A DNA stretch of 64,000 bases from Gordonia sp. PDNC005 (GTDB taxonomy: Bacteria > Actinomycetota > Actinomycetes > Mycobacteriales > Mycobacteriaceae). The stretch is taken from NCBI RefSeq assembly GCF_016919385.1, contig NZ_CP070351.1, positions 1,364,001-1,428,000 on the forward strand, in the 5' to 3' direction. Below the pieces are notes generated by a model. The model was given only the letters and a program-made list of their open reading frames with translations. It did no database searches and was not told where the DNA came from. The first letter of the stretch is position 1; every line of letters starts with the position of its first letter. Made by a program: the position numbers and the translations under genes. Below, piece after piece: positions 1-64,000 of this stretch.

Positions 1-945
1 GCGCACACTCTCGATCGACAAGAACACGTCATGCCGTGCGTCGGTGACGGCGACGGCGAGAACTCGGCCGCCGATGCATCCGGACCACTGCGCGATCTGC
101 TTCACGTCCAGTACACAGTCCGCTGTGTCGACCGACGCGTCGTACTTCCCGCGGAACGACGACTTGTCGGACCTCAGGACCAGCGCTGGGACTCCGACGT
201 CGAGGCCCGCATGCACCTGTCGATGCCCGGCGCGCACTGCAGACAACCAACCGAACGTCACCGGGAATCCGGCGAGTGGCTTGCGGACGAGATCGTACGT
301 CCATTCGCCGTGGACATCGGTGTGCAGGCTGTCGCCGTACGCCGACGACAGTTCGCGTGGGAGCGACTGCATGCCCCGGACCGACCCGACCGCAGAGATC
401 AGTCTGGACGCAGGCGCCGACCGCAAGACGGCCTCGCCTTGCAGATCGAGCCAGGGGCTGTTGAGGAGCAGGCCCACCACGTGCCCGTGCCGTTCCGGAT
501 TTGCGGTCCTGAGTCTGTCCAGCCACAGCGGCGTCACCAGGCCACCAGTCGAGTGACCCGAGACGATCACCTGCGGTGTCCCACCCGCCGCACTCACCTC
601 GTCGGTGATGATGTCCAGTGCGGCGTTCAACTCTTCGTCGTAGAAGGCGAGATCGCTCGTGTAGTGCGGTTGATGGTGAGCCTTCAGCGACCGACCGCAT
701 TTGCGGAGGTCTAGTGCGTAGAAGGCGTATCCCCTCTGGTGAAAGAAGTCGGCGAGCTCCGTCTGGAAGAAGTAGTCGGTGAAGCCGTGCACATACAGCA
801 CCGCACCGCGCGGCGTGATGCCGTCGGTCGGGCGGCGAACGAGGCTCGCGAAGATCGGATCCTCGCCGTCGGGATCCGTTGCGAGCGGGATGGTTCGGAC
901 TTCATAGCCGTCGAGAAACTCGTCAGGGCGCCAGTCTGTGGTCAC
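1..945 (-). CDS. alpha/beta-hydrolase (serine lysophospholipase-like), 3' end outside window
   Basis: The reading frame is open from a GTG at 943-945 to the window edge (315 codons), so the C-terminus is missing. The alpha/beta-hydrolase pattern is clear: an oxyanion HG pair (about residues 53-54, YVHGFTDYF) and the nucleophile elbow GHSTGG (130-135, Ser132). It looks like the monoacylglycerol lipase/lysophospholipase type found beside mqo in mycobacteria. The start is preferred because a TAGAGT -10 (complement of 953-958) lies 7 bases upstream, which suggests a leaderless transcript. The catalytic Asp is probably within the window but I did not assign it. The substrate is unknown. Confidence 0.8.
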   Translation of the reverse strand, partial: MTTDWRPDEFLDGYEVRTIPLATDPDGEDPIFASLVRRPTDGITPRGAVLYVHGFTDYFFQTELADFFHQRGYAFYALDLRKCGRSLKAHHQPHYTSDLAFYDEELNAALDIITDEVSAAGGTPQVIVSGHSTGGLVTPLWLDRLRTANPERHGHVVGLLLNSPWLDLQGEAVLRSAPASRLISAVGSVRGMQSLPRELSSAYGDSLHTDVHGEWTYDLVRKPLAGFPVTFGWLSAVRAGHRQVHAGLDVGVPALVLRSDKSSFRGKYDASVDTADCVLDVKQIAQWSGCIGGRVLAVAVTDARHDVFLSIESVR

Positions 946-952
946 GCCGACC

Positions 953-958
953 ACTCTA
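953..958 (-). promoter_or_regulatory. -10 element of the hydrolase gene
   Basis: TAGAGT on the minus strand lies 7 bases before the GTG start. This is the usual SigA-type TANNNT position for a leaderless message. No convincing -35 is visible. Confidence 0.45.
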
Positions 959-974
959 GTGCCGCTTCATCCGC

Positions 975-990
975 GTGTCGGACGCGACAC
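975..990. promoter_or_regulatory. inverted repeat in the hydrolase/mqo divergent region
   Basis: GTGTCG-GACG-CGACAC is a perfect 6+6 inverted repeat in the 161-base gap between the two divergent genes. It could be an operator. No cognate regulator is evident, so the function is unknown. Confidence 0.3.
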
Positions 991-1106
991 ATTTGGAAGC
1001 ACCGGTGCTACCTGTCAACGTTCGATGGTGAACAATGAATCTCCTAGAGCGGCCCCTGGAGTGGGGTCGGCAAGGATTCACCCCGACCTCGGAGGAGAGC
1101 AGCATC

Positions 1107-2591
1107 GTGTCGCAGAAGGTCATCAAGACGGACGTGGCGTTGATCGGCGCAGGCATCATGAGTGCGACACTCGGCGCGCTCATTCGTCAGCTGGAGCCGA
1201 GCTGGTCGATCAGTCTGTTCGAACGTCTCGACGCGGCAGCGGCCGAGAGCTCGGATCCGTGGAACAACGCAGGCACCGGACACTCTGCGCTGTGCGAGCT
1301 GAACTACACGCCTGCGGGAGCCGACGGCGAGATCGACATCACCAAGGCGCTGACGATCAATGAGCAGTTCCAGGTGTCGCGTCAGTTCTGGGCTCACGGC
1401 GTCGACAACGGCGTGCTCGGAGCCCCGGACGAGTTCATCAACCCGATCCCGCACGTCGCGTACTGCCACGGCGCCGACGGTGTCGAGTTCCTCCGCAAGC
1501 GCCACGCGGCGCTGTCGAGCCAGACCCTGTTCGAGGGCATGGAGTTCATCGACGACGCCGACACCTTCGCCGAGCGTCTCCCGCTGATGGGTGCGGGTCG
1601 TGACTACTCCGACCCCGTCGGTCTGAACTGGTACACCGAGGGCACAGACGTCGACTTCGGTGCGCTCACGCAGCAGCTGCTGAACTACGTCGGCCGCGAC
1701 GCCGACCTCTACTTCGGCCACGAGGTCCGCAACCTGAGCAAGCAGTCGGACGGCAGCTGGGTGATCAAGCTGCGCAACACCCGCAGCGGCGAGAAGCTCC
1801 GCGTCGAGGCGCGTTTTGTGTTCGTCGGAGCAGGCGGCGGCGCCCTCGGCCTGCTGCAGAAGTCGGGGATCAAAGAAGCAAAGGGCTTCGGCGGCTTCCC
1901 GGTCAGCGGTGAGTTCTTCCGCTGCACCAACCCCGACGTCATCGCCGAACACTCGGCCAAGGTCTACGGCCAGGCCGCTGTCGGCGCGCCTCCGATGTCG
2001 GTGCCGCACCTCGACACCCGCGTCATCAATCACGAGAAGGGCCTGCTGTTCGGTCCGTACGCGGGCTGGTCGCCCAAGTTCCTGAAGACCGGTGGTGTCC
2101 TCGACCTGCCGAAGTCGGTGAAGCCGGGCAACCTGGTGCCGATGATGTCGATCGCTCCCAAGGAGTTCGGTCTCCTCAAGTACCTGATCTCCGAGCTCGC
2201 GGCGAGCCGCAACGATCGTGTCACCACCCTCCAGGACTTCGCCCCGCTCGCTGTCGGAGAGGACTGGGAGCTGATCACCGCGGGGCAGCGCGTTCAGGTG
2301 ATCCGCAAGAACGGCATCGGCGGAAGCCTGGAGTTCGGCACCGCCGTCGTCACCTCGGAGGACGGCTCGATGGCCGGTTTGCTGGGTGCGTCGCCGGGTG
2401 CGTCGACCGCTGTCCCCGCCATGATCTCCGTCCTGGAGAAGTGCTTCACCGCCCACTTCGACGGATGGCGCGACAAGCTGACCGATATGATCCCGTCGTT
2501 CGGACAGAAGCTCAACGACAATCCCGCCCTGTACAACCAGGTCTGGGACTGGACCAACCGCAGCCTGCAGCTCACCGGCGACAACGACTGA
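1107..2591 (+). CDS. mqo: malate:quinone oxidoreductase
   Basis: This FAD-dependent, membrane-associated enzyme oxidises L-malate to oxaloacetate and passes electrons to the quinone pool, replacing or backing up NAD-malate dehydrogenase. At 494 aa it has normal family length. The N-terminal Rossmann fingerprint [13 protein letters not shown] (about 12-24) and the conserved [18 protein letters not shown] segment identify it. I chose the GTG at 1107 because GGAGGAG (1091-1097) sits 9 bases upstream. An in-frame ATG at 1035 would add 24 unconserved residues. Three bases separate its stop from the chelatase gene, so the two are probably cotranscribed. Confidence 0.95.
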
Positions 2592-2594
2592 TCG

Positions 2595-4508
2595 ATGTCC
2601 GACCCGGTTCGGTACCCGTTCAGCGCGGTCGTAGGTCAGGAGCGGCTCAAACTCGCGCTGATCCTGTCGGCGGTGTCGCCGGGGATCGGCGGTGTGCTGA
2701 TCAGAGGAGAGAAGGGCACCGCCAAGTCGACCGTTGTGCGTGGCCTCGGCCCTCTGCTCGGGTCTGCATCGCGGGTTGTCGAACTGCCCATCGGCGCCAC
2801 CGAGGACAGGGTTGTCGGGTCGCTCGACCTGACTCGCGTGCTCCGTGACGGACAGGCTCACTTCACTCCCGGCCTGCTCGCCAAGGCGGACGACGGCGTC
2901 CTGTACATCGATGAAGTGAACCTGCTGTCCGACCATCTCGTCGACGTCCTGTTGGACGCTGCGGCGAGCGGTCGGGTGACTGTCGAACGCGACGGAGTGT
3001 CCCACACCCAGTCGGCTCGGTTTGTTCTCGTCGGCACGATGAACCCGGAGGAAGGGGAGTTGCGGCCGCAGCTCCTCGACCGCTTCGGGCTCGTTGTCGA
3101 CGTGGCGGGTCCGCGTGACGTGGACGAGCGAGTGTCCATCGTGACCGCCCGCATGGCGTTCGACGCCGATCCCGCCGGCTTCTCCGACCGGCACGACGCG
3201 GCCGAAACCGAGCTCGCGTCACGGATCTCGCATGCGCGCTCGGCATTGCCCGACGTGATGCTGCCCGCCTCGGAACTGCGTCGGATCGCGGGCATCTGTG
3301 CGCACCTCGACGTGGACGGCCTCCGCGGGGACATCGTGATGGCCCGCACCGCGGCCGCCCACGCCGCGTGGCGCGGTGCATCGGAGGTGACCGAGGACGA
3401 TGTTCGCGTGGCCGCCGAACTCGCGCTCCCGCATCGCCGCCGACGGAATCCGTTCGACGAGTCGTCGATGTCGGAAGAACAGCTCGATGACGCACTCCGT
3501 GCAGGCGACGACGCCGCGTCCAGCGCTCCTGCCGACTCCTCGGACCTGGATCCGTCCAGCGACTCCGATGACACGGCACCCGGCCCGGCGGGCGACGATT
3601 CCGCCGACTCGCGCGACGACAGCCCCTCGGACTCATCGAGCGAAACCGAGACGGACGACCCCGACGACGACCCGCCGCCGAGTGGCGGCGGTGCTGCCGG
3701 ACCGCAGTTCGGCACGAGACCGACGGGTGGCTCTCCACGGGTGCGGACTTTCCGCGCCGACGGCGTCGGTGACGGCGACCCCGGTCGGCGGTCGCGTGCC
3801 CGCAGCACCCGCGGGTCTACGGTCCGTGACGTCGACTTCGGCACCGGGACCGGTGTCCACTTGTTCGGCACGGTCCTCGCGGCCGCCCGACGGGCCGCCG
3901 GTGACGGGATGCCGAGTCTGGAACCCGGGGATCTGCGGGGGACTGAGCGGATCGGCACCGAGTCGAATCTCGTGGTGTTCCTCGTCGACTTGTCCGGGTC
4001 GATGACCGCCCGGTCACGCCTGACCGCGGTCCGTGACGCGTGCGTCGAGATGCTGCGTGACTCGTACACCCGACGTGATCGGGTCGCGGTGGTCGTCGCC
4101 GCAGGCGCGGACGCCTATGTCGCCGTCCCGCCGACTCGCTCGGTCGACATCGCCGTCGGTCGTCTGGCTCAGGTCCGCACCGGGGGTCGGACGCCGCTCG
4201 CCGAGGGACTGCAGCGCAGTGTGGAGGTGATCGACCGGTCCGCCCGCGTGGATCCTCACCGACGGCCGCTGCTCGTGCTCCTCACCGACGGCCGAGCGAC
4301 CGGCGGACGTGATGCCGCGCGCCGCGCCGAGTCAGCCGCCGACGAGGTCGCACGCCGCGGCGTCAGCACGGTTGTCGTCGACTGCGAGCAGGGCTTCGTC
4401 CGTCTCGGTTCGGCGGCGGCCCTCGCCAAGCGGCTCCGAGCCGAGTACGTGCCTCTCGACGATCTCGCCGACACCGGTCTCGCCGCGGGCATTCGCGGCG
4501 TAGCGTAG
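2595..4508 (+). CDS. AAA-VWA metal chelatase subunit (fused ChlI/ChlD type, Rv2850c-like)
   Basis: The 637-aa protein joins a ChlI/BchI-like AAA+ ATPase to a ChlD/CobT-like von Willebrand A domain. Walker A is GEKGTAKST (38-46) and Walker B is [10 protein letters not shown] (102-111). An acidic, Ser/Asp-rich linker covers about 290-365. The VWA MIDAS motif DLSGSM lies near 465-470. Such fusions power metal insertion by a separate large CobN/ChlH-like subunit. With cobO and cobB next door, cobalt insertion into hydrogenobyrinic acid diamide is the likeliest role, but no large subunit lies in this window. It begins 3 bases after mqo. Confidence 0.85.
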
Positions 4509-4520
4509 GTCCCTCCACCC

Positions 4521-4620
4521 CTGCCCAGCGCCGCCCCTTCCTGCCCAGCGACGCCCTTCCCGCTCGTTGAGCGAGGTTCGTCCCCGGTCAGTGACGCCCT
4601 TCCTGCTCGTTGAGCCAGGG
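4521..4620. repeat. degenerate short direct repeats between the chelatase gene and cobO
   Basis: A 25-base unit (consensus AGYGACGCCCTTCCYGCTC followed by GTTGAG) occurs at 4547-4571 and 4590-4614 with 23 of 25 bases identical. A further partial copy (CTGCCCAGCG..GCC) lies at 4521-4540. Each full unit ends in CTCGTTGAGC, a motif related to the CTCCTTGAGCGAG element at 48631-48768. It lies in the 151-base gap before cobO and is not coding. Confidence 0.6.
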
Positions 4621-4659
4621 GATGGTGAGCACGCGGAGGGCGGTGGATAGGGTGATCAC

Positions 4660-5277
4660 ATGCCTCAGGGAGTCCCCGAATCTGTTCCGAACGACGGTTT
4701 GACCACACGTCAGCGACGCAACCAGCCGGTGCTGGCAGTGCACACCGGACCAGGCAAGGGCAAGTCGACCGCAGCTTTCGGAATGGCGATGCGCGCATGG
4801 AACGCCGGGATGGACGTCGCGGTCTTCCAGTTCGTCAAGAGCGCCAAGTGGAAGGTCGGCGAGGAGTCGACGATGACCGCACTCGGACGACTGCACGAGC
4901 ACACCGGAGAAGGCGGACCGGTCCAGTGGCACAAGATGGGCCAGGGCTGGTCGTGGATCCGCCGGAGCGACGACGCCGAACAGGACCACGCTGACGCGGC
5001 GCGTGCCGGCTGGACCGAGATCGCGCGGCGCATCGCATCGGAAGAACACGACTTCTACGTACTCGACGAGTTCACCTATCCGCTGCACTGGGGATGGATC
5101 GACGTCGACGAAGTGGTGACCGCGCTCCGTGAGCGGCCCGGCCGCCAGCACGTCGTGATCACCGGTCGATACGCGCCCGACGCACTCGTCGAAGCCGCCG
5201 ACCTGGTCACCGAGATGACCAAGATCAAGCACCCGATGGATGCCGGCCGCAAAGGCCAGAAGGGCATCGAGTGGTGA
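4660..5277 (+). CDS. cobO: cob(I)yrinic acid a,c-diamide adenosyltransferase
   Basis: This is a CobA/CobO-family ATP:corrinoid adenosyltransferase of 205 aa, the normal length. It transfers the 5'-deoxyadenosyl group of ATP to reduced cobalt. The P-loop GPGKGKST (30-37) and VLDEFTYPLHWGWID, the Walker B-like stretch, are diagnostic. It overlaps cobB by seven bases (5271-5277), so the two are translationally coupled. Confidence 0.95.
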   Translation: MPQGVPESVPNDGLTTRQRRNQPVLAVHTGPGKGKSTAAFGMAMRAWNAGMDVAVFQFVKSAKWKVGEESTMTALGRLHEHTGEGGPVQWHKMGQGWSWIRRSDDAEQDHADAARAGWTEIARRIASEEHDFYVLDEFTYPLHWGWIDVDEVVTALRERPGRQHVVITGRYAPDALVEAADLVTEMTKIKHPMDAGRKGQKGIEW

Positions 5278-6671
5278 TCAACACCCGCAGGGCGGGTGGG
5301 CGACGGGTTCCCACTGTCGTCATCGCGGCGCCGTCCTCGGGAAGCGGAAAGACGACGATCACCACCGGGCTCATCGGCGCACTCGTCGCCGCTGGTCACC
5401 GGGTTGCGCCGTTCAAGGTGGGGCCGGACTACATCGATCCCGGATATCACGCCGTGGCCGCGGGCCGACCCGGACGCAACCTCGACCCCAACCTGGTGGG
5501 GGAGCACCGCATCGGGCCGCTCTTCGCCGCAGGCTCGGTGGACGCGGACATCGCGGTTGTCGAAGGTGTGATGGGCCTGTTCGACGGCCGGATCACCGAC
5601 GACGACGGCACCCTCGGAGTCGGGTCCACCGCGCACGTCGCATCGCTGATCGGCGCCCCGGTGGTCCTGGTGGTCGACGCCGGCGGACACAGTCAGTCGC
5701 TTGCAGCACTGCTGCACGGTTTCGTCTCGTACGACCCGACGGTTCACGTGGCGGGCGTGATCCTCAACCGGGTCGGCTCCGATCGCCACGAAGCCGTACT
5801 GCGGCAGGCCGCGGACCGGGCCGGACTGCCGGTGTTCGGTGTGGTCCGCCGGGACTCCGCGCTGTCGGTGCCGTCACGGCACCTGGGACTGGTCCCCGCG
5901 GCGGAACGCAGTGCCGAGGCCGTGGCGTCCGTTGATGCGATCACCCGGCTGGTCGGCGCCGGTATCGATGTCGAGTCGATCGTCCGTCTCGCTGCGACGG
6001 CCAGGGGCACGGAGGTCGCACCGTGGTCGGCCGCCGACGAGATGGCCGAACACCGTGTCGACACGAGACCCGTCGTCGCCGTCGCGCAGGGAGCGGCGTT
6101 CACGTTCGGCTACGCCGAGCACCCCGAACTCCTGGCCGCTGCCGGAGCCGACGTGGTGTCGTTCGATCCACTGCATGACAGACTGCCCGAGCACACGTCG
6201 GCGGTGGTGATCGGTGGTGGGTTCCCGGAGGAGCACGCAGTCGATCTCGCCGCCAACGAGGGCCTGCGCTCCGATCTGGCTCGCCATGCCGCGGCCGGAC
6301 GTCCGGTCCATGCGGAATGCGCCGGGCTGCTGTATCTGTCGTCAATGCTCGACGGCCATGCGATGGTCGGAGCGATCGAGGCCGACGGGGCTTTCGGCCC
6401 GCGCCTGACCCTCGGCTATCGGGACGCGGTCGCGGTCGCCGACAGCGTGCTCTATCGCACCGGTGAGCGGGTCACCGGACACGAGTTCCACCGAAGCACC
6501 GTCGCCTTCCGGGCTGACAGAACACCCGCGTGGGCATGGCGTGCGGGGGACGCGAACTCCGCTGACGGCGTCGTCTCACATGGCATTCACGCCTCTTACC
6601 TGCATGTTCACCCGGCGGGAGTGCCCGAGTCCGTCGGCCGGTTCGTCGCTGCGGCAGGACGGGCCCGATGA
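5271..6671 (+). CDS. cobB: cobyrinate/hydrogenobyrinate a,c-diamide synthase
   Basis: The 466-aa CobB/CbiA-type enzyme amidates the a and c side chains of the corrin ring using ATP and glutamine. The N-terminal dethiobiotin-synthetase-like domain has P-loop SSGSGKTT (22-29) followed by FKVGPDYIDPGYH. The C-terminal class I glutamine amidotransferase domain has its nucleophile in HAECAGLLYLS (Cys near 350). It starts with tandem GTG codons inside the end of cobO. Its own stop overlaps the next ATG (ATGA at 6668-6671), coupling a cobalamin gene to a sensor kinase, which is unusual. Confidence 0.95.
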   Translation: MVINTRRAGGRRVPTVVIAAPSSGSGKTTITTGLIGALVAAGHRVAPFKVGPDYIDPGYHAVAAGRPGRNLDPNLVGEHRIGPLFAAGSVDADIAVVEGVMGLFDGRITDDDGTLGVGSTAHVASLIGAPVVLVVDAGGHSQSLAALLHGFVSYDPTVHVAGVILNRVGSDRHEAVLRQAADRAGLPVFGVVRRDSALSVPSRHLGLVPAAERSAEAVASVDAITRLVGAGIDVESIVRLAATARGTEVAPWSAADEMAEHRVDTRPVVAVAQGAAFTFGYAEHPELLAAAGADVVSFDPLHDRLPEHTSAVVIGGGFPEEHAVDLAANEGLRSDLARHAAAGRPVHAECAGLLYLSSMLDGHAMVGAIEADGAFGPRLTLGYRDAVAVADSVLYRTGERVTGHEFHRSTVAFRADRTPAWAWRAGDANSADGVVSHGIHASYLHVHPAGVPESVGRFVAAAGRAR

Positions 6672-8263
6672 CGTTCCACGAGGTCCGCACGGCGGTCGAT
6701 GCGCTCGCAGCCAAAGACGGGAACGACCCCACGGCTCTGCGTGACGTGCTCGAAGCCGTCTTGCTGGTCGGCCAGGGTCTTGAACTCGACCTCGCGCTGC
6801 AGCGCATCGTCGACGTCGCGGCCGGTGTGCTCGACGCCCGCTACGGCGCCCTCGGCGTTCGCGGACCGGAACTGAGCTTGCAGGCGTTCGTCTACACGGG
6901 AATAGCCCCCGATGTGCGTGCGACGATGGGCCGACTGCCCGTCGGTCACGGTGTGCTCGGTGAACTGCTCCACCATCCAGAGGTGCTGCGCATCGAACGG
7001 TTGTCGGACCACCCGGCGTCGATCGGGTTCCCACCTCAACACCCGCCGATGAACACCTTTCTCGGGGCACCGATCATCGTCCGCGGGGAGTTGTTCGGCA
7101 GCATCTACCTCACGGAGAAGCAGGGTGCGCCTGCGTTCACCGAGCTCGACGAGAAGATCGTCGCCGTGCTGGCTGTAGCCGCGGGCATCGCGGTCGACAA
7201 CGCGCGCTCCTTCGAGAGTTCACAGACGCGGCTGCGGTGGATGCAGCTGCTCGCCGACCGCGGCAGCGAACCGGTTCGTGGGATCTCGCTCGAAGACACG
7301 CTGACCGGCGTGTGCGCGGACGTCGCGTCGTTGAGCCACGCCACCGACGTGTATGTCGTCACCGGGGCGGAGCTTGTCGCCCACACGGGAGACCCGGTGA
7401 ACGTCGACGACGTCGCCGGCACGTTCGGCGCGCGTGACGCAGGCCTCGCAGTGTCCGTTGTCGACGACGAGCGCGCGTGGCTGCGCGACGGTGCGCAGTG
7501 GGTCACCGTGCAACCGATTCAAGGGCCGCCCGGGCAGTTCCGCGCGATCGTCCTGACACACGTCGATCGTCGAGTGTGGACAGCCGAAGAGGAGGCGGGG
7601 CTCGCCGGGGTCGCACGTGTTGCGTCGTTGTCGATCGCGTACGCACAGCAGCAGGACCTGGAACGGGAGATGGAGGTCCTCTCCGACCGGCATCGGATCG
7701 CTCGTGACCTGCATGATCTGGTGATCCAGAGGCTCTTCGCGATCGGCATGTCGATGCAGACGATGAAAGCGCGGCCGTCCGAACTCGACGGACGCATGGA
7801 TCAGGCGATCACCGACCTCGACTCGACGATCGCCCAGATCAGAACATCGATCTTCGACCTGCACAGCAGCTCCGGTCAGAGCACCAAGACGCTCCGGCGT
7901 CGAGTGCTCGACGTGGTCGCCGAGCTCGCCGCACACGCGCCGATCACCCCGAGCGTCGCATTCTCGGGTCCTGTCGACACGATCGTCCCGGACACCTTGT
8001 CGCCGCACATCGAAGCGGTCCTGCGGGAAGGACTGTCGAACGCTCTCCGTCATTCCGACGCCGAGCGGATCGGTGTCCGGATCGTGGCGTCCGACGACCT
8101 CGTCGTGGAGGTGTCCGACGACGGTATCGGCATACCGCAGGACGCCCGTCGCTCGGGTCTGCGGAACTTGGAACGCCGTGCGACAGAATGCGGCGGCGTC
8201 TTCAGCGAACGGTCCGCCGCAGGGGAGGGCACGACGCTGACCTGGACGGTTCCGCTCGCCTGA
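6668..8263 (+). CDS. DosS/DevS-like GAF sensor histidine kinase (probable haem-binding gas sensor)
   Basis: The 531-aa soluble kinase has a GAF domain at about 40-180, a degenerate second GAF at about 195-325, a HisKA_3 phosphoacceptor RIARDLHDLVIQ (His349) and a HATPase domain (DGIGIP, RSGLRNLERRA). The first GAF closely follows M. tuberculosis DosS as I recall it. FPPQHPPM puts His125 at the place of the proximal haem ligand His149, and FGSIYLTEK puts Tyr147 at distal Tyr171, both with the same offset of 24. Haem binding is therefore likely but inferred. The start overlaps the cobB stop by 4 bases. The probable partner is the DevR-like regulator at 9059-9727. Confidence 0.88.
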   Translation: MTFHEVRTAVDALAAKDGNDPTALRDVLEAVLLVGQGLELDLALQRIVDVAAGVLDARYGALGVRGPELSLQAFVYTGIAPDVRATMGRLPVGHGVLGELLHHPEVLRIERLSDHPASIGFPPQHPPMNTFLGAPIIVRGELFGSIYLTEKQGAPAFTELDEKIVAVLAVAAGIAVDNARSFESSQTRLRWMQLLADRGSEPVRGISLEDTLTGVCADVASLSHATDVYVVTGAELVAHTGDPVNVDDVAGTFGARDAGLAVSVVDDERAWLRDGAQWVTVQPIQGPPGQFRAIVLTHVDRRVWTAEEEAGLAGVARVASLSIAYAQQQDLEREMEVLSDRHRIARDLHDLVIQRLFAIGMSMQTMKARPSELDGRMDQAITDLDSTIAQIRTSIFDLHSSSGQSTKTLRRRVLDVVAELAAHAPITPSVAFSGPVDTIVPDTLSPHIEAVLREGLSNALRHSDAERIGVRIVASDDLVVEVSDDGIGIPQDARRSGLRNLERRATECGGVFSERSAAGEGTTLTWTVPLA

Positions 8264-8325
8264 GTGGTACCTCTGCGCGGGGGCGTGCCGCGATCGGGCG
8301 ACGCATCGCCTCTGCGGTACCACTC
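8262..8325. terminator. probable bidirectional terminator
   Basis: GAGTGGTACC (8262-8271) and GGTACCACTC (8316-8325) form a perfect 10-bp inverted repeat enclosing GC-rich sequence. It lies between the convergent ends of the sensor kinase and the membrane-protein gene. There is no T tract, which is common for terminators in this group. Confidence 0.55.
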
Positions 8326-8376
8326 GCGCGACAAGCTCGATGCTGTCGTCTGCCTTCTACGTTCGAGGAACTGAGT

Positions 8377-9069
8377 TCAGTCGACCAGTTCGCGTGTGTG
8401 GACGCTGGAGTCGGGGAGGATGACCACCTCGCGGTCGTCCGTCAGGACGTGCAGGAACCCAGGCTCGGCTTCGAGGACATATCCCTCGACGACGCCCTCG
8501 TCCGTCTCGATCCGTTCCGCGCCCATCCACGGAACGTCGTTCACCGCGGCGAGGATGAGCACGCCTGCGGCGGCGAGCATCGACACACGTCGACTGATCC
8601 GCAGCAGCACGTCGTGCACGGCACCGGTGCGCCACCACAGCCTCATGACCGAGACGACGATTCCGACGGCCGCGGCGCCGAGAGGCGTCCACAGGTTGCC
8701 GAAGGTGACGGTCATCGACAGCGCCATCGTCAGCAGTGTCACCGCGCCAAGCACGATCGACACCGTGATCGTTCCGCGGTGCCGATCCATCGGCCACAGC
8801 ACACGCATCAGCACGATCGGCAGCAGCAACGCGATGAAGACGCCGGTCAGCACGGGCTGGCCGACGACCGTTCCGAACGCGATCGGAAAGGCGTCCGAGA
8901 AGTCGAACGTGTCGGCGATCGCCGCGACCGTGTGCCAGTCCCAGTGCGCCACGGCGAGCATCCGCAGCACCAGGAACAGCACGGCCACTGCTGCGGTGGT
9001 CCCGAGTTGGACGCTCAGCTCACGGCCGCCGGACGGGTCACGATCCGGCGAGTCGGCGTCAGCGGTCAC
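8377..9069 (-). CDS. five-helix membrane protein with C-terminal soluble domain, coupled to the DevR-like regulator
   Basis: I do not recognise a family for this 230-aa protein. There are five hydrophobic segments, at about 20-42, 72-92, 102-122, 126-147 and 163-181. A soluble C-terminal tail of about 45 residues follows, rich in Val, Glu and Asp ([22 protein letters not shown]), which looks like a small beta-barrel. Its start lies inside the last codons of the upstream response-regulator gene (11-base overlap), so it belongs to that operon. It may be a membrane accessory or target of the two-component system, but no function can be assigned. Confidence 0.75.
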
Positions 9070-9727
9070 GACCGCGCAGTTCCGTCGCCAGGACGGCGAC
9101 CTGGGTGCGACGCTGCATGTCGAGCTTCGACAGGATCCGCGAGACGTAGTTCTTGATCGTCTTCTCGGCGAGGAACATGCGGTCGGCGATCTGCCGGTTG
9201 GTGAGTCCTTCGCCGATCAGCGTGAACACCTCACGCTCCTGCGACGTCAGCTGGGCGAGGGGATCGGTGGGCTCGCCCTTGCGCAGCTTCGCGAGAAGCG
9301 CACCGGTGCTCTTCGGATCGAGCAGCGAACCGCCGTTGCCGACGGTCCGCACCGCTTCGATCAAGTTGTGGCCCAGGATCTGCTTGAGCACAAAACCCGA
9401 CGCGCCTGCGAGGACTGCCGCGAGCAGGGCGTCGTCGTCGGCGTAACTGGTCAGCATCAGACAGCGGATGTTCGGATTCTCTGCTCGGACGTCCCGACAC
9501 AGTTCCACACCGTTGCCGTCGGGGAGTCGGACGTCGAGCACCGCCACGTCGGGTTCTGCTGACGCGATGCCGACCCGGGCCTCACCGACGGTTGCGGCTT
9601 CACCGACCACCACGAGATCGTCGGCGGTACCGAGCAGGTCTCGGAGTCCGCGTCGGACGAGTTCGTGGTCGTCGACGAGGAACACGCGTACTCGGCGTCG
9701 GTTGGGATCGTGAGGTCCAGCGGTCAT
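9059..9727 (-). CDS. DevR/DosR-like NarL-family response regulator
   Basis: The 222-aa regulator has a receiver domain (LVDDHE at 18-22, phospho-acceptor Asp65 in [15 protein letters not shown] switch Thr, K in FVLKQI) and a C-terminal LuxR-type HTH (about 158-218: [29 protein letters not shown]). The HTH is close to M. tuberculosis DevR, including the AEKT.KNYVSR recognition segment. It is divergent from the desaturase gene, with two DosR-like boxes between them. It probably receives phosphate from the kinase at 6668-8263 and may regulate its own gene. Confidence 0.88.
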
Positions 9728-9754
9728 GTCAGCAACGTTACCGCAGGTGAGGAG

Positions 9755-9791
9755 TGGACTCGGGGCCCAATCGACTCGGGACTTTCGGCTC
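9755..9791. promoter_or_regulatory. two DosR/DevR-like boxes in the divergent promoter
   Basis: The reference core as I recall it is GGGACTWWAGTCCC. Box A is TGGACTCGGGGCCC (9755-9768, 9 of 14 matches). Box B is GGGACTTTCGGCTC (9778-9791, 11 of 14 matches). The boxes start exactly 23 bases apart, about two helical turns. They stand 28 bases from the regulator ATG and 37 from the desaturase ATG used here, so near-palindromic sites could serve both directions. Binding is inferred. Confidence 0.6.
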
Positions 9792-9828
9792 AGGACATGA
9801 CCGGGTCCGCGTCGTCATGGTGGATGCC

Positions 9829-10800
9829 ATGACTGCATTGATCGGTTCGTCGATGACCGGCTCGGACCTGCTTCGTGAACTCCTTCCCGATTGTGAGCGG
9901 GAAGTGGAACGACATATGAAGCTCACGCGCGACTGGCACCCGCACGACTACGTCCCGTGGGACGACGGCCGCAACTTCGCAGCGCTCGGCGGCGTCGACT
10001 GGGACCCGGAGCAGTCGCAGCTGTCGGAGACGGCGAAAGCCGCGATGATCACGAATCTGCTGACGGAGGACAACCTGCCGTCGTACCACCGGGTGATCGC
10101 CGACAATTTCACTCTCGACGACGCCTGGGGCTTCTGGGTGGGGCGGTGGACGGCCGAGGAGATGCGGCATTCGATCGTCATGCGGGACTACCTCGTCGTC
10201 ACCCGTGGGGTCGACCCGGTGGAGCTGGAGAACCTTCGGATGGAACACATGACCGGCGGGTACAACCCGCTGCCGGACGACGACGGCCAGCGTGACCACA
10301 GTTTCGACATGCTGTATGCGGTGGCGTACGTGTCGTTCCAGGAGCTGGCCACCCGGGTCAGTCACAAGAACACCGGCAAGGCGTGCGGCGACCCGATCGC
10401 CGACCGCATGCTGCAGCGCGTGGCAGCTGACGAGAACCTGCACATGATCTTCTACCGGAACATCGTCTCCGCGGCTCTCGACGTGGTGCCGGACGAGGCG
10501 ATGGAGGCGATTTTCACCATCGTGTCGAACTTCGCCATGCCGGGAGCGACGATGCCCAACTTCCGCCGCAACGCCGTGTTGATCGCCAAGGGCGGGATCT
10601 ACGACCTTCCGCAGCACATGAACGAGGTGGTGATGCCGGTCCTGCGCAAGTGGCGGATCTTCGATCGCGACGACTTCGGTCCGACGGGCCAGATGTACCG
10701 GGAGAAGCTCGCCGCGTTCCTCTCCCAGATGGACGTCAAGGTCACGAAGTTCGAGGAGTCACGCGCACGGGCCCTGGCCCGGGCCGAAGCACGGATGTAA
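9829..10800 (+). CDS. acyl-[ACP] desaturase (DesA1-like, diiron)
   Basis: This soluble FA_desaturase_2 enzyme introduces a double bond into acyl-ACP using O2 and reduced ferredoxin. In mycobacteria the DesA enzymes feed mycolate or unsaturated fatty acid synthesis. Diiron ligand motifs are visible as AEEMRH and ADENLH, together with DYVPWDDGRNF, LPSYHR and the RVSHKNTGKACGDP segment typical of DesA1. The start is uncertain: in-frame ATGs lie at 9817, 9829 and 9853. 9829 (323 aa) is preferred because the upstream DosR-like box B would place a transcription start close to it. The gene is divergent from the regulator gene. Confidence 0.85.
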   Translation: MTALIGSSMTGSDLLRELLPDCEREVERHMKLTRDWHPHDYVPWDDGRNFAALGGVDWDPEQSQLSETAKAAMITNLLTEDNLPSYHRVIADNFTLDDAWGFWVGRWTAEEMRHSIVMRDYLVVTRGVDPVELENLRMEHMTGGYNPLPDDDGQRDHSFDMLYAVAYVSFQELATRVSHKNTGKACGDPIADRMLQRVAADENLHMIFYRNIVSAALDVVPDEAMEAIFTIVSNFAMPGATMPNFRRNAVLIAKGGIYDLPQHMNEVVMPVLRKWRIFDRDDFGPTGQMYREKLAAFLSQMDVKVTKFEESRARALARAEARM

Positions 10801-10826
10801 CACGTCGCCGACTACTGTCAACGGTC

Positions 10827-12047
10827 ATGGGGCACCCTCATTACCTGGCCGGACTGGACCTGCGGGACCGACGTGTTGTTGTCGTCGGAGGCGGAAGCGT
10901 CGCGCAGCGTCGACTGCCGAACCTGCTGGCAGCAGGCGCGGACGTGCATGTGATCGCAGTCGATCCGACACCGACGATCGAGTCTGAACCCACGGTGACG
11001 GTCCACCGTCGGCCATACGCCGCCGGTGATCTCGACGGTGCCTGGTACGCCATCGCATGCACCGACGATCCGGCGGTGAACGCTGCGATCGTGGCCGAAG
11101 CGACCGAGGACCGGATCTTCTGCGTCCGGGCCGACGACGGTTCGTCCGGCACTGCGGTGACACCGGCGTCCGGCCATCACGGCGATCTTCAGTTCGGAGT
11201 GCTCGCCGGTGGCGATCACCGGCGTTCCGCGGCCGCCCGCGCCGCGATCACCGCGGCATTCGCGGACGGCACGTCATTGACCGTCGAGGACGACAACCGT
11301 CATGCGCCGGGAGTCGCCCTCGTCGGCGGTGGGCCCGGCGCCGCCGACATGATCACCGTGCGTGGCCGCAGACTGCTCGCCGAAGCCGACGTGGTCGTCG
11401 CAGATCGCCTGGCACCCGTTGCACTGCTCGACGAGCTCGGCCCGCAGGTCGAGATCATCGACGCGGCGAAGGTGCCGTACGGCCGTGCGATGCGTCAGGA
11501 GCAGATCAACGAGATCCTCGTCGAGCGGGCGAAGGCCGGGAAGTTCGTCGTCCGTCTGAAAGGCGGCGATCCCTACGTGTACGGGCGCGGTTTCGAAGAA
11601 CTGCAGGCGTGTGTCGAGGCCGGGGTCCCGGTGACGGTGGTCCCGGGTGTCACGAGCCCGATCTCGGCTCCCGGTCTCGCGGGAATCCCGGTGACTCACC
11701 GTGGAGTGACCCACGAGTTCGTCGTCGTGTCCGGTCATGTGGCACCGGATCATCCGGACTCGCTGACCGACTGGAACGCGCTCGCCCAGTTGCGAGGCAC
11801 GATCGTGTTGATGATGGCGGTCAAACGGATCGACGTGTTCGCGCAGGCCCTGCTGGCCGGAGGGCGCCCGGCGGACACGCCCGTCGCCTTCATCGAGAAC
11901 GCCTCTCGTCCCGATCAGCGGCTCATTCGCACAGACCTCTCGCACGCCGCGCAAGCGGCGAGCGACGAGGGACTGATCGCGCCTGCGATCGCGGTGATCG
12001 GGCCGGTCGCCGGATTCACCGACATCGATCGTGCGGTGCTCCTGTGA
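10827..12047 (+). CDS. cysG: sirohaem synthase: precorrin-2 dehydrogenase / uroporphyrinogen-III C-methyltransferase
   Basis: The 406-aa protein has an N-terminal NAD-binding precorrin-2 dehydrogenase part (VVVVGGGSVAQRRLPNLL, about 17-34) and a C-terminal SAM-dependent uroporphyrinogen III methylase (VALVGGGPGAADMITVRG and VVRLKGGDPYVYGRG). The methylase makes precorrin-2, the branch point for sirohaem and cobalamin, which fits the cobO/cobB context. The ATG at 10827 is chosen because a TACTGT -10 (10812-10817) precedes it by 9 bases, suggesting leaderless expression. An upstream in-frame extension would run into the desaturase gene. The length equals the mycobacterial enzyme. Confidence 0.93.
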   Translation: MGHPHYLAGLDLRDRRVVVVGGGSVAQRRLPNLLAAGADVHVIAVDPTPTIESEPTVTVHRRPYAAGDLDGAWYAIACTDDPAVNAAIVAEATEDRIFCVRADDGSSGTAVTPASGHHGDLQFGVLAGGDHRRSAAARAAITAAFADGTSLTVEDDNRHAPGVALVGGGPGAADMITVRGRRLLAEADVVVADRLAPVALLDELGPQVEIIDAAKVPYGRAMRQEQINEILVERAKAGKFVVRLKGGDPYVYGRGFEELQACVEAGVPVTVVPGVTSPISAPGLAGIPVTHRGVTHEFVVVSGHVAPDHPDSLTDWNALAQLRGTIVLMMAVKRIDVFAQALLAGGRPADTPVAFIENASRPDQRLIRTDLSHAAQAASDEGLIAPAIAVIGPVAGFTDIDRAVLL

Positions 12048-12439
12048 ACGCCCGCATGGCCGCGGGAGTCTCCGGCGCGCTTCTCCTCGTGGCCGCGGTC
12101 GCAGCGTGGTTCGTCAGTCCGGTGATCACCGCGGTTCTCGTCGGGCTCGCGGTGGTGGTGATGTCGGGGTGGCAGATGTACCGCCGCCGCGCCGGCATCG
12201 AACCGCTTCCCGAATCCGGGTTCACCACGATCGTCGTCCCGCTTGTGTTCGGCGCGCTCGCGGTCACAGCTCTCAACGGCTGGATCTACCGGATCTCCGC
12301 AGACGCGGGTTCCGGATCCGGCGACCTGCGCATGCTGATCGGCCTGATCACCGGTGTCATCGGGATGGCTGCAGCGTACGGCTACGGCCGTATCCGGGCC
12401 CAGAAGGCTCAGATCGCCGCCATCGACGACGAGGACTGA
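12044..12439 (+). CDS. small four-helix membrane protein
   Basis: This 131-aa protein starts at a GTG that overlaps the cysG stop (GTGA, 12044-12047), so it is translationally coupled. Four hydrophobic segments cover about 6-22, 25-43, 62-84 and 98-120. A basic YRRR loop follows the second helix and the tail is charged. I do not recognise a family. The coupling hints at a membrane role connected with cysG expression, no more. Confidence 0.7.
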   Translation: MNARMAAGVSGALLLVAAVAAWFVSPVITAVLVGLAVVVMSGWQMYRRRAGIEPLPESGFTTIVVPLVFGALAVTALNGWIYRISADAGSGSGDLRMLIGLITGVIGMAAAYGYGRIRAQKAQIAAIDDED

Positions 12440-12450
12440 CGAACGCCGGG

Positions 12451-13200
12451 TCAGCCCTCCGTGACGACGGTGATCTCGACGGGCGAGGTCACCTCCACTC
12501 GCTGACCTGCGTCGGACAGCACGGCGGCCAGTCCGTTGACGTCACGGACGTTCCGGCGTGTGCGGACGAGTTCGTGCGCGACGAGACCCTTGTAGTGCTT
12601 GTTGAAGTGGCTGACCACCTTGCGCGTCCCGTTCGGGTACTCGGTGACGACGGTTGCGGTCACCGAGCCCGAGACGGGCCCGAGCTTCTGGTAAACGCCC
12701 GACCGCAGGTCGATCACGAAGTCGTCGATCGCGTCGAGCGCGGGAGAGAGGACCGGCTTCCACACGGAGCCTAGAGTCCCGAAACCCGGAAGCTTCGATC
12801 CGCCCGAGAGGCGGTACGCCGGAATCTCGTCGGTCGCTGAGACGACGCCGAACAGCGCCGATCCCACCATGAGGCGATCCGCCGCCTTCGTCTTCGACGC
12901 ACGAGTCATGCCCGGGTAGTCGAGGGCGTCGTAGAGAACACCCGTGTACCGAGTGATCGCCGGACGGGTCGGGCTGGTGAACAGCTCTGCGTTGCGAGCG
13001 ACCTCGGCGATCGCCGCATCACTCGCGCCAAGGCCGAGTGCGTCGCGGGAGGCGTTGAGGTCGGACGACAACCCGACGACGGCGTCGGCCACACGTCGGC
13101 GTACGTCGGTGAGCGCGGGGAGCGACAGCGATTCGAGGTCGAGCGGGGCCGACGTCCCGCCGTCGGACTTGGTCTCCGAAGGAGGCAGGATCACGAGCAC
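12451..13200 (-). CDS. yaaA: peroxide stress protein YaaA (DUF328/UPF0246)
   Basis: The 249-aa protein begins [11 protein letters not shown], the family hallmark, and carries [11 protein letters not shown] and the late HFNKHYKG motif. YaaA proteins lower free iron and protect DNA against hydrogen peroxide in E. coli, probably by direct DNA binding. A TAGGGT -10 lies 6 bases before the GTG start, which suggests a leaderless message. It is divergent from proS. Confidence 0.9.
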
Positions 13201-13234
13201 GCGACCACCCTAACGAACGCCGCGTCACCCGCAC

Positions 13235-13240
13235 TAAGCT
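13235..13240 (+). promoter_or_regulatory. -10 element of proS
   Basis: TAAGCT ends 8 bases before the proS GTG, so the message should start at or next to the start codon. Confidence 0.45.
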
Positions 13241-13248
13241 GGACTACC

Positions 13249-14991
13249 GTGATCACACGCATGTCCGCACTGTTCCTCCGCACGCTCCGCGACGACCCCG
13301 CCGACGCCGAGGTTCCGAGCCACAAGCTCCTCGTCCGCGCCGGCTACATCCGACGCACCGCACCAGGCGTCTACTCGTGGCTGCCGCTCGGCCTGCGAGT
13401 GTTCCGGAACGTCGAGCAAGTGGTGCGCGACGAGATGGACGCGATGGGCGCTCAGGAGATCCTGCTGCCGGCGCTGCTCCCTCGTGATCCGTACGAGTCG
13501 ACCGGCCGATGGACCGAGTACGGCCCCAACCTCTTCCGCCTCAAAGACCGCAAGGGCGCAGAGATGTTGCTCGGTCCCACCCATGAAGAGATCTTCACTC
13601 AGCTGGTGAAGGGCGAATACAGCTCGTACAAAGACCTCCCGGTGATCCTGTACCAGGTTCAGACCAAATACCGCGACGAAGAGCGGCCCCGCGCGGGTAT
13701 CCTCCGCGGGCGTGAGTTCGTCATGAAGGACTCGTACTCGTTCGACCTCGACGACGCGGGACTGCAGGTCTCGTACGACAAGCACCGTGCCGCATACCAG
13801 AGCATCTTCGACCGTCTCGGCGTCAAGTATGTGATCGTCAAGGCGACGGCCGGAGCGATGGGCGGCAGCCAGTCCGAAGAGTTCCTCGCCGAGTGCGAGG
13901 TGGGTGAGGACACCTTCGTCCGCAGCACCGAGTCCGACTACGCAGCCAACGTCGAGGCAGTCGTCACCACCGTGCCGTCCGCGCGGCCGATCGACGGCCT
14001 GCCTGCGGCGGTGGCACACGAGACCGGCGACACCCCGACGATCGAGACGCTCGTCGACTGGGCGAACGCGACCCTCGACGGGGAGTACACCGCTGCCGAC
14101 ACTCTCAAGAACGTGATGGTCAAGATCCGCAAGCCGGGCGGCGAGTGGGAGATCACCGCGATCGGCGTTCCCGGCGACCGCGAAGTCGACTTCAAGCGGC
14201 TCGAGGCGTCCGTTGAGCCGGCCGAGGTCGAGCTTCTCGAGGAGTCCGACTTCGTCGCGAATCCCGCACTGGTCAAGGGCTACATCGGCCCCAAGGGTGT
14301 GCAGGGCGCGGGATTCACATATCTCGTCGATCCTCGAGTGGTCGAGGGCACGTCGTGGATCACGGGCGCCGACGTGAAGGGGCAGCACTTCGTTGACCTC
14401 GTCGTGGGCCGCGACTTCACTCCGGACGGAGTCATCGAGGCCGCATCGGTGCGCGACGGCGACCCGTCGCCCGACGGCAAGGGAGTTCTGACCTCGGCCA
14501 AGGGCATCGAGATCGGCCACATCTTCCAGCTCGGCCGCAAGTACGCCGACGCCTTCGAGCTCGACGTCCTCGGCGAGAACGGAAAGCCGGTCCGCGTCAC
14601 GATGGGCTCGTACGGTCTTGGAGTGTCGCGGATGGTCGCCGTCCTCGCCGAGCAGATGCACGACGACAAGGGACTGCGCTGGCCGCGCGAGGTCGCGCCC
14701 TTCGACGTCCACCTGGTGATCGCCAACAAGGACGAGGCCGCAGTCGCAGGCGCCGAGGACCTTGCCGCCAAGCTCGACGCTGCAGGCGTCTCGGTGCTCC
14801 TCGACGATCGCAAGGCGTCACCCGGGGTGAAGTTCAAGGACTCCGAGCTCCTCGGCATGCCGATCGTCGTTGTCGTCGGACGTGGTTGGGCCAACGGCAC
14901 CGTCGAGATCCGCGACCGCTTCACCGGTGAAGCCGTGGAAGCTCCGGTCGACGGCGCGACTGACGCCGTCCTTGCCGCAGTACGCGGCTAG
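13249..14991 (+). CDS. proS: prolyl-tRNA synthetase, bacterial type
   Basis: The 580-aa class II synthetase charges tRNA-Pro. Motif 1 is in the first 70 residues. Motif 2 is represented by the region with LGPTHEE and [26 protein letters not shown]. The central insertion (editing) domain spans about 225-385. Motif 3 ([17 protein letters not shown]) and the C-terminal anticodon-binding domain ([12 protein letters not shown] onward) follow. The start is a GTG 8 bases after a -10. Confidence 0.97.
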
Positions 14992-15016
14992 TCACGCTTA
15001 AGGTTCGCCGATTCCA

Positions 15017-15056
15017 CCGATTCTTTCGGCGCACAGCCGGAGATCGCTCGAATCGG
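15017..15056. terminator. possible bidirectional terminator between proS and the ferritin-like gene
   Basis: CCGATTC (15017-15023) pairs with GAATCGG (15050-15056), enclosing a CGGC/GCCG hairpin. It sits in the short gap between convergent gene ends. Confidence 0.4.
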
Positions 15057-15062
15057 GGAACG

Positions 15063-15488
15063 TTACGCGCCGGGGAAGGGAACCGTCGTCGGAGAGACGC
15101 CCTGCGATGCACGCCAGTGCGCGATGCGCAGGGCGGAGTCTGCGAGACCGTCGACGCCGAGCCTGCGGACAGTCGTGTCGGCTGCCTGTTCCACGAGAGC
15201 ACGGTAGGCCTGGGCACACGCGTTCTCCGCCTGCAGGATGGCCTTTCCAGCGGTGGCGCCGTCGGTGACGTCGAACGGCAGGGTGTAGCCGGCTGCGGGC
15301 ACCCGTTCGTTCGACCCTGCCGCGACCAGGGCGTTGTTCAGCGCGTCACGGCGCACCCGATGCTCGGCGATGTACGTGCCGACGAGAGTGCGTTCGTCAC
15401 CCGTGGCGAATGCCGTCGCGAGACCGTAAACGAAGATCGCGGTGTTCTCTGCGTCGGCCGCGGTGGACAGTGCGTCGACTTGGCTCAT
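15063..15488 (-). CDS. DUF4439 ferritin-like domain protein (Rv2844-like)
   Basis: The 141-aa all-alpha protein starts MSQVDALSTAADAENTAIFVYG, with Glu residues in ferritin-like helix positions. The family is named for a ferritin-like fold; metal binding is not shown here. An upstream ATG would add 10 residues, but the ATG at 15488 overlaps the stop of the lipoprotein gene (ATGA). This coupling suggests the two products act together, as in mycobacteria where the same pair sits beside proS. Confidence 0.8.
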   Translation of the reverse strand: MSQVDALSTAADAENTAIFVYGLATAFATGDERTLVGTYIAEHRVRRDALNNALVAAGSNERVPAAGYTLPFDVTDGATAGKAILQAENACAQAYRALVEQAADTTVRRLGVDGLADSALRIAHWRASQGVSPTTVPFPGA

Positions 15489-15970
15489 GCGAGCTGGACC
15501 TCCGTGAGGGTGCGGCACGCGGCCGACGTGGATGCGAGTAGACCTGCGACGAAGCCCTCGGCGGCGACGGCCGACGTCGCCGCAGATTTCGTGGACGCGG
15601 TGAGCGCAGCGCGCAGTGCGTCGATCGTGGTGATCGCGGGCGCCGCATCATCGATGCGAGCCGCGGACGAGGAGTGCAGTCTGTTCACTTCGTCACGCAG
15701 TGCCTGCGCGTGTTCACCGCGCTGTGCCGCGACGACTCCGAGTGCGGCGGTGTACTCGGTGACCCGCGGGCCGAGCGACTGAGCGGCCTTCTGCTCGCGA
15801 ACTGCCGCTTGCGCGTGCTGGACCAGCATCTCGGCGGTGTCGCGCTGCTCGTCGAGTGTCGGCCCGCATGCTGTGACCGAGACTCCGGCGGCGACGACGA
15901 GGGGAACCGCAGCCGCTCCGCGTAGGACTGCGCGGCGAGATGGTCCGGGGTACGGGTAAAGGGCAGTCAC
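15485..15970 (-). CDS. Tat-type lipoprotein with DUF4439-like helical domain (Rv2843-like)
   Basis: From the GTG at 15970 the product is 161 aa: a short N-terminus with PSRRAVLRG, a hydrophobic stretch and a lipobox VTAC. Twin Arg plus lipobox implies Tat export and lipid anchoring on the outer face of the membrane. The mature part is Ala-rich and helical, with repeated polar heptads. A longer frame upstream starting at 16150 would overlap rimP and lacks support. The partner at 15063-15488 follows with a 4-base overlap. Function unknown. Confidence 0.75.
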   Translation of the reverse strand: MTALYPYPGPSRRAVLRGAAAVPLVVAAGVSVTACGPTLDEQRDTAEMLVQHAQAAVREQKAAQSLGPRVTEYTAALGVVAAQRGEHAQALRDEVNRLHSSSAARIDDAAPAITTIDALRAALTASTKSAATSAVAAEGFVAGLLASTSAACRTLTEVQLA

Positions 15971-16002
15971 GTTGTCGAATTCTGCCAGTCCCTCGAATCG
16001 AC

Positions 16003-16008
16003 TACACT
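16003..16008 (+). promoter_or_regulatory. -10 element of the rimP-nusA-infB operon
   Basis: TACACT stands 89 bases before rimP, giving a leader of about 80 bases. That leader contains GCCCC...GGGGC and CCAC...GTGG complementary segments, so it may fold. Confidence 0.45.
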
Positions 16009-16097
16009 CAGCAGGCCCCGAACGGAGCGTTCTCCCACACGTACAGTGGACCGTCAGAACGGGGCGCAGATCAGGAAAGTCACGAGGTGAGGGCACG

Positions 16098-16649
16098 ATG
16101 AGCGGCGACAAGACCGAGATGATCGGAGCCGTCGTCGAACCGGTTCTCACCGGCGCAGGCTACGACCTCGAAGAGATCGCACTGCTGACCCCGCCCGGGC
16201 GACGCGACGTCCGAATCGTGGTCGACCGCGACGGCGGGGCGAGCCTCGACGCGATCGCCGAGCTGAGTCGTGCCGTCGACGAGGCGCTCGAGGCATCCGG
16301 CGTGATGGGCGAACAGCCGTACGACCTCGAACTCACCACGCGGGGCGTCGGGCGGCCGCTCACCGCAGAACGCCATTGGCGGCGCTCGACCGGCCGGACC
16401 GTGAAAGTCGCATACACGGCGGACGGAGTCGACAGAGACGTCGTCGGGCGGATCGGGCCGATCACCGATGGCGCCGTGACGCTCGTGAAAGCAGACAAGG
16501 GCCGCCTGTCGACAGTCGACGTGGTTCTCGACACGATCACACGCGCCGTCGTCGACGTCGACTTCCATCGGCCGGGTGAAGCGGAGTTGCGGGCCTGCGG
16601 CCTCGACGACGCCGAGATCGCGCGGCGACGCGAACGCACAGACAACTGA
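16098..16649 (+). CDS. rimP: ribosome maturation factor
   Basis: The 183-aa RimP assists 30S subunit maturation. Features are the N-terminal [10 protein letters not shown] segment, [28 protein letters not shown], and [20 protein letters not shown], the family's signature. The SH3-like C-terminal domain follows. The ATG at 16098 follows a GAGGTGAGG ribosome site. Longer frames upstream are rejected because they read through the promoter. It is first in the nusA-infB operon, the usual bacterial arrangement. Confidence 0.93.
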
Positions 16650-16698
16650 ACAAAGAACTGAACAGACAACTCAACCCGACAAGCGAATAGGAGTCGCC

Positions 16699-17787
16699 AT
16701 GCACATCGACATCAGTGCTCTCCGCCTGATCGAAGCCGACAAGGGCGTGTCCATCGACACCGTCATCACGGCCATCGAATCGGCCCTGCTCACCGCGTAC
16801 CGTCACACCGACGGTTTCGCGCCCAACGCCAGGATCGACGTCGACCGCAAGAGCGGTGCGGTTCGAGTGATGGCGCAGGAGCTCGACGATGCAGGCGTTG
16901 TCGTCCACGAATGGGACGACACCCCCGAAGGATTCGGCCGCATCGCCGCCACAACAGCACGCCAGGTGATCCTGCAGCGTCTGCGCGACGCCGAGAACGA
17001 GAAGAACTACGGCGAGCTCGCCGCCCACGAGGGTGAAGTCGTCGGCGGCGTGGTCCAGGCGGACGCCCGTCTCAACGCCAAGGGCATCATCGTCGTCCAG
17101 ATCGGTTCGGACGCGAACGCCACCGAGGGCATCATCCCTCCCGTCGAGCAGGTTCCGGGGGAGCAGTACAAGCACGGCGACCGCATCAAGTGCTACGTCG
17201 TCGGAGTGACGCGCGGGATGCGCGGCCCGCAGATCACCCTGTCGCGCACGCACCCGAACCTCGTCCGCAAGCTGTTCGCTCTCGAGGTGCCGGAGATCGC
17301 GGACGGCTCGGTCGAGATCGTCGCCGTCGCGCGCGAAGCCGGACACCGTTCGAAGATCGCGGTCCACACCGGCGTCAACGGACTCAACGCGAAGGGCGCG
17401 TGTATCGGCCCGATGGGACAGCGCGTGCGGAACGTGATGAGCGAGCTGTCCGGGGAGAAGATCGACATCATCGACTTCGCGTCCGATCCCGCGGTGTTCG
17501 TCGGCAACGCGTTGTCGCCTGCGAAGGTCCTGTCGGTCACCGTCATCGATGTCGAGACCAGCGCCGCACGAGTCATCGTGCCCGACTACCAGCTGTCGCT
17601 CGCGATCGGGAAGGAAGGTCAGAACGCACGCTTGGCTGCGCGTCTGACCGGGTGGCGCATCGACATCCGGTCCGACACCGGCGACGGCGGTCCCCGCGAG
17701 ACGCCGGAGAGCAATGAGGGGGACGTCACACCTGACGCGGCGCACGACAATGCGGTGACGTCGGGCCCGTCCGATGAGCTAGACTGA
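16699..17787 (+). CDS. nusA: transcription termination/antitermination factor
   Basis: The 362-aa NusA has an N-terminal RNA-polymerase-binding domain (1-115), an S1 domain (about 125-195) and two KH domains. KH1 is near [15 protein letters not shown] and KH2 near [23 protein letters not shown]. It lacks the C-terminal acidic repeats of E. coli NusA, as is normal in actinobacteria. The ATG at 16699 follows ATAGGAG at a good distance. An upstream ATG at 16576 lies within rimP and is rejected. Confidence 0.96.
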
Positions 17788-17790
17788 CCT

Positions 17791-18108
17791 GTGGCTCCTC
17801 GAACGTCGACCGCGCCGGTCCGTACGTGCATCGGATGCCGCCGTCGCGACAACGCTCCCGAACTGGTGCGTGTTGTCGCTCGGCGAGCGCCCGGTGAATC
17901 GAGCGCCGTGGTGGTCGACACCACGAGGAGTCTGCCGGGACGTGGCGCCTGGCTGCATCGCACAGCCGACTGCTTGTCGGCCGCGATGCGGCGACGAGCC
18001 TTCGGTCCGGCGCTACGGGATCGCGGTCTCACCGTGAACCCGCAGGACCTCGCCGATCTGATCGACGAGATCACGCCAACAGATCCCACGCGGGATCAGG
18101 ACAGGTAG
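17791..18108 (+). CDS. YlxR/RnpM family RNA-binding protein
   Basis: The 105-aa protein has the YlxR signature RTCIGCRRRDNAPELVRVV and the later GRGAWLH motif. YlxR homologues in Firmicutes bind RNase P RNA and modulate it; whether this holds in actinobacteria is open. It starts with a GTG 3 bases after nusA and precedes infB, the standard operon position. Confidence 0.9.
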   Translation: MAPRTSTAPVRTCIGCRRRDNAPELVRVVARRAPGESSAVVVDTTRSLPGRGAWLHRTADCLSAAMRRRAFGPALRDRGLTVNPQDLADLIDEITPTDPTRDQDR

Positions 18109-18166
18109 CAGAGAACCATGAGCACACCGTGAAGTCTCCACGATGAGCACGTTGACCGAATAAATC

Positions 18167-18196
18167 GAGGTCGCAGCGGGAAGCCCGCTCGACCTC
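18167..18196 (+). promoter_or_regulatory. hairpin in front of infB
   Basis: GAGGTCG-C-AGCGGG-AAG-CCCGCT-CGACCTC folds into a near-perfect stem (13 bp with one bulged C). It ends 5 bases before the infB Shine-Dalgarno (GAGGAG, 18202-18207). It could attenuate readthrough or affect infB translation; untested. Confidence 0.5.
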
Positions 18197-18211
18197 CAAG
18201 TGAGGAGAGCA

Positions 18212-21043
18212 GTGGCAGGCAAGGCCCGCGTTCACGAACTGGCCAAGGAACTCGGCGTTCCCAGCAAGACAGTGCTGGAGCGTCTGAAGGAGCAAGGCGA
18301 GTTCGTCAAATCCGCATCGTCGACAGTGGAAGCCCCCGTGGCTCGTCGACTGCGTGAATCCTTCTCCGGCGGTTCCGCCGGAGGCGACGCCCCCAAGGCG
18401 TCCCCCAAGCCCTCGGCTGCGAAGCCGAGTCCCGCGAAGCCGGGTGTCCCCGGTCCCAAGCCCGGTGCACCGAAGCCGGTGCCCGCGGCACCCGCAGCAG
18501 CAGCACCCGCACCGTCGGCTCCTTCGCCGCGTCCGGCGGCTCCCGGACCCCGTCCGGGCCCCGCGCCGACTCCGGCGGCACCGGCTCCGAAGCCCGAAAC
18601 TCCGCAGGCACCCGCCGCGGCTGCGCCGGCTCCGGCGGCCTCCGCTGCTCCGGGCCCGAAGCCGTCCGGACCTCGTCCGGGTCCGCGTCCCGGCCCGCGT
18701 GCACCGCGTGTCGGCAACAACCCGTTCTCGTCGGCGCCCGCTCCTGCGCCTCGTCCCCAGGGCGGACCTCGCCCGGGGCCGGGTCAGGCGGGTCCGCGTC
18801 CCGGCGGCGGCCGTCCCGGCGCCGCAGGCGGACGTCCCGCACCCGGTCAGGGCGGTCCCCGTCCCCCGGCCGGTGCAGGCGGTCCCCGTCCCAACCCCGG
18901 CAACATGCCTCCTCGCCCGTCTCCCGGTGCGATGCCGCAGCGTGCGGCCCGTCCTGACGCTCGGCCCGGTGGCCGTGGCGGTCCGGGCGGCCGTCCCGGC
19001 GGCGGTGGCGGCGGATACCGCGGCGGCCCAGGCGGCGGCGGTGCTCCCGGTGCCGGTGGCGCACCCGCGGGCGGTTTCCGCGGTCGTCCCGGCGGCGGTG
19101 GCGGTGGCAACCGTGGACGCGGCGGCGCAGCAGGCGCCTTCGGCCGTCCCGGTGGCGCTCCGCGTCGTGGACGCAAGTCGAAGCGTCAGAAGCGGCAAGA
19201 ATACGATTCGATGCGCGCTCCCGAGGTCGGCGGCGTCCGTCTGCCTCACGGCAACGGCGAGGTCATCCGCCTCGCTCGCGGCGCATCGCTGTCCGATTTC
19301 GCCGAGAAGATCAACGCCAACCCGGCGTCGCTGGTCCAGGCCCTGTTCAACCTCGGCGAGATGGTCACGGCGACCGAGTCGGTCAACGACGAGACGCTGG
19401 AGCTGCTCGGCGGCGAGATGAACTACACGGTTCAGGTCGTCAGCCCCGAGGACGAGGACCGCGAGCTTCTGCAGAAGTTCGACCTCACCTACGGCGAAGA
19501 CGAAGGCGACGAGGACGATCTCCAGCAGCGTCCCCCGGTGGTCACCGTCATGGGTCACGTCGACCACGGCAAGACCCGCCTGCTCGACACGATCCGCAAG
19601 GAGAATGTCGGCGGCGGCGAGGCCGGCGGCATCACCCAGCACATCGGCGCGTACCAGGTGAACACTCACCTGAACGACGAAGATCGCCTGATCACGTTCA
19701 TCGACACCCCGGGTCACGAGGCGTTCACCGCCATGCGTGCCCGTGGTGCGAAGGCCACCGACATCGCGATCCTCGTGGTCGCGGCCGACGACGGCGTCAT
19801 GCCGCAGACGGTGGAGGCGGTCAACCACGCGCAGGCGGCCGACGTGCCGATCGTCGTGGCGGTCAACAAGATCGACAAGGAAGGCGCCGACCCGGCCAAG
19901 ATCCGCGGTCAGCTGACCGAATACGGTCTGGTGCCCGAGGAGTACGGCGGCGAGACCATGTTCGTCGACATCTCGGCCAAGCAGGGCGAGAACATCGACG
20001 CGCTGCTCGAAGCCGTGCTGCTCACCGCGGACGCATCGCTCGACCTGCGTGCCAATCCGGACATGGACGCACAGGGTGTGGCCATCGAAGCCCATCTGGA
20101 CCGCGGTCGCGGCCCGGTGGCGACGGTGCTCATCCAGCGCGGAACGCTCCGCGTCGGCGACTCGATCGTCGCGGGCGACGCCTACGGTCGTGTCCGTCGC
20201 ATGGTCGACGAGCACGGCGACGACGTCGACGAGGCGTACCCGTCGCGTCCTGTCCAGGTCATCGGCTTCACGTCGGTGCCGGGTGCAGGCGACAACCTCC
20301 TGGTGGTCGACGAGGACCGCACGGCACGCCAGATCGCGGACCGTCGTAATGCACGCAAGCGCAACGCGCTCGCTGCACGCAGTCGCAAGCGCATCAGCCT
20401 CGAGGACCTGGATTCGGCCCTCAAGGAGACCAGCCAGCTGAACTTGATCCTGAAGGGCGACAACTCGGGCACCGTGGAGGCGCTCGAGGAGGCCCTGCTG
20501 GGCATCGAGATCGACGACGAGGTGTCGTTGCGTGTCATCGACCGCGGCGTCGGCGGCGTCACCGAGACCAACGTCAACCTGGCGGCGGCTTCGGATGCGA
20601 TCATCATCGGCTTCAACGTCCGTGCCGAAGGCAAGGCGACGGAGCTGGCGAACCGCGAAGGCGTGGAGATCCGCTACTACTCGGTCATCTACCGGGCGAT
20701 CGAGGAGATCGAAGCAGCGCTCAAGGGCATGCTCAAGCCGATCTACGAAGAGGTCGAGCTGGGACGCACGGAGATCCGCGCGATCTTCAAGTCGTCCAAG
20801 GTCGGCAACATCGCAGGCTGCATGGTCCAGTCGGGTGTGGTCCGTCGCAACGCCAAGGCACGTCTGCTGCGCGACAACGCCGTCATCGCCGAGACCGCGA
20901 CGATCTCGTCGCTGCGACGTGAGAAGGACGACGTCACCGAGGTCCGCGAAGGCTTCGAGTGCGGTCTGACGATCACCTACAGCGACATCAAGGTCGGCGA
21001 CATCATCGAGACCTACGAGATGGTGGAGAAGGCGCGAGACTGA
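18212..21043 (+). CDS. infB: translation initiation factor IF-2
   Basis: The 943-aa GTPase delivers fMet-tRNA to the 30S subunit. A short N-terminal IF2-N domain ([23 protein letters not shown]) comes first. A very long linker follows, Pro/Ala-rich at about 60-200 and Gly/Arg/Pro-rich at about 200-325. The second IF2-N domain and the G domain come next, with G1 GHVDHGKT, G3 DTPGHEAF and G4 NKID. Domains II-IV complete it. The GTG at 18212 is preferred for its GAGGAG site and its match to the family N-terminus. It shares one base with rbfA. Confidence 0.97.
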
Positions 21044-21495
21044 TGGTCGATCATGCACGAGCCGCACGGCTCGCCAAGCGGATCACCACCATCGTGGCCT
21101 CCGCCATCGGCTCGGAGATCAAGGATCCCCGGCTGGCGAACGTGACGATCACGGATTGCCGCGTGACCGGAGATCTTCACGACGCCACGGTGTTCTACAC
21201 GGTGATGGGCGCGTCGGTCGACGCCGAGCCCGACATCGCCGAGGCACAGGCCGGTCTGGCCGCCGCCACCGGTTCCCTGCGCTCCAAAGTGGGTGCGGGG
21301 ACCGGTGTGCGGTTCACGCCGACACTCCGGTTCGAGCTCGACACGGTGCCGGATGCGACGCGAGCGATGGACGAACTGCTCGCTCGCGCCCGTGCTCAGG
21401 ACGAGCTGGTCGCTCGGGCCGCACAGGACGCGAAGCCTGCGGGGGAGACCGATCCCTATAAGCACGACGACGAGTCGTCGCCTGGGGAGTCGTGA
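21043..21495 (+). CDS. rbfA: 30S ribosome-binding factor
   Basis: The 150-aa KH-type protein is needed for late 16S 5'-end maturation and cold adaptation. It has [48 protein letters not shown] and [18 protein letters not shown], the RbfA hallmarks, plus a short charged tail. The ATG overlaps the infB stop (TGATG). The in-frame upstream extension lies inside infB and is rejected. Confidence 0.95.
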
Positions 21496-22448
21496 ACCGG
21501 GCGTCTGCCTCAGCGGTCGCGTCCGCTTTGCGGGACGCGGGTTCGGTCGTGATCATCAGTCACGTCCGACCCGATCCCGACACCATCGGTAGTGCACTCG
21601 GACTCGGACTGGGACTCGCATCGCTCGGCATCACCGTGCGGTGCGGGTTCTCCGGTCCCGAGCCGCTGCCGAGCACACTTGTGGAGCTGCCAGGCGGCGA
21701 ACTGCTTCAGCCATTGACAACCCCGTCTGCCGGGGAGGTGGCCGTGGCCGTTGATGCCGCGACGCCGAGTCGGCTCGGGGAGTACGAGGCCGTGTTCTCC
21801 GCGGCCGACACCACCGTCTGCATCGATCACCACGTGTCCAACCCCGGGTTCGGCGATCTGGACTTCATCGACGCCGAATCGGACTGCACCGCGGTGCTGG
21901 TCCTTCAGGTGCTCGACGAACTCGGCGTCGAGCTGAGCGCCGACATAGCGACGTGCTTGTACGCAGGCCTGGTCACAGACACCGGGTCGTTCAAGTGGGC
22001 GCGTCCCGCGTCGTTCGAAGTGGCTGCGCGACTGCTGAACGCGGGCGTCGACGGCGGCAAGTGGAGCCGAGTCCTACTCGACTCGCATCCGTACGCCTGG
22101 CTGCAGATGGTCTCCCAGGTGCTCGGGACGTCTGTGCTCGACGAGACGGCCTGTGACGGACGTGGGCTCGTCTACGGCTGCGTGAACGCCGATGCGATGG
22201 CGGACATGAGCTGGGACGAGTCGGAGAGTGTCATCGACATCGTCCGCACCGCCCGCGAAGCCGAGGTCGCAGCCGTGTTCAAAGAGGCGACGGAGGGATC
22301 GTGGACGGTGTCGCTGCGGAGCAAGGGCGCCGTCGACCTGGTCCCGATCGCGCGGGCGCTCGGCGGCGGTGGACACACTCGTGCTTCCGGCTACTCCGAC
22401 TCCGGGACGGCCGACGAGGTCGTCGCCCGGCTGCGCGCACTTTTGTAG
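21492..22448 (+). CDS. nrnA: bifunctional oligoribonuclease/PAP phosphatase (DHH-DHHA1)
   Basis: The 318-aa DHH phosphoesterase degrades nanoRNA and hydrolyses 3'-phosphoadenosine-5'-phosphate in related actinobacteria; c-di-nucleotide products are also reported substrates for the mycobacterial homologue. Metal motifs are [31 protein letters not shown] (DHH) and VTDTGSFKW. The C-terminal DHHA1 substrate-binding motif is [10 protein letters not shown]. It starts at a GTG overlapping the rbfA stop by 4 bases, so it is coupled to the operon. Confidence 0.93.
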
Positions 22449-22454
22449 TCGTTC

Positions 22455-23729
22455 ATGCTCAAACTCGCCGCGTCGGCACTGGTCGTCCTCGTGGCGCCGC
22501 CGCTCTACCTCATGCTCGACCTCGCCGTCGTCGGGCGGCTCGGCGCTCACGAGTTGGCGTCGCTCGCGGTGTCGACGCTGGTCCTCGGGGTGATCTCCAC
22601 CCAGTTGACGTTCCTGTCGTACGGGACCACCGCTCGGTCGGCACGCGCGTTCGGCGCGGGTGACCGAGACCGGGCCGTCGACGAGGGGGTGCAGGCCACC
22701 TGGATAGCGCTCGGCGTCGGCGCTCTGATCGTCGGCACCGCCTGGGTCGCCGCACCATGGGTCACGGGTGTCCTGGTGCCCGACGACGTCGTGGCGTCCG
22801 ATGCCGCTCGGTGGCTTCGCATCGCAGTGTTCGGAGTCCCGTTGATCCTGGTGTCGATGGCCGGCAACGGGTGGATGCGCGGCGTGCAAGACACCCGGCG
22901 ACCAGTGGTCTATGTGGTGGCCGGGCTGTCTGTCGGCGCCGTGCTCTGCGTGGGACTCGTCCACGGACTGTTCGGCCTTCCACGGCTCGGATTGGAGGGC
23001 AGCGCTGTCGCCAACCTCGTCGGTGAGTCGATCACCGGCGCGCTCTTCGCGTGGCGACTGATCCGTGAGGCGTCGGGTCGGTTGGCGCCGGTAGCCGACG
23101 TGATCCGCGCCCAACTCACGATGGGCCGCGATCTGATCCTTCGCAGCCTCTCGTTCCAGGTCTGTTTCGTGTCGGCGGCCGCGGTCGCCGCACGGTTCGG
23201 TGTTGCGCAAGTGGCCGCCCACCAGGTGGTGTTGCAGATGTGGGAGTTCACAGCGCTGCTGTTGGACTCGCTCGCCATCGCCGCCCAGCAACTGGTCGGC
23301 GCAGCGCTCGGAGCGAAGCTGTTCGACGACGCGCGTAAGACGTCGACCCACGTCACGAAGGTGTCTGCCGCCGTGTCGGTTGCAGTGGCCGCTGGTCTGG
23401 CTCTCGGGGCCGGACTTCTCCCGCGGATCTTCACGTCGGATCAGGGGGTTCTCGACGCAATCGCCACACCGTGGTGGTTCTTCGTGGTGATGCTGCCCAT
23501 CGCGGGTGTGGTCTTCGCGCTCGACGGTGTGCTTCTCGGCAGCGGCGACGCCGCGTTCCTCCGCACGGCGACCCTCGCCGGTGCGCTCGGCGCATTCCTG
23601 CCGATGATCTGGCTGTCCCTTGTATTCGACTGGGGTCTGGCCGGCATCTGGTCCGGTCTGCTGCTGTTCATGATCACCCGGCTCGCCGCCGTCGTCTGGC
23701 GGGTCCGCTCAGGCGCCTGGGTGCGATGA
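22455..23729 (+). CDS. MATE-family efflux transporter (DinF type)
   Basis: The 424-aa protein has about twelve hydrophobic segments arranged in two halves. MATE features include LDLAVVGRLGAHELASLAV near the N-terminus, QLTFLSYGTTARSARAFGAG, and the corresponding second-half helix VAQVAAHQVVLQMWEF. Members export cationic drugs or metabolites using H+ or Na+. It begins 7 bases after nrnA and closes the operon. The mycobacterial equivalent occupies the same place. Confidence 0.88.
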   Translation: MLKLAASALVVLVAPPLYLMLDLAVVGRLGAHELASLAVSTLVLGVISTQLTFLSYGTTARSARAFGAGDRDRAVDEGVQATWIALGVGALIVGTAWVAAPWVTGVLVPDDVVASDAARWLRIAVFGVPLILVSMAGNGWMRGVQDTRRPVVYVVAGLSVGAVLCVGLVHGLFGLPRLGLEGSAVANLVGESITGALFAWRLIREASGRLAPVADVIRAQLTMGRDLILRSLSFQVCFVSAAAVAARFGVAQVAAHQVVLQMWEFTALLLDSLAIAAQQLVGAALGAKLFDDARKTSTHVTKVSAAVSVAVAAGLALGAGLLPRIFTSDQGVLDAIATPWWFFVVMLPIAGVVFALDGVLLGSGDAAFLRTATLAGALGAFLPMIWLSLVFDWGLAGIWSGLLLFMITRLAAVVWRVRSGAWVR

Positions 23730-23769
23730 TCTCGCGATGCGGGGACTTGGTTCAAGCAGATGCGCGTTC

Positions 23770-23833
23770 AACCATTACCGCTCAGCCTGAGTAGGCGCCG
23801 TGTGCGCCGTGTTGCTTCTGAGCGGTAATGGTT
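23770..23833. repeat. 16-bp inverted repeat, copies of a dispersed ACCATTACCGCTCAG motif
   Basis: AACCATTACCGCTCAG (23770-23785) and its exact reverse complement (23818-23833) enclose 32 bases. A third near-copy is at 41591-41611. This could be a terminator for the MATE operon or a miniature repeat element. The right arm overlaps the 3' end of the decayed gene. Confidence 0.7.
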
Positions 23834-24117
23834 AGACGACATAGGCAGTCGGCCAGCCAGATCAGAAATGGGTCCGTCGGGTCGTCGTCGTCCGCTTCAG
23901 CGGCGTAGACCTCTTCCGGCGGTAGCGCGTGTCTCCGGCCAACACGGTTCGTCGTACCCGATCGCAAGGAATCGGAGGAAGTCGACGGCGACTTCGCTCT
24001 GTGACTCGATGCCGACCGTTGTCGGCGCGCCAGTCGAACATTGTGAGGATCGGTTGTGGCGTGACGGTTCCGGCGGGGAGCTGTGCGACGAGACGGTCGG
24101 TGAACGGAGTCATGGAC
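23782..24117 (-). pseudogene. frameshifted remnant of a SMI1/SUKH-like protein (tentative)
   Basis: Three consecutive minus-strand frames carry protein-like fragments. The first is MTPFTDRLVAQLPAGTVTPQ... from the ATG at 24117. After a shift near 24010-24020 comes VAVDFLRFLAIGYDEPCWPE. After a second shift near 23915-23940 comes LPPEEVYAAEADDDDPTDP..WLADCL, ending at 23782. The order and short length suggest frameshifts plus an internal deletion. The FLRFLAIGYDE.CWPE piece resembles, from memory, actinobacterial SMI1/KNR4-type proteins used in toxin immunity. The family call is weak; the broken state is better supported. Confidence 0.45.
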
Positions 24118-24160
24118 AGGACGTATCGCTGGATCGCGCGCGTAACGCGGTGTACCGTGG

Positions 24161-24185
24161 TGAACATGTTCAGTGAACATGTTCA
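24161..24185. promoter_or_regulatory. tandem 12-bp palindromes over the tetR start (probable autoregulatory operator)
   Basis: TGAACATGTTCA occurs twice, at 24161-24172 and 24174-24185, each a perfect palindrome, offset by 13 bases. The first includes the ATG. A TACCGT -10 at 24153-24158 lies 7 bases upstream of the ATG, so a bound repressor would cover the transcription start. Confidence 0.7.
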
Positions 24186-24774
24186 ATCCACAAGGGCGGA
24201 TCAGAAGTCCGCAACCCGAGCGCGGGTCGTCGCCTCCGCCCAGAAGCTGTTCGTCGAGCAGGGATTCGGTGGCACGACAATTCGCCGGATCGCCTCAGAC
24301 GCGGGGGTCAGCGTGGGAACCGTGATGGGCGTCGGCGACAAGGACTCCCTGCTGCTCTCCGCGTTCGACGGATGGATCGGGGCCGTGCACGAAGCCAGAG
24401 GAGCGGTGTCGCCTGGCGGCGATCCGGTCACTCGGATCGGCGACGTCGTGCAACCGTTCCTCGACATCTTCGACGCCGACCTCCACCTGGCACGAGAATA
24501 CGGAGCTGTTCTCGCGCGGGGGTCGCAGTCGACCGAGGTGTTCGGCGCTCTCGCCGTCGCGCTGCAGAACGACTTCGAGGCGGTGTTCGCCGATGCAGGT
24601 CTCGGACCGGATGCGGCACCGGCCGCGCGGGCGGTCTACCTTGCCTACCTGGGCCTGGTGATGACGTCCGCCGTCGTCGACAGTGATGCAGTCGCCATCC
24701 GTGCCGACCTCGAAGCCGTTGCCGCCGTGCTCATCCGCTCGACCGTCGCAGATACGCAACCCGAGGAGTCATGA
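24166..24774 (+). CDS. TetR-family transcriptional regulator
   Basis: The 202-aa regulator has an N-terminal HTH (RARVVASAQKLFVEQGFGGTTIRRIASDAGVSVGTVMGVGDKDSLL) and a variable ligand-binding helical domain. ATG 24166 is chosen because a -10 is 7 bases upstream and the HTH starts about 15 residues in; longer frames read through the decayed gene. It is coupled to the DoxX-like gene (4-base overlap), which it probably controls together with itself through the tandem palindromes. The ligand is unknown. Confidence 0.88.
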   Translation: MFSEHVQSTRADQKSATRARVVASAQKLFVEQGFGGTTIRRIASDAGVSVGTVMGVGDKDSLLLSAFDGWIGAVHEARGAVSPGGDPVTRIGDVVQPFLDIFDADLHLAREYGAVLARGSQSTEVFGALAVALQNDFEAVFADAGLGPDAAPAARAVYLAYLGLVMTSAVVDSDAVAIRADLEAVAAVLIRSTVADTQPEES

Positions 24775-25133
24775 TGTTCTCAACACCCGATCCGGTCTGG
24801 CCCGTCCTGTTGCTCGCCGTTGTCATCGGCGGGGACGCGCTCATGTCGATCCGGCCGCCGGCTTTCATCCGTGACTGCTACGCGGGTGTCGGCTTCCCGC
24901 TCGAATGGGGATGGGCTCTTGTGTACATCAAGGTGCTCGCCACCGCGGGCCTGATCGTCGGAGTCTGGCACGACGGAGTCGGAGTGGCGGCGACCGCGGG
25001 CGTTGTCGCGTACTTCGTCGCCGCGTCCATCGCACACATCCGAGCGGGCTTCGTCGGTGTCACCTTCTGGGTCAACTGCTTGGGAATGCTGGCGCTGTCT
25101 CTCGCGGTCCTGGGCTGGTCGTTCGTCTGGTGA
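24771..25133 (+). CDS. DoxX-like small membrane protein
   Basis: The 120-aa protein has four hydrophobic helices (about 8-24, 42-62, 67-87, 95-118) and resembles the DoxX-like family, a loose group often near TetR regulators and oxidoreductases. It starts at ATGATG across the tetR stop. Its last 62 bases overlap the convergent gene at 25072-25659. The role is unknown; derepression through the TetR ligand is likely. Confidence 0.7.
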   Translation: MMFSTPDPVWPVLLLAVVIGGDALMSIRPPAFIRDCYAGVGFPLEWGWALVYIKVLATAGLIVGVWHDGVGVAATAGVVAYFVAASIAHIRAGFVGVTFWVNCLGMLALSLAVLGWSFVW

Positions 25134-25659
25134 TCCGTTCCCGGACCGCTTCCTCGAGCCACAATGCGCCATTGGCGGCGGCAGCCGTCAGCCAAGCGAT
25201 TAGCACCGCGCCAGACACGCTTTCGGTGAGCTGACCTGACGATGGGGCGGATGTCATGAAATGAACTACCAGCAGCGCGTATCCGAGAATCACCACGATC
25301 GCCGCCGTCACGAGCCCGAATACTCCGATCCCGACCCGTCGTGCGGCAGACCATGCAACGACGTACGCGAACGGCCAGCCGATCAGAAACAGCGTCCCGT
25401 CGTTGACGACCTGGAGGAGTACGACTGGAACCGCGGTGGCTGCGATCGCAGTAGTTGCTGCGAGAGTGGCTCGGCGGGGCCGAGCGATCGTGTAGAGCAC
25501 TGCGCCGTAAAGCATCGCATTGACCAGTAGGCCCGCGACGGTGACAGCGCTGGGAATCTCGCCGAAGGACGTGAGCAGCACGACAGAGGCGGCGGTCGAC
25601 ACTAAAAGGGCGGCACCGGCGATCGCAGTGCGCAGCCGAGAGTTCGTCGGCCGCGTCAC
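25072..25659 (-). CDS. six-helix membrane protein, family not recognised
   Basis: The 195-aa protein has six hydrophobic segments (about 11-33, 38-60, 67-84, 90-107, 110-136, 147-167) and a basic, Pro-containing C-terminal tail. Its GTG start overlaps the stop of the upstream GNAT gene (GTGA, 25656-25659), so the two form an operon. The 3' end overlaps the DoxX-like gene antiparallel by 62 bases, covering mainly the soluble tail. Confidence 0.65.
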   Translation of the reverse strand: MTRPTNSRLRTAIAGAALLVSTAASVVLLTSFGEIPSAVTVAGLLVNAMLYGAVLYTIARPRRATLAATTAIAATAVPVVLLQVVNDGTLFLIGWPFAYVVAWSAARRVGIGVFGLVTAAIVVILGYALLVVHFMTSAPSSGQLTESVSGAVLIAWLTAAAANGALWLEEAVRERITRRTTSPGPRETAPAFPSS

Positions 25660-25985
25660 GCCAGGATCATGTGCTGATACTGCGGGAATCTATCCACGAA
25701 CTTCTGCACGTACGTGCACACCGGAACCACCTGGCGGCCTTCGGCCTCGAGAGCGTCGAGCAGTTGGACGGTGAGTAGGCGAGCGAAGCCTGCGCGTCCG
25801 AACTTCTCGGTCACCACGGTGTGGAGGATGACGATGTCACCACCTGCGGTCGGTTCGTAGCCCACCAATCCGATCAACTCGTCGCCCGACCACATCTCGT
25901 AGCGGTCCCGGTCCGGGTTGTGGCGAAGAACAGGGGACGGATCGAGTTCCACTGTCGGCGGTGGAACCGGGGTGGGATGCGTCAT
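25656..25985 (-). CDS. small GNAT-like N-acetyltransferase (YjdJ type)
   Basis: This 109-aa protein belongs to the short GNAT group. It has YEMWSGDELIGLVGYE, IVILHTVVTEKFGRAGFARLLTVQLLDALEAEGRQVVPVCTYVQKF, with the acetyl-CoA loop shortened to KFGRAGFA. Short members acetylate unknown small targets. The ATG at 25985 is chosen over a long upstream frame that has no protein character. It is divergent from pptH and coupled to the membrane protein gene downstream. Confidence 0.78.
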   Translation of the reverse strand: MTHPTPVPPPTVELDPSPVLRHNPDRDRYEMWSGDELIGLVGYEPTAGGDIVILHTVVTEKFGRAGFARLLTVQLLDALEAEGRQVVPVCTYVQKFVDRFPQYQHMILA

Positions 25986-26150
25986 GGCTCCACGGTAGCC
26001 CTCTCTTCGCGGCGCGCGTCTGATCCCGAAATGAACGAGGCCCTCGCCGACATCCGCGGCACGCATGCATGCCTCGTCTGTCGTCGAATGCCTCGGATGG
26101 TGGCGCGCGGCGGTGATCAGCAGTGAACCGACGCGTGCGACGATGAACGC

Positions 26151-27104
26151 ATGGCGACTCTCTGGGCGATCAGCGATCTGCACGTCTCGCACCGCGGCAA
26201 CGAGCAGATCCTGGAGCAGATCCGGCCCACGGACCCGGGGGACTGGCTGATCGTCGCGGGCGATGTCGCCGAGCGCACCGACGACATCGTCGACACGCTG
26301 CGGCGCCTCGCGGCGCGTTTCGCCAAAGTCGTGTGGGTCCCCGGAAACCACGAGCTCTACACGACGGCGAAGGATCCGCTGCAGATCTTCGGCGTCGCCC
26401 GGTACGACTACCTGGTGCAGGCGTGCCGCGACCTCGGGGTGGTCACGCCGGAAGACATCTACCCACTGTTCGACGCGGGGGACGGCTCGGATCCAGTGCG
26501 GGTCGTCCCGATGTTCCTGCTGTACGACTACACGTTCCGCCCGGAGGGCACCTCGACCACCCTGCAGGCGCTGGCCGTCGCCCGGGAGCGGAATGTCGTC
26601 GCGACGGACGAGTTCCTCTTGTCGCCGGAACCGTTCGGAACGCGCGACGCGTGGGGACGAGCCCGGATCGACGCCACCCGGACACGGTTGGAGGCGATCG
26701 ATCCGAGCGAGAAGACCGTGCTGATCAACCATTGGCCGCTCCGACGAGAACCGTGCGACGCATTGATGTACCCGGAGTTCGCGTTGTGGTGCGGCAGTGA
26801 GCTGACCGCCGACTGGCACACCAGGTTCAACGCCGTGTGCAGCGTCTACGGTCACCTGCACATCCCACGGACAACCTGGTACGACAGTGTCCGGTTCGAG
26901 GAGGTGTCGGTAGGCTACCCGCGCGAATGGAAGCGGCGCGGTCTTCCGCGCCCGTTGCTGCGCCCCATCGTGCCGGACGGCGGCATCACACCTGACACGC
27001 TGCCCGAGCACGGTGCGCGGTTCGACCTGCCGCCGGACTACGAGGAGAAGGCGGCCGAGTTCCGCAAGCGCATCGAGGAGCGGCGCGCCAAGCGCGACAA
27101 ATGA
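26151..27104 (+). CDS. pptH: metallophosphoesterase, 4'-phosphopantetheinyl hydrolase-like (PptH, Rv2795c-like)
   Basis: The 317-aa calcineurin-type phosphoesterase has metal motifs ISDLHVSHRGN (7-17), VAGDVAE, PGNHELY, INHWPL and YGHLH. The M. tuberculosis homologue beside pptT removes 4'-phosphopantetheine from acyl carrier proteins, opposing PptT. The same adjacency and strong resemblance support that role, though activity is inferred. The stop is 19 bases before pptT, so the opposing enzymes are co-expressed. Confidence 0.85.
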   Translation: MATLWAISDLHVSHRGNEQILEQIRPTDPGDWLIVAGDVAERTDDIVDTLRRLAARFAKVVWVPGNHELYTTAKDPLQIFGVARYDYLVQACRDLGVVTPEDIYPLFDAGDGSDPVRVVPMFLLYDYTFRPEGTSTTLQALAVARERNVVATDEFLLSPEPFGTRDAWGRARIDATRTRLEAIDPSEKTVLINHWPLRREPCDALMYPEFALWCGSELTADWHTRFNAVCSVYGHLHIPRTTWYDSVRFEEVSVGYPREWKRRGLPRPLLRPIVPDGGITPDTLPEHGARFDLPPDYEEKAAEFRKRIEERRAKRDK

Positions 27105-27123
27105 GCATGGCAAAATCGAACAC

Positions 27124-27783
27124 ATGATCTCGCGACTCGTGCCGTCCGGCGTGGGCGCCGCCGAAACATTCGGCGACCCACCCGGACTGACCGCCATGCC
27201 CGCCGAAGAGAGCCTCATCTCGCAGGCGGTGGAGAAGCGTCGTCGTGAGTTCATCACGGCCCGACACCTCGCCCGGCAGGCTCTCGGGCAGCTCGGATAC
27301 GACCCGGTGCCGATCCTGCGGGGCGAACGCGGCATGCCGTTGTGGCCGAACCAAGTGGTCGGCAGCATGACACACTGCGACGGCTACCGCGCCGCCGTCG
27401 CCGCGTACACGATGCAGGTCCGCTCGCTCGGCATCGACGCTGAACCGCATCTGGCGTTGCCGGACGGCGTCCTCGGCCACACCTCGGTTCAGGCCGAGCG
27501 CGACGTTCTCGCCACCCGTGACGACGACCTGCACTGGGATCGCCTTCTGTTCTGCGCCAAAGAGGCGACCTACAAGGCGTGGTTTCCGATCACGCACCGT
27601 TGGCTCGGCTTCGAGGACGCCCACATCACATTCACTCGGGACACCGACGGCTTGAGCGGCACGTTCACGTCCACCATCCTGATCGACGGCTCCACCATCG
27701 ACGGGGGCGACCCGCTCCTGACGTTGCCGGGGCGGTGGGCCGTGACGGACGGCCTGATCCTCACGACGATTGCGCTCACCTGA
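27124..27783 (+). CDS. pptT: 4'-phosphopantetheinyl transferase (Sfp type)
   Basis: The 219-aa enzyme attaches phosphopantetheine from CoA to carrier proteins of polyketide synthases, peptide synthetases and mycolate synthesis. Mg2+/CoA residues lie in GIDAEPH (Asp105, Glu107) and FCAKEATYKAW (Glu147, Lys151). The upstream SMTHCDGYRAA motif is also typical. The ATG at 27124 gives the family N-terminus (MISRLVPSGV). Its stop shares one base with the truB ATG. Confidence 0.94.
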   Translation: MISRLVPSGVGAAETFGDPPGLTAMPAEESLISQAVEKRRREFITARHLARQALGQLGYDPVPILRGERGMPLWPNQVVGSMTHCDGYRAAVAAYTMQVRSLGIDAEPHLALPDGVLGHTSVQAERDVLATRDDDLHWDRLLFCAKEATYKAWFPITHRWLGFEDAHITFTRDTDGLSGTFTSTILIDGSTIDGGDPLLTLPGRWAVTDGLILTTIALT

Positions 27784-28682
27784 TGGCCGATTCCAGTATC
27801 GACAACGCGGGACTGCTCATCGTCGACAAGGCTGCCGGAATGACCAGCCACGACGTCGTCGCCAAAACTCGCAAGGCGTTTCAGACCCGTAAAGTGGGTC
27901 ACGCGGGCACCCTCGACCCGATGGCGACCGGTGTCCTGGTGATCGGTGTCGAGAGGGCCACCAAGCTTCTCGGTCTGCTGTCGCTGACGACGAAGTCGTA
28001 CGCTGCGACCATCCGGCTCGGCCAGAGCACGAACACCGACGACGCCGAGGGCGACGTCCTCGAATCGGCGGACGCGAGCAGCGTTACCGACGACCAGGTC
28101 GTGGCCGGCGTCGCTGCGTTGACCGGCGACATCCTGCAGATCCCCGCCAAGGTCAGCGCCATCAAGGTCGACGGTCGACGCGCTCACGTCCTCATGCGCA
28201 CGGGGGAGGAGTTCGAGCTCGACGCCAGGCCTGTCACCGTGTCGAGGTTCGACATTCTCGACATCCGCCGTGACGGTGCGTTCGTGGATGTCGACGTCGA
28301 CGTCGACTGCTCGTCAGGAACCTACATCCGTTCCCTCGCGCGGGATCTCGGCGCCGGTCTGGGCGTGGGCGGTCACCTGACCGCGCTACGCCGCACGGCC
28401 GTCGGGCCGTTCACCCTCGACCACGCGCGGACGATGGATGCCGTGTCCGAGGCACCGGGGCTGTCCCTCGGCATCGACGATGCGGCGAAACTGTGTTTCC
28501 CGCTGCGCGAGATCACCGACGACGACGCGGAGTCGATCAGCCAGGGCCGCTGGTTGGAGCCGGTCGGGATGAAGGGGGTCTACACCGTCGTCGACCCGTC
28601 CGGGCAGGCGATCGCGCTGGTCCAGGAGAAGGGTCGCCGCGCGAGCTCGGTCATGGTCGTGCGCCCGGCCACCCTCCGCTGA
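27783..28682 (+). CDS. truB: tRNA pseudouridine-55 synthase
   Basis: The 299-aa enzyme converts U55 of the T-loop to pseudouridine. It has the family start GLLIVDKAAGMTSHDVV, catalytic Asp45 in GHAGTLDPMATGVL, and SCSSGTYIRSLARDLG. The ATG overlaps the pptT stop (TGATG); a longer frame inside pptT is rejected. It converges tightly on the carboxylesterase gene, with 4 bases between stops. Confidence 0.95.
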   Translation: MADSSIDNAGLLIVDKAAGMTSHDVVAKTRKAFQTRKVGHAGTLDPMATGVLVIGVERATKLLGLLSLTTKSYAATIRLGQSTNTDDAEGDVLESADASSVTDDQVVAGVAALTGDILQIPAKVSAIKVDGRRAHVLMRTGEEFELDARPVTVSRFDILDIRRDGAFVDVDVDVDCSSGTYIRSLARDLGAGLGVGGHLTALRRTAVGPFTLDHARTMDAVSEAPGLSLGIDDAAKLCFPLREITDDDAESISQGRWLEPVGMKGVYTVVDPSGQAIALVQEKGRRASSVMVVRPATLR

Positions 28683-28686
28683 CCAC

Positions 28687-30135
28687 TCACACGAACAGGT
28701 GCGGCTGCGCTCCTGTGACGTGAGGTTCCCAACCCGGGTCACCGGCCATGACGAATGCCGTCCAGACGGCGTGCATCCGGGTCGCTAGGGCCTGGTCGGG
28801 GGAGTCGCCGACCAGGCGGTGCGCGTCGTCGAGATGATCGAAGACGTAGGGGATCTCGACGGCGTGGCCGGCTCGGATGCCTGCAACCGGGCTGTGCCGG
28901 CCGAACTCGTACAGGAAGGTGTGAGCGTCCGGCCGGGCGTCGGCGATGTTGATCGTCGGGTCGGAGAACCCGGTGCGTGTCAGTTCGGCGCACAGCGCGT
29001 CGCCCGGAGTGACGCCGCTTGCGACGAGTTCGGTGAACCGATGGGTCTGGAGACCGGACCGAGTCAGGAATGCGGCGGCTCCCGCTTCGTCGACCGCGGC
29101 GACGATTCCGGTCGGCGCCAGGAAGAAGTGGAACTCGTCGGCATTCCAGCCCGCGAGCAACGGCACTCCCGCGCCGGCACCCTGCGCGATCGAGGCGACA
29201 GGGTGCGCAGGGAGGACGTCACCGTCGATCACTGGAAACAGGCTCATGATCCCTTGGCCCGCGGCGATGACCGACTCGCCCCACATAGATGCATCGGGGT
29301 TCATCGACAGTTCGAGCGCCATCTGCGTCTGGGCTGCGAGCAGATCCTCGGACGACACGGACGCCCAGCCGTCGGCGGTCGCCTCGACGCCGAGGATCTC
29401 GCTGATCCTGGCACTCAGCTTGCGGGCATCGGCGATCGCCGCGGCCGCAACGCCGTTGCCGCTCTCCATGACGGCCCGCTGGAAGAGTCCGACGGCACGC
29501 GGTGACGAGAGGAGCGACGCGACGCTCATGGCACCCGCGGATTCACCGACGATGGTGACCTGCGACGGGTCGCCGCCGAACGCAGCGACGTTGTCGCGCA
29601 CCCATTCGAGGGCGGCGATCTGATCGAGCAGTCCGCGGTTCTCCGGCGCGCCGTCGATCGACGCGAATCCGGGCGCTCCGAGGCGGTAGTTGATACCGAC
29701 GAACACGATGCCGTCGCGGGCGAAGGTGTCGCCCGCGTAGATGCCGACCCGGTTGGCACCACGTGTGAAGGCGCCACCGTGGATCCACACGAGAACCGGA
29801 AGGTCGTCGGCGTCGGTGTCTGGGGTCCAGACGTTGACGTTCAGGTAGTCGTCGCCGGGAGCGTTGACGTTCTCCAGAATGGAGCCGATCGGCTCCGGGT
29901 ACCCGACCTGCGGTGCCGCGGGCCCGTATTCACCGGCGTCGCGCGGCTCGGTCCAGGCAGCGTGAGGCCGCGGTGCGGCGACTGCGAGATCGCCGACAGG
30001 TGCTGCGGCGTACGGGATTCCGAGGAACGCGGCGACGGTCGAACCGTTGCTCGTGGGGACAAAACGGCCACGGACTGGGCCGGACGCGGTCTCGACGACT
30101 GGATGCTCGATTGAGGCGGAGGTCACATCCTGCAC
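28687..30135 (-). CDS. type B carboxylesterase
   Basis: The 482-aa enzyme of the carboxylesterase/lipase family B has the oxyanion motif VWIHGGAF and nucleophile elbow GESAGAMS, then the late catalytic His region (AGIRAGHAVEIPYVF). There is no signal peptide, so it is probably cytoplasmic. Substrates of such actinobacterial enzymes range from carbamates to xenobiotic esters. A TAGGGT -10 lies 5 bases before the ATG. A long hairpin separates it from the metal-regulator gene upstream. Confidence 0.9.
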   Translation of the reverse strand: MQDVTSASIEHPVVETASGPVRGRFVPTSNGSTVAAFLGIPYAAAPVGDLAVAAPRPHAAWTEPRDAGEYGPAAPQVGYPEPIGSILENVNAPGDDYLNVNVWTPDTDADDLPVLVWIHGGAFTRGANRVGIYAGDTFARDGIVFVGINYRLGAPGFASIDGAPENRGLLDQIAALEWVRDNVAAFGGDPSQVTIVGESAGAMSVASLLSSPRAVGLFQRAVMESGNGVAAAAIADARKLSARISEILGVEATADGWASVSSEDLLAAQTQMALELSMNPDASMWGESVIAAGQGIMSLFPVIDGDVLPAHPVASIAQGAGAGVPLLAGWNADEFHFFLAPTGIVAAVDEAGAAAFLTRSGLQTHRFTELVASGVTPGDALCAELTRTGFSDPTINIADARPDAHTFLYEFGRHSPVAGIRAGHAVEIPYVFDHLDDAHRLVGDSPDQALATRMHAVWTAFVMAGDPGWEPHVTGAQPHLFV

Positions 30136-30167
30136 CCTATCCGCTTCGGGCTCGGCGAGACGGGTTC

Positions 30168-30240
30168 CCCAAACTCAGCACTCAGAACACCGGTCGAGGG
30201 TTATCTTCCCTCGGCATTCGCTGAGAGTACTGAGTTTGGG
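30168..30240. terminator. large nested hairpin, probable terminator of the DtxR-like gene
   Basis: CCCAAACTCAG (30168-30178) pairs with CTGAGTTTGGG (30230-30240). Inside, CTCAG (30181-30185) pairs with CTGAG (30221-30225) and CGAGGG with CCCTCG around a TTATCTT loop. It begins 5 bases after the regulator's stop on the minus strand. Confidence 0.7.
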
Positions 30241-30244
30241 TGTG

Positions 30245-30928
30245 TCAGGCGCGTTCGAGGAAGATCGCGCGGGCGGCGATGTCGCCGAGGTGGATCGGCG
30301 TGCCGTCGTCCACGCAGACGGTCACCGTGCCGGCGAAGGGGCGCTTCTCGGTGATCCGTACTCGGCAGTCGAGGCTGATGCCGATCTCTTCGAAGTACCG
30401 GAGCATCTCGGGGTCGGAGTCGGAGATCCGGGTGATCGTGCCGACATCATCGACGTTGAGATCGGCGAGCTGGAGCGACGGCGACGAGGGCACCGTTCCG
30501 TTGGCGTCCGGAATCGGATCGCCGTGCGGGTCGCGTTTGGGATGGCCGAGCTTCGCGTCGATGCGCTGCAGGAGAAGCTCGGAGACGGCGTGTTCGAGGA
30601 CTTCGGCATCAGTGTGGACCTCGTCCCAGCCGTACCCGAGTTCGCGGACGAGGAAAGTCTCGAGGAGTCGATGACGGCGGACCATGCCGACGGCGGCTTC
30701 ACGGCCGGTGTCGGTCAGAGTCACAGCGCCGTAGGGAGCATGGTCCACAAGGCCCTGATCGGCGAGCTTGCGGATACCTTCCGACGCGGTGGACGGGGAC
30801 ACGCTCAGCTTCTCGGCCAGCAGTTTTGTCGTCACCTTGGTGTCGGACCACTCCTGCGACGTCCAGATCACTTTCAGGTAGTCCTGGGTCACTGACGAGA
30901 GTTCGTCGACCGGGCGAGAGTCGGGCAT
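30245..30928 (-). CDS. DtxR-family metal-dependent regulator (MntR/SirR, Rv2788-like)
   Basis: The 227-aa repressor has an N-terminal winged HTH (VTQDYLKVIW, KLLAEKLSVSPSTASEGIRKLADQGLVDHAPYGAVTLT). The metal-binding/dimerisation domain has RRHRLLETFLVRELGYGWDEVHTDAEVLEHAVSE. A C-terminal FeoA/SH3-like domain begins near residue 150. The mycobacterial orthologue responds to Mn2+. The ATG at 30928 is chosen; the longer upstream frame is a shadow of ribF. It is divergent from ribF with a 60-base promoter region. Confidence 0.88.
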   Translation of the reverse strand: MPDSRPVDELSSVTQDYLKVIWTSQEWSDTKVTTKLLAEKLSVSPSTASEGIRKLADQGLVDHAPYGAVTLTDTGREAAVGMVRRHRLLETFLVRELGYGWDEVHTDAEVLEHAVSELLLQRIDAKLGHPKRDPHGDPIPDANGTVPSSPSLQLADLNVDDVGTITRISDSDPEMLRYFEEIGISLDCRVRITEKRPFAGTVTVCVDDGTPIHLGDIAARAIFLERA

Positions 30929-30975
30929 GAACCAAACCTTACCCACCGGGCACTGCCGAGAGTGCGCACGAGTCG

Positions 30976-30981
30976 TACTCT
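30976..30981 (+). promoter_or_regulatory. -10 element of ribF
   Basis: TACTCT ends 7 bases before the GTG start, implying a leaderless message. Confidence 0.45.
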
Positions 30982-30988
30982 TAGACCC

Positions 30989-31948
30989 GTGTTGCGTTGG
31001 CGAGGTTTGGACGAGGTACCTGCCGGATGGGGTCGCTGTGTGGTGACCATCGGCGTGTTCGACGGCATTCACCGTGGGCACGCCCAATTGGTGAACGCGG
31101 CGACGCGTGCGGCGGCGGAGCGCGGAGTGCCCGCCGTCCTCATGACGTTCGACCCGCATCCGTCCGAAGTGGTCCGACCGGGGAGTCACCCGCCGCAGCT
31201 GTCGACGCTGCGACGCCGCGCCGACCTCGCGGAGGAGATGGGAGTCGACGTGTTCTGCGTCATCCCGTTCACCCCGACGTTGGCGGCGCAGTCGCCCGAG
31301 GAGTTCGTTCACGAAGTCCTCGTCGAGCAACTGCATGCCGCAGAGGTGATCGTCGGCGACAACTTCACGTTCGGTCACAAGGCGCTCGGCGACGTCCCGA
31401 AGCTCCGGGAACTCGGCCATCGATTCGGTTTCGAGGTGACCGCGGTGTCGTTGTTCGGTGAGCACGCTGTGACCTACTCGTCCACCTACATCCGTTCGTG
31501 CGTCGCGTCGGGCGACGTCGAGTTGGCCGCAGAAGCGCTCGGGCGACCGCACCGGGTCGAGGGTGTTGTCGTCCACGGTGAACGACGCGGCCGAGACCTC
31601 GGATACCCGACGGCCAACGTCGCTCCGCCGGAGCATGCGGCCATCCCCGGCGACGGGGTCTACGCCGCCTGGTTCACCGTCCTCGGCGACAAGGAAGCGG
31701 ACGACATCCGCGTCGGCGAGCGCTACGCGGCGTCGGTGTCGGTCGGAACCAACCCGACGTTCTCAGGACGCAACCGCACCGTCGAGGCGTACGTCCTCGA
31801 CGTCGACGCCGACCTGTACGGACAGCACGTCGCCGTCGACTTCGTCAGTCGTCTGCGCGGCATGGAGTCGTACGACGGCATCGACGCCCTCATCGCCGCC
31901 ATCGCCGACGACGTCGACCGCACCCGGACGATCCTCTCGGCGGAGTGA
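30989..31948 (+). CDS. ribF: bifunctional riboflavin kinase/FAD synthetase
   Basis: The 319-aa enzyme makes FMN and then FAD. The N-terminal nucleotidyltransferase domain shows VTIGVFDGIHRGHAQLV and the ISSTYIRS-like motif (YSSTYIRSCV). The C-terminal flavokinase domain shows GRDLGYPTANV. The GTG at 30989 gives the family N-terminus (LRWRGLDEVP) and sits 7 bases after a -10; an ATG at 30962 lies before that -10 and is rejected. Confidence 0.95.
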   Translation: MLRWRGLDEVPAGWGRCVVTIGVFDGIHRGHAQLVNAATRAAAERGVPAVLMTFDPHPSEVVRPGSHPPQLSTLRRRADLAEEMGVDVFCVIPFTPTLAAQSPEEFVHEVLVEQLHAAEVIVGDNFTFGHKALGDVPKLRELGHRFGFEVTAVSLFGEHAVTYSSTYIRSCVASGDVELAAEALGRPHRVEGVVVHGERRGRDLGYPTANVAPPEHAAIPGDGVYAAWFTVLGDKEADDIRVGERYAASVSVGTNPTFSGRNRTVEAYVLDVDADLYGQHVAVDFVSRLRGMESYDGIDALIAAIADDVDRTRTILSAE

Positions 31949-32035
31949 GCGCGCGTCTGTTCTGAGAGGGTGGGCTGCCGACGATTCTGACCTGGGTGGA
32001 CGACCTGGTAACGTACACCGCTGGTGTCGGCTGCG

Positions 32036-32098
32036 GTCCGTGGCGGCGCACCCTTTCCCTGGTGGGGAAGTCTGGAGCACGGACTGGAAATCAAGGAG
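32036..32098 (+). promoter_or_regulatory. structured rpsO leader (candidate S15 autoregulatory element)
   Basis: GTCCGTG (32036-32042) pairs perfectly with CACGGAC (32078-32084) and encloses a hairpin, CTTTCCC-TGGT-GGGGAAG (32053-32070). The Shine-Dalgarno AAGGAG (32093-32098) follows. A TAACGT hexamer at 32009-32014 could be the -10. S15 represses its own mRNA through leader RNA folds in several bacteria; here it is inferred from structure and position. Confidence 0.5.
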
Positions 32099-32104
32099 AC
32101 TCTC

Positions 32105-32374
32105 ATGGCATTGACCACTGAAGAGAAGAAGGCCATCCTCGCCGAGTACGGCGTGCACCCGACCGACACCGGTTCGCCGGAGGCTCAGGTCGCGATGCTG
32201 ACCAAGCGAATCAAGGATCTCACCGAGCACCTCAAGCAGCACAAGCACGATCACCACAGCCGTCGTGGTCTGCTCCTGCTCGTCGGTCGTCGTCGTCGCC
32301 TGCTGAAGTACTTGGCCGGCGTGGACATCAACCGCTACCGCTCGCTGATCGAGCGTCTGGGCATGCGTCGCTGA
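32105..32374 (+). CDS. rpsO: ribosomal protein S15
   Basis: The 89-aa small-subunit protein binds the central domain of 16S rRNA. It has the classical S15 signature from [36 protein letters not shown] to the C-terminal [15 protein letters not shown] 32105 follows AAGGAG at 6 bases; the upstream ATG at 32024 lies in the leader. A strong terminator follows, then the pnp promoter. Confidence 0.97.
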
Positions 32375-32416
32375 CGTAGCCTCTCGACTCCGCTCGAGAG
32401 CGGAGAAGATTTCACC

Positions 32417-32459
32417 TTCGAGGCCGCGACCCACACGGGTTGCGGCCTCGAAGTGTTTT
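32417..32459 (+). terminator. intrinsic terminator of rpsO
   Basis: The arms at 32417-32432 and 32437-32452 (TTCGAGGCCGC.../...GCGGCCTCGAA) form a 16-bp stem with one G-U pair and an ACAC loop. GTGTTTTT follows. This is the clearest rho-independent terminator in the window apart from the one in the terC leader. Confidence 0.92.
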
Positions 32460-32473
32460 TGCAGGGTGAATGC

Positions 32474-32479
32474 TAGAAT
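32474..32479 (+). promoter_or_regulatory. extended -10 promoter of pnp
   Basis: TGCTAGAAT (extended -10, TAGAAT at 32474-32479) stands about 7 bases before the likely start of a 260-base leader. No good -35 is visible. Confidence 0.65.
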
Positions 32480-32494
32480 GTCCGTGCGATGAAG

Positions 32495-32627
32495 GTGCGG
32501 TACGCACGAATGGTCGTGACACGTCAGATCGGTCCTCGGTAGTGGCTGTCGGAAGTGCAAGGGCACATCCGGCCGCTTCGATCGAAGGCCGTCTACTCAC
32601 AGCGCGAGGTGCGCTGTTCACGACCAT
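32495..32627 (+). ncRNA. pnp leader RNA, candidate Actino-pnp motif
   Basis: A 10-bp long-range stem ATGGTCGTGA/TCACGACCAT (32510-32519 with 32618-32627) closes a domain. The domain contains GTGC-AAGG-GCAC (32555-32566), a GGCC-GCTTCGATCGAA-GGCC hairpin (32571-32590) and ACAGCGC-GAGGT-GCGCTGT (32599-32617), the last abutting the closing stem. GTGCG-GTA-CGCAC (32495-32507) precedes it. A conserved Actino-pnp RNA motif is known upstream of actinobacterial exoribonuclease genes; position and form agree, but I could not align it. Confidence 0.65.
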
Positions 32628-32746
32628 AGGGCCGTTCCCACACTCTCATCTCGGTAGACCCCCGCGGCGCCTCGCTGCTGAAGGGTCTGCAACTGCATAT
32701 CGCCTCGCGTGGATCGCGACGGCACAAACAAAGGAAATTCCACTTC

Positions 32747-35029
32747 ATGACTGATGTCATCAACGACGACTTCGACGATTCGATCACCGAAGTCTCCGCT
32801 GTCATCGACAACGGGTCGTTCGGCACCCGCACGATCCGCTTCGAGACCGGCCGCCTCGCGCTGCAGGCCGCAGGCTCGGTCGTCGCGTACCTCGACGAGG
32901 GCACCATGATCCTCTCGACGACCACCGCATCGAAGTCGCCGAAGGACCACTTCGACTTCTTCCCGCTGACCGTCGACGTCGAAGAGCGCATGTACGCCGC
33001 GGGACGCATCCCCGGATCGTTCTTCCGCCGCGAAGGCCGCCCGTCGACCGACGCCATCCTCACCTGCCGTCTCATCGACCGCCCGCTGCGCCCGTCGTTC
33101 GTCGACGGTCTCCGCAACGAGATCCAGGTCGTCGAGACCATCCTCTCGCTCGACCCGAACGACCTGTACGACGTCGTGGCGATCAACGCCGCCTCCGCGT
33201 CGACTCAGATCGCCGGCCTCCCGTTCTCCGGTCCGGTCGGCGGCGTCCGCGTCGCCCTCATCCCGACCGACGAGAACAAGGCAGGCCAGTGGGTCGCGTT
33301 CCCGACCGTCGAGCAGCTCGAAGGCGCCGTGTTCGACATGGTCGTCGCAGGCCGCATCGTCGCCGGTGAAGGCGCATCAGCCGACGTCGCGATCATGATG
33401 GTCGAAGCCGAGGCCACCGAGAACGTCCTCGAACTCATCGCAGGCGGCGCTCAGGCACCGAGCGAGACCGTCGTCGCCGAAGGCCTCGAGGCTGCGAAGC
33501 CCTTCATCGCCGCACTCTGCGAGGCTCAGAAGCAGCTGGCCGCGGCCGCCGCCAAGGAGACCCGCGACTTCCCGCTGTTCCCGGCCTACGCCGACGATGT
33601 CTTCGACGCAGTCTCCGAGTTCGCATCGGCACGCCTCGGCGACGCCCTCGCGATCTCCGGCAAGCAGGAACGCGACAACGCCACCGACGCGCTCAAGGCA
33701 GACGTCCTCGCCGAGCTCGGCGAGCGCTTCGAGGGTCGCGAAGGCCAGATCGGCGCAGCGTACCGCTCGCTGACCAAGAAGCTCGTCCGCCAGCGCATCC
33801 TGACCGACCACTTCCGCATCGACGGCCGTGGCATCACCGACATCCGTGAGCTGTCGGCCGAGATCGGGATCATCCCGCGTGCGCACGGCAGCGCACTGTT
33901 CGAGCGTGGCGAGACCCAGATCATGGGCGTCACCACCCTCGACATGGTCAAGATGGCTCAGCAGGTCGACTCGCTCGGCCCCGAGACCAGCAAGCGCTAC
34001 ATGCATCACTACAACTTCCCGCCGTACTCGACCGGTGAGACCGGCCGTGTCGGTTCGCCGAAGCGCCGCGAGATCGGCCACGGCGCACTCGCCGAGCGCG
34101 CCATCGTGCCGGTGCTCCCGAGCGTCGAGGAGTTCCCGTACGCGATCCGCCAGGTGTCCGAGGCTCTCGGCTCCAACGGTTCGACGTCGATGGGCTCGGT
34201 CTGTGCCGCGACCATCTCGCTGCTCAACGCCGGTGTGCCGCTGAAGGCTCCGGTCGCAGGCATCGCGATGGGCCTGGTCTCCGACGAGGTCACCATCGAC
34301 GGCAAGACCGAGACCCGCTACGTCGCCCTCACCGACATCCTCGGTGCCGAGGACGCGTTCGGCGACATGGACTTCAAGGTCGCGGGCACCAAGGACTTCG
34401 TGACGGCTCTCCAGCTCGACACGAAGCTCGACGGCATCCCCTCGAAGGTTCTCGCCGGTGCGCTGAGCCAGGCCAAGCAGGCCCGCCTCACCATCCTCGA
34501 CGTCCTCGCCGAGGCCATCGACGAGCCCGACGAGATGAGCCCGTACGCTCCGCGGATCACCACCATCAAGATCCCGATGGACAAGATCGGCGAGCTGATC
34601 GGCCCCAAGGGCAAGACGATCAACGGCATCACCGAAGAGACCGGTGCCAACATCTCGATCGAGGACGACGGCACCGTGTTCATCGGCGCCGCCGACGGCC
34701 TGTCCGCTCAGGCGGCGATCGACAAGGTCAACGCCATCGCCAACCCGCAGCTGCCGAAGGTCGGCGAGCGTTTCCTCGGCACCGTCGTGAAGACGGCCGC
34801 CTTCGGCGCGTTCGTCTCGCTCCTGCCGGGCCGCGACGGTCTCGTCCACATCAGCAAGCTGGGCAACGGCAAGCGCATCGGCAAGGTCGAAGACGTCGTC
34901 AAGGTCGGTGACAAGCTCCAGGTGGAGATCGCCGACATCGACGAGCGCGGCAAGATCAGCCTCATCCCGGTCAACAACGACGCGGACAAGGCAGACGAGA
35001 AGAAGACGGAGGAGAAGGCTGACGCCTGA
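32747..35029 (+). CDS. pnp: polyribonucleotide nucleotidyltransferase (PNPase)
   Basis: The 760-aa phosphorolytic 3'-5' exoribonuclease has two RNase PH domains. The first includes [15 protein letters not shown] and LIDRPLRP. The second includes [39 protein letters not shown] and the metal [16 protein letters not shown] motif. A KH domain ([11 protein letters not shown]) and an S1 domain ([31 protein letters not shown]) follow. A short acidic-basic tail ends it. It also makes heteropolymeric RNA tails in actinobacteria. A long structured leader suggests RNA-level control. Confidence 0.97.
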
Positions 35030-35045
35030 TCCCACAGATTGACCG

Positions 35046-35083
35046 CTCCGGCCCGCGACACGCACTTCTGTCGCGGGCCGGAG
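35046..35083 (+). terminator. terminator of pnp
   Basis: CTCCGGCCCGCGACA (35046-35060) pairs perfectly with 35069-35083 over an 8-base loop. No T tract follows; such I-shaped stems are usual terminators in actinobacteria. Confidence 0.75.
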
Positions 35084-35171
35084 TCGTCTGCACAGGGTGG
35101 TGCTGGCTCTACCATGAACTGTCCACCCCGGGCCCGTGACTCCATTCGCGCAGGTCAATAGCGTTCAAGGC

Positions 35172-36437
35172 ATGGCAACGACTGATATGAATCCAACCGT
35201 CCGCTCGGCAGACGAGCCGTCGCCCGGTGCACCGTGGCAGCGAATGCGCCAGTCGCCGCTGACATACCTCTTCTCGTCCGCGCCGTTGCGTGCCGCGACG
35301 TACACGGGTGTCACGCTGGTTCTCGGTTGGCTGACGATCCTCGTGTACATAGCGATCGTGCTGCTGCCATTTGTACCCGCGTGGGCGAATCTGCTCGGCA
35401 AAATCGAACGCCAGCGCGTGAGACTGCTCGGACTGCCCGAGATCGGCGACCCGCACCGACCCGTTGACGGTGGCCTCGGGATGCGGATCGGAGTCCGACT
35501 CGGTGAGGCGTCGACGTGGCGCGAGGTGGTCTACACACTCGTGGTGGCGGTCCTGACCCCGGTGTTGACGCTGGTGCTGGTTCTCGAAGGGGTGGTGTTC
35601 GGCCTCTTCGCCCTGGCACCGATGTTCGTCGAGCGGGACATGCCGATCGAGCTCGGCTTCTGGACGGTGAGCAGCACTGCGGAGGCCTGGGTGCTCGTCC
35701 CGATCGCGATCCCGCTCCTCATCATCACGCTGTACCTGTGGGCGGGCGTAGCGGCTGCGACGGCGTCGATCGCGATCGCTCTTCTCGGACCCCGCCAGGA
35801 AGAGCTCACCGCCCGCGTCGAGGCGCTGGAATCGTCCCGCGGTGTGCTCGTCGACTCGTTCGAGGTGGAGCGACGCCGTATCGAGCGGGATCTCCACGAT
35901 GGACCACAGCAGGAGCTGGTGGGTGCAGCGATGCAGTTGGGCGAGATCGCGCAGATGAACGACGACCCGACCGTCCGCACCGACGTCGAAGCTGTGCAGG
36001 CGCGGGTCGAGCGCGCTCTCTCGTCTCTGCGGGACACGGTGCGCGACATCCACCCGCAGGTTCTCGAAGACCACGGTGTTGAGGCCGCCTGCGCCGAGCT
36101 CGGCGGCCCGGTGGTCGTTCATGTGAGCGTGGGCGACGGGTGGACGCCAGGTCGACGGCTGTCGGGCCCCGTCGAGAGAGCGCTCTACTACACGGCGAGC
36201 GAAGCGGTGACGAATGCCGTCAAGCATGGGGCGGCATCGACGGTGACGATTCACCTCGCCGGCGCGGACACGGTCACGATGACCGTCACGGACGACGGTG
36301 CGGGCGGTGCGGACGTCTCGGCAGGCAGCGGGCTCGCCGGACTCATCGAACGGGCCGAGGCCGTCGGAGCCGCTCTCACCGTCGACAGCCCCGTGGGCGG
36401 GCCGACTGTCCTTCGGTGGTGCGGCCCGTCGTCCTGA
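35172..36437 (+). CDS. membrane sensor histidine kinase (HisKA_3 type)
   Basis: From the ATG at 35172 the kinase has 421 aa. Four hydrophobic segments form a putative sensor domain of the PF13796 type: two near 30-75, two between about 118 and 205. A short coiled linker, phospho-acceptor ERRRIERDLHDGPQQ (His242) and a HATPase domain (EAVTNAVKHG, DDGAGGAD, GLAGLIERAEAVGA) follow. Upstream in-frame ATG at 35136 is possible. It is followed 22 bases later by its response regulator. The stimulus is unknown. Confidence 0.88.
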   Translation: MATTDMNPTVRSADEPSPGAPWQRMRQSPLTYLFSSAPLRAATYTGVTLVLGWLTILVYIAIVLLPFVPAWANLLGKIERQRVRLLGLPEIGDPHRPVDGGLGMRIGVRLGEASTWREVVYTLVVAVLTPVLTLVLVLEGVVFGLFALAPMFVERDMPIELGFWTVSSTAEAWVLVPIAIPLLIITLYLWAGVAAATASIAIALLGPRQEELTARVEALESSRGVLVDSFEVERRRIERDLHDGPQQELVGAAMQLGEIAQMNDDPTVRTDVEAVQARVERALSSLRDTVRDIHPQVLEDHGVEAACAELGGPVVVHVSVGDGWTPGRRLSGPVERALYYTASEAVTNAVKHGAASTVTIHLAGADTVTMTVTDDGAGGADVSAGSGLAGLIERAEAVGAALTVDSPVGGPTVLRWCGPSS

Positions 36438-36459
36438 CGGCGTCGGGGACAATCGGACG

Positions 36460-37098
36460 GTGACCCTACGCATCGTCCTGGCCGAGGACTCGATCCTGCT
36501 GGCCGAAGGAATCCAACGCATTCTGGAACGGGCAGGCCACGAGGTGGTCGCCGTCGTCGACAACGCCGACGCACTGCGGCTCGTCGATGTGACCGCCGTC
36601 GACCTGGTGATCACCGACGTGCGTATGCCCCCGGGGGCGGGGGATGACGGCCTGCGCGCAGCGCTTGAACTCCGCAAAGGCCGGCCCGGACTGCCGGTCC
36701 TGGTGGTGTCGCAGTACGTCGCCGCCGCGTATGCCAGGACGATGCTCGCCGAACCCGGGGGAGCGGTCGGCTACCTGCTCAAAGAACGGGTCGGGCGTGT
36801 CGCGGACTTCCTGCGGGCCGTCGACACGGTGATCGCCGGTGGCGTGGTCGTCGACCCGGAAGTGGTCGCCTCCATGTTCGCGACGGCGGCACTCGATCGA
36901 CTCACGCCCCGTGAATCCGAAGTGCTCGAACTCATGGCTCGTGGTGCGAGCAACTCGGAGATCGCGGAGTCGCTCGTCGTGTCCGACGCCGCCGTCTCCA
37001 AGCACGTGGCGAACATCTTCGCCAAACTCGACCTGCGTCCTGAGACGGAGAACCGCCGCGTGCGAGCGATCCTTCTCTACCTGGGACGGGTCAGCTGA
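36460..37098 (+). CDS. NarL/LuxR-family response regulator
   Basis: The 212-aa protein has a receiver domain (LAEDS at 7-11, phospho-acceptor Asp53 in VITDVRMPPG, KERVGR with the conserved Lys) and a LuxR HTH (LTPRESEVLELMARGASNSEIAESLVVSDAAVSKHVANIFAKL). The GTG at 36460 gives a normal N-terminus; the frame upstream is inside the kinase gene. It is the partner of the kinase at 35172. Its last 8 bases overlap the convergent ceramidase-like gene. Confidence 0.88.
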   Translation: MTLRIVLAEDSILLAEGIQRILERAGHEVVAVVDNADALRLVDVTAVDLVITDVRMPPGAGDDGLRAALELRKGRPGLPVLVVSQYVAAAYARTMLAEPGGAVGYLLKERVGRVADFLRAVDTVIAGGVVVDPEVVASMFATAALDRLTPRESEVLELMARGASNSEIAESLVVSDAAVSKHVANIFAKLDLRPETENRRVRAILLYLGRVS

Positions 37099-39145
37099 CC
37101 TTGATGCGACCCGTGGTGCCGGTGATCTCGCGCAGCGCGCCCGACGCCGACTTCACGTCACCGTAGTACCGGATGCGGTAGTCGCCCGCGGGCGTGTTGC
37201 GCGGCACGTGCCAGGACACAGTCACCTTGGACGCCGACGCGCTGCCGCCGGGGCGGACCCACGTCATCTCCGTCGACTCGTGATCGTCGTTGAATGCAAC
37301 CGTCCACCCGGTGCCGGTGAAGCGCTCCACGGCGAAGTAGCCCTTGGTGCCTTTGCCACGGCGGATCTTGTTGGACGGGAAGGCCCCGCAGAAGCTCGCC
37401 GAGACCGTTGTCCCGACCTTCGCCGAGGCCGGGACCTTCGACACGACCTGACCGAACTTGCGGCCGGGCATCGGGGTGTCCGCCGGCTGACCGCCGAGGA
37501 GGTCGGGCTGCAGATCGTCGCGGTTCGCCGGGCGCGCGCCGGCAGGCTTGCGGCTGCCGCGCGCCATCGAGCGCGCCATCGAATGGAACTCCTGCATGTA
37601 TGCGCACAGCGTCCACCGGCCGAACAGGCTCTCGCCGCCCTCGTACTGCTGGGCGATGTACTCCTCCGGAGTCACCGTGTACTGGCTGTAGCCGTTCGAG
37701 TAGCCCTGGAGCAGGACGTTCTCCAGCGGCATGCCGAGCGCGTCGGCGACGAGGCGGCGAATACGCAGACCAGCGACGATCGTCGTCTCCGACGGCATCG
37801 CCGCAAGAGCGAGATCGCCGATGCGAATCAGCTGGATCGGCAGACGCTGCTCGATCCACGAGCGCGGGGGCAGCAGCCCGAGGGGAAAGAGGTCGGCCTT
37901 CGGTGCCTGGACATCGAGCATCCACTGCGCCGGGGTGGGCGTCTTGCCTGCGCCGAGCGCCATCGCGAGCTCGTTGCGCATGCCCTCGTGCAGGATCGCG
38001 AGCTGGCTGCGGTTGTTGTCCTCCATGCTCGTCGCGGCCGCGGCCATGCCCATGATGGCGGGCGACGTGCGGGTCGACTTGCCGTTGGGGGTGTAGTGAC
38101 CCGAGATGTGCAGGTCGTCGAGGTTGAGGTAGCGGGTCGCCGTGTCGACGCCGCCCTTCGACATCGCGCGGGCACCGGACAGTGCACGCTGGCCTGCATC
38201 GTCCTGGCGGCGGCCGATGAGCACACGGTTGGTGCGATGATCCTCGGTGGGCCCGCCCGGGTTCATCTTCCGCAACCACAGATTCGGCGTCATGTCGCCC
38301 GCGTTCGTCTGCGCGTGTGCCGCGACGACACCTGCGTTGCGCTGTTCGGCGAGGTACGACGCGTAGCCCTTGTTGTCGGGGCCGATCTGGAAGTTGTTGT
38401 CGGTCAGTGACGTGCCGTGGGTGGCGAACCAGGTGATCTCACCGATGGTCTGGCCGCCGCGGCGGAGACGGAGCGCGGTCACCTGAGGGTCGATGTTCTC
38501 CGGAAAGTGGCGACGGTCTTCGGCGGCGTTGAGTTTGAACGCGGGCATCGACCGGTTCGCGCTGGCGTTGTGCAATTCGTCGTGGCCGAGTTCGACGGTT
38601 CCGGGTCCGAGGGTGCGGTGAGCTTCGTCGACGGCGTCGAGCAGGCCGGCGAGTTCGGCCTTCAGGGAGTTGCTGCGGTGACCCATCGCGGCCAGCACGT
38701 ACGCGTAGTCCCACGACGTGCCGCCGCACGAGTTGTGGTTGTGCGTCGCGTTGATGTTCACGTTGTGCACGTTGTACGTGTCGCCGTAACGCTTGGCGAG
38801 TTCCGCCAACAGGAGATTGTGGTGCGAGGTGAAGATGCACGCGATGTCGGCGGTGATGAACAGGACGCGCTTGCCGGTGGCCGCGTCGGCGATGACGTAG
38901 GCGCGTGCCCAGGTGCGACCGAGAAGGCCCTTGGCGACCTGCTCGGCGTCGGAGTAGCCCATCATGCCCTGACCTGCGATGGCGCCGGTCATATCGCCTT
39001 TGCCTGCGCCGACGAGGTAGCCGGTGGCGGCAGCTGCCGGGCCGGTCTGGCTGACGGCGACTCCGCCGATCGTGGCTGCTGCGGCGGTCGCTGTCGCACC
39101 GACTGCGGCTGCCTGCAGGAGTGAGCGGCGAGAGATGTCAGACAT
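37091..39145 (-). CDS. Tat-exported neutral ceramidase-like amidase, with Thr in place of catalytic Ser
   Basis: The 684-aa protein has a twin-arginine signal (SRRSLLQAAAVGATATAAAATIGGVAVSQ) and neutral/alkaline ceramidase features: GKGDMTG, GMMGY, zinc-site NATHNHNSCGG, WFATHGTSL, and NAGDMTPNLWLR. Neutral ceramidases hydrolyse the amide of N-acyl sphingosine outside the cell; the family's reactive Ser lies in GDxSPN. Here codon 286 is ACG (Thr), giving GDMTPN. A C-terminal Ig-like domain (about 560-684) completes the family layout. Either Thr acts as nucleophile, or activity is altered or lost. Confidence 0.85.
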   Translation of the reverse strand: MSDISRRSLLQAAAVGATATAAAATIGGVAVSQTGPAAAATGYLVGAGKGDMTGAIAGQGMMGYSDAEQVAKGLLGRTWARAYVIADAATGKRVLFITADIACIFTSHHNLLLAELAKRYGDTYNVHNVNINATHNHNSCGGTSWDYAYVLAAMGHRSNSLKAELAGLLDAVDEAHRTLGPGTVELGHDELHNASANRSMPAFKLNAAEDRRHFPENIDPQVTALRLRRGGQTIGEITWFATHGTSLTDNNFQIGPDNKGYASYLAEQRNAGVVAAHAQTNAGDMTPNLWLRKMNPGGPTEDHRTNRVLIGRRQDDAGQRALSGARAMSKGGVDTATRYLNLDDLHISGHYTPNGKSTRTSPAIMGMAAAATSMEDNNRSQLAILHEGMRNELAMALGAGKTPTPAQWMLDVQAPKADLFPLGLLPPRSWIEQRLPIQLIRIGDLALAAMPSETTIVAGLRIRRLVADALGMPLENVLLQGYSNGYSQYTVTPEEYIAQQYEGGESLFGRWTLCAYMQEFHSMARSMARGSRKPAGARPANRDDLQPDLLGGQPADTPMPGRKFGQVVSKVPASAKVGTTVSASFCGAFPSNKIRRGKGTKGYFAVERFTGTGWTVAFNDDHESTEMTWVRPGGSASASKVTVSWHVPRNTPAGDYRIRYYGDVKSASGALREITGTTGRIKVS

Positions 39146-39197
39146 GAGTCTCCTCGAAAGTGAAACGCGTACTAGTCAAGCGATTCTGTGACCCTAG

Positions 39198-40046
<849 letters not shown>

Positions 40047-40049
40047 CAC

Positions 40050-40520
40050 GTGTCTGCACGTAGACCCGATTCCCGCCCGATCGTGGCGATGATCGCTTTC
40101 CTCGTCATCGCGATGTGCGTCTACTTCGTGATCCTCGGACGCATGGCGGTGAATCTGATCGGGGAGGGGACCGCAGTCTCGATCGGTTTAGGTGTCGGCG
40201 TGTTCATCCTCCCGCTGCTCGGCGTCTGGATGATCGTCGCGACGCTCAAGTCGGGGATCGAACACCAGCGCATGTCTGCGGCAGTCGCCGACCTCGGGCG
40301 AGAGCTCGACGTCGACGAACTGCCGCGGCGCGCGTCGGGCCGCATCGAACGCGACGCCGCCGACGAACTGTTCGCCCAGGTCAAGGACGAGTGGGAAGCG
40401 GACCCGTCCGACTGGGTCCGCACGTACCGCATCGCCCGCGCCTACGACTACGCGGGCGACCGCTCCCGCGCCCGCGAGATGATGAAGCGCGCCGCGGGTC
40501 AGTACCGCGCCCGCGCGTAG
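40050..40520 (+). CDS. conserved two-helix membrane protein (Rv2772c-like)
   Basis: The 156-aa protein begins at a GTG 3 bases after dapB. Two helices (about 10-30 and 38-65) are followed by a charged cytoplasmic part with a single TPR-like helix pair (DWVRTYRIARAYDYAGDRSRAREMMKRAAGQY). It occupies the same place after dapB in mycobacteria. Function unknown. Confidence 0.78.
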   Translation: MSARRPDSRPIVAMIAFLVIAMCVYFVILGRMAVNLIGEGTAVSIGLGVGVFILPLLGVWMIVATLKSGIEHQRMSAAVADLGRELDVDELPRRASGRIERDAADELFAQVKDEWEADPSDWVRTYRIARAYDYAGDRSRAREMMKRAAGQYRARA

Positions 40521-40609
40521 AATCAGCACCGATATGTCGGGCATCGCCCGAGGTCGGCTCGATATCGCCGAATCGGTGCTCGGAACACGGGGCGTGGCAC
40601 AGTGAAGAC

Positions 40610-41062
40610 ATGGCCCGCCTGCTGATCGTCCACCACACGCCGTCGCCGCACTGCCAGGAGATGTTCGAGGCCGTGCTCGCGGGCGCAACCGACTCCGAGA
40701 TCGTCGGCATCGACGTGGTGCGGCGTGCGGCGCTCTCCGTGTCGCCCGCCGAGATGCTCGACGCCGACGGCTTCCTCCTCGGCACGCCCGCCAACCTCGG
40801 CTACATGAGCGGTGCCCTCAAGCACGCGTTCGACACCTGCTACTACACGATCCTCGATTCCACGAAGGGTCGGCCGTACGGCCTGTTCATGCACGGCAAC
40901 GTCGGTACCGAAGGCGCAGAACGCAGTGTTCACTCCATCGCGGGCGGGCTCGGCTGGGTCCAGTCGGGGGCCGACGTCATCGTGTCCGGCAAGCCGACAA
41001 AAGCCGATCTCGACGCGTGCTGGGAGCTCGGCGCGACGATTGCGGCCGGGCTGATGGGCTGA
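40610..41062 (+). CDS. flavodoxin-like NAD(P)H/FMN protein (Rv2771c-like)
   Basis: The 150-aa flavodoxin fold starts ARLLIVHHTPSPHCQEMFEAVLAGA, whose TPSPHCQ loop should bind the FMN phosphate. GTPANLGYMSGALKHAFDTCYY and the MHGNVGTEGAERSV loop follow, as in WrbA/NADPH-dependent FMN reductase-like proteins. It may be an electron carrier or quinone reductase. ATG 40610 is chosen; the longer frame from 40115 is the shadow of the previous gene. Confidence 0.8.
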   Translation: MARLLIVHHTPSPHCQEMFEAVLAGATDSEIVGIDVVRRAALSVSPAEMLDADGFLLGTPANLGYMSGALKHAFDTCYYTILDSTKGRPYGLFMHGNVGTEGAERSVHSIAGGLGWVQSGADVIVSGKPTKADLDACWELGATIAAGLMG

Positions 41063-41064
41063 CC

Positions 41065-41514
41065 TCAGCGTGCGAGGCGGTGATGTCCCGCTCTGCTTCT
41101 GTAGCTCGGTGATCGGACGTGCAGGTGCAAGAGCGTGATGATCAGCGCCAGGACCGATGCGATGAGGCATGGACCGATCAACTGCCCCCACCAGTCGGCC
41201 CAATTCACCACGCCGACCACTATGAGCGCCATGTACGCAGCGGTCGCCGCGACCGACACTCGGGCACGCATGACACACGCTGCGACGATCGCTGGTGCCA
41301 AAAGCACAAGACCGAGCTGGACAAGCGGCCAAATGCCGAACACGTTCACGTAGGTGTCCGTGCATTCGGCATCGGATCGCACGCCTTCGATGTATATCTC
41401 ACCTGTCTTGCCGCACGAGACTGCACCGTTTCTCGCCTCTGAGAATGCGCGTGACACGATGTCGGCAACGCCGAGGACGGCGAGCAGCATCCACGCGGCA
41501 CGGATTCGTCTCAT
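41065..41514 (-). CDS. four-helix membrane protein, family not recognised
   Basis: The 149-aa protein has a hydrophobic N-terminal segment (6-24), an extracytoplasmic loop with two Cys (SCGKTGEI... and AECTD), and three further helices (about 57-80, 87-108, 112-131), then a basic tail. The paired loop Cys could form a disulfide. It converges on the flavodoxin-like gene with 2 bases between stops. Confidence 0.6.
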   Translation of the reverse strand: MRRIRAAWMLLAVLGVADIVSRAFSEARNGAVSCGKTGEIYIEGVRSDAECTDTYVNVFGIWPLVQLGLVLLAPAIVAACVMRARVSVAATAAYMALIVVGVVNWADWWGQLIGPCLIASVLALIITLLHLHVRSPSYRSRAGHHRLAR

Positions 41515-41590
41515 GACGCCGAACCTAGTCGTCTGAGTGGCTCCATCGGCCGGTTCCGGCGTCTCGCATATGCGTCGGTCGCGACGGCTT

Positions 41591-41611
41591 GTCTAACCCA
41601 TTACCGGTCAG
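41591..41611 (+). repeat. single near-copy of the ACCATTACCGCTCAG motif
   Basis: The sequence here differs from the copy read on the minus strand at 23838-23818 by one inserted C and one C-to-G change. It lies in the 267-base gap before thyA, which otherwise holds only the thyA -10. Confidence 0.55.
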
Positions 41612-41768
41612 CGGGGGGAGACCTCTGACGGGGCCTGCTCGCCGTGCGCGGCGATGGTTGAACGCAGTCGGCGTCGGAACGTCACCGGCGGATCGTCGGC
41701 ACCGCCCATGTGGGGCGGCGCGCGTGACACTCGTGGCGTGCCGACGGCCGCGGCGTGGGCGAGGTCAG

Positions 41769-41774
41769 TAGACT
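41769..41774 (+). promoter_or_regulatory. -10 element of thyA
   Basis: TAGACT ends 7 bases before the GTG start, implying a leaderless message. Confidence 0.5.
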
Positions 41775-41781
41775 CGGGAGC

Positions 41782-42588
41782 GTGAGCACGCCGATCCCCA
41801 CACCGTACGAGGACCTGCTGAAACTGGTCCTGGAGACAGGCACGCCGAAGGCGGACCGTACCGGTACCGGGACCAGGAGCGTGTTCGGGCATCAGATGAG
41901 GTTCGACCTGTCGGAGGGCTTTCCGCTCATCACGACGAAGAAGGTCCATCTCAAATCGATCGTTTACGAACTGCTGTGGTTCCTGCGCGGCGACTCGAAT
42001 GTCGGCTGGCTTCAGGAGCACGGAGTCACTATCTGGGACGAGTGGGCCGACGCGGACGGTGAACTCGGGCCGGTGTACGGCGTGCAGTGGCGCAACTGGC
42101 CCACTCCGTCGGGCGATCACATCGACCAGATTCAGAACGCCCTCGACACGTTGACGGCCAACCCGGACTCGCGACGCAACATCGTGTCCGCGTGGAACGT
42201 CGGCGAGATCCCGCAGATGGCGCTTCCGCCGTGCCACGCGTTCTTCCAGTTCTACGTCGCCGACGGAAAACTGTCGTGTCAGCTGTATCAGCGCAGCGCG
42301 GACTTGTTCCTCGGAGTTCCGTTCAACATCGCGTCGTACGCGCTGCTCACGCACATGATGGCGCAGCAGGCGGGACTGGACGTCGGTGACTTCATCTGGA
42401 CCGGAGGCGACTGCCACATCTACGACAACCACGTCGAGCAAGTCACCGAGCAGTTGTCGCGCGAGCCGTTCGCCTACCCCCGTCTCGAGTTGCGGAAGGC
42501 CGCGTCGATCTTCGACTACGAGTTCGACGACGTCTCCGTGGTCGACTACACGTCGCATCCGGCGATCAAAGCCCCGGTGGCGGTCTGA
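41782..42588 (+). CDS. thyA: thymidylate synthase (folate-dependent)
   Basis: The 268-aa enzyme methylates dUMP with methylene-tetrahydrofolate and yields dihydrofolate. It has [12 protein letters not shown], the nucleophile Cys151 in [37 protein letters not shown] and [12 protein letters not shown]. The GTG at 41782 follows a -10 directly. folA follows one gene later, which recycles the dihydrofolate. A flavin-dependent ThyX is also encoded (51005-51757). Confidence 0.96.
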
Positions 42589-42589
42589 C

Positions 42590-43099
42590 GTGGTCGGCAT
42601 ACGTAAACAGGATCGGCCCGCCCCTGACTATCGGACCGGTCCGATCACCGGTGCATTCCGTTGGGTGGGCCCTGCTGTGACCGCCATCGTGACCGTCACG
42701 CTTCTGGTGACTTATCCGTCACTGCCCGGCGAGGTTCCGACGCATTTCAACGGTTTGGGAGAAGCGGATTCGTTCGGTCCGCGGTGGTCGGTGCTCATCC
42801 TGGCGGCGATCTTCACGGTGATCGGTGCAGTGCTTCCGTTCCTCGCGCGCAAGCCGCAACTGTTCAACCTCCCAGTGAGAGTCACCGAAGCCAACGCGCA
42901 GGCGCTGTACCGCGAAGGCGAGACGATGCTGGTGTTCGTCGGAGTCGGACTCTCTCTGCTGTACGCCGGCATCGGACTCGCAGTCCACGAGATCGGCAGC
43001 GGAATCGCTCTGGCGACAGGCTTCACCGTCATGATGGGCGCCGTACTGATCGGACTGATCCGCACCTTCCGAGTCTCCGCGCGAGCGGAGCAACGATGA
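42590..43099 (+). CDS. DUF1648 membrane protein between thyA and folA
   Basis: The 169-aa product begins at a GTG one base after the thyA stop. The PSLPGEVPTHFNGLGEADSFG segment is the DUF1648 hallmark, which is found also in the N-terminal part of SdpI-like immunity proteins. Four helices are visible (about 22-42, 61-81, 103-124, 130-153). It overlaps folA by 4 bases. Function unknown; the coupling means it is expressed with the folate genes. Confidence 0.75.
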   Translation: MVGIRKQDRPAPDYRTGPITGAFRWVGPAVTAIVTVTLLVTYPSLPGEVPTHFNGLGEADSFGPRWSVLILAAIFTVIGAVLPFLARKPQLFNLPVRVTEANAQALYREGETMLVFVGVGLSLLYAGIGLAVHEIGSGIALATGFTVMMGAVLIGLIRTFRVSARAEQR

Positions 43100-43593
43100 C
43101 GGTCGCACTCGTCTGGGCGCAGGACCGTGTCGGAGCAATAGGGAAGGCCAACACCATCCCGTGGCGCGTTCCCGAGGACATGGCCCGCTTCAAGGCGCTC
43201 ACCGGCGCCGGAGCGGTGATCATGGGACGCAAGACGTGGGAGTCGCTCCCGGCGTCGTTCCGCCCACTCCCGGGCCGACGAAATGTGGTCGTCACCCGGA
43301 ACAGTGCGTTCGACGCGCCGGGCGCCGAGGTGGTCGCCGGTCTACAGGATGCTCTCGACCTCGTCGACGGTGTCGCATCCGTGATCGGCGGAGGCGAGAT
43401 CTACGCGGCGGCGATGACCCTCGCGACGGACCTCCGGGTCACCGAAATCGATCTGCACGTCGAGGGTGCCGATGCGTTCGCACCCGAGATCGACCTCGAC
43501 ATCTGGCAGGCCGAGTCCACAGGGGACTGGATGTACTCGAAGACCGGAACGCTGTACCGATTCGTCGACTATCGACGACGCCCACTGCCGTGA
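43096..43593 (+). CDS. folA: dihydrofolate reductase
   Basis: The 165-aa enzyme reduces dihydrofolate with NADPH. It has VWAQDRVGAIGKANTIPWRVPEDMARFK with the active-site acid Asp28, IMGRKTWESLP, the nucleotide site GRRNVVVTR and VIGGGEIY. The ATG overlaps the DUF1648 stop, and the stop overlaps cobU, so thyA to cobU form one coupled unit. Confidence 0.96.
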   Translation: MTVALVWAQDRVGAIGKANTIPWRVPEDMARFKALTGAGAVIMGRKTWESLPASFRPLPGRRNVVVTRNSAFDAPGAEVVAGLQDALDLVDGVASVIGGGEIYAAAMTLATDLRVTEIDLHVEGADAFAPEIDLDIWQAESTGDWMYSKTGTLYRFVDYRRRPLP

Positions 43594-44114
43594 CAAGCGA
43601 GTTCCTCGTCGGTGCCGCCCGGTCGGGCAAGAGCAGGCACGCGTCGGAGCTGGCAGCGGAGACGGGCGACCGGGTGATCGTGGTCGCCACGGCCATCGCG
43701 GGCGACGCGGAGACCCGGGCGCGGATCGCACGCCACCGCGTCGACCGACCGACCGAATGGACAACCGTCGAGGAGCCGTACGATCTCGCGAATGCGGTCA
43801 GACGCCACGCCGCCGACGGAACCGTCGTGATCGTCGACTGTCTCACCATGTGGCTGGCCAACCTGCACTACGGCGTCGACCCTCCGACGGACCGCGAGCG
43901 TGAACTCGACGACCTGGTGGCTGTCCTCGACGGCCCGCCCGGACGAGTCGTCGTGATCTCCAACGAGATCGGGGCGGGTGTGGTGCCGGCAGACCCGGAG
44001 TCCAGGGCGTTCGTCGACAATCTCGGACGACTCAATCAACGGGTTGCCGCCGCCTGCGACCGGGTCACGCTCCTCGCGGTGGGACTCCCGCTTGTACTGA
44101 AGGACACACGGTGA
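43590..44114 (+). CDS. cobU: adenosylcobinamide kinase / guanylyltransferase
   Basis: The 174-aa protein starts at a GTG overlapping folA. Features are P-loop GAARSGKSRHA (8-18), the DRVIVVATA strand, ARHRVDRPTEWTTVEEP (with the guanylylated His region), VIVDCLTMWLANL and VISNEIGAGVVP. CobU activates adenosylcobinamide for attachment of the lower ligand in late cobalamin assembly or salvage. Its place between folA and a DNA glycosylase is unusual. CobS/CobT partners are not in the window. Confidence 0.9.
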   Translation: MTSEFLVGAARSGKSRHASELAAETGDRVIVVATAIAGDAETRARIARHRVDRPTEWTTVEEPYDLANAVRRHAADGTVVIVDCLTMWLANLHYGVDPPTDRERELDDLVAVLDGPPGRVVVISNEIGAGVVPADPESRAFVDNLGRLNQRVAAACDRVTLLAVGLPLVLKDTR

Positions 44115-45331
44115 CCGCTGACATCTCGTTGCCTCAGGCCAGGCGCATCGCGCTCGCCGCGCAGGGTTTCACTGACCCGATGCCGTCGGGAGCGCCGACC
44201 CGAAGCCATCTGAAGCGGGTCGTCGGCCGCACCAGGTTTCTGCAGATCGACTCGGTGAACATTCTGGCGCGCGCGCATTACATGCCGACGTTCAGCCGGA
44301 TCGGGCCGTACGACGAGGGACTTCTCGATCGCGCGGCCTGGTCGGACACCAAACGGTCGCCGCGCCTGTACGCCGAGTACTGGGCGCACGAGGCCGCATT
44401 GATCCCGCTCGACGACTGGCCGTTGATGCGCTGGCGGATGGACGACTACCGGGACGGCCGCTACCGCTACACGCGCGATGTGATGCGACGCAACGGCGAG
44501 CTCGCGGCGGACATCCGCGCGGTGATCGTCGCGCGGGGAGCGTCGACGCCACGGCAGATCGAAGGCGCGCTCGGCATCGAACGACCCTCGGCGGCGGCCG
44601 GAAGCTGGTGGGACCGCGGCGATGTGAAACACGTCTGCGAAGCGATGTTCGCCTCCGGTGACTTGTCCGCGACACGCAACGCGAACTTCGTCCGGCACTA
44701 CGACCTCGCCGAACGCATCGTCGGTGACGAGCGTGCGAGATTGAAGATTCCGCGGCACGATGCACATCGCGTGTTGGTTGGACAGGCTGCCGCCGCGCAC
44801 GGTGTCGCAACAGTCGCCGATCTCGCCGACTACTACCGGATGACCACCGCGCAGGTACGTGCCGTTCTGCCGGACCTCGTCGACGACGGAGTCGTGACCG
44901 AGATCTCGGTCGACGGCTGGCGCGACGCCGCCTATCTCCATCGGGACGCGCGGACTCCTCGGTCCGTGCGTCGCAGCACCTTGCTGTCGCCGTTCGACCC
45001 GCTCGTGTTCTTCCGGCCGCGCACCGAGAGACTCTTCGACTTCCACTACCGCATCGAGATCTACGTGCCCGAAGCCAAACGGGTGCACGGCTACTACGTC
45101 CTGCCGTACCTGATGGACGATAGGGTCGTTGCGCGCGTCGACCTCAAGGCCGATCGTGCGGCCGGGGTGCTGCAGGTTCTGGCGTCGCACGTCGAACCGG
45201 ACGTCGACAGGGCAGAGGTGGCGCAGCGGCTCGCTGTCGACCTGCAGGCGATGGCCCGCTGGCGCGGGCTGGACGAGGTGAACGTCCACGCCCGCGGAGA
45301 ATTGGCGACGCACCTAAGCTGTTCGGTGTGA
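44111..45331 (+). CDS. YcaQ/AlkZ-family winged-helix DNA glycosylase
   Basis: The 406-aa protein belongs to HTH_42, whose studied members unhook interstrand crosslinks or bulky alkyl adducts. The catalytic loop reads LQIDSVN (QxD), as in E. coli YcaQ rather than the QxQ of Streptomyces AlkZ. Other family marks are YEYWAHEA-like YAEYWAHEAALIP, STLLSPFDPLVFFRPRTERLFDFHYRIEIYVP and RVHGYYVLPYL. It starts at a GTG overlapping cobU by 4 bases. A role in adduct or crosslink repair is inferred from the family. Confidence 0.85.
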   Translation: MTADISLPQARRIALAAQGFTDPMPSGAPTRSHLKRVVGRTRFLQIDSVNILARAHYMPTFSRIGPYDEGLLDRAAWSDTKRSPRLYAEYWAHEAALIPLDDWPLMRWRMDDYRDGRYRYTRDVMRRNGELAADIRAVIVARGASTPRQIEGALGIERPSAAAGSWWDRGDVKHVCEAMFASGDLSATRNANFVRHYDLAERIVGDERARLKIPRHDAHRVLVGQAAAAHGVATVADLADYYRMTTAQVRAVLPDLVDDGVVTEISVDGWRDAAYLHRDARTPRSVRRSTLLSPFDPLVFFRPRTERLFDFHYRIEIYVPEAKRVHGYYVLPYLMDDRVVARVDLKADRAAGVLQVLASHVEPDVDRAEVAQRLAVDLQAMARWRGLDEVNVHARGELATHLSCSV

Positions 45332-45678
45332 ACACTTTCCAGCGTGTTGCCAAGGCTGTCAATGCAGTGATGCTGCCGATCATGAAGGCCCCGATCATCG
45401 GACCGAAACTGCGGTCGTCGATGACCGAGATCACCTACACCGGGCGTCGGAGCGGTCGGACGATCAGTCTGCCGGTCGCCTTCCAGCGTAAGGGCGACGA
45501 CACCGTGGTCATCGGGGTGGCCGCTCCGTCGCAGAAGACGTGGTGGCGCAACTTCCAGCCGGGACCCGAGCCGATCAGCATCGTGCTCGACGGTGTCGCC
45601 CGCACCGGTACGGGTGTGGCGAAGAGCGGCGACAAGGGCACCGCAGTCATCGTCACCCTCGACGCACTGCCTGCTTGA
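45328..45678 (+). CDS. deazaflavin-dependent nitroreductase family protein (split beta-barrel)
   Basis: The 116-aa protein has the EITYTGRRSGRTISLPVAF core of the F420/FMN-binding split-barrel (DUF385) family, to which mycobacterial Ddn belongs. It is short, and cofactor preference (F420 or none) cannot be read reliably. It starts at a GTG overlapping the glycosylase stop by 4 bases and shares one or more bases with the CoA-transferase gene after it. Confidence 0.7.
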   Translation: MNTFQRVAKAVNAVMLPIMKAPIIGPKLRSSMTEITYTGRRSGRTISLPVAFQRKGDDTVVIGVAAPSQKTWWRNFQPGPEPISIVLDGVARTGTGVAKSGDKGTAVIVTLDALPA

Positions 45679-46871
45679 TGGCTCGCCGACTGCCGTTGGA
45701 CGGTGTGCGGGTTCTTGAACTCGGCAACTACATCGCCGCGCCGACCGCTGGGCGCATGCTCGCCGACTTCGGTGCCGAGGTCATCAAAGTGGAACGCGAG
45801 ACCGGCGACGAACTGCGCAACTGGCGCCTGTACGACGGCGAAACATCGATGCTGTTCCGCACGATCAACCGGAACAAGAAGTCCATCGTCCTCGACTTGC
45901 GGACCGATGAGGGTCGCGACGACGTGCGGGCGCTCGCCGCGCACTGCGACGTTGTCCTCGAGAACTTCCGTCCAGGGACGATCGAGAAGTGGGGACTCGG
46001 CCCCGCGGAGCTCAGCGAGGCCAATCCGGACCTGATCTTCGTGCGCATCTCAGCGTTCGGGCAGACCGGGCCCTACGCCGAACGGCCGGGCTTCGCGGCC
46101 GTCGCCGAGGCCTACGGCGGCTTCCGGGAACTCGTCGGAGATCCCGATCGGCCACCGGTGCGCGTTGGCGTGTCCATCGGCGACTCGATCGCGGGGTTGT
46201 ACGGCGCGTTCGGCGCGGTCATGGCCTTGTACGGGCAGCTGCGCCGCCGCGACGAGTCGCCCGAACCGCTGCCGCTCGAGGACAGGATCGTCGACGTCGC
46301 ACTCAACGAGGCGATCTTCTCGATGATGGAGTCGTTGGTGCCCGACCTCGGCGCGTACGGCGTCACCCGCGAGCGGACCGGCGGTCGGATGGAAGGCATC
46401 GCACCGTCCAACGGCTACACCTGCGGCGACGGACTGTCGGTGGTGATCTCCGGCAACGCCGACGCGATCTTCGGACGCTACATGCGGGCCATCGGTCGCC
46501 CCGATCTCGCCGACGACCCCGACCTGTCGACGAACGACGGGCGCTGGCGGCGTCGCGACGAAGTCGACGACGCGATCGGCGCCTGGACCGCGACCCTGCC
46601 TCGCGCAGAGGTGCTCGCAGTACTCGACGACGCGGGCGTTCCGGCCGGCCCGATCTACACCGCCGCCGACATCGTCGCCGACCAGCAGTACCAAGCGCGG
46701 AACATGGTGCAGCACTTCGATGTCGACACCGGGGCAGGCACCCTGCGCAGCGTCGGATTTCCCGGCATCGTGCCTGTCCTCGGCGAGAGGTCGCTGCCGA
46801 TCCGCTCCGTCGGACCGGACCTCGGTGAGCACACCGACGAGATCCGGGCGCGATTCCTCCACGATGGATGA
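45678..46871 (+). CDS. class III (CaiB/BaiF) CoA-transferase
   Basis: The 397-aa protein moves CoA between organic acids. It begins RLPLDGVRVLELGNYIAAPTAGRMLADFGAEVIKVE, the family signature, and has NRNKKSIVLDLRT, VLENFRPG and RVGVSIGDSIAGLYGAFGAV, where the Asp is the expected acyl-anhydride nucleophile. The ATG overlaps the preceding stop by one base. The next gene is an HMG-CoA-lyase-like enzyme, so the pair may act on a branched or dicarboxylic acid, but the acid is unknown. Confidence 0.88.
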   Translation: MARRLPLDGVRVLELGNYIAAPTAGRMLADFGAEVIKVERETGDELRNWRLYDGETSMLFRTINRNKKSIVLDLRTDEGRDDVRALAAHCDVVLENFRPGTIEKWGLGPAELSEANPDLIFVRISAFGQTGPYAERPGFAAVAEAYGGFRELVGDPDRPPVRVGVSIGDSIAGLYGAFGAVMALYGQLRRRDESPEPLPLEDRIVDVALNEAIFSMMESLVPDLGAYGVTRERTGGRMEGIAPSNGYTCGDGLSVVISGNADAIFGRYMRAIGRPDLADDPDLSTNDGRWRRRDEVDDAIGAWTATLPRAEVLAVLDDAGVPAGPIYTAADIVADQQYQARNMVQHFDVDTGAGTLRSVGFPGIVPVLGERSLPIRSVGPDLGEHTDEIRARFLHDG

Positions 46872-46900
46872 CTCGCTCGAAGCGTCGATACACTCGCGAC

Positions 46901-47830
46901 ATGACAGCCCTCCGCGACGCGATCCTGCGCGATGTGACTCTCCGTGACGGTTTGCAGTTGACGGGCAAGGCACTCGATGTGCAGACCCGTGTCGGCCTGG
47001 CGCGGACGTTGCTGGCCGCGGGAGTGCCTGAGCTCGAGATCGGGTCGATGGCCCGGCCCGATCTGGTGCCGCCGATGGCGGGGTCGCTCGACGTGGTCGC
47101 CGCCCTCACGCCGGAGGAGCTCGAACGCTGCTGGATCTGGGTCGCGACGCCTCGACACGTGGAGAGGGCGATCGCGGCGGGAGCGCGCAACGTGCAGTAC
47201 TGCTTCTCGGCGTCCGACGCCCACAACAAGGCGAACATCGGTCGCCTGACGGAGGACAGCGTTGCCGCGATGCCGCAAGCGATCGACATGATCCGCGAAG
47301 CGCGCGGGCGTATCCAGTTGTGCATCGCGACGGCGTTCACGTGCCCGTTCGACGGGCCTGTCGATCCCGCCCGAGTCCGGGGCATCGTCGCCGATCCGCG
47401 CACGGTGGAGGCCGACGACATCGTCCTCGCCGACACGCTCGGCCAAGCGCACCCGGCACAGGTGTCCGACCTCTTTCGAACAGTCGACGCCGCAGCGCGA
47501 CGCCTCGTCTTCCACGGCCACGACACGTGGGGGATGGGCGTCGCGAACTCGCTCGCCGCGATCGAAGCGGGCGCCCACATGGTGGACGGTGCACTCGGCG
47601 GTCTGGGCGGCTGCCCGTTCGCCCCGGGAGCGAGTGGCAACACGTCGTCGGAAGACCTGTTGTTCGCGACCCGGCCCGACTACCTCACACCGAAGCTGCT
47701 CGGGACGCTCGTCGAAGCGGGCGAGGAGTTGCTCGCCGAACTCGGGGAGACCTCGCGATCGAAGACGGCGCAGGGGGCGCGGTCGAGGGCATCGGCGTTC
47801 GAATGGGTGATCGGCGGTACCGGCCAGTAA
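46901..47830 (+). CDS. HMG-CoA lyase-like (HMGL) aldolase
   Basis: The 309-aa TIM barrel of the HMGL/DRE-TIM family has RDVTLRDGLQ near the N-terminus, the metal-ligand motif VFHGHDTWGMG and GGLGGCPFAPGASGNTSSEDL with the conserved loop Cys. HMG-CoA lyases and 4-hydroxy-2-oxovalerate-type aldolases share these. Two starts are possible: ATG 46868 overlapping the CoA-transferase stop, or ATG 46901, 6 bases after a TACACT -10. The latter fits family length and is used here. Confidence 0.85.
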   Translation: MTALRDAILRDVTLRDGLQLTGKALDVQTRVGLARTLLAAGVPELEIGSMARPDLVPPMAGSLDVVAALTPEELERCWIWVATPRHVERAIAAGARNVQYCFSASDAHNKANIGRLTEDSVAAMPQAIDMIREARGRIQLCIATAFTCPFDGPVDPARVRGIVADPRTVEADDIVLADTLGQAHPAQVSDLFRTVDAAARRLVFHGHDTWGMGVANSLAAIEAGAHMVDGALGGLGGCPFAPGASGNTSSEDLLFATRPDYLTPKLLGTLVEAGEELLAELGETSRSKTAQGARSRASAFEWVIGGTGQ

Positions 47831-47840
47831 AGTCCCAGCC

Positions 47841-48611
47841 ATGGTTGATGGAGTCACTCGCGACGGAAAGTCGTACAAGCTCGTCATGTTCGATCTCGAC
47901 GACACCCTCGCGCCGTCGAAGACGGCGATGAGCGATGAGATGGTCGAACTGTTCCGCGAACTGCTGGCGACGAGCCTCGGATGCATCATCTCCGGCGGAC
48001 AGTACGGGCAGTTCCAGTCACAGGTCCTCGACCGACTCGGCGACTTCCCCGACAAGGCGAACCTCCACCTGATGCCCACCAACGGCACCCGCTACGTCCG
48101 CTGGTCCGGCGACGAGTGGGAGACCGTTTACGCCGAAGACCTCTCCGCGGAGCAGAAGTCACTCGCGATGGCCGTCGTCGAAGAGGGCGCTCGCGAACTC
48201 GGCCTCTGGGAGTCCAAGACGTGGGGCCCGATCCTCGAAGACCGCGGCAGTCAGGTCACCTTCTCCGCGCTCGGCCAGTCGGCGCCCGTCGACGCGAAGG
48301 CGGCGTGGGATCCGGACGGCCGTAAGAAGGAGGCGCTGCGCTCGTACGCCGCGGCCCGCCTGCCCGAGCTCGAGGTCCGCAGCGGGGGTTCGACGTCCGT
48401 CGACATCACTGCGAAGGGCATCGACAAGGCGTTCGGCGCGCGTCGTCTCATGGAGATCCTGGACCTCGACATCGACGACATCCTGTTCTTCGGTGACCGC
48501 CTCGACGACGGCGGCAACGACCGCCCCGTCGCCGACCTCGGCATCGACTCCGTCCACGTCCACGGCTGGGAAGACACCTACACCAAGCTCGGGGCCGTCG
48601 TCCGCGACTGA
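47841..48611 (+). CDS. HAD-superfamily (IIB) phosphatase, phosphomannomutase-like
   Basis: The 256-aa protein has HAD motif 1 FDLDDTLAPSK, a motif 2 Ser in IISGGQYGQ and motif 4 FFGDRLDDGGNDRPVA, with a C2B cap resembling eukaryotic-type phosphomannomutase (GGSTSVDITAKGIDKAFGARRLM). The substrate is probably a sugar phosphate. A TAAAGT -10 at 47828-47833 lies 7 bases before the ATG, so expression may be leaderless. Confidence 0.85.
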   Translation: MVDGVTRDGKSYKLVMFDLDDTLAPSKTAMSDEMVELFRELLATSLGCIISGGQYGQFQSQVLDRLGDFPDKANLHLMPTNGTRYVRWSGDEWETVYAEDLSAEQKSLAMAVVEEGARELGLWESKTWGPILEDRGSQVTFSALGQSAPVDAKAAWDPDGRKKEALRSYAAARLPELEVRSGGSTSVDITAKGIDKAFGARRLMEILDLDIDDILFFGDRLDDGGNDRPVADLGIDSVHVHGWEDTYTKLGAVVRD

Positions 48612-48630
48612 GTTTGGTGTGGGGTGCGGG

Positions 48631-48768
48631 CCTTTCGACTCGCAGGCTCGCCCAAGGAGCAGTGGGAGCAAGCTCGCTTAAGGAGCAGTGGGAACCAAGC
48701 TCGCTCAAGGAGCAGTGGAGGAAGAGCGCTTCCCACTGCTCCTTGAGCGAGCGGAGCGAGTCGAAAGG
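48631..48768. repeat. nested repeat element with CTCAAGGAGCAGTGG units
   Basis: Three direct units (GCTCGCYYAAGGAGCAGTGG type) begin near 48646, 48672 and 48699. The third is followed by its exact inverse: 48699-48718 pairs with 48733-48752 over 20 bp. Outer arms CCTTTCGACTCG (48631-48642) and CGAGTCGAAAGG (48757-48768) also pair. This gives a long cruciform-capable element between the HAD gene and the convergent phosphatase gene. It may serve as a terminator. Confidence 0.85.
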
Positions 48769-48777
48769 ACCGCCCGG

Positions 48778-49605
48778 TCAGCGCAGGAGGCTCGCGCGGA
48801 GAGAGTTGATGTCGGCGTCGGTCAGGCGCAGACCCTTGCGGATGTAGCCGTCCATCGAGCCGTACTTGCGGTTCGCCGCCGCGAACGACGTGTTCAGCAG
48901 ACCGATATTGACTCCGTTGAGAACGTCGTTCGGCGATGCGTGACGGAATCGGTTCGAGGCGAGGAAGTCGGCCTTGATGGTTCCGCGGTCGACGCCGAGG
49001 ATCGTCAGCAGCGTCGCGGACACCCAACCGGTCCGGTCCTTGCCCGCCGAGCAGTGGTACAGCGTCGTCTGGCCGTGGGCGGCGGTCGACTTGATGGTGA
49101 GGAGCGCACGGCGGATCTCCGTGCGGGCCTGCTTGTCGGTGACAAAAGCGGAATAGGCCTGCTTCAGGTCGACGAGCGCGATCGGCGGCAATCCGCCGAG
49201 GACGTCGGCGTTCACCGTGCGGGCGCCGGGGACGGGTCGGTTGGCCTGGAAGCGCTTCTCCAGGCCGGTGCGCAGGTCGACGATGGTCGTGACGTGACGC
49301 TTGGTGAGCTTGCGGGTGTCGGCGGCGGTGATCTTCGAGAGATTGTCGCTGCGCAGGACGAGGTTGTTGACGTGCTTGCCGCCGAGTCCTCGATAGCCGT
49401 CGAGAGTACGAGTGTTCTGAGTACCGACGAGGCCGATCTCGCGGCCGGGTGTGAAGACCGCCGACGACAGCGCCGGGCTCGCGCCCGGAGCGGCAGACGC
49501 GGGTGAGGCGAGCGTGGTCGAGGCCACAGGTGCTGCGAGAAGCGTGGTGGATAGGGCGATCGCCGCAGTACGGCGACGGAGGGAGAAAGTGTTCACGACG
49601 ATCAT
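48778..49605 (-). CDS. secreted tyrosine/dual-specificity protein phosphatase (PtpB-like)
   Basis: The 275-aa precursor has a Sec-type signal (VNTFSLRRRTAAIALSTTLLAAPVASTTLASPASA). The mature domain has NLVLRSDNLSKIT, TTIVDLRTGLEK and the P-loop HCSAGKDRTG (CX5R). This matches the PtpB group of lipid/tyrosine phosphatases, known in M. tuberculosis as a secreted effector. In an environmental relative the target is unknown. The start is uncertain among ATG 49605, a nearby GTG and an ATG at 49674. Confidence 0.85.
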   Translation of the reverse strand: MIVVNTFSLRRRTAAIALSTTLLAAPVASTTLASPASAAPGASPALSSAVFTPGREIGLVGTQNTRTLDGYRGLGGKHVNNLVLRSDNLSKITAADTRKLTKRHVTTIVDLRTGLEKRFQANRPVPGARTVNADVLGGLPPIALVDLKQAYSAFVTDKQARTEIRRALLTIKSTAAHGQTTLYHCSAGKDRTGWVSATLLTILGVDRGTIKADFLASNRFRHASPNDVLNGVNIGLLNTSFAAANRKYGSMDGYIRKGLRLTDADINSLRASLLR

Positions 49606-49655
49606 GATGCACCCGATCGTCCACCTGCGCAGGGCAACTGCACCGGCAGACAATA

Positions 49656-49677
49656 TGAGTGAACGTATGTACACTCA
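49656..49677. promoter_or_regulatory. 22-bp near-palindrome in the phosphatase/lipase divergent promoter
   Basis: TGAGTG at one end and CACTCA at the other flank AACGTATGTA; 18 of 22 positions are palindromic. It covers a TACACT -10 (49670-49675) positioned 8 bases before the lipase ATG and lies close to a minus-strand TATTGT. It looks like a TetR-type operator, but no regulator is adjacent. Confidence 0.6.
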
Positions 49678-49683
49678 ATTCTC

Positions 49684-50919
49684 ATGACCGCAGTTCACGA
49701 CACGCTCACCGACGTCCGCACCGACGAAGTCCGTGCGCTCACCGACCTCGCTTTCACCGAGATCGGGGTCGCGGTCGGAGGGGTGCATCGCACTCACCGC
49801 GGCATCTCCGACCGCGTGTTCCGTTGTGTCGGCCTCGTCGCGGGCCGAGCGTCCGATCCGGTCAAGACGGTGCACGACGCGATCACCGACGGGGTCTACT
49901 CGGCGATACGAGCAAGCACCGACACCGCGGCAACTGTCGGCGGTGCGTTCGCCGACCTGCCGCTCGCCGTCCCTCCATCGCACACCAAGACCGGAGCGAC
50001 GGTCATCGCCGCGGTCGCCGGGCTCATCGGCGACGACCTCGCGGACCGCCGGTCCGTTCTCGCCGACGGCGGGGTGACGCTCCGAGTGGACGGTGCGCCG
50101 GTGGAGTTCGGAACCGACGCCGTCGCGGCTGCGTATCCGGACGCGACGGGCAAGATCATCGTCTTCGTGCACGGACTGATGGAGACCGAGCACGCGTTCG
50201 AGATCGGGGAGGGGCCGCACTACGGGCCGCTGTTCGCCGAGCTCGGACACACTCCGGTGCACGTCCGATACAACTCCGGACGCCACATCTCGGTGAACGG
50301 TCGCGGACTCGCGCAGCGGCTGGACCAACTCGTCCAGGATTGGCCGGTCGACGTCGAACAGATCATTCTGGTCGGACATTCGATGGGCGGACTGGTGCTG
50401 CGTAGCGCCGTTCATCACGCCGATCAGGTCGGACAGGGCTGGGTCCGCCACGTCACCGCCACCGCGAGCCTCGGAACGCCTCACCTGGGCGCTCCGCTGG
50501 AGAGCCTCGCCCACTACGGCAGCGCCGCACTGCTGGCCTTCCGCGAGACGGCGTCGTTCGGCACCCTCCTGCGACGGCGGAGCGCCGGCATCCGGGACCT
50601 GCGCGGTGGCAGTCTCGTCGACGCCGACTGGGAGCATCGCGATCCCGACGAACTCGGCGCGGCGATCGCCCAAGAGCTCCCGCTGCTGCCCGGCGTCGAC
50701 CACTACTTCGCGTCGGCGACGATCACTCGCTCGCCGCGCAACCCGATAGGGCGCCTGATCGGCGACGGCCTCGTGCTGCGGACCAGTGCGAGCGGCGAGA
50801 ACCGCGCGCGCCGCATCGGATTCGACCCCGCGAACGGAGTCCACCTGGACCGAGCTCATCACTTCTCGCTGCTGGCGAACGAAGACGTCGCCATCGCACT
50901 GATCGACTGGGTCGGCTGA
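49684..50919 (+). CDS. alpha/beta-hydrolase, lipase-like (PGAP1/DUF676 type)
   Basis: The 411-aa protein has a helical N-terminal region (1-150) and an alpha/beta-hydrolase domain: [13 protein letters not shown] with the oxyanion HG, nucleophile elbow [23 protein letters not shown], and a late His in [13 protein letters not shown]. No signal peptide is visible. [10 protein letters not shown] is typical of lipases. The ATG lies right after a -10 covered by a palindrome, so regulated leaderless expression is likely. Confidence 0.85.
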
Positions 50920-51004
50920 CTCCGACAGTCGACCCTGCGAGACAATGAGCTCAACAGGGTCCGACACTCGCCGGGCCGCAGACCGGCTTGTCAGGAGTCC
51001 AACG

Positions 51005-52698
<1,694 letters not shown>

Positions 52699-52699
52699 C

Positions 52700-54514
52700 A
52701 TGGCAGGCTCACAGCGTCGTCGTCGCGCCGGGCGTCCGGCAGGACCTCCGAGCGAGAACCAGAAGCCCCCGAAGAAGGCGGGCCCCGCCGTTCCCGAGGC
52801 GACGGGCATCGGCGTCACCGGTGACATCATCGATCGCCTGACCGCGCCGAAGCCGCTGGTCAAGGGTGGCCTCCGCGTCGTCGCGCTCGGCGGTATCGGT
52901 GAGATCGGCCGCAACATGACGGTCTTCGAGTACGACGGCAAGCTCCTCATCGTCGACTGCGGTGTACTCTTCCCCGAAGACCAGCAGCCGGGCGTCGACC
53001 TGATCTTGCCCGACTTCAGTTACCTCGAGGGACGCACCGACGACATCGAGGCCGTCGTCCTGACACACGGCCACGAGGATCACATCGGCGCCGTTCCGTT
53101 CCTGTTGAAGCTCCGGGCCGACATCCCCGTCGTGGGTTCGCGATTCACCCTGGCGCTTGTCGCCGCCAAGTGCCGAGAGCACCGCCTGCGGCCGAAGCTC
53201 ATCCAAGTCGCCGAGGGCGACCGTCAGGACTTCGGCGCGTTCGACTGCGAATTCTTCGCGGTCAACCACTCCATTCCCGACGCGGTGGCCGTCGCGATCC
53301 GCACTCCAGCGGGTCTCGTCCTGCACACCGGCGACATCAAGCTGGACCAGCTGCCCCTCGACGGCCGCCTCACGGACCTCGCGGGCTTCTCACGACTCGG
53401 TGACGAGGGCGTCGACCTCTTCCTCGTCGACTCCACGAACGCTGAGGTCCCCGGCTTCGTGACGCCAGAGCGCGACATCGGCGGCGTTCTCGACAACGTG
53501 ATCGGCAAGGCTAAGCAGCGGGTCATCGTCGCGTCGTTCGCGAGCCACGTCCACCGCATCCAGCAGATCGTCGACGTCGCGTACCGCCACGGCCGCCGCG
53601 TGACATTCGTCGGTCGCTCGATGGTCCGCAACATGCAGATCGCGCAGGATCTCGGGTACCTCTCGGTGCCCGAAGGTGTTGTCGTCGACATGGACACGGC
53701 CGCCACGCTGCCCGACCACCGCCTCGTCCTCATCTCGACCGGCTCGCAGGGCGAGCCCCTGTCTGCGCTGTCCCGGATGGCACGCGGCGAGCATCGCCAG
53801 ATCAACGTGCGCGCCGACGACCTCGTCGTCCTCGCGTCGTCGTTGATCCCCGGCAACGAGAACTCGGTGTTCGCCGTGGTCAACGGTCTCGCCAAGCGGG
53901 GCGCGACGGTCATCACGCAGGCCAGCGCCAAGGTTCACGTGTCGGGTCACGCGTCCGCGGGCGAACTGCTGTACCTGTACAACGCGGTCCGGCCGTCCAA
54001 CGCCATGCCGGTTCACGGCGAATGGCGCCACCTGCGCGCCAACGCGGCGCTCGCCGAGGCGACCGGAGTGCCCTCCGACCGCATCGTGCTGGCCGAGGAC
54101 GGCGTGGTTGTCGACCTCGTCGACGGACGCGCGCAGATCACCGGCCGGGTACCGGTGGGTCACGTCTACGTCGACGGGCTGTCCGTCGGCGACGTCGGCG
54201 ACTCCACACTGTCCGATCGCCTCGTTCTCGGCGAGGGTGGATTCATCTCGATCTCCGTCGCCGTCGACACCACGACCGGCGTTGCGGTCAGCGCACCCAA
54301 AGTGGACGGCCGCGGCTTCTCCGACGACCCGACCGCGCTCACCGAGGCCGTTGTGCTGGTGGAGAAGACGCTCACCGAACTCGCCAACGAAGGCGTCACC
54401 GACACTCATCGCATCGCACAGGCCGTGCGCCGGGTGGTCGGCCGCTGGGTGGCGGGCAAGTACCGCCGCCGACCGATGATCGTGCCGACCGTGATCGCCG
54501 TCGGAGACGACTAG
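52700..54514 (+). CDS. rnj: ribonuclease J
   Basis: The 604-aa metallo-beta-lactamase/beta-CASP nuclease acts as a 5'-3' exonuclease and endonuclease in rRNA maturation and mRNA decay. A basic N-terminal extension (about 1-55) precedes LGGIGEIGRNM. The metal motif is LTHGHEDHIG (121-130); HSIPDAVAVAI, HTGDIKLD and the beta-CASP motifs (STNAEVPG, SHVHRIQQ, SGHAS) follow. The C-terminal domain ends GRWVAGKYRRRPMIVPTV. Actinobacteria usually carry this together with RNase E. Confidence 0.96.
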   Translation: MAGSQRRRRAGRPAGPPSENQKPPKKAGPAVPEATGIGVTGDIIDRLTAPKPLVKGGLRVVALGGIGEIGRNMTVFEYDGKLLIVDCGVLFPEDQQPGVDLILPDFSYLEGRTDDIEAVVLTHGHEDHIGAVPFLLKLRADIPVVGSRFTLALVAAKCREHRLRPKLIQVAEGDRQDFGAFDCEFFAVNHSIPDAVAVAIRTPAGLVLHTGDIKLDQLPLDGRLTDLAGFSRLGDEGVDLFLVDSTNAEVPGFVTPERDIGGVLDNVIGKAKQRVIVASFASHVHRIQQIVDVAYRHGRRVTFVGRSMVRNMQIAQDLGYLSVPEGVVVDMDTAATLPDHRLVLISTGSQGEPLSALSRMARGEHRQINVRADDLVVLASSLIPGNENSVFAVVNGLAKRGATVITQASAKVHVSGHASAGELLYLYNAVRPSNAMPVHGEWRHLRANAALAEATGVPSDRIVLAEDGVVVDLVDGRAQITGRVPVGHVYVDGLSVGDVGDSTLSDRLVLGEGGFISISVAVDTTTGVAVSAPKVDGRGFSDDPTALTEAVVLVEKTLTELANEGVTDTHRIAQAVRRVVGRWVAGKYRRRPMIVPTVIAVGDD

Positions 54515-54516
54515 CG

Positions 54517-55149
54517 GTGTCCCTCGCCCGAGACGAACGTGCGGCTCTCGTCGCGACGCTCCGGAACGTCGGCCCCGACGCTCCGACGATGTGTGAGGGT
54601 TGGACGGCCCGTGACCTGGCCGTCCACCTCGCCATCCGGGAGCGACGCCTCGACGCCGCGGCCGCGATGATTCTGCCTCCGCTGTCCGGGCACGCTCGGT
54701 CGGTGGAAGCGTCGTATGCCGCCAAGCCGTGGCCGGTGCTGATGCGGACCGTGCTCGACGGTCCGCCGTGGTACTCGCCGTTCCGGCCTCTCGACTCGGT
54801 GCTCAATCTCGCCGAGATGTTTGTCCATCACGAGGATCTGCTGCGTGGGGGAGCGGACCCGACCGGCCCGTTCCTGCCGCGGAAACTGTCGTCGGCGATG
54901 AACCGGGCGCTGGAGACTCCACTGTCCCTGGTGGGACGCCTCACACTCGCGAAGGCTCCCGCTCGAGTCACCCTCGGGTCGCCTGACGGGCGTGAACTGT
55001 TGACCGTCGGTCGTGGGGAATCGGTCGCCGTGACCGGCTCGGTAGGTGAACTGCTGCTCTTCGCATTCGGACGCGCACCAGTCGACGTGACCGTGACCGG
55101 CCCCCAAGCGGCGGTCGACGCGGTCCGCAAAAGCGAACGCTCCGTCTGA
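54517..55149 (+). CDS. TIGR03085-family protein (DinB-like/maleylpyruvate isomerase fold)
   Basis: The 210-aa protein begins at a GTG 2 bases after RNase J. The N-terminal helix bundle has MCEGWTARDLAVHLAIRERRLDAAAAMI, resembling mycothiol-dependent maleylpyruvate isomerase-type domains with metal ligands (His, and HHED in FVHHEDLLRG). This is the actinobacterial TIGR03085 family. Its reaction is unknown. Co-expression with RNase J is likely from the spacing. Confidence 0.8.
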   Translation: MSLARDERAALVATLRNVGPDAPTMCEGWTARDLAVHLAIRERRLDAAAAMILPPLSGHARSVEASYAAKPWPVLMRTVLDGPPWYSPFRPLDSVLNLAEMFVHHEDLLRGGADPTGPFLPRKLSSAMNRALETPLSLVGRLTLAKAPARVTLGSPDGRELLTVGRGESVAVTGSVGELLLFAFGRAPVDVTVTGPQAAVDAVRKSERSV

Positions 55150-55234
55150 CGCCGACCGCGGCCCAACGTCACGAAAAGAACACGACCCGTGCCGTTCCGG
55201 TGTTGCGGGTGTGACTGTTGTGACGGAGGGGCAC

Positions 55235-55240
55235 TAGTCT
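55235..55240 (+). promoter_or_regulatory. -10 element of ftsK
   Basis: TAGTCT ends 6 bases before the ftsK ATG, implying a leaderless message. Confidence 0.5.
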
Positions 55241-55246
55241 GGACCC

Positions 55247-58102
55247 ATGGCTTCTCAAGCAACCACGCGTCGACGTGCGGCTGCCGGCACCTCCGCGCCT
55301 CGGGCGGCTGCGAGCCGGAAGCCCGCAAGCAATCGGCAGCCCCAGAAGGATCGTGCACAGAAGGATCGTGCACAGAAGGATCGTGCACAGAAGGGTCGCG
55401 GCGGAAAACCGCAGGCGGGTGCGCGCAAGGCGCCCGCCGGTCGGGCGGCGCCGCGCGCCGCCACCAAGTCTCAGGACCTGCACCGTCCATCGGTCGTCGT
55501 GACCGTCGGGCACGGTGCCGCATCCGCGTGGACCATGCTCGCCAAGGGAGTCGGCAACGTCGCCCGAATCGGTGCACAGCGTGATGACGAGCCGTCCGCG
55601 CGCCGGGACGGGCTGGCCTTGGCCATTCTCCTACTCGGTGGGATCGCCGCCGTGGGTGTCTGGTTCCATGCACTCGGGCCCGTCGGTGCATTCATCGACA
55701 CCCTGATCAGGGCCTGCGTGGGATCGCTGGCTTACGCGGTGCCGGTGGCGCACCTCGCGTTGGCCGCCTGCTTGATGCGCTTCGCGCCGAACCCTGACCG
55801 TCGTGTCCGCAACGTCGGCGGTACTGTGCTGCTCTCGATCGCATTGCTGGGGATGACACACCTGATCCAGGGTGCGCCCCGCGACTACGACGGCCGAGCC
55901 GATGCGGCCGGATTCGCCGGCTACGCAGTGGGCGGTCCGCTCACCGATGCGGTCACCGTGTGGCTGTCGGTTCCGGTGTACCTGTTGTGCGCTGCGTTCG
56001 GCATCCTCGCACTCAGCGGTCGGACCCTGCGCGACGTGATCCACGGCGCGTCGGAGTACCTCGGCCTCGGCCGCGACTACCGGTACGGCGAGGACGACTA
56101 CTACTCGGACGACGACTACGACTACGACTACGACGAGTACGACGACGACATCGCAGAGGATGATGTCGACGCGACACCGGACCCAGCTCCGTTCGACACC
56201 GGCGACTCGTCCGACGATGCCGACGACGGTTACGGCGATCCGTACGACAACTACCCGCCCGACGAGCGTCGCCGGCCGCAGGAGCGTCGCGCACGCAGCG
56301 ACAGGCCGACGAGGGAGCGGCCCGCGCGGTCGAGCAGTCGTGCCGAGCACGACCGCGCTTCCCGGACGTCGCCCTCGGTGTCGGGGCGACGCACCGCGGG
56401 AGAGGACCGCGATGCGCACATGCCGGATCTGGTGACAGAGCCGATCCTGCCCGATACGCAGATCACTGAGCCGATCGGTCCGCTGGCCGACCTGGATCCG
56501 GCGCCTGCGTCGGCCGTCGAACCTGCGCCGCGTCGACGCCCCGCGCGCCGTGAGCCCGCGCCGACTCCGTCGCCCGCGCCTCGCGCTCCCGCGGTGCCGC
56601 GTGCGAACGACAGCGGCTACGAACTGCCACCCGCCGACCTGCTGATCGCAGGCGACCCGCCGAAAACGGGGAGCTCGGCCAACGAGGACATGATCGACCG
56701 GATCAACTCCGTCCTCGAACAGTTCAAGGTCGACGCAGCCGTCACCGGCTACACCAGGGGCCCGACAGTCACGCGCTACGAGGTTGAACTCGGACCGGCG
56801 GTCAAGGTCGAGAAGATCACCCAGTTGCAGCGAAACATCGCATATGCGGTCGCGACCGACAACGTGCGCCTGCTGGCGCCGATCCCCGGCAAGTCCGCCG
56901 TCGGCATCGAGGTGCCCAATTCCGACCGCGAGATGGTGCGCCTGGCCGACGTCCTCGACGCGCCCAGCACCAGGCGTGACGATCACCCGTTGATCATCGG
57001 CCTCGGTAAGGACATCGAAGGCGACTTCGTCAGCGCGAACCTCGCGAAGATGCCGCACCTGTTGGTCGCCGGTTCCACGGGCTCGGGTAAGTCGAGCTTC
57101 GTCAACTCGATGCTCGTGTCCTTGCTGACCCGGGCTACGCCCGAAGACGTTCGGATGATCCTGATCGATCCGAAGATGGTCGAGCTGACGCCGTACGAGG
57201 GTGTTCCGCACCTCATCACGCCGATCATCACCGAGCCGAAGAAGGCCGCCGCGGCCCTCGCATGGCTCGTCGAAGAGATGGAACAGCGCTACATGGACAT
57301 GAAGATGTCCCGTGTGCGCCACATCAACGACTTCAACGAGAAGGTGCGTTCGGGTGAGATCAGCACACCGCTGGGCTCCGAGCGCGTGTACAAGCCGTAC
57401 CCCTACATAGTGGCGATCGTCGACGAGCTGGCCGATCTGATGATGACCGCGCCGCGTGACGTGGAGGACGCCATCGTCCGCATCACGCAGAAGGCGCGTG
57501 CGGCGGGAATACACCTGGTGTTGGCCACTCAGCGTCCGTCGGTCGACGTCGTGACCGGCCTGATCAAGACCAACGTGCCGTCACGACTCGCGTTCGCAAC
57601 GAGCTCGCTCACGGACTCTCGAGTGATCCTCGATCAGCCGGGTGCCGAGAAGCTGATCGGCATGGGCGACGGTCTGTTCCTGCCGATGGGAGCCAACAAG
57701 CCCATCCGCATGCAGGGTGCGTTCATCACCGACGAGGAGATCTCTGCGGTCGTCGAGTTCACCAAGGAGCAGTCGGAGCCCGAGTACACCGAGGGCGTGA
57801 CCTCTGCCAAGGCGTCGGACAAGAAGGAGATCGACTCCGACATCGGCAACGATCTCGACGACCTCCTGCAGGCGATCGAACTGGTCGTGTCCAGCCAGTT
57901 CGGGTCGACGTCGATGCTGCAACGCAAACTGCGTGTGGGCTTCGCGAAGGCGGGACGGCTCATGGACTTGATGGAGACGCGCGGCGTCGTCGGGCCCAGC
58001 GAGGGATCCAAGGCGCGCGACGTTCTGGTGAAGCCGGAGGACCTCGCCGGGGTGATCGCATCGATCACCGGTGGCGGGTCCGACGACGGTTCGCTAGACT
58101 GA
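55247..58102 (+). CDS. ftsK: DNA translocase FtsK
   Basis: The 951-aa protein pumps chromosomal DNA through the septum. A basic Ala/Lys-rich N-terminus with three AQKDR repeats precedes about four membrane helices (about 120-265). An acidic Asp/Tyr tract ([19 protein letters not shown]) and a Pro/Arg-rich linker to about 470 come next. The motor follows with Walker [12 protein letters not shown] (near 610) and Walker [13 protein letters not shown]. The gamma winged helix ([39 protein letters not shown]) reads polarity sequences. The terC promoter lies in its last codons. Confidence 0.96.
55343..55402 (+). repeat. 15-bp in-frame tandem repeat inside ftsK
   Basis: CAGAAGGATCGTGCA occurs three times without change (55343-55387), then once degenerate. 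It encodes QKDRA repeats. Copy number may vary between strains because each unit is five codons. Confidence 0.9.
58095..58100 (+). promoter_or_regulatory. -10 element for the terC leader
   Basis: TAGACT lies within the last ftsK codons, about 8-10 bases before the first base of the riboswitch-like fold. Confidence 0.5.
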
Positions 58103-58109
58103 CGGTGAT

Positions 58110-58240
58110 CAGGAGGGGAGTATCCCCTTACCTATGGCGTCTCCGTCAATACGGACTTGCCGCGGGCATCCGCCGATCGGATGTCGGGCTCGCTCCCGGA
58201 GCGCCGCCGTCACTCGGGTGACGGTGGGAGAGACCTCCAG
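58110..58240 (+). ncRNA. yybP-ykoY (manganese) riboswitch aptamer upstream of terC
   Basis: The 5' GGAGGGGAGTATCCCC (from 58112) and 3' GGGAGAGACCTCC (to 58238) match the conserved yybP-ykoY ends; GGAGG and CCTCC form P1. Internal hairpins are TCCGT-CAAT-ACGGA (58142-58155), CATCCG-CCGAT-CGGATG (58167-58183) and CCGTCAC-TCGG-GTGACGG (58207-58224). This class senses Mn2+ and commonly sits upstream of terC-family genes. The family call is from memory, not a covariance model. Confidence 0.75.
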
Positions 58241-58276
58241 CATCGCTCAATCGAGCTGAACGCTGGAGGTTTTTTT
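58233..58276 (+). terminator. riboswitch-controlled terminator/SD-sequestering hairpin
   Basis: ACCTCCAGC (58233-58241) pairs with GCTGGAGGT (58262-58270), followed by T7. The left arm is also the 3' strand of aptamer P1, and the right arm carries the terC Shine-Dalgarno GGAGG (58265-58269). Aptamer folding should release both terminator and ribosome site. Confidence 0.85.
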
Positions 58277-58277
58277 C

Positions 58278-59261
58278 ATGCACGTTTCTCTGACCACCTG
58301 GATCATCACCGGGTTGGTGATCCTGGGGCTGTTCGTCTTCGACTTCTTCGCCCACGTCCGCACTCCGCACGAACCGACACTCCGCGAGTCGGGATTCTGG
58401 TCGGCGGTCTACATCGCCATCGCCATCGCCTTCGGCGGATTCGTGTGGTGGCAGTGGGGCGGCGTGTACGGCGGGGAGTACTTCGCCGGTTACGTCACGG
58501 AGAAGGCGCTGTCCGTCGACAACCTGTTCGTGTTCGTCGTCATCATGGCCAAGTTTGCGGTACCGAAGATCTACCAGCAGAAGGTCCTTCTGCTCGGCAT
58601 CGTGATGGCGCTCGTGATGCGCGGCGCATTCATCGCCGTCGGCGCGGCCGCGATCAACACCTACAGCTGGGTGTTCTACCTGTTCGGCCTGTTCCTGCTG
58701 CTCACCGCCGTCAAGCTGCTCACCGAGAGCGATGCGCCCGTCGAGCACGAGAAGGAGCGCGAAGGCCGCCTCGAACGAGTGGTCAAGAAGTTCTTCCGGA
58801 CCTCTGACACCTACGACGGCGATCGTCTGATCACCAAGGTGGACGGCAAGCGAATGATCACTCCGCTGCTGCTGGTCCTGGTTGTCATCGGATTCACGGA
58901 CGTGCTCTTCGCCCTCGACTCGATCCCGGCGATCTACGGGCTCACCCAGGAGCCGTACCTGGTGTTCACCGCCAACGCATTCGCCCTGATGGGACTGCGC
59001 CAGCTGTACTTCCTGCTCGGCGGACTGCTCGACAAGCTGATCTACCTGTCGTACGGACTCTCGCTGATCCTCGCGTTCATCGGCGTGAAGCTGGTCCTGC
59101 ACGCACTGCACGAGAACACCCTCGGCTTCATCAACGGCGGCCAGTCGGTGCACGTCCCGGAGATCTCGACTCCGCTCTCGCTGGCGGTGATCGGCGGAAC
59201 CCTGCTGGTGACCACCGTCGCGAGCCTGGTGGTGTCCAAGCGGCGCGACGCTTCGGTCTGA
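58278..59261 (+). CDS. TerC-family membrane protein (probable Mn2+ exporter)
   Basis: The 327-aa protein has about eight or nine helices and the TerC signatures YVTEKALSVDNLFVF and DVLFALDSIPAIYGLTQEPYLVFTANAFALMGLRQLYF, each with the acidic/Asn metal-site residues. TerC proteins such as Alx, YkoY and MeeF move Mn2+ out of the cell or load exported metalloproteins. The upstream manganese-type riboswitch supports this. The ATG is 8 bases after GGAGG. Confidence 0.93.
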   Translation: MHVSLTTWIITGLVILGLFVFDFFAHVRTPHEPTLRESGFWSAVYIAIAIAFGGFVWWQWGGVYGGEYFAGYVTEKALSVDNLFVFVVIMAKFAVPKIYQQKVLLLGIVMALVMRGAFIAVGAAAINTYSWVFYLFGLFLLLTAVKLLTESDAPVEHEKEREGRLERVVKKFFRTSDTYDGDRLITKVDGKRMITPLLLVLVVIGFTDVLFALDSIPAIYGLTQEPYLVFTANAFALMGLRQLYFLLGGLLDKLIYLSYGLSLILAFIGVKLVLHALHENTLGFINGGQSVHVPEISTPLSLAVIGGTLLVTTVASLVVSKRRDASV

Positions 59262-59345
59262 TCAGACGAATCTGCTCCGACCCCGCGACGGGTGGATTGG
59301 TGAGGGCGTAGCTTCCTGGTGGACGACCCCACCAGGAGGCTCCTC

Positions 59346-60053
59346 ATGAAGTTCACACGTCTGCGCTCCATCGCGGTCGCCGTGCTCACACTCGCGGCGA
59401 CCGCGACCGCGACAGCGTCACCCGCCTCGGTCGGTGCGGAGCCTGCTGCCGGTTCGGGTATCCGGGTGTCCGCCACAGCCGACGACTGGCGATGCACGGT
59501 CACGCTCACGATGGAGAACTACACCAACGCCCACAACTGGTACACGCTCGACTACTGGTTCGCGCAAGAGGATCAGCCGTGGGCGCCCGCGGACGCCGAA
59601 CTGGTCACCGGGTACAACCGGAATCCCGGCTATCCGAATCCCTTGCCTGCGCCCTGGCGGTTGATCGCGGGTGCGAAGGAAGCAGTGGGGCGGTACTCGC
59701 CGCCGAACGACGAGGCCGCCGCGGCGAACCTGGGATCACTGCGCAGCGCAGTGCCCACCGACTTCCCGGCGGAGCAGCGCTACGGGTACGGCGGCGTGTA
59801 CACGAACTTCAACGGCTCGGCTCTGACAACGCCGTACACCACCGAGGTCACGTTCGACCTGCGGACCGTGACGCCTGCTCCACCCGCGAGCAGCGACGGG
59901 ACGTACACCATTCGTTATCGCGTGTACCTCGGTCCGCAGACACAGGCGCTTGCGTTCTGGAAGCCCCGTTCGATCACGGTCCGAGGCTGCACGACTCCGA
60001 CAGGCAGCTCCATGGGCAGCTCCGACGGTTCGTGGGGATCGTCGCTGGGCTGA
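59346..60053 (+). CDS. secreted protein of unknown function
   Basis: The 235-aa precursor has a Sec signal (MKFTRLRSIAVAVLTLAATATATASPASVGAEPA). The mature part is Trp/Tyr/Asn/Pro-rich (HNWYTLDYWFAQEDQPW, GYNRNPGYPNPLPAPW) with two Cys (about 54 and 216) that may pair, and ends in a Gly/Ser tail. It looks like a beta-sandwich wall or surface protein. ATG 59346 follows AGGAGG (59335-59340), part of which lies in the arm of a CCTGGTGG/CCACCAGG hairpin. I do not recognise the family. Confidence 0.78.
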   Translation: MKFTRLRSIAVAVLTLAATATATASPASVGAEPAAGSGIRVSATADDWRCTVTLTMENYTNAHNWYTLDYWFAQEDQPWAPADAELVTGYNRNPGYPNPLPAPWRLIAGAKEAVGRYSPPNDEAAAANLGSLRSAVPTDFPAEQRYGYGGVYTNFNGSALTTPYTTEVTFDLRTVTPAPPASSDGTYTIRYRVYLGPQTQALAFWKPRSITVRGCTTPTGSSMGSSDGSWGSSLG

Positions 60054-60057
60054 TGAG

Positions 60058-60336
60058 TCAGAACGGCCCGAAGACCTGCTTCCATTCGGTGACGCGGACG
60101 GCGGAGACGGCGTCGACGATCGCGAACGGGTCGCGGTCGAGCAGTGCACGCGCGGCCTGCTCGTCGTCCGCGGTCACCATGAGTGCTGCGCCGGTGCCGT
60201 CGACGAACGGGCCGACGAATTGGAGTTCACCGGTCTCGTGGAGGGCTCCGAGGAACTCGCGGTGCGCGGGGCGATGTTCGTCCCGGACGTCTGCCTTGTC
60301 GGCGGCGTAGGTGTACTCGACGTGGAACAGTGGCAC
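60058..60336 (-). CDS. YciI-like protein
   Basis: The 92-aa product starts at a GTG (60336) with AGGAG 7 bases upstream. The YciI fold is indicated by HVEYTYAADKADVRDEHRPAHREFLGALHETGELQFVGPFVDGTGAALMVTADDEQAARALLDRDPF with the conserved His and Asp pair. Members have no agreed function. It lies 17 bases after argA on the same strand and is probably cotranscribed with it. The alternative ATG-started frame at this place is a shadow. Confidence 0.85.
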   Translation of the reverse strand: MPLFHVEYTYAADKADVRDEHRPAHREFLGALHETGELQFVGPFVDGTGAALMVTADDEQAARALLDRDPFAIVDAVSAVRVTEWKQVFGPF

Positions 60337-60353
60337 TTCGGGGCTCCTGAGGG

Positions 60354-60887
60354 CTAGAGGTGGGCGAGCATGCGGGTGTTGCCGAGCGTGTTCGGCTTCA
60401 CGAAGCTGAGGTCGAGGAACTCCGCGACGCCGGTGTCGTACGAGCGGGTCATCTCCTCGTAGACCTCCTTCGTGACCGGGGTTCCGTCGATCTCGACGAA
60501 GCCGTGTCTGCCGAAGAACGTCGTCTCGAAGGTCAGGACGAACACCCGCTGGAGACCGAGGTTGCGCGCCTCGTCCATCAGTCTCGCGACCACGCGGTGA
60601 CCTACGCCGCGACCCGCACACTCTCGTGCGACCGCGACCGTGCGCACCTCGCCGAGATCGGACCACAGAACGTGCAGGGCGCCGCAGCCGACGACCGTGT
60701 CGTCGATCTGCGCCACCCAGAACTCCTGGACCGCCTCGTACAGGGTGACGAGATTCTTCTCCAGCAGGATCTTGCCCGCGTAGACGTCGATCAGCTGCTT
60801 GATGCGCGGTACGTCTGAGGTCCGGGCTCGGCGCACGACGATCTCCGACGACCCGTCGGGACGTGGCGGCGACTGCTGGTGCGACAT
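60354..60887 (-). CDS. argA: amino-acid N-acetyltransferase (N-acetylglutamate synthase, Rv2747-like)
   Basis: The 177-aa single-domain GNAT has VVRRARTSDVPRIKQLIDVYAG, LVTLYEAVQEFWVAQIDDTVVGCGALHVLWSDLGEVRTVAVARECAGRGVGHRVVARLMDEA with the acetyl-CoA loop, and FFGRHGFVEID. The mycobacterial orthologue acetylates glutamine/glutamate to start arginine synthesis. ATG 60887 is chosen with a TATTCT -10 8 bases upstream. Divergent from pgsA. Confidence 0.92.
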   Translation of the reverse strand: MSHQQSPPRPDGSSEIVVRRARTSDVPRIKQLIDVYAGKILLEKNLVTLYEAVQEFWVAQIDDTVVGCGALHVLWSDLGEVRTVAVARECAGRGVGHRVVARLMDEARNLGLQRVFVLTFETTFFGRHGFVEIDGTPVTKEVYEEMTRSYDTGVAEFLDLSFVKPNTLGNTRMLAHL

Positions 60888-60949
60888 GGAAGACAAGAAT
60901 AGTCGCAGGTATGCGTCTGCCCGGCAGCGGTCGTCGGACGGCGTGCCGA

Positions 60950-60955
60950 TAGGCT
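60950..60955 (+). promoter_or_regulatory. -10 element of pgsA
   Basis: TAGGCT ends 7 bases before the GTG start, implying a leaderless message. Confidence 0.45.
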
Positions 60956-60962
60956 TACGTCC

Positions 60963-61568
60963 GTGACTGAACCAGTGCGCCGTGTCGACGGTGATCATGT
61001 GTCGGCCGTGCCGCCGGTGATCAACGTCGCGAACGCGTTGACGATGTTCCGCATCGTCCTGGTGCCGGTGTTCGTGGTGGCGTTGTTCATCGATTCGGGG
61101 GAGTCGACGACGTGGCGCATCGCCGCGTTCGTCATCTTCGCGGTCGCCGCGATCACCGACCAGGTCGACGGCCGGATCGCCCGCGGGTGGAATCTGGTGA
61201 CGGACTTCGGCAAGATGGCCGACCCGATCGCCGACAAAGCGCTGATCGGAGCAGCGCTCCTTGGACTATCGATACTCGGTGTCCTTCCGTGGTGGGTGAC
61301 GATCGTGATCCTCGCCCGCGAGATCGGCGTGACAGTGCTGCGGTTCTGGGTCATCAGGCACGGCGTCATCGCGGCGAGCCGCGGCGGCAAGCTGAAGACA
61401 CTGCTGCAGGCGGTGGCGATCGGCTTGTTCACGCTCCCCGACGTCGGACCGCTGCACACCATCGGTTGGATCGTGATGATCGCCGCGGTGGTGGCCACAG
61501 TCGTCACCGGCCTGGACTACGTGTGGCAGGCGATCCGCCTGCGCAAGTCGGGATCGGCGTCGGCGTGA
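60963..61568 (+). CDS. pgsA: CDP-alcohol phosphatidyltransferase (phosphatidylglycerophosphate synthase type)
   Basis: The 201-aa integral membrane enzyme has five or six helices and the complete CDP-alcohol motif DxxDGxxARx8GxxxDxxxD (TDQVDGRIAR...FGKMADPIADK). It probably makes phosphatidylglycerophosphate, the precursor of phosphatidylglycerol and cardiolipin. In mycobacteria the PgsA3 gene occupies the same place before clgR, so a link between phospholipid supply and envelope stress is plausible. Confidence 0.92.
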   Translation: MTEPVRRVDGDHVSAVPPVINVANALTMFRIVLVPVFVVALFIDSGESTTWRIAAFVIFAVAAITDQVDGRIARGWNLVTDFGKMADPIADKALIGAALLGLSILGVLPWWVTIVILAREIGVTVLRFWVIRHGVIAASRGGKLKTLLQAVAIGLFTLPDVGPLHTIGWIVMIAAVVATVVTGLDYVWQAIRLRKSGSASA

Positions 61569-61629
61569 GGTCGGTCCGATGGCTGATGAGGAACACGACG
61601 TCGGCGACGAGCGTTGGTAAATTCGGATA

Positions 61630-61642
61630 GTGTCGTCGACAC
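61630..61642. promoter_or_regulatory. 13-base palindrome upstream of clgR
   Basis: GTGTCG-T-CGACAC is a perfect odd palindrome 48 bases before the clgR GTG. Its arms equal those at 975-990, where the spacer is 4 bases. It could be an operator in the clgR promoter. Confidence 0.35.
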
Positions 61643-61689
61643 GGCTTGTGAGAATGATTTCGCGACCTGAGAGTGCGGGAGGAGAACAC

Positions 61690-61998
61690 GTGACAGTGCT
61701 GCTGCGTGAGGCGATCGGCGATCAGCTGCGCCGTGTGCGGACCGGCCAGGGCCGGACACTGCGGGACGTGTCGACTGATGCGCGCGTGAGCCTCGGCTAC
61801 TTGTCTGAGGTGGAGCGCGGGCAGAAGGAGGCGTCGAGCGAACTGCTCGCATCGATCTGTGTCGCACTCGAGGTCGAGATCAGCGACGTGCTGCGCGATG
61901 TGGCCGGTGCGATGGCGCCGGTCGCGACCCTCCAGACCGACGCACTCGTCGAGGTCATCGCACCACAGGGTGACGCTGCTGCGCTCGCCGCGGCCTGA
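61690..61998 (+). CDS. clgR: ClgR-type XRE-family regulator
   Basis: The 102-aa HTH protein reads [66 protein letters not shown]. ClgR activates clp protease genes, and in mycobacteria the pspA stress operon. The GTG at 61690 follows GGAGGAG; an ATG at 61630 would add 20 unconserved residues. The C-terminal Ala-Ala ending (ALAAA) resembles the degron by which Clp proteases control ClgR level. pspA follows after 54 bases. Confidence 0.92.
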
Positions 61999-62052
61999 AA
62001 CACTCATTCGTCCGAGCAACTTCTCAGCATCGATTCTCTTAAGGAACTAGGC

Positions 62053-62859
62053 ATGGCGAACCCCTTCGTGAAGTTCTGGAACTACATGATGGCTCTGGGC
62101 AACTCCAAGATCGACGAGCACGCCGACCCGAAGGTCCAGATCCAGCAGGCCATCGAGGACGCCCAGCGTCAGCACCAGGCGCTGTCGCAGCAGGCGGCCG
62201 CCGTGATCGGCAATCAGCGTCAGTTGGAGATGCGACTGAACCGCCAGCTCGAGGAGATCGAGAAGCTTCAGGGCAACGCCCGCCAAGCGCTCACTCTCGC
62301 CGATCAGGCCGCCACCGCGGGCGACGCCGCGAAGGCTGCGGAGTACACGAATGCCGCAGAGGCGTTCGCCGCGCAGCTGGTGACCGCTGAGCAGAACGTC
62401 GAAGATCTCAAGGTGCTGCACGACCAGTCGCTGACAGCGGCTGCGCAGGCCAAGCAGGCAGTCGAGCGCAACGCGATGGCCCTGCAGCAGAAGCTCGCCG
62501 AGCGGTCCAAGCTGCTCAGTCAGCTCGAGCAGGCCAAGATGCAGGAGCAGGTCAGCGCTTCGCTCAACAGCATGAGTGAGCTCGCGGCTCCGGGGAACAC
62601 ACCGAGCCTCGACCAGGTGCGCGACAAGATCGAACGTCGCTACGCGAACGCGCTCGGATCCGCGGAATTGGCCAAGGGATCGATCGGAGGCCGCATGGCG
62701 GAAGTCGAGGCCGCCGGCGTGCAGCTCGCCGGCCACGCCCGTCTCGAGCAGATCCGCGCCAGCATGAATGGGGGATCGCTCACCGCGGGCACTCAACCCG
62801 CCGCGGGCCAGGTTGCTCCAGCACCTTCCACACCCGCGGTGGACACGGAGAAGCACTGA
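62053..62859 (+). CDS. pspA: phage-shock protein A / IM30 family (35-kDa antigen-like)
   Basis: The 268-aa ESCRT-III-related protein has an N-terminal amphipathic helix ([20 protein letters not shown]) and a long coiled coil (about 25-190). A tail poor in structure (Pro/Thr/Ala, 235-268) replaces typical C-termini. It binds stressed membranes. It lies downstream of clgR, which in mycobacteria drives it. The membrane partner PspM-type gene expected next is absent; a glycosyltransferase-like gene follows instead. Confidence 0.93.
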
Positions 62860-62870
62860 CTCGGATCGCG

Positions 62871-64000
62871 GTGGTGGCGGGCTCCGACGCCGGCCACGCC
62901 TTTCCAGCGCTCGGACTCGCGTCGAAGCTTGTCGCCGCAGGCGATGAGGTGATCGTCTACACCGGTGGCCGCTGGTCGACCGAGGAGTCGCGTTCCGGGG
63001 CGAGCGTCCGGGAACTGCCCGGTCTCGCCGCACTGCCGGGGGAAGACGACGACGATGCGGGCGCCAAGCTCAGTGCACGAGCAGCTCGCATGGCGTTGGC
63101 TCTTGCTCCCGAACTGGCAGAGGCAGACGTGGACCTCGTGGTCAGCGACGTGATCACCCGCGCCGGGGGATGGGCCGCCGAACTGCTCGGTGTTCCGTGG
63201 ATCGAGCTGTCACCGCACCCGCTGTACGAGCAGTCGCGTGGACTCCCGCCGATCGGAGCCGGCATGGCGGCTGGCCACACCACGGCTACACGACTGCGCG
63301 ACACGGTGCTGCGGTCGATGAGCGCGCGCGCGGTCGCGTCCGGGGAGCGCGCCACAGCGGTCGCTCGACGCGGGATCATGCTGCCGCCGAAGCCGCAGCC
63401 CGCCGCTCGCCTCGTCGCGACCCTGCCGGGCCTGGAGGTGCACCGACCTGACTGGCCCGAGCGGACTCACCTGATCGGACCGCTTCTGCACGAGCCGACC
63501 GACGCAGTGTTCGATCGTCCGGGCGTCGATGGGCCGCTCGTCGTCATCGCTCCGTCGACGGCACGCTCCGGTGAGGCCGACCTCGGTGGCGCGGCTCTGG
63601 AGGGGCTCGCCGATGTGTCGTCCGTGCGTCCGGTGCGTGTGGTGTACTCCGCCCTCACTCCGCCCCCGGCGGGCGTCCGGGCCCCGTCGGCACTCGTGGC
63701 CGGAACCGCTCGTCAGGACGACGTCCTGGTCGATGCGGCGGTCGCCGTCTGCGGGGCCGGACACGGGATGCTCGCCAAGGCCCTGCTCGCAGGCGTGCCC
63801 GTCGTGACCGTGCCCGGTGGCGGTGATCAGTGGGAACTGGCGAATCGAGTGTCGCGCGCCGGAGCGGGCGTCATCGTCCGCCCGGCGACTCCGGCTGCGA
63901 TCGCCGCCGCCGTGGAGAAGGTACTCGACGATCCGTCGTACACCGTCAACGCTCGGCGGATCGGGGCAGGAGCGGCCGCGACCGTCGATCCTGTCCCGAT
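62871..64000 (+). CDS. glycosyltransferase-like protein (GT1/MGT type), cut by window end
   Basis: The frame is open to base 64000 (about 376 codons). It reads VVAGSDAGHAFPALGLASKLVAAGDEVIVYTGG at the N-terminus, typical of UDP-glycosyltransferases. The C-terminal domain has CGAGHGMLAKALLAGVPVVTVPGGGDQWELANRVSRAGAGVIV, the donor-binding motif of macrolide glycosyltransferase-like GT1 enzymes (HG...EAL..G.P....P...DQ..NA). The start is uncertain: GTG 62871 or 62874, or a CTG at 62856 that would overlap the pspA stop. Substrates unknown. Confidence 0.8.
   Translation, partial: MVAGSDAGHAFPALGLASKLVAAGDEVIVYTGGRWSTEESRSGASVRELPGLAALPGEDDDDAGAKLSARAARMALALAPELAEADVDLVVSDVITRAGGWAAELLGVPWIELSPHPLYEQSRGLPPIGAGMAAGHTTATRLRDTVLRSMSARAVASGERATAVARRGIMLPPKPQPAARLVATLPGLEVHRPDWPERTHLIGPLLHEPTDAVFDRPGVDGPLVVIAPSTARSGEADLGGAALEGLADVSSVRPVRVVYSALTPPPAGVRAPSALVAGTARQDDVLVDAAVAVCGAGHGMLAKALLAGVPVVTVPGGGDQWELANRVSRAGAGVIVRPATPAAIAAAVEKVLDDPSYTVNARRIGAGAAATVDPVP

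Follow-up and report, generated by a model that had tools for sequence, protein, structure and literature searches.

Between cobB and cysG, Gordonia sp. PDNC005 carries a DosS/DosT-type sensor histidine kinase, a DosR/DevR-type response regulator and a divergent acyl-ACP desaturase, with the sensor, the regulator, the predicted operator and the enzyme packed into about 4 kb (Table 1). The block was studied in a 64,000-nucleotide stretch of contig NZ_CP070351.1, further referred to as the window. It is very likely a self-contained module for sensing O2 and NO (probably CO as well) that has its own output gene, the regulator activating the desaturase at low O2 or on exposure to NO. The gene calls agree with the first-pass annotation on the position of the divergent desaturase and on the coupling of the kinase to cobB, the start codon of the former and the stop codon of the latter overlapping by four bases.

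Table 1. Features of the cobB–cysG region (window positions).
Feature	Position	Strand	Remarks
cobB, upstream gene	5271..6671	+	stop codon overlaps the kinase start (ATGA)
DosS/DosT-type sensor histidine kinase	6668..8263	+	heme-type GAF-A (His125, Tyr147), HisKA_3 (His349), HATPase_c
Accessory membrane protein	8377..9069	-	overlaps the end of the regulator gene
DosR/DevR-type response regulator	9059..9727	-	Asp65, phospho-acceptor; Lys189, Lys192, Asn193, DNA contacts (presumed roles)
TAACGT, possible -10 element	9735..9740	-	7 bases from the regulator ATG
Box 1, predicted DosR-like site, weak in this genome	about 9754..9768		sequence conservation
Box 2, predicted DosR-like site, TCGGGACTTTCGGCTCAGG	about 9776..9794		23 bp from box 1
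Acyl-ACP desaturase, DosR-linked DesA1-like subfamily, 323 aa	9829..10800	+	
cysG-type siroheme/uroporphyrinogen methyltransferase, downstream boundary	10827..12047	+	

The assignment of the kinase and the regulator to the DosS/DosR type, already proposed in the first-pass annotation, is upheld by structural matches and by conserved residues, whose roles here and in the desaturase are presumed. The best PDB match of the kinase GAF-A domain is DosT (2vzw, E 6.1e-46, 160.6 bits), followed by DevS, and the output domains HisKA_3 and HATPase_c are present, with PDB matches to the ATPase domains of DosT/DevS. The heme-ligand His125, the distal Tyr147 and the HisKA_3 histidine are each found in 36/36 kinase loci, and the kinase would bind heme through GAF-A. 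Only one DosS-type kinase was found in this genome at E<=1e-40. When the kinase was compared with named genomes, the 33 loci obtained comprised two Gordonia species, one Streptomyces (a full-length relative, 39%) and otherwise distant kinases.

The best PDB match of the regulator is DevR (3c3w, 268 bits), and it has both the phospho-acceptor and the LuxR-type DNA-contact residues of DevR. Residues D19, D20, D65, T93, K115, K189 and N193 are kept in all 35 loci, K192 and T208 in 34 of them; the next-closest regulator in this genome has 41% identity. The regulator transcript may be leaderless, with TAACGT as its putative -10 element, at which the aligned relatives retain a TTACCG-like stretch. 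The membrane protein previously described as coupled to the regulator does overlap its gene; it was, however, detected by tblastn in only 5/25 Gordonia genomes and is clade-specific. Pfam and NCBIfam gave no match for it.

The desaturase belongs to the Pfam family FA_desaturase_2 (PF03405), its closest PDB match being DesA2 (1za0). Its start, earlier placed at 9754, is most likely 9829, because most aligned relatives start there; the boxes are then not part of the reading frame but fall into the 101 bp that separate the regulator start from the desaturase start. The EXXH diiron motifs E111/H114 and E202/H205 are present in 31/31 desaturases, and the diiron ligands overall in 30/31 or 31/31.

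One clade unites 33 desaturases, each with cob linkage, regulator linkage or a box, and leaves 39 dus-linked copies outside; its support (87/94) is moderate and falls under the tool's mark for strong support. Linkage to dus is taken here as the mark of DesA1, following the gene order of M. tuberculosis. This genome has two further full DesA1-like copies, with which the window desaturase shares 65 and 68% identity. A dus-linked copy, which we take to be DesA1, is found at genome position 344616 (the Dus neighbour was identified by Pfam) and lacks the boxes. The window desaturase is neither dus-linked nor a member of the dus-linked clade, as an orthologue of DesA1 (Rv0824c-type) would be. By phylogeny it is a paralogue of the dus-linked copy, and the earlier DesA1-like label is corrected accordingly. 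In one genome (G021) the desaturase is strongly diverged (58%) and the kinase-regulator pair is inverted. A nitroreductase gene considered between the regulator and the desaturase in G061, G065 and G085 was discarded: Pfam search of the G085 frame gave a desaturase only.

Two DosR-like boxes had been proposed between the regulator and the desaturase. Against an M. tuberculosis-type consensus, the best site in the window matches 13/20 positions, a value equalled in 13/100 shuffles; being no better than chance in the window, this consensus alone was rejected as proof of a site. The site is nevertheless present in 25/25 Gordonia genomes, with a spacing of 23 bp (22 in one genome). When the model was built without close relatives, box 2 scores above shuffles in 22/22 loci and box 1 in 16/22, the window itself giving p=0.069 for box 1. 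The site is also carried by the three Gordonia loci outside the model (G007 and G021; box 2 in G022). Box 1 is weak in this genome; taken across genomes the case for the boxes is strong, whereas for a single genome it is weak.

The cut-off for box scores was set to 13. Scores upstream of cob-linked desaturases range from 16.5 to 26.7 (25 rows, 22 of which trained the model; the three others score 17.6, 21.9 and 22.3), and those upstream of dus-linked desaturases reach at most 10.5. No box at or over the threshold was seen in G089. Judging by sequence conservation, predicted DosR-like boxes are located at the regulator's own promoter and at the target promoters. As in mycobacterial DosR sites, the half-site is GGGAC, and a spacing of 23 bp likewise separates the two top-matching sites of the M. 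tuberculosis fdxA probe (PMC12919924). The consensus GGGACYTTSGSCYC is less palindromic than the mycobacterial DosR site, and the model scores two M. tuberculosis probes weakly (9.6 and 4.3, under the cut-off). The palindrome GGGACN4GTCCC occurs at six places in the genome and nowhere in the window; by ORF calls, five of the six are in coding sequence and one is upstream of a gene.

A genome-wide search with the tandem-box model yielded nine matches at E<=10 among 150 scored of 4599 first-look candidates, including its own site (E 4.6e-7) and the region upstream of cydA (E 0.07). The exact pattern GGGWCYTTNGNCYC has six occurrences in 4.26 Mb, among them the tandem site and, again, the cydA upstream region (none for the reversed control); two of the six were set aside as lying inside coding sequence. 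Cytochrome bd oxidase is probably a co-target of the regulator in Gordonia. Tandem-box matches at 3263851, 2346386, 2579058 and 2888897 were inspected and not accepted as targets. The flavohemoglobin gene, at first sight another target in this genome, was also rejected, no such box being found in 20/23 loci (19/21 in Gordonia); a box there would be clade-specific at most. Universal stress proteins give nine matches in the genome, one tandem pair of which has a box scoring 13.2 upstream, and a box scoring 13.1 is found at a flavodoxin gene (Pfam) near 3120331.

The first-pass annotation had regarded the block as a local insertion into the cobalamin genes. Gene-order comparison indicates instead that the kinase-regulator-desaturase block between cobB and cysG is a genus-wide Gordonia arrangement; the same block was found in one genome outside the genus. 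In 19 of the 25 loci compared from other genera, the module is missing and cobB is just upstream of cysG. Elsewhere in the genome, five further genera again have the desaturase associated with the regulator.

The pair resembles mycobacterial DosS/DosT-DosR (DevS/DevR) in the heme-type GAF kinase with HisKA_3/HATPase_c, the NarL-type regulator and the key residues; it differs in having one kinase, located behind cobB, and a regulator divergent to a desaturase. Bacillus subtilis DesK/DesR likewise governs a desaturase through a HisKA_3 kinase and a NarL-type regulator, and DesK and DesR are among the PDB matches of the kinase and the regulator. DesK, however, senses the membrane state through transmembrane segments, whereas the sensor here is of the soluble heme-type GAF kind. 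The mycolate desaturases DesA1/DesA2 are the same kind of enzyme as the window desaturase; they are placed under MadR, a regulator different from the DosR-type one here (PMC6398593).

Published descriptions of two mycobacterial desaturases are similar to the proposed circuit in that hypoxic induction proceeds via DosRS. In M. abscessus, MAB_3354 ranks with the hypoxia genes that depend most strongly on DosRS (PMC10034137). M. avium MAV_1793 is NO-induced, changes by log2FC +9.25 under microaerobic conditions and -8.61 in a dosRS mutant, has a predicted DosR site and is listed there with no M. tuberculosis homologue (PMC11876180). The accessible text of these two papers does not describe a dosS-dosR-desaturase block. 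MAB_3354 is called DesA1 in print (PMC10034137, PMC8066798); MAB_0754c is given elsewhere as the desA1 orthologue (PMC10699116), and therefore MAB_3354 is probably a paralogue. Since these DosRS-dependent desaturases have been published, the circuit suggested by the first-pass annotation, a gas sensor controlling an O2-consuming desaturase, is well supported and partly known, and an oxygen response may be expected of the Gordonia desaturase. Three points go beyond the published work: the occurrence of the linked module in several genera, its position within the cob block, and the likely co-targeting of cytochrome bd oxidase.

In the proposed circuit, the kinase would sense O2 or NO through the GAF-A heme and phosphorylate the regulator, which would bind the tandem boxes and activate both divergent promoters upon a drop of O2 or exposure to NO; it would probably switch on cytochrome bd oxidase too. 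Extra desaturase would offset the slower rate of an O2-using enzyme, so that its acyl substrates (most probably meromycolate or other acyl-ACP chains) stay unsaturated. The boxes could mainly serve the regulator gene: they sit between both genes, and sequence cannot assign them to either promoter. In G061 and G085 (one genus) and G065 (another) the box adjoins the regulator and the desaturase follows about 1 kb away; the M. avium dosR promoter itself has a putative DosR site (PMC11876180). That they serve autoregulation only, the desaturase being a linked neighbour under separate control, is nonetheless unlikely. Two genomes of one genus (G081 and G057, the latter taken as Aldersonia) have a same-clade desaturase with a box and without an adjacent regulator; the association recurs in the five other genera; and hypoxic induction of the desaturases in M. 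avium and M. abscessus requires DosRS (PMC11876180, PMC10034137).

The kinase might also belong functionally to the cobalamin/siroheme genes and respond to tetrapyrrole or B12 status, not to gas. Its start lies -19 to +14 bases from the cobB stop in 25/25 loci with cobB, distances biased toward tight values by picking the nearest start per locus, and therefore it is probably co-transcribed with cobO-cobB. We regard this explanation as quite improbable, given that its heme GAF residues are conserved, that the regions examined in G059, G061, G063, G065 and G085 contain such a kinase-regulator-desaturase set but no cob genes, and that the one Rfam hit to reach the gathering score within window positions 1-20000 is no cobalamin riboswitch. 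Repression, by which the regulator would lower the desaturase at scarce O2 and save O2 for respiration (cytochrome bd), would be economical, but DosR-type regulators are known as activators, and we consider it very improbable. M. tuberculosis desA1/desA2 are indeed repressed late in hypoxia, in a model with MadR (PMC6398593), while strong induction is reported for the counterparts in M. avium (PMC11876180) and M. abscessus (PMC10034137). Activation of the desaturase by the regulator at low O2 or NO is thus the preferred reading.

Double-bond synthesis by obligate aerobes under scarce O2 has rarely been linked to a defined sensor. As sensor, regulator, operator and enzyme lie so close together in cultivable genera, the question is directly testable. 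The DosR-linked desaturase is also set apart from the housekeeping mycolate desaturase DesA1. In yeast, OLE1 is a hypoxia-induced desaturase. Tentatively, mycolic-acid bacteria may possess a counterpart: ancient hypoxia-specialised acyl-ACP desaturases bound to DosR, often sensor-linked, with low-O2 kinetics (a higher O2 affinity than DesA1), paired with cytochrome bd in Gordonia and absent from M. tuberculosis. The findings suggest a DosR function that is common to several genera and that M. tuberculosis may be without.

Four genes occupy the interval between cobB and cysG: one for a kinase of DosS/DosT type, one for a small membrane protein, one for a regulator of DosR/DevR type and, divergently oriented, one for a soluble acyl-ACP desaturase. 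Sequence matches and gene order confirm the observation of the first-pass annotation that a DosS/DosR-type pair and a divergent desaturase lie between these cobalamin genes. Its interpretation, a gas-sensing module controlling an O2-dependent desaturase, was largely right but should be recast: the DosR-desaturase connection is already known, and what is new is its physically linked form. The host genome is a single contig of 4.26 Mb. Its kinase shares 96% identity with the Gordonia malaquae protein and 84% with the G. spumicola one, which places the organism in Gordonia. The best choice of desaturase start would be 9829, since most aligned relatives begin there. Antisense within the desaturase lies an Rfam match (49.6 bits) to the tuberculosis small RNA family ASdes; it may be a mere echo of conserved coding sequence. 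Coordinates are collected in the table.

Features of the module and of related loci (L-handles, fetched regions; G-handles, compared genomes)
Feature	Location	Remark
Kinase	window 6668-8263 (+)	
Membrane protein	window 8377-9069 (-)	
Regulator	window 9059-9727 (-)	
Desaturase	window 9829-10800 (+)	
Box 1	window ~9754-9768	
Box 2	window 9776-9794	
ASdes match	window 10159-10226 (-)	
Third DesA1-like desaturase	genome 376022-376957 (L070)	
Inverted repeat at cydA	genome 324210-324357 (L122 7211-7358)	
cydA-type repeat at flavohemoglobin gene	genome 1499478 (L269)	
GGGWCYTTNGNCYC sites		module gap; upstream of cydA, of flavohemoglobin gene, of flavodoxin gene; two within coding sequence
G007 insert	L036 from 7129, L143 to 626	~15 kb; 1368-residue ORF with transglycosylase-like domain
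G022 dnaK-grpE-dnaJ-clpB block (by eye)	L265 14890-19001	between kinase and regulator
G031 tandem boxes	L060 3504-3542, 4753-4785	

All 36 kinase loci keep the heme His, the distal Tyr and the phospho-acceptor His. Arg65 occurs in 30 of the 36, in agreement with the aligned DosT chain; the aligned DevS chain has His. For these four positions we assume the usual roles. Key residues of the regulator and the desaturase are likewise conserved. The membrane protein is an accessory, non-defining part of the module: it was found in 5 of 25 Gordonia genomes, the window counted (tblastn, E<=1e-8), and had no match in Pfam or NCBIfam. A protein search with 8000 candidates scored gave, among the matches listed, at least 19 relatives besides the protein itself; the six with a named organism comprise five from Gordonia and one weak match from Streptomyces.

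A DosS-like kinase (E<=1e-40) is present in 35 of 41 genomes searched, including all 25 of Gordonia. The order cobB, kinase, regulator(-), desaturase(+), cysG was found in 20 of 24 fetched Gordonia regions. There are four exceptions. G007 has an insertion within the membrane-protein gene, and regulator, desaturase and cysG come after it; the insert's long ORF is perhaps a phage tape measure. In G022 the kinase is set apart from the other module genes and cysG by a dnaK-grpE-dnaJ-clpB block. G021 has regulator and desaturase in inverted orientation, with a diverged desaturase. In the fragmented assembly G024 no cobB was found within 5 kb upstream of the kinase. The complete order also occurs in one genome of another genus (G046, region L217). 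The survey of cysG gave 62 matches in 61 family genomes, 30 of them with flanks, of which 25 belong neither to Gordonia nor to G046. At 19 of these 25 loci cobB lies 61 to 507 bases upstream of cysG and the space between them lacks kinase, regulator and desaturase genes; at the other six cobB is absent from the cysG flank. The simplest reading of these gene orders would be a single arrival of the module at the cobB-cysG junction, in an ancestor shared by Gordonia and G046; a possible alternative is transfer from one to the other.

In the regulator/desaturase gap, aligned for 22 loci, two conserved blocks are spaced by 23 bp, or by 22 bp in a single species. The columns of box 1 carry 1.06 bits of information on average and those of box 2 1.37 bits, compared with 0.35 for the spacer and 0.45 for the stretch downstream. 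In a leave-out test, where sequences at least 80% identical were removed from the model and 100 shuffles were made for each (dinucleotide-preserving where successful), box 2 exceeded shuffles at p<0.05 in 22/22 loci and box 1 in 16/22. Loci outside the training set also carry a site (G007, E 2.6e-7; G021, E 1.5e-5; G022, box 2 score 25.1), giving a DosR-like site in 25/25 Gordonia. The two M. tuberculosis probes from PMC12919924 score weakly under the Gordonia model (hspX 9.6, fdxA 4.3), both above most shuffles (1/500 and 17/500 scoring as well); the top two sites of the fdxA probe are separated by 23 bp, those of hspX by another distance.

The window's genome has four DesA-family matches: the module gene, a dus neighbour (such dus-linked copies are taken as DesA1), one at 376022 and one DesA2-like. 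The third DesA1-like gene is 65% identical to the window desaturase and has no box, and no dus in the fetched stretch. Desaturase matches at E<=1e-90 were found in 50 of 61 family genomes. In a 93-row tree, 25 cob-linked (adjoining cobB and/or cysG), six regulator-linked (from five other genera) and two box-only desaturases form one clade; its ultrafast bootstrap of 87 and SH-aLRT of 94 do not reach what the tool counts as strong support. All 39 dus-linked copies fall outside. Directly upstream, box scores are 16.5 to 26.7 for cob-linked desaturases (17.6, 21.9 and 22.3 at L143, L054 and L217, outside model training) and at most 10.5 for dus-linked ones. Among the eight other clade members, seven have a box at or near the desaturase: L221 (20.8), L194 (17.2), L197 (13.9) and L226 (13.6) directly upstream, and L193, L195 and L206 (<=4.5 directly upstream) beside the regulator, ~1 kb before the desaturase (15.7 to 18.4); G089 has none scoring 13 or more. 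G089 also carries two DesA1-like dus-linked copies in tandem, 136 bases apart (L216). G031, from another family of the order, has the same tandem boxes in the vicinity of a DosS-like kinase; one of these sites precedes a nitroreductase gene (Pfam).

An exact search of the genome for GGGWCYTTNGNCYC gave six matches, and the reversed control gave none. Upstream boxes exceed the 95% control level at cydA in 18/25 Gordonia and at the flavohemoglobin gene in 3/23 loci (2/21 Gordonia). Between box and cydA lies a conserved inverted repeat, a putative second operator for another regulator; searched as TACTA, 3-7 bases, TAGTA, it was found upstream of cydA in 22/25 Gordonia genomes. In the window's genome a cydA-type repeat adjoins the flavohemoglobin box; upstream of the flavohemoglobin gene the repeat was found at only one of 23 loci.

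The DosR-desaturase connection is documented in mycobacteria. Mab_3354 of M. abscessus, named desA1, is among the top-induced DosRS-dependent hypoxia genes, and the same paper describes such control in M. tuberculosis as lacking evidence (PMC10034137). MAV_1793 of M. avium, a fatty acid desaturase with a predicted DosR site, is NO-induced; its log2FC is 9.25 under microaerobic growth and -8.61 when dosRS is mutated, and the paper lists MAB_3354 as its M. abscessus homologue and none for M. tuberculosis (PMC11876180). Since MAB_0754c is given as the desA1 (Rv0824c) orthologue in PMC10699116, we infer that MAB_3354 is a desA1 paralogue and would fall in the DosR-linked clade. Among the open-licence PMC papers listed (for some searches, part of those found), none dealt with Gordonia DosR or with DosSR genes linked to a desaturase.

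In the proposed circuit the kinase heme, judging by its residues, would sense O2 or NO. The kinase starts -19 to +14 bases from the cobB stop at all 25 loci having cobB. Its transcription therefore probably comes from the cob operon rather than from the promoter of the regulator, in which case the levels of sensor and regulator would be set separately. The kinase would phosphorylate the regulator, the closest partner in sight, and box conservation and DevR-identical contact residues suggest that the regulator binds the tandem boxes. Under low O2 or NO it would activate itself and the desaturase, as experiments in two mycobacteria support, and the extra desaturase may keep acyl chains unsaturated despite scarce substrate.
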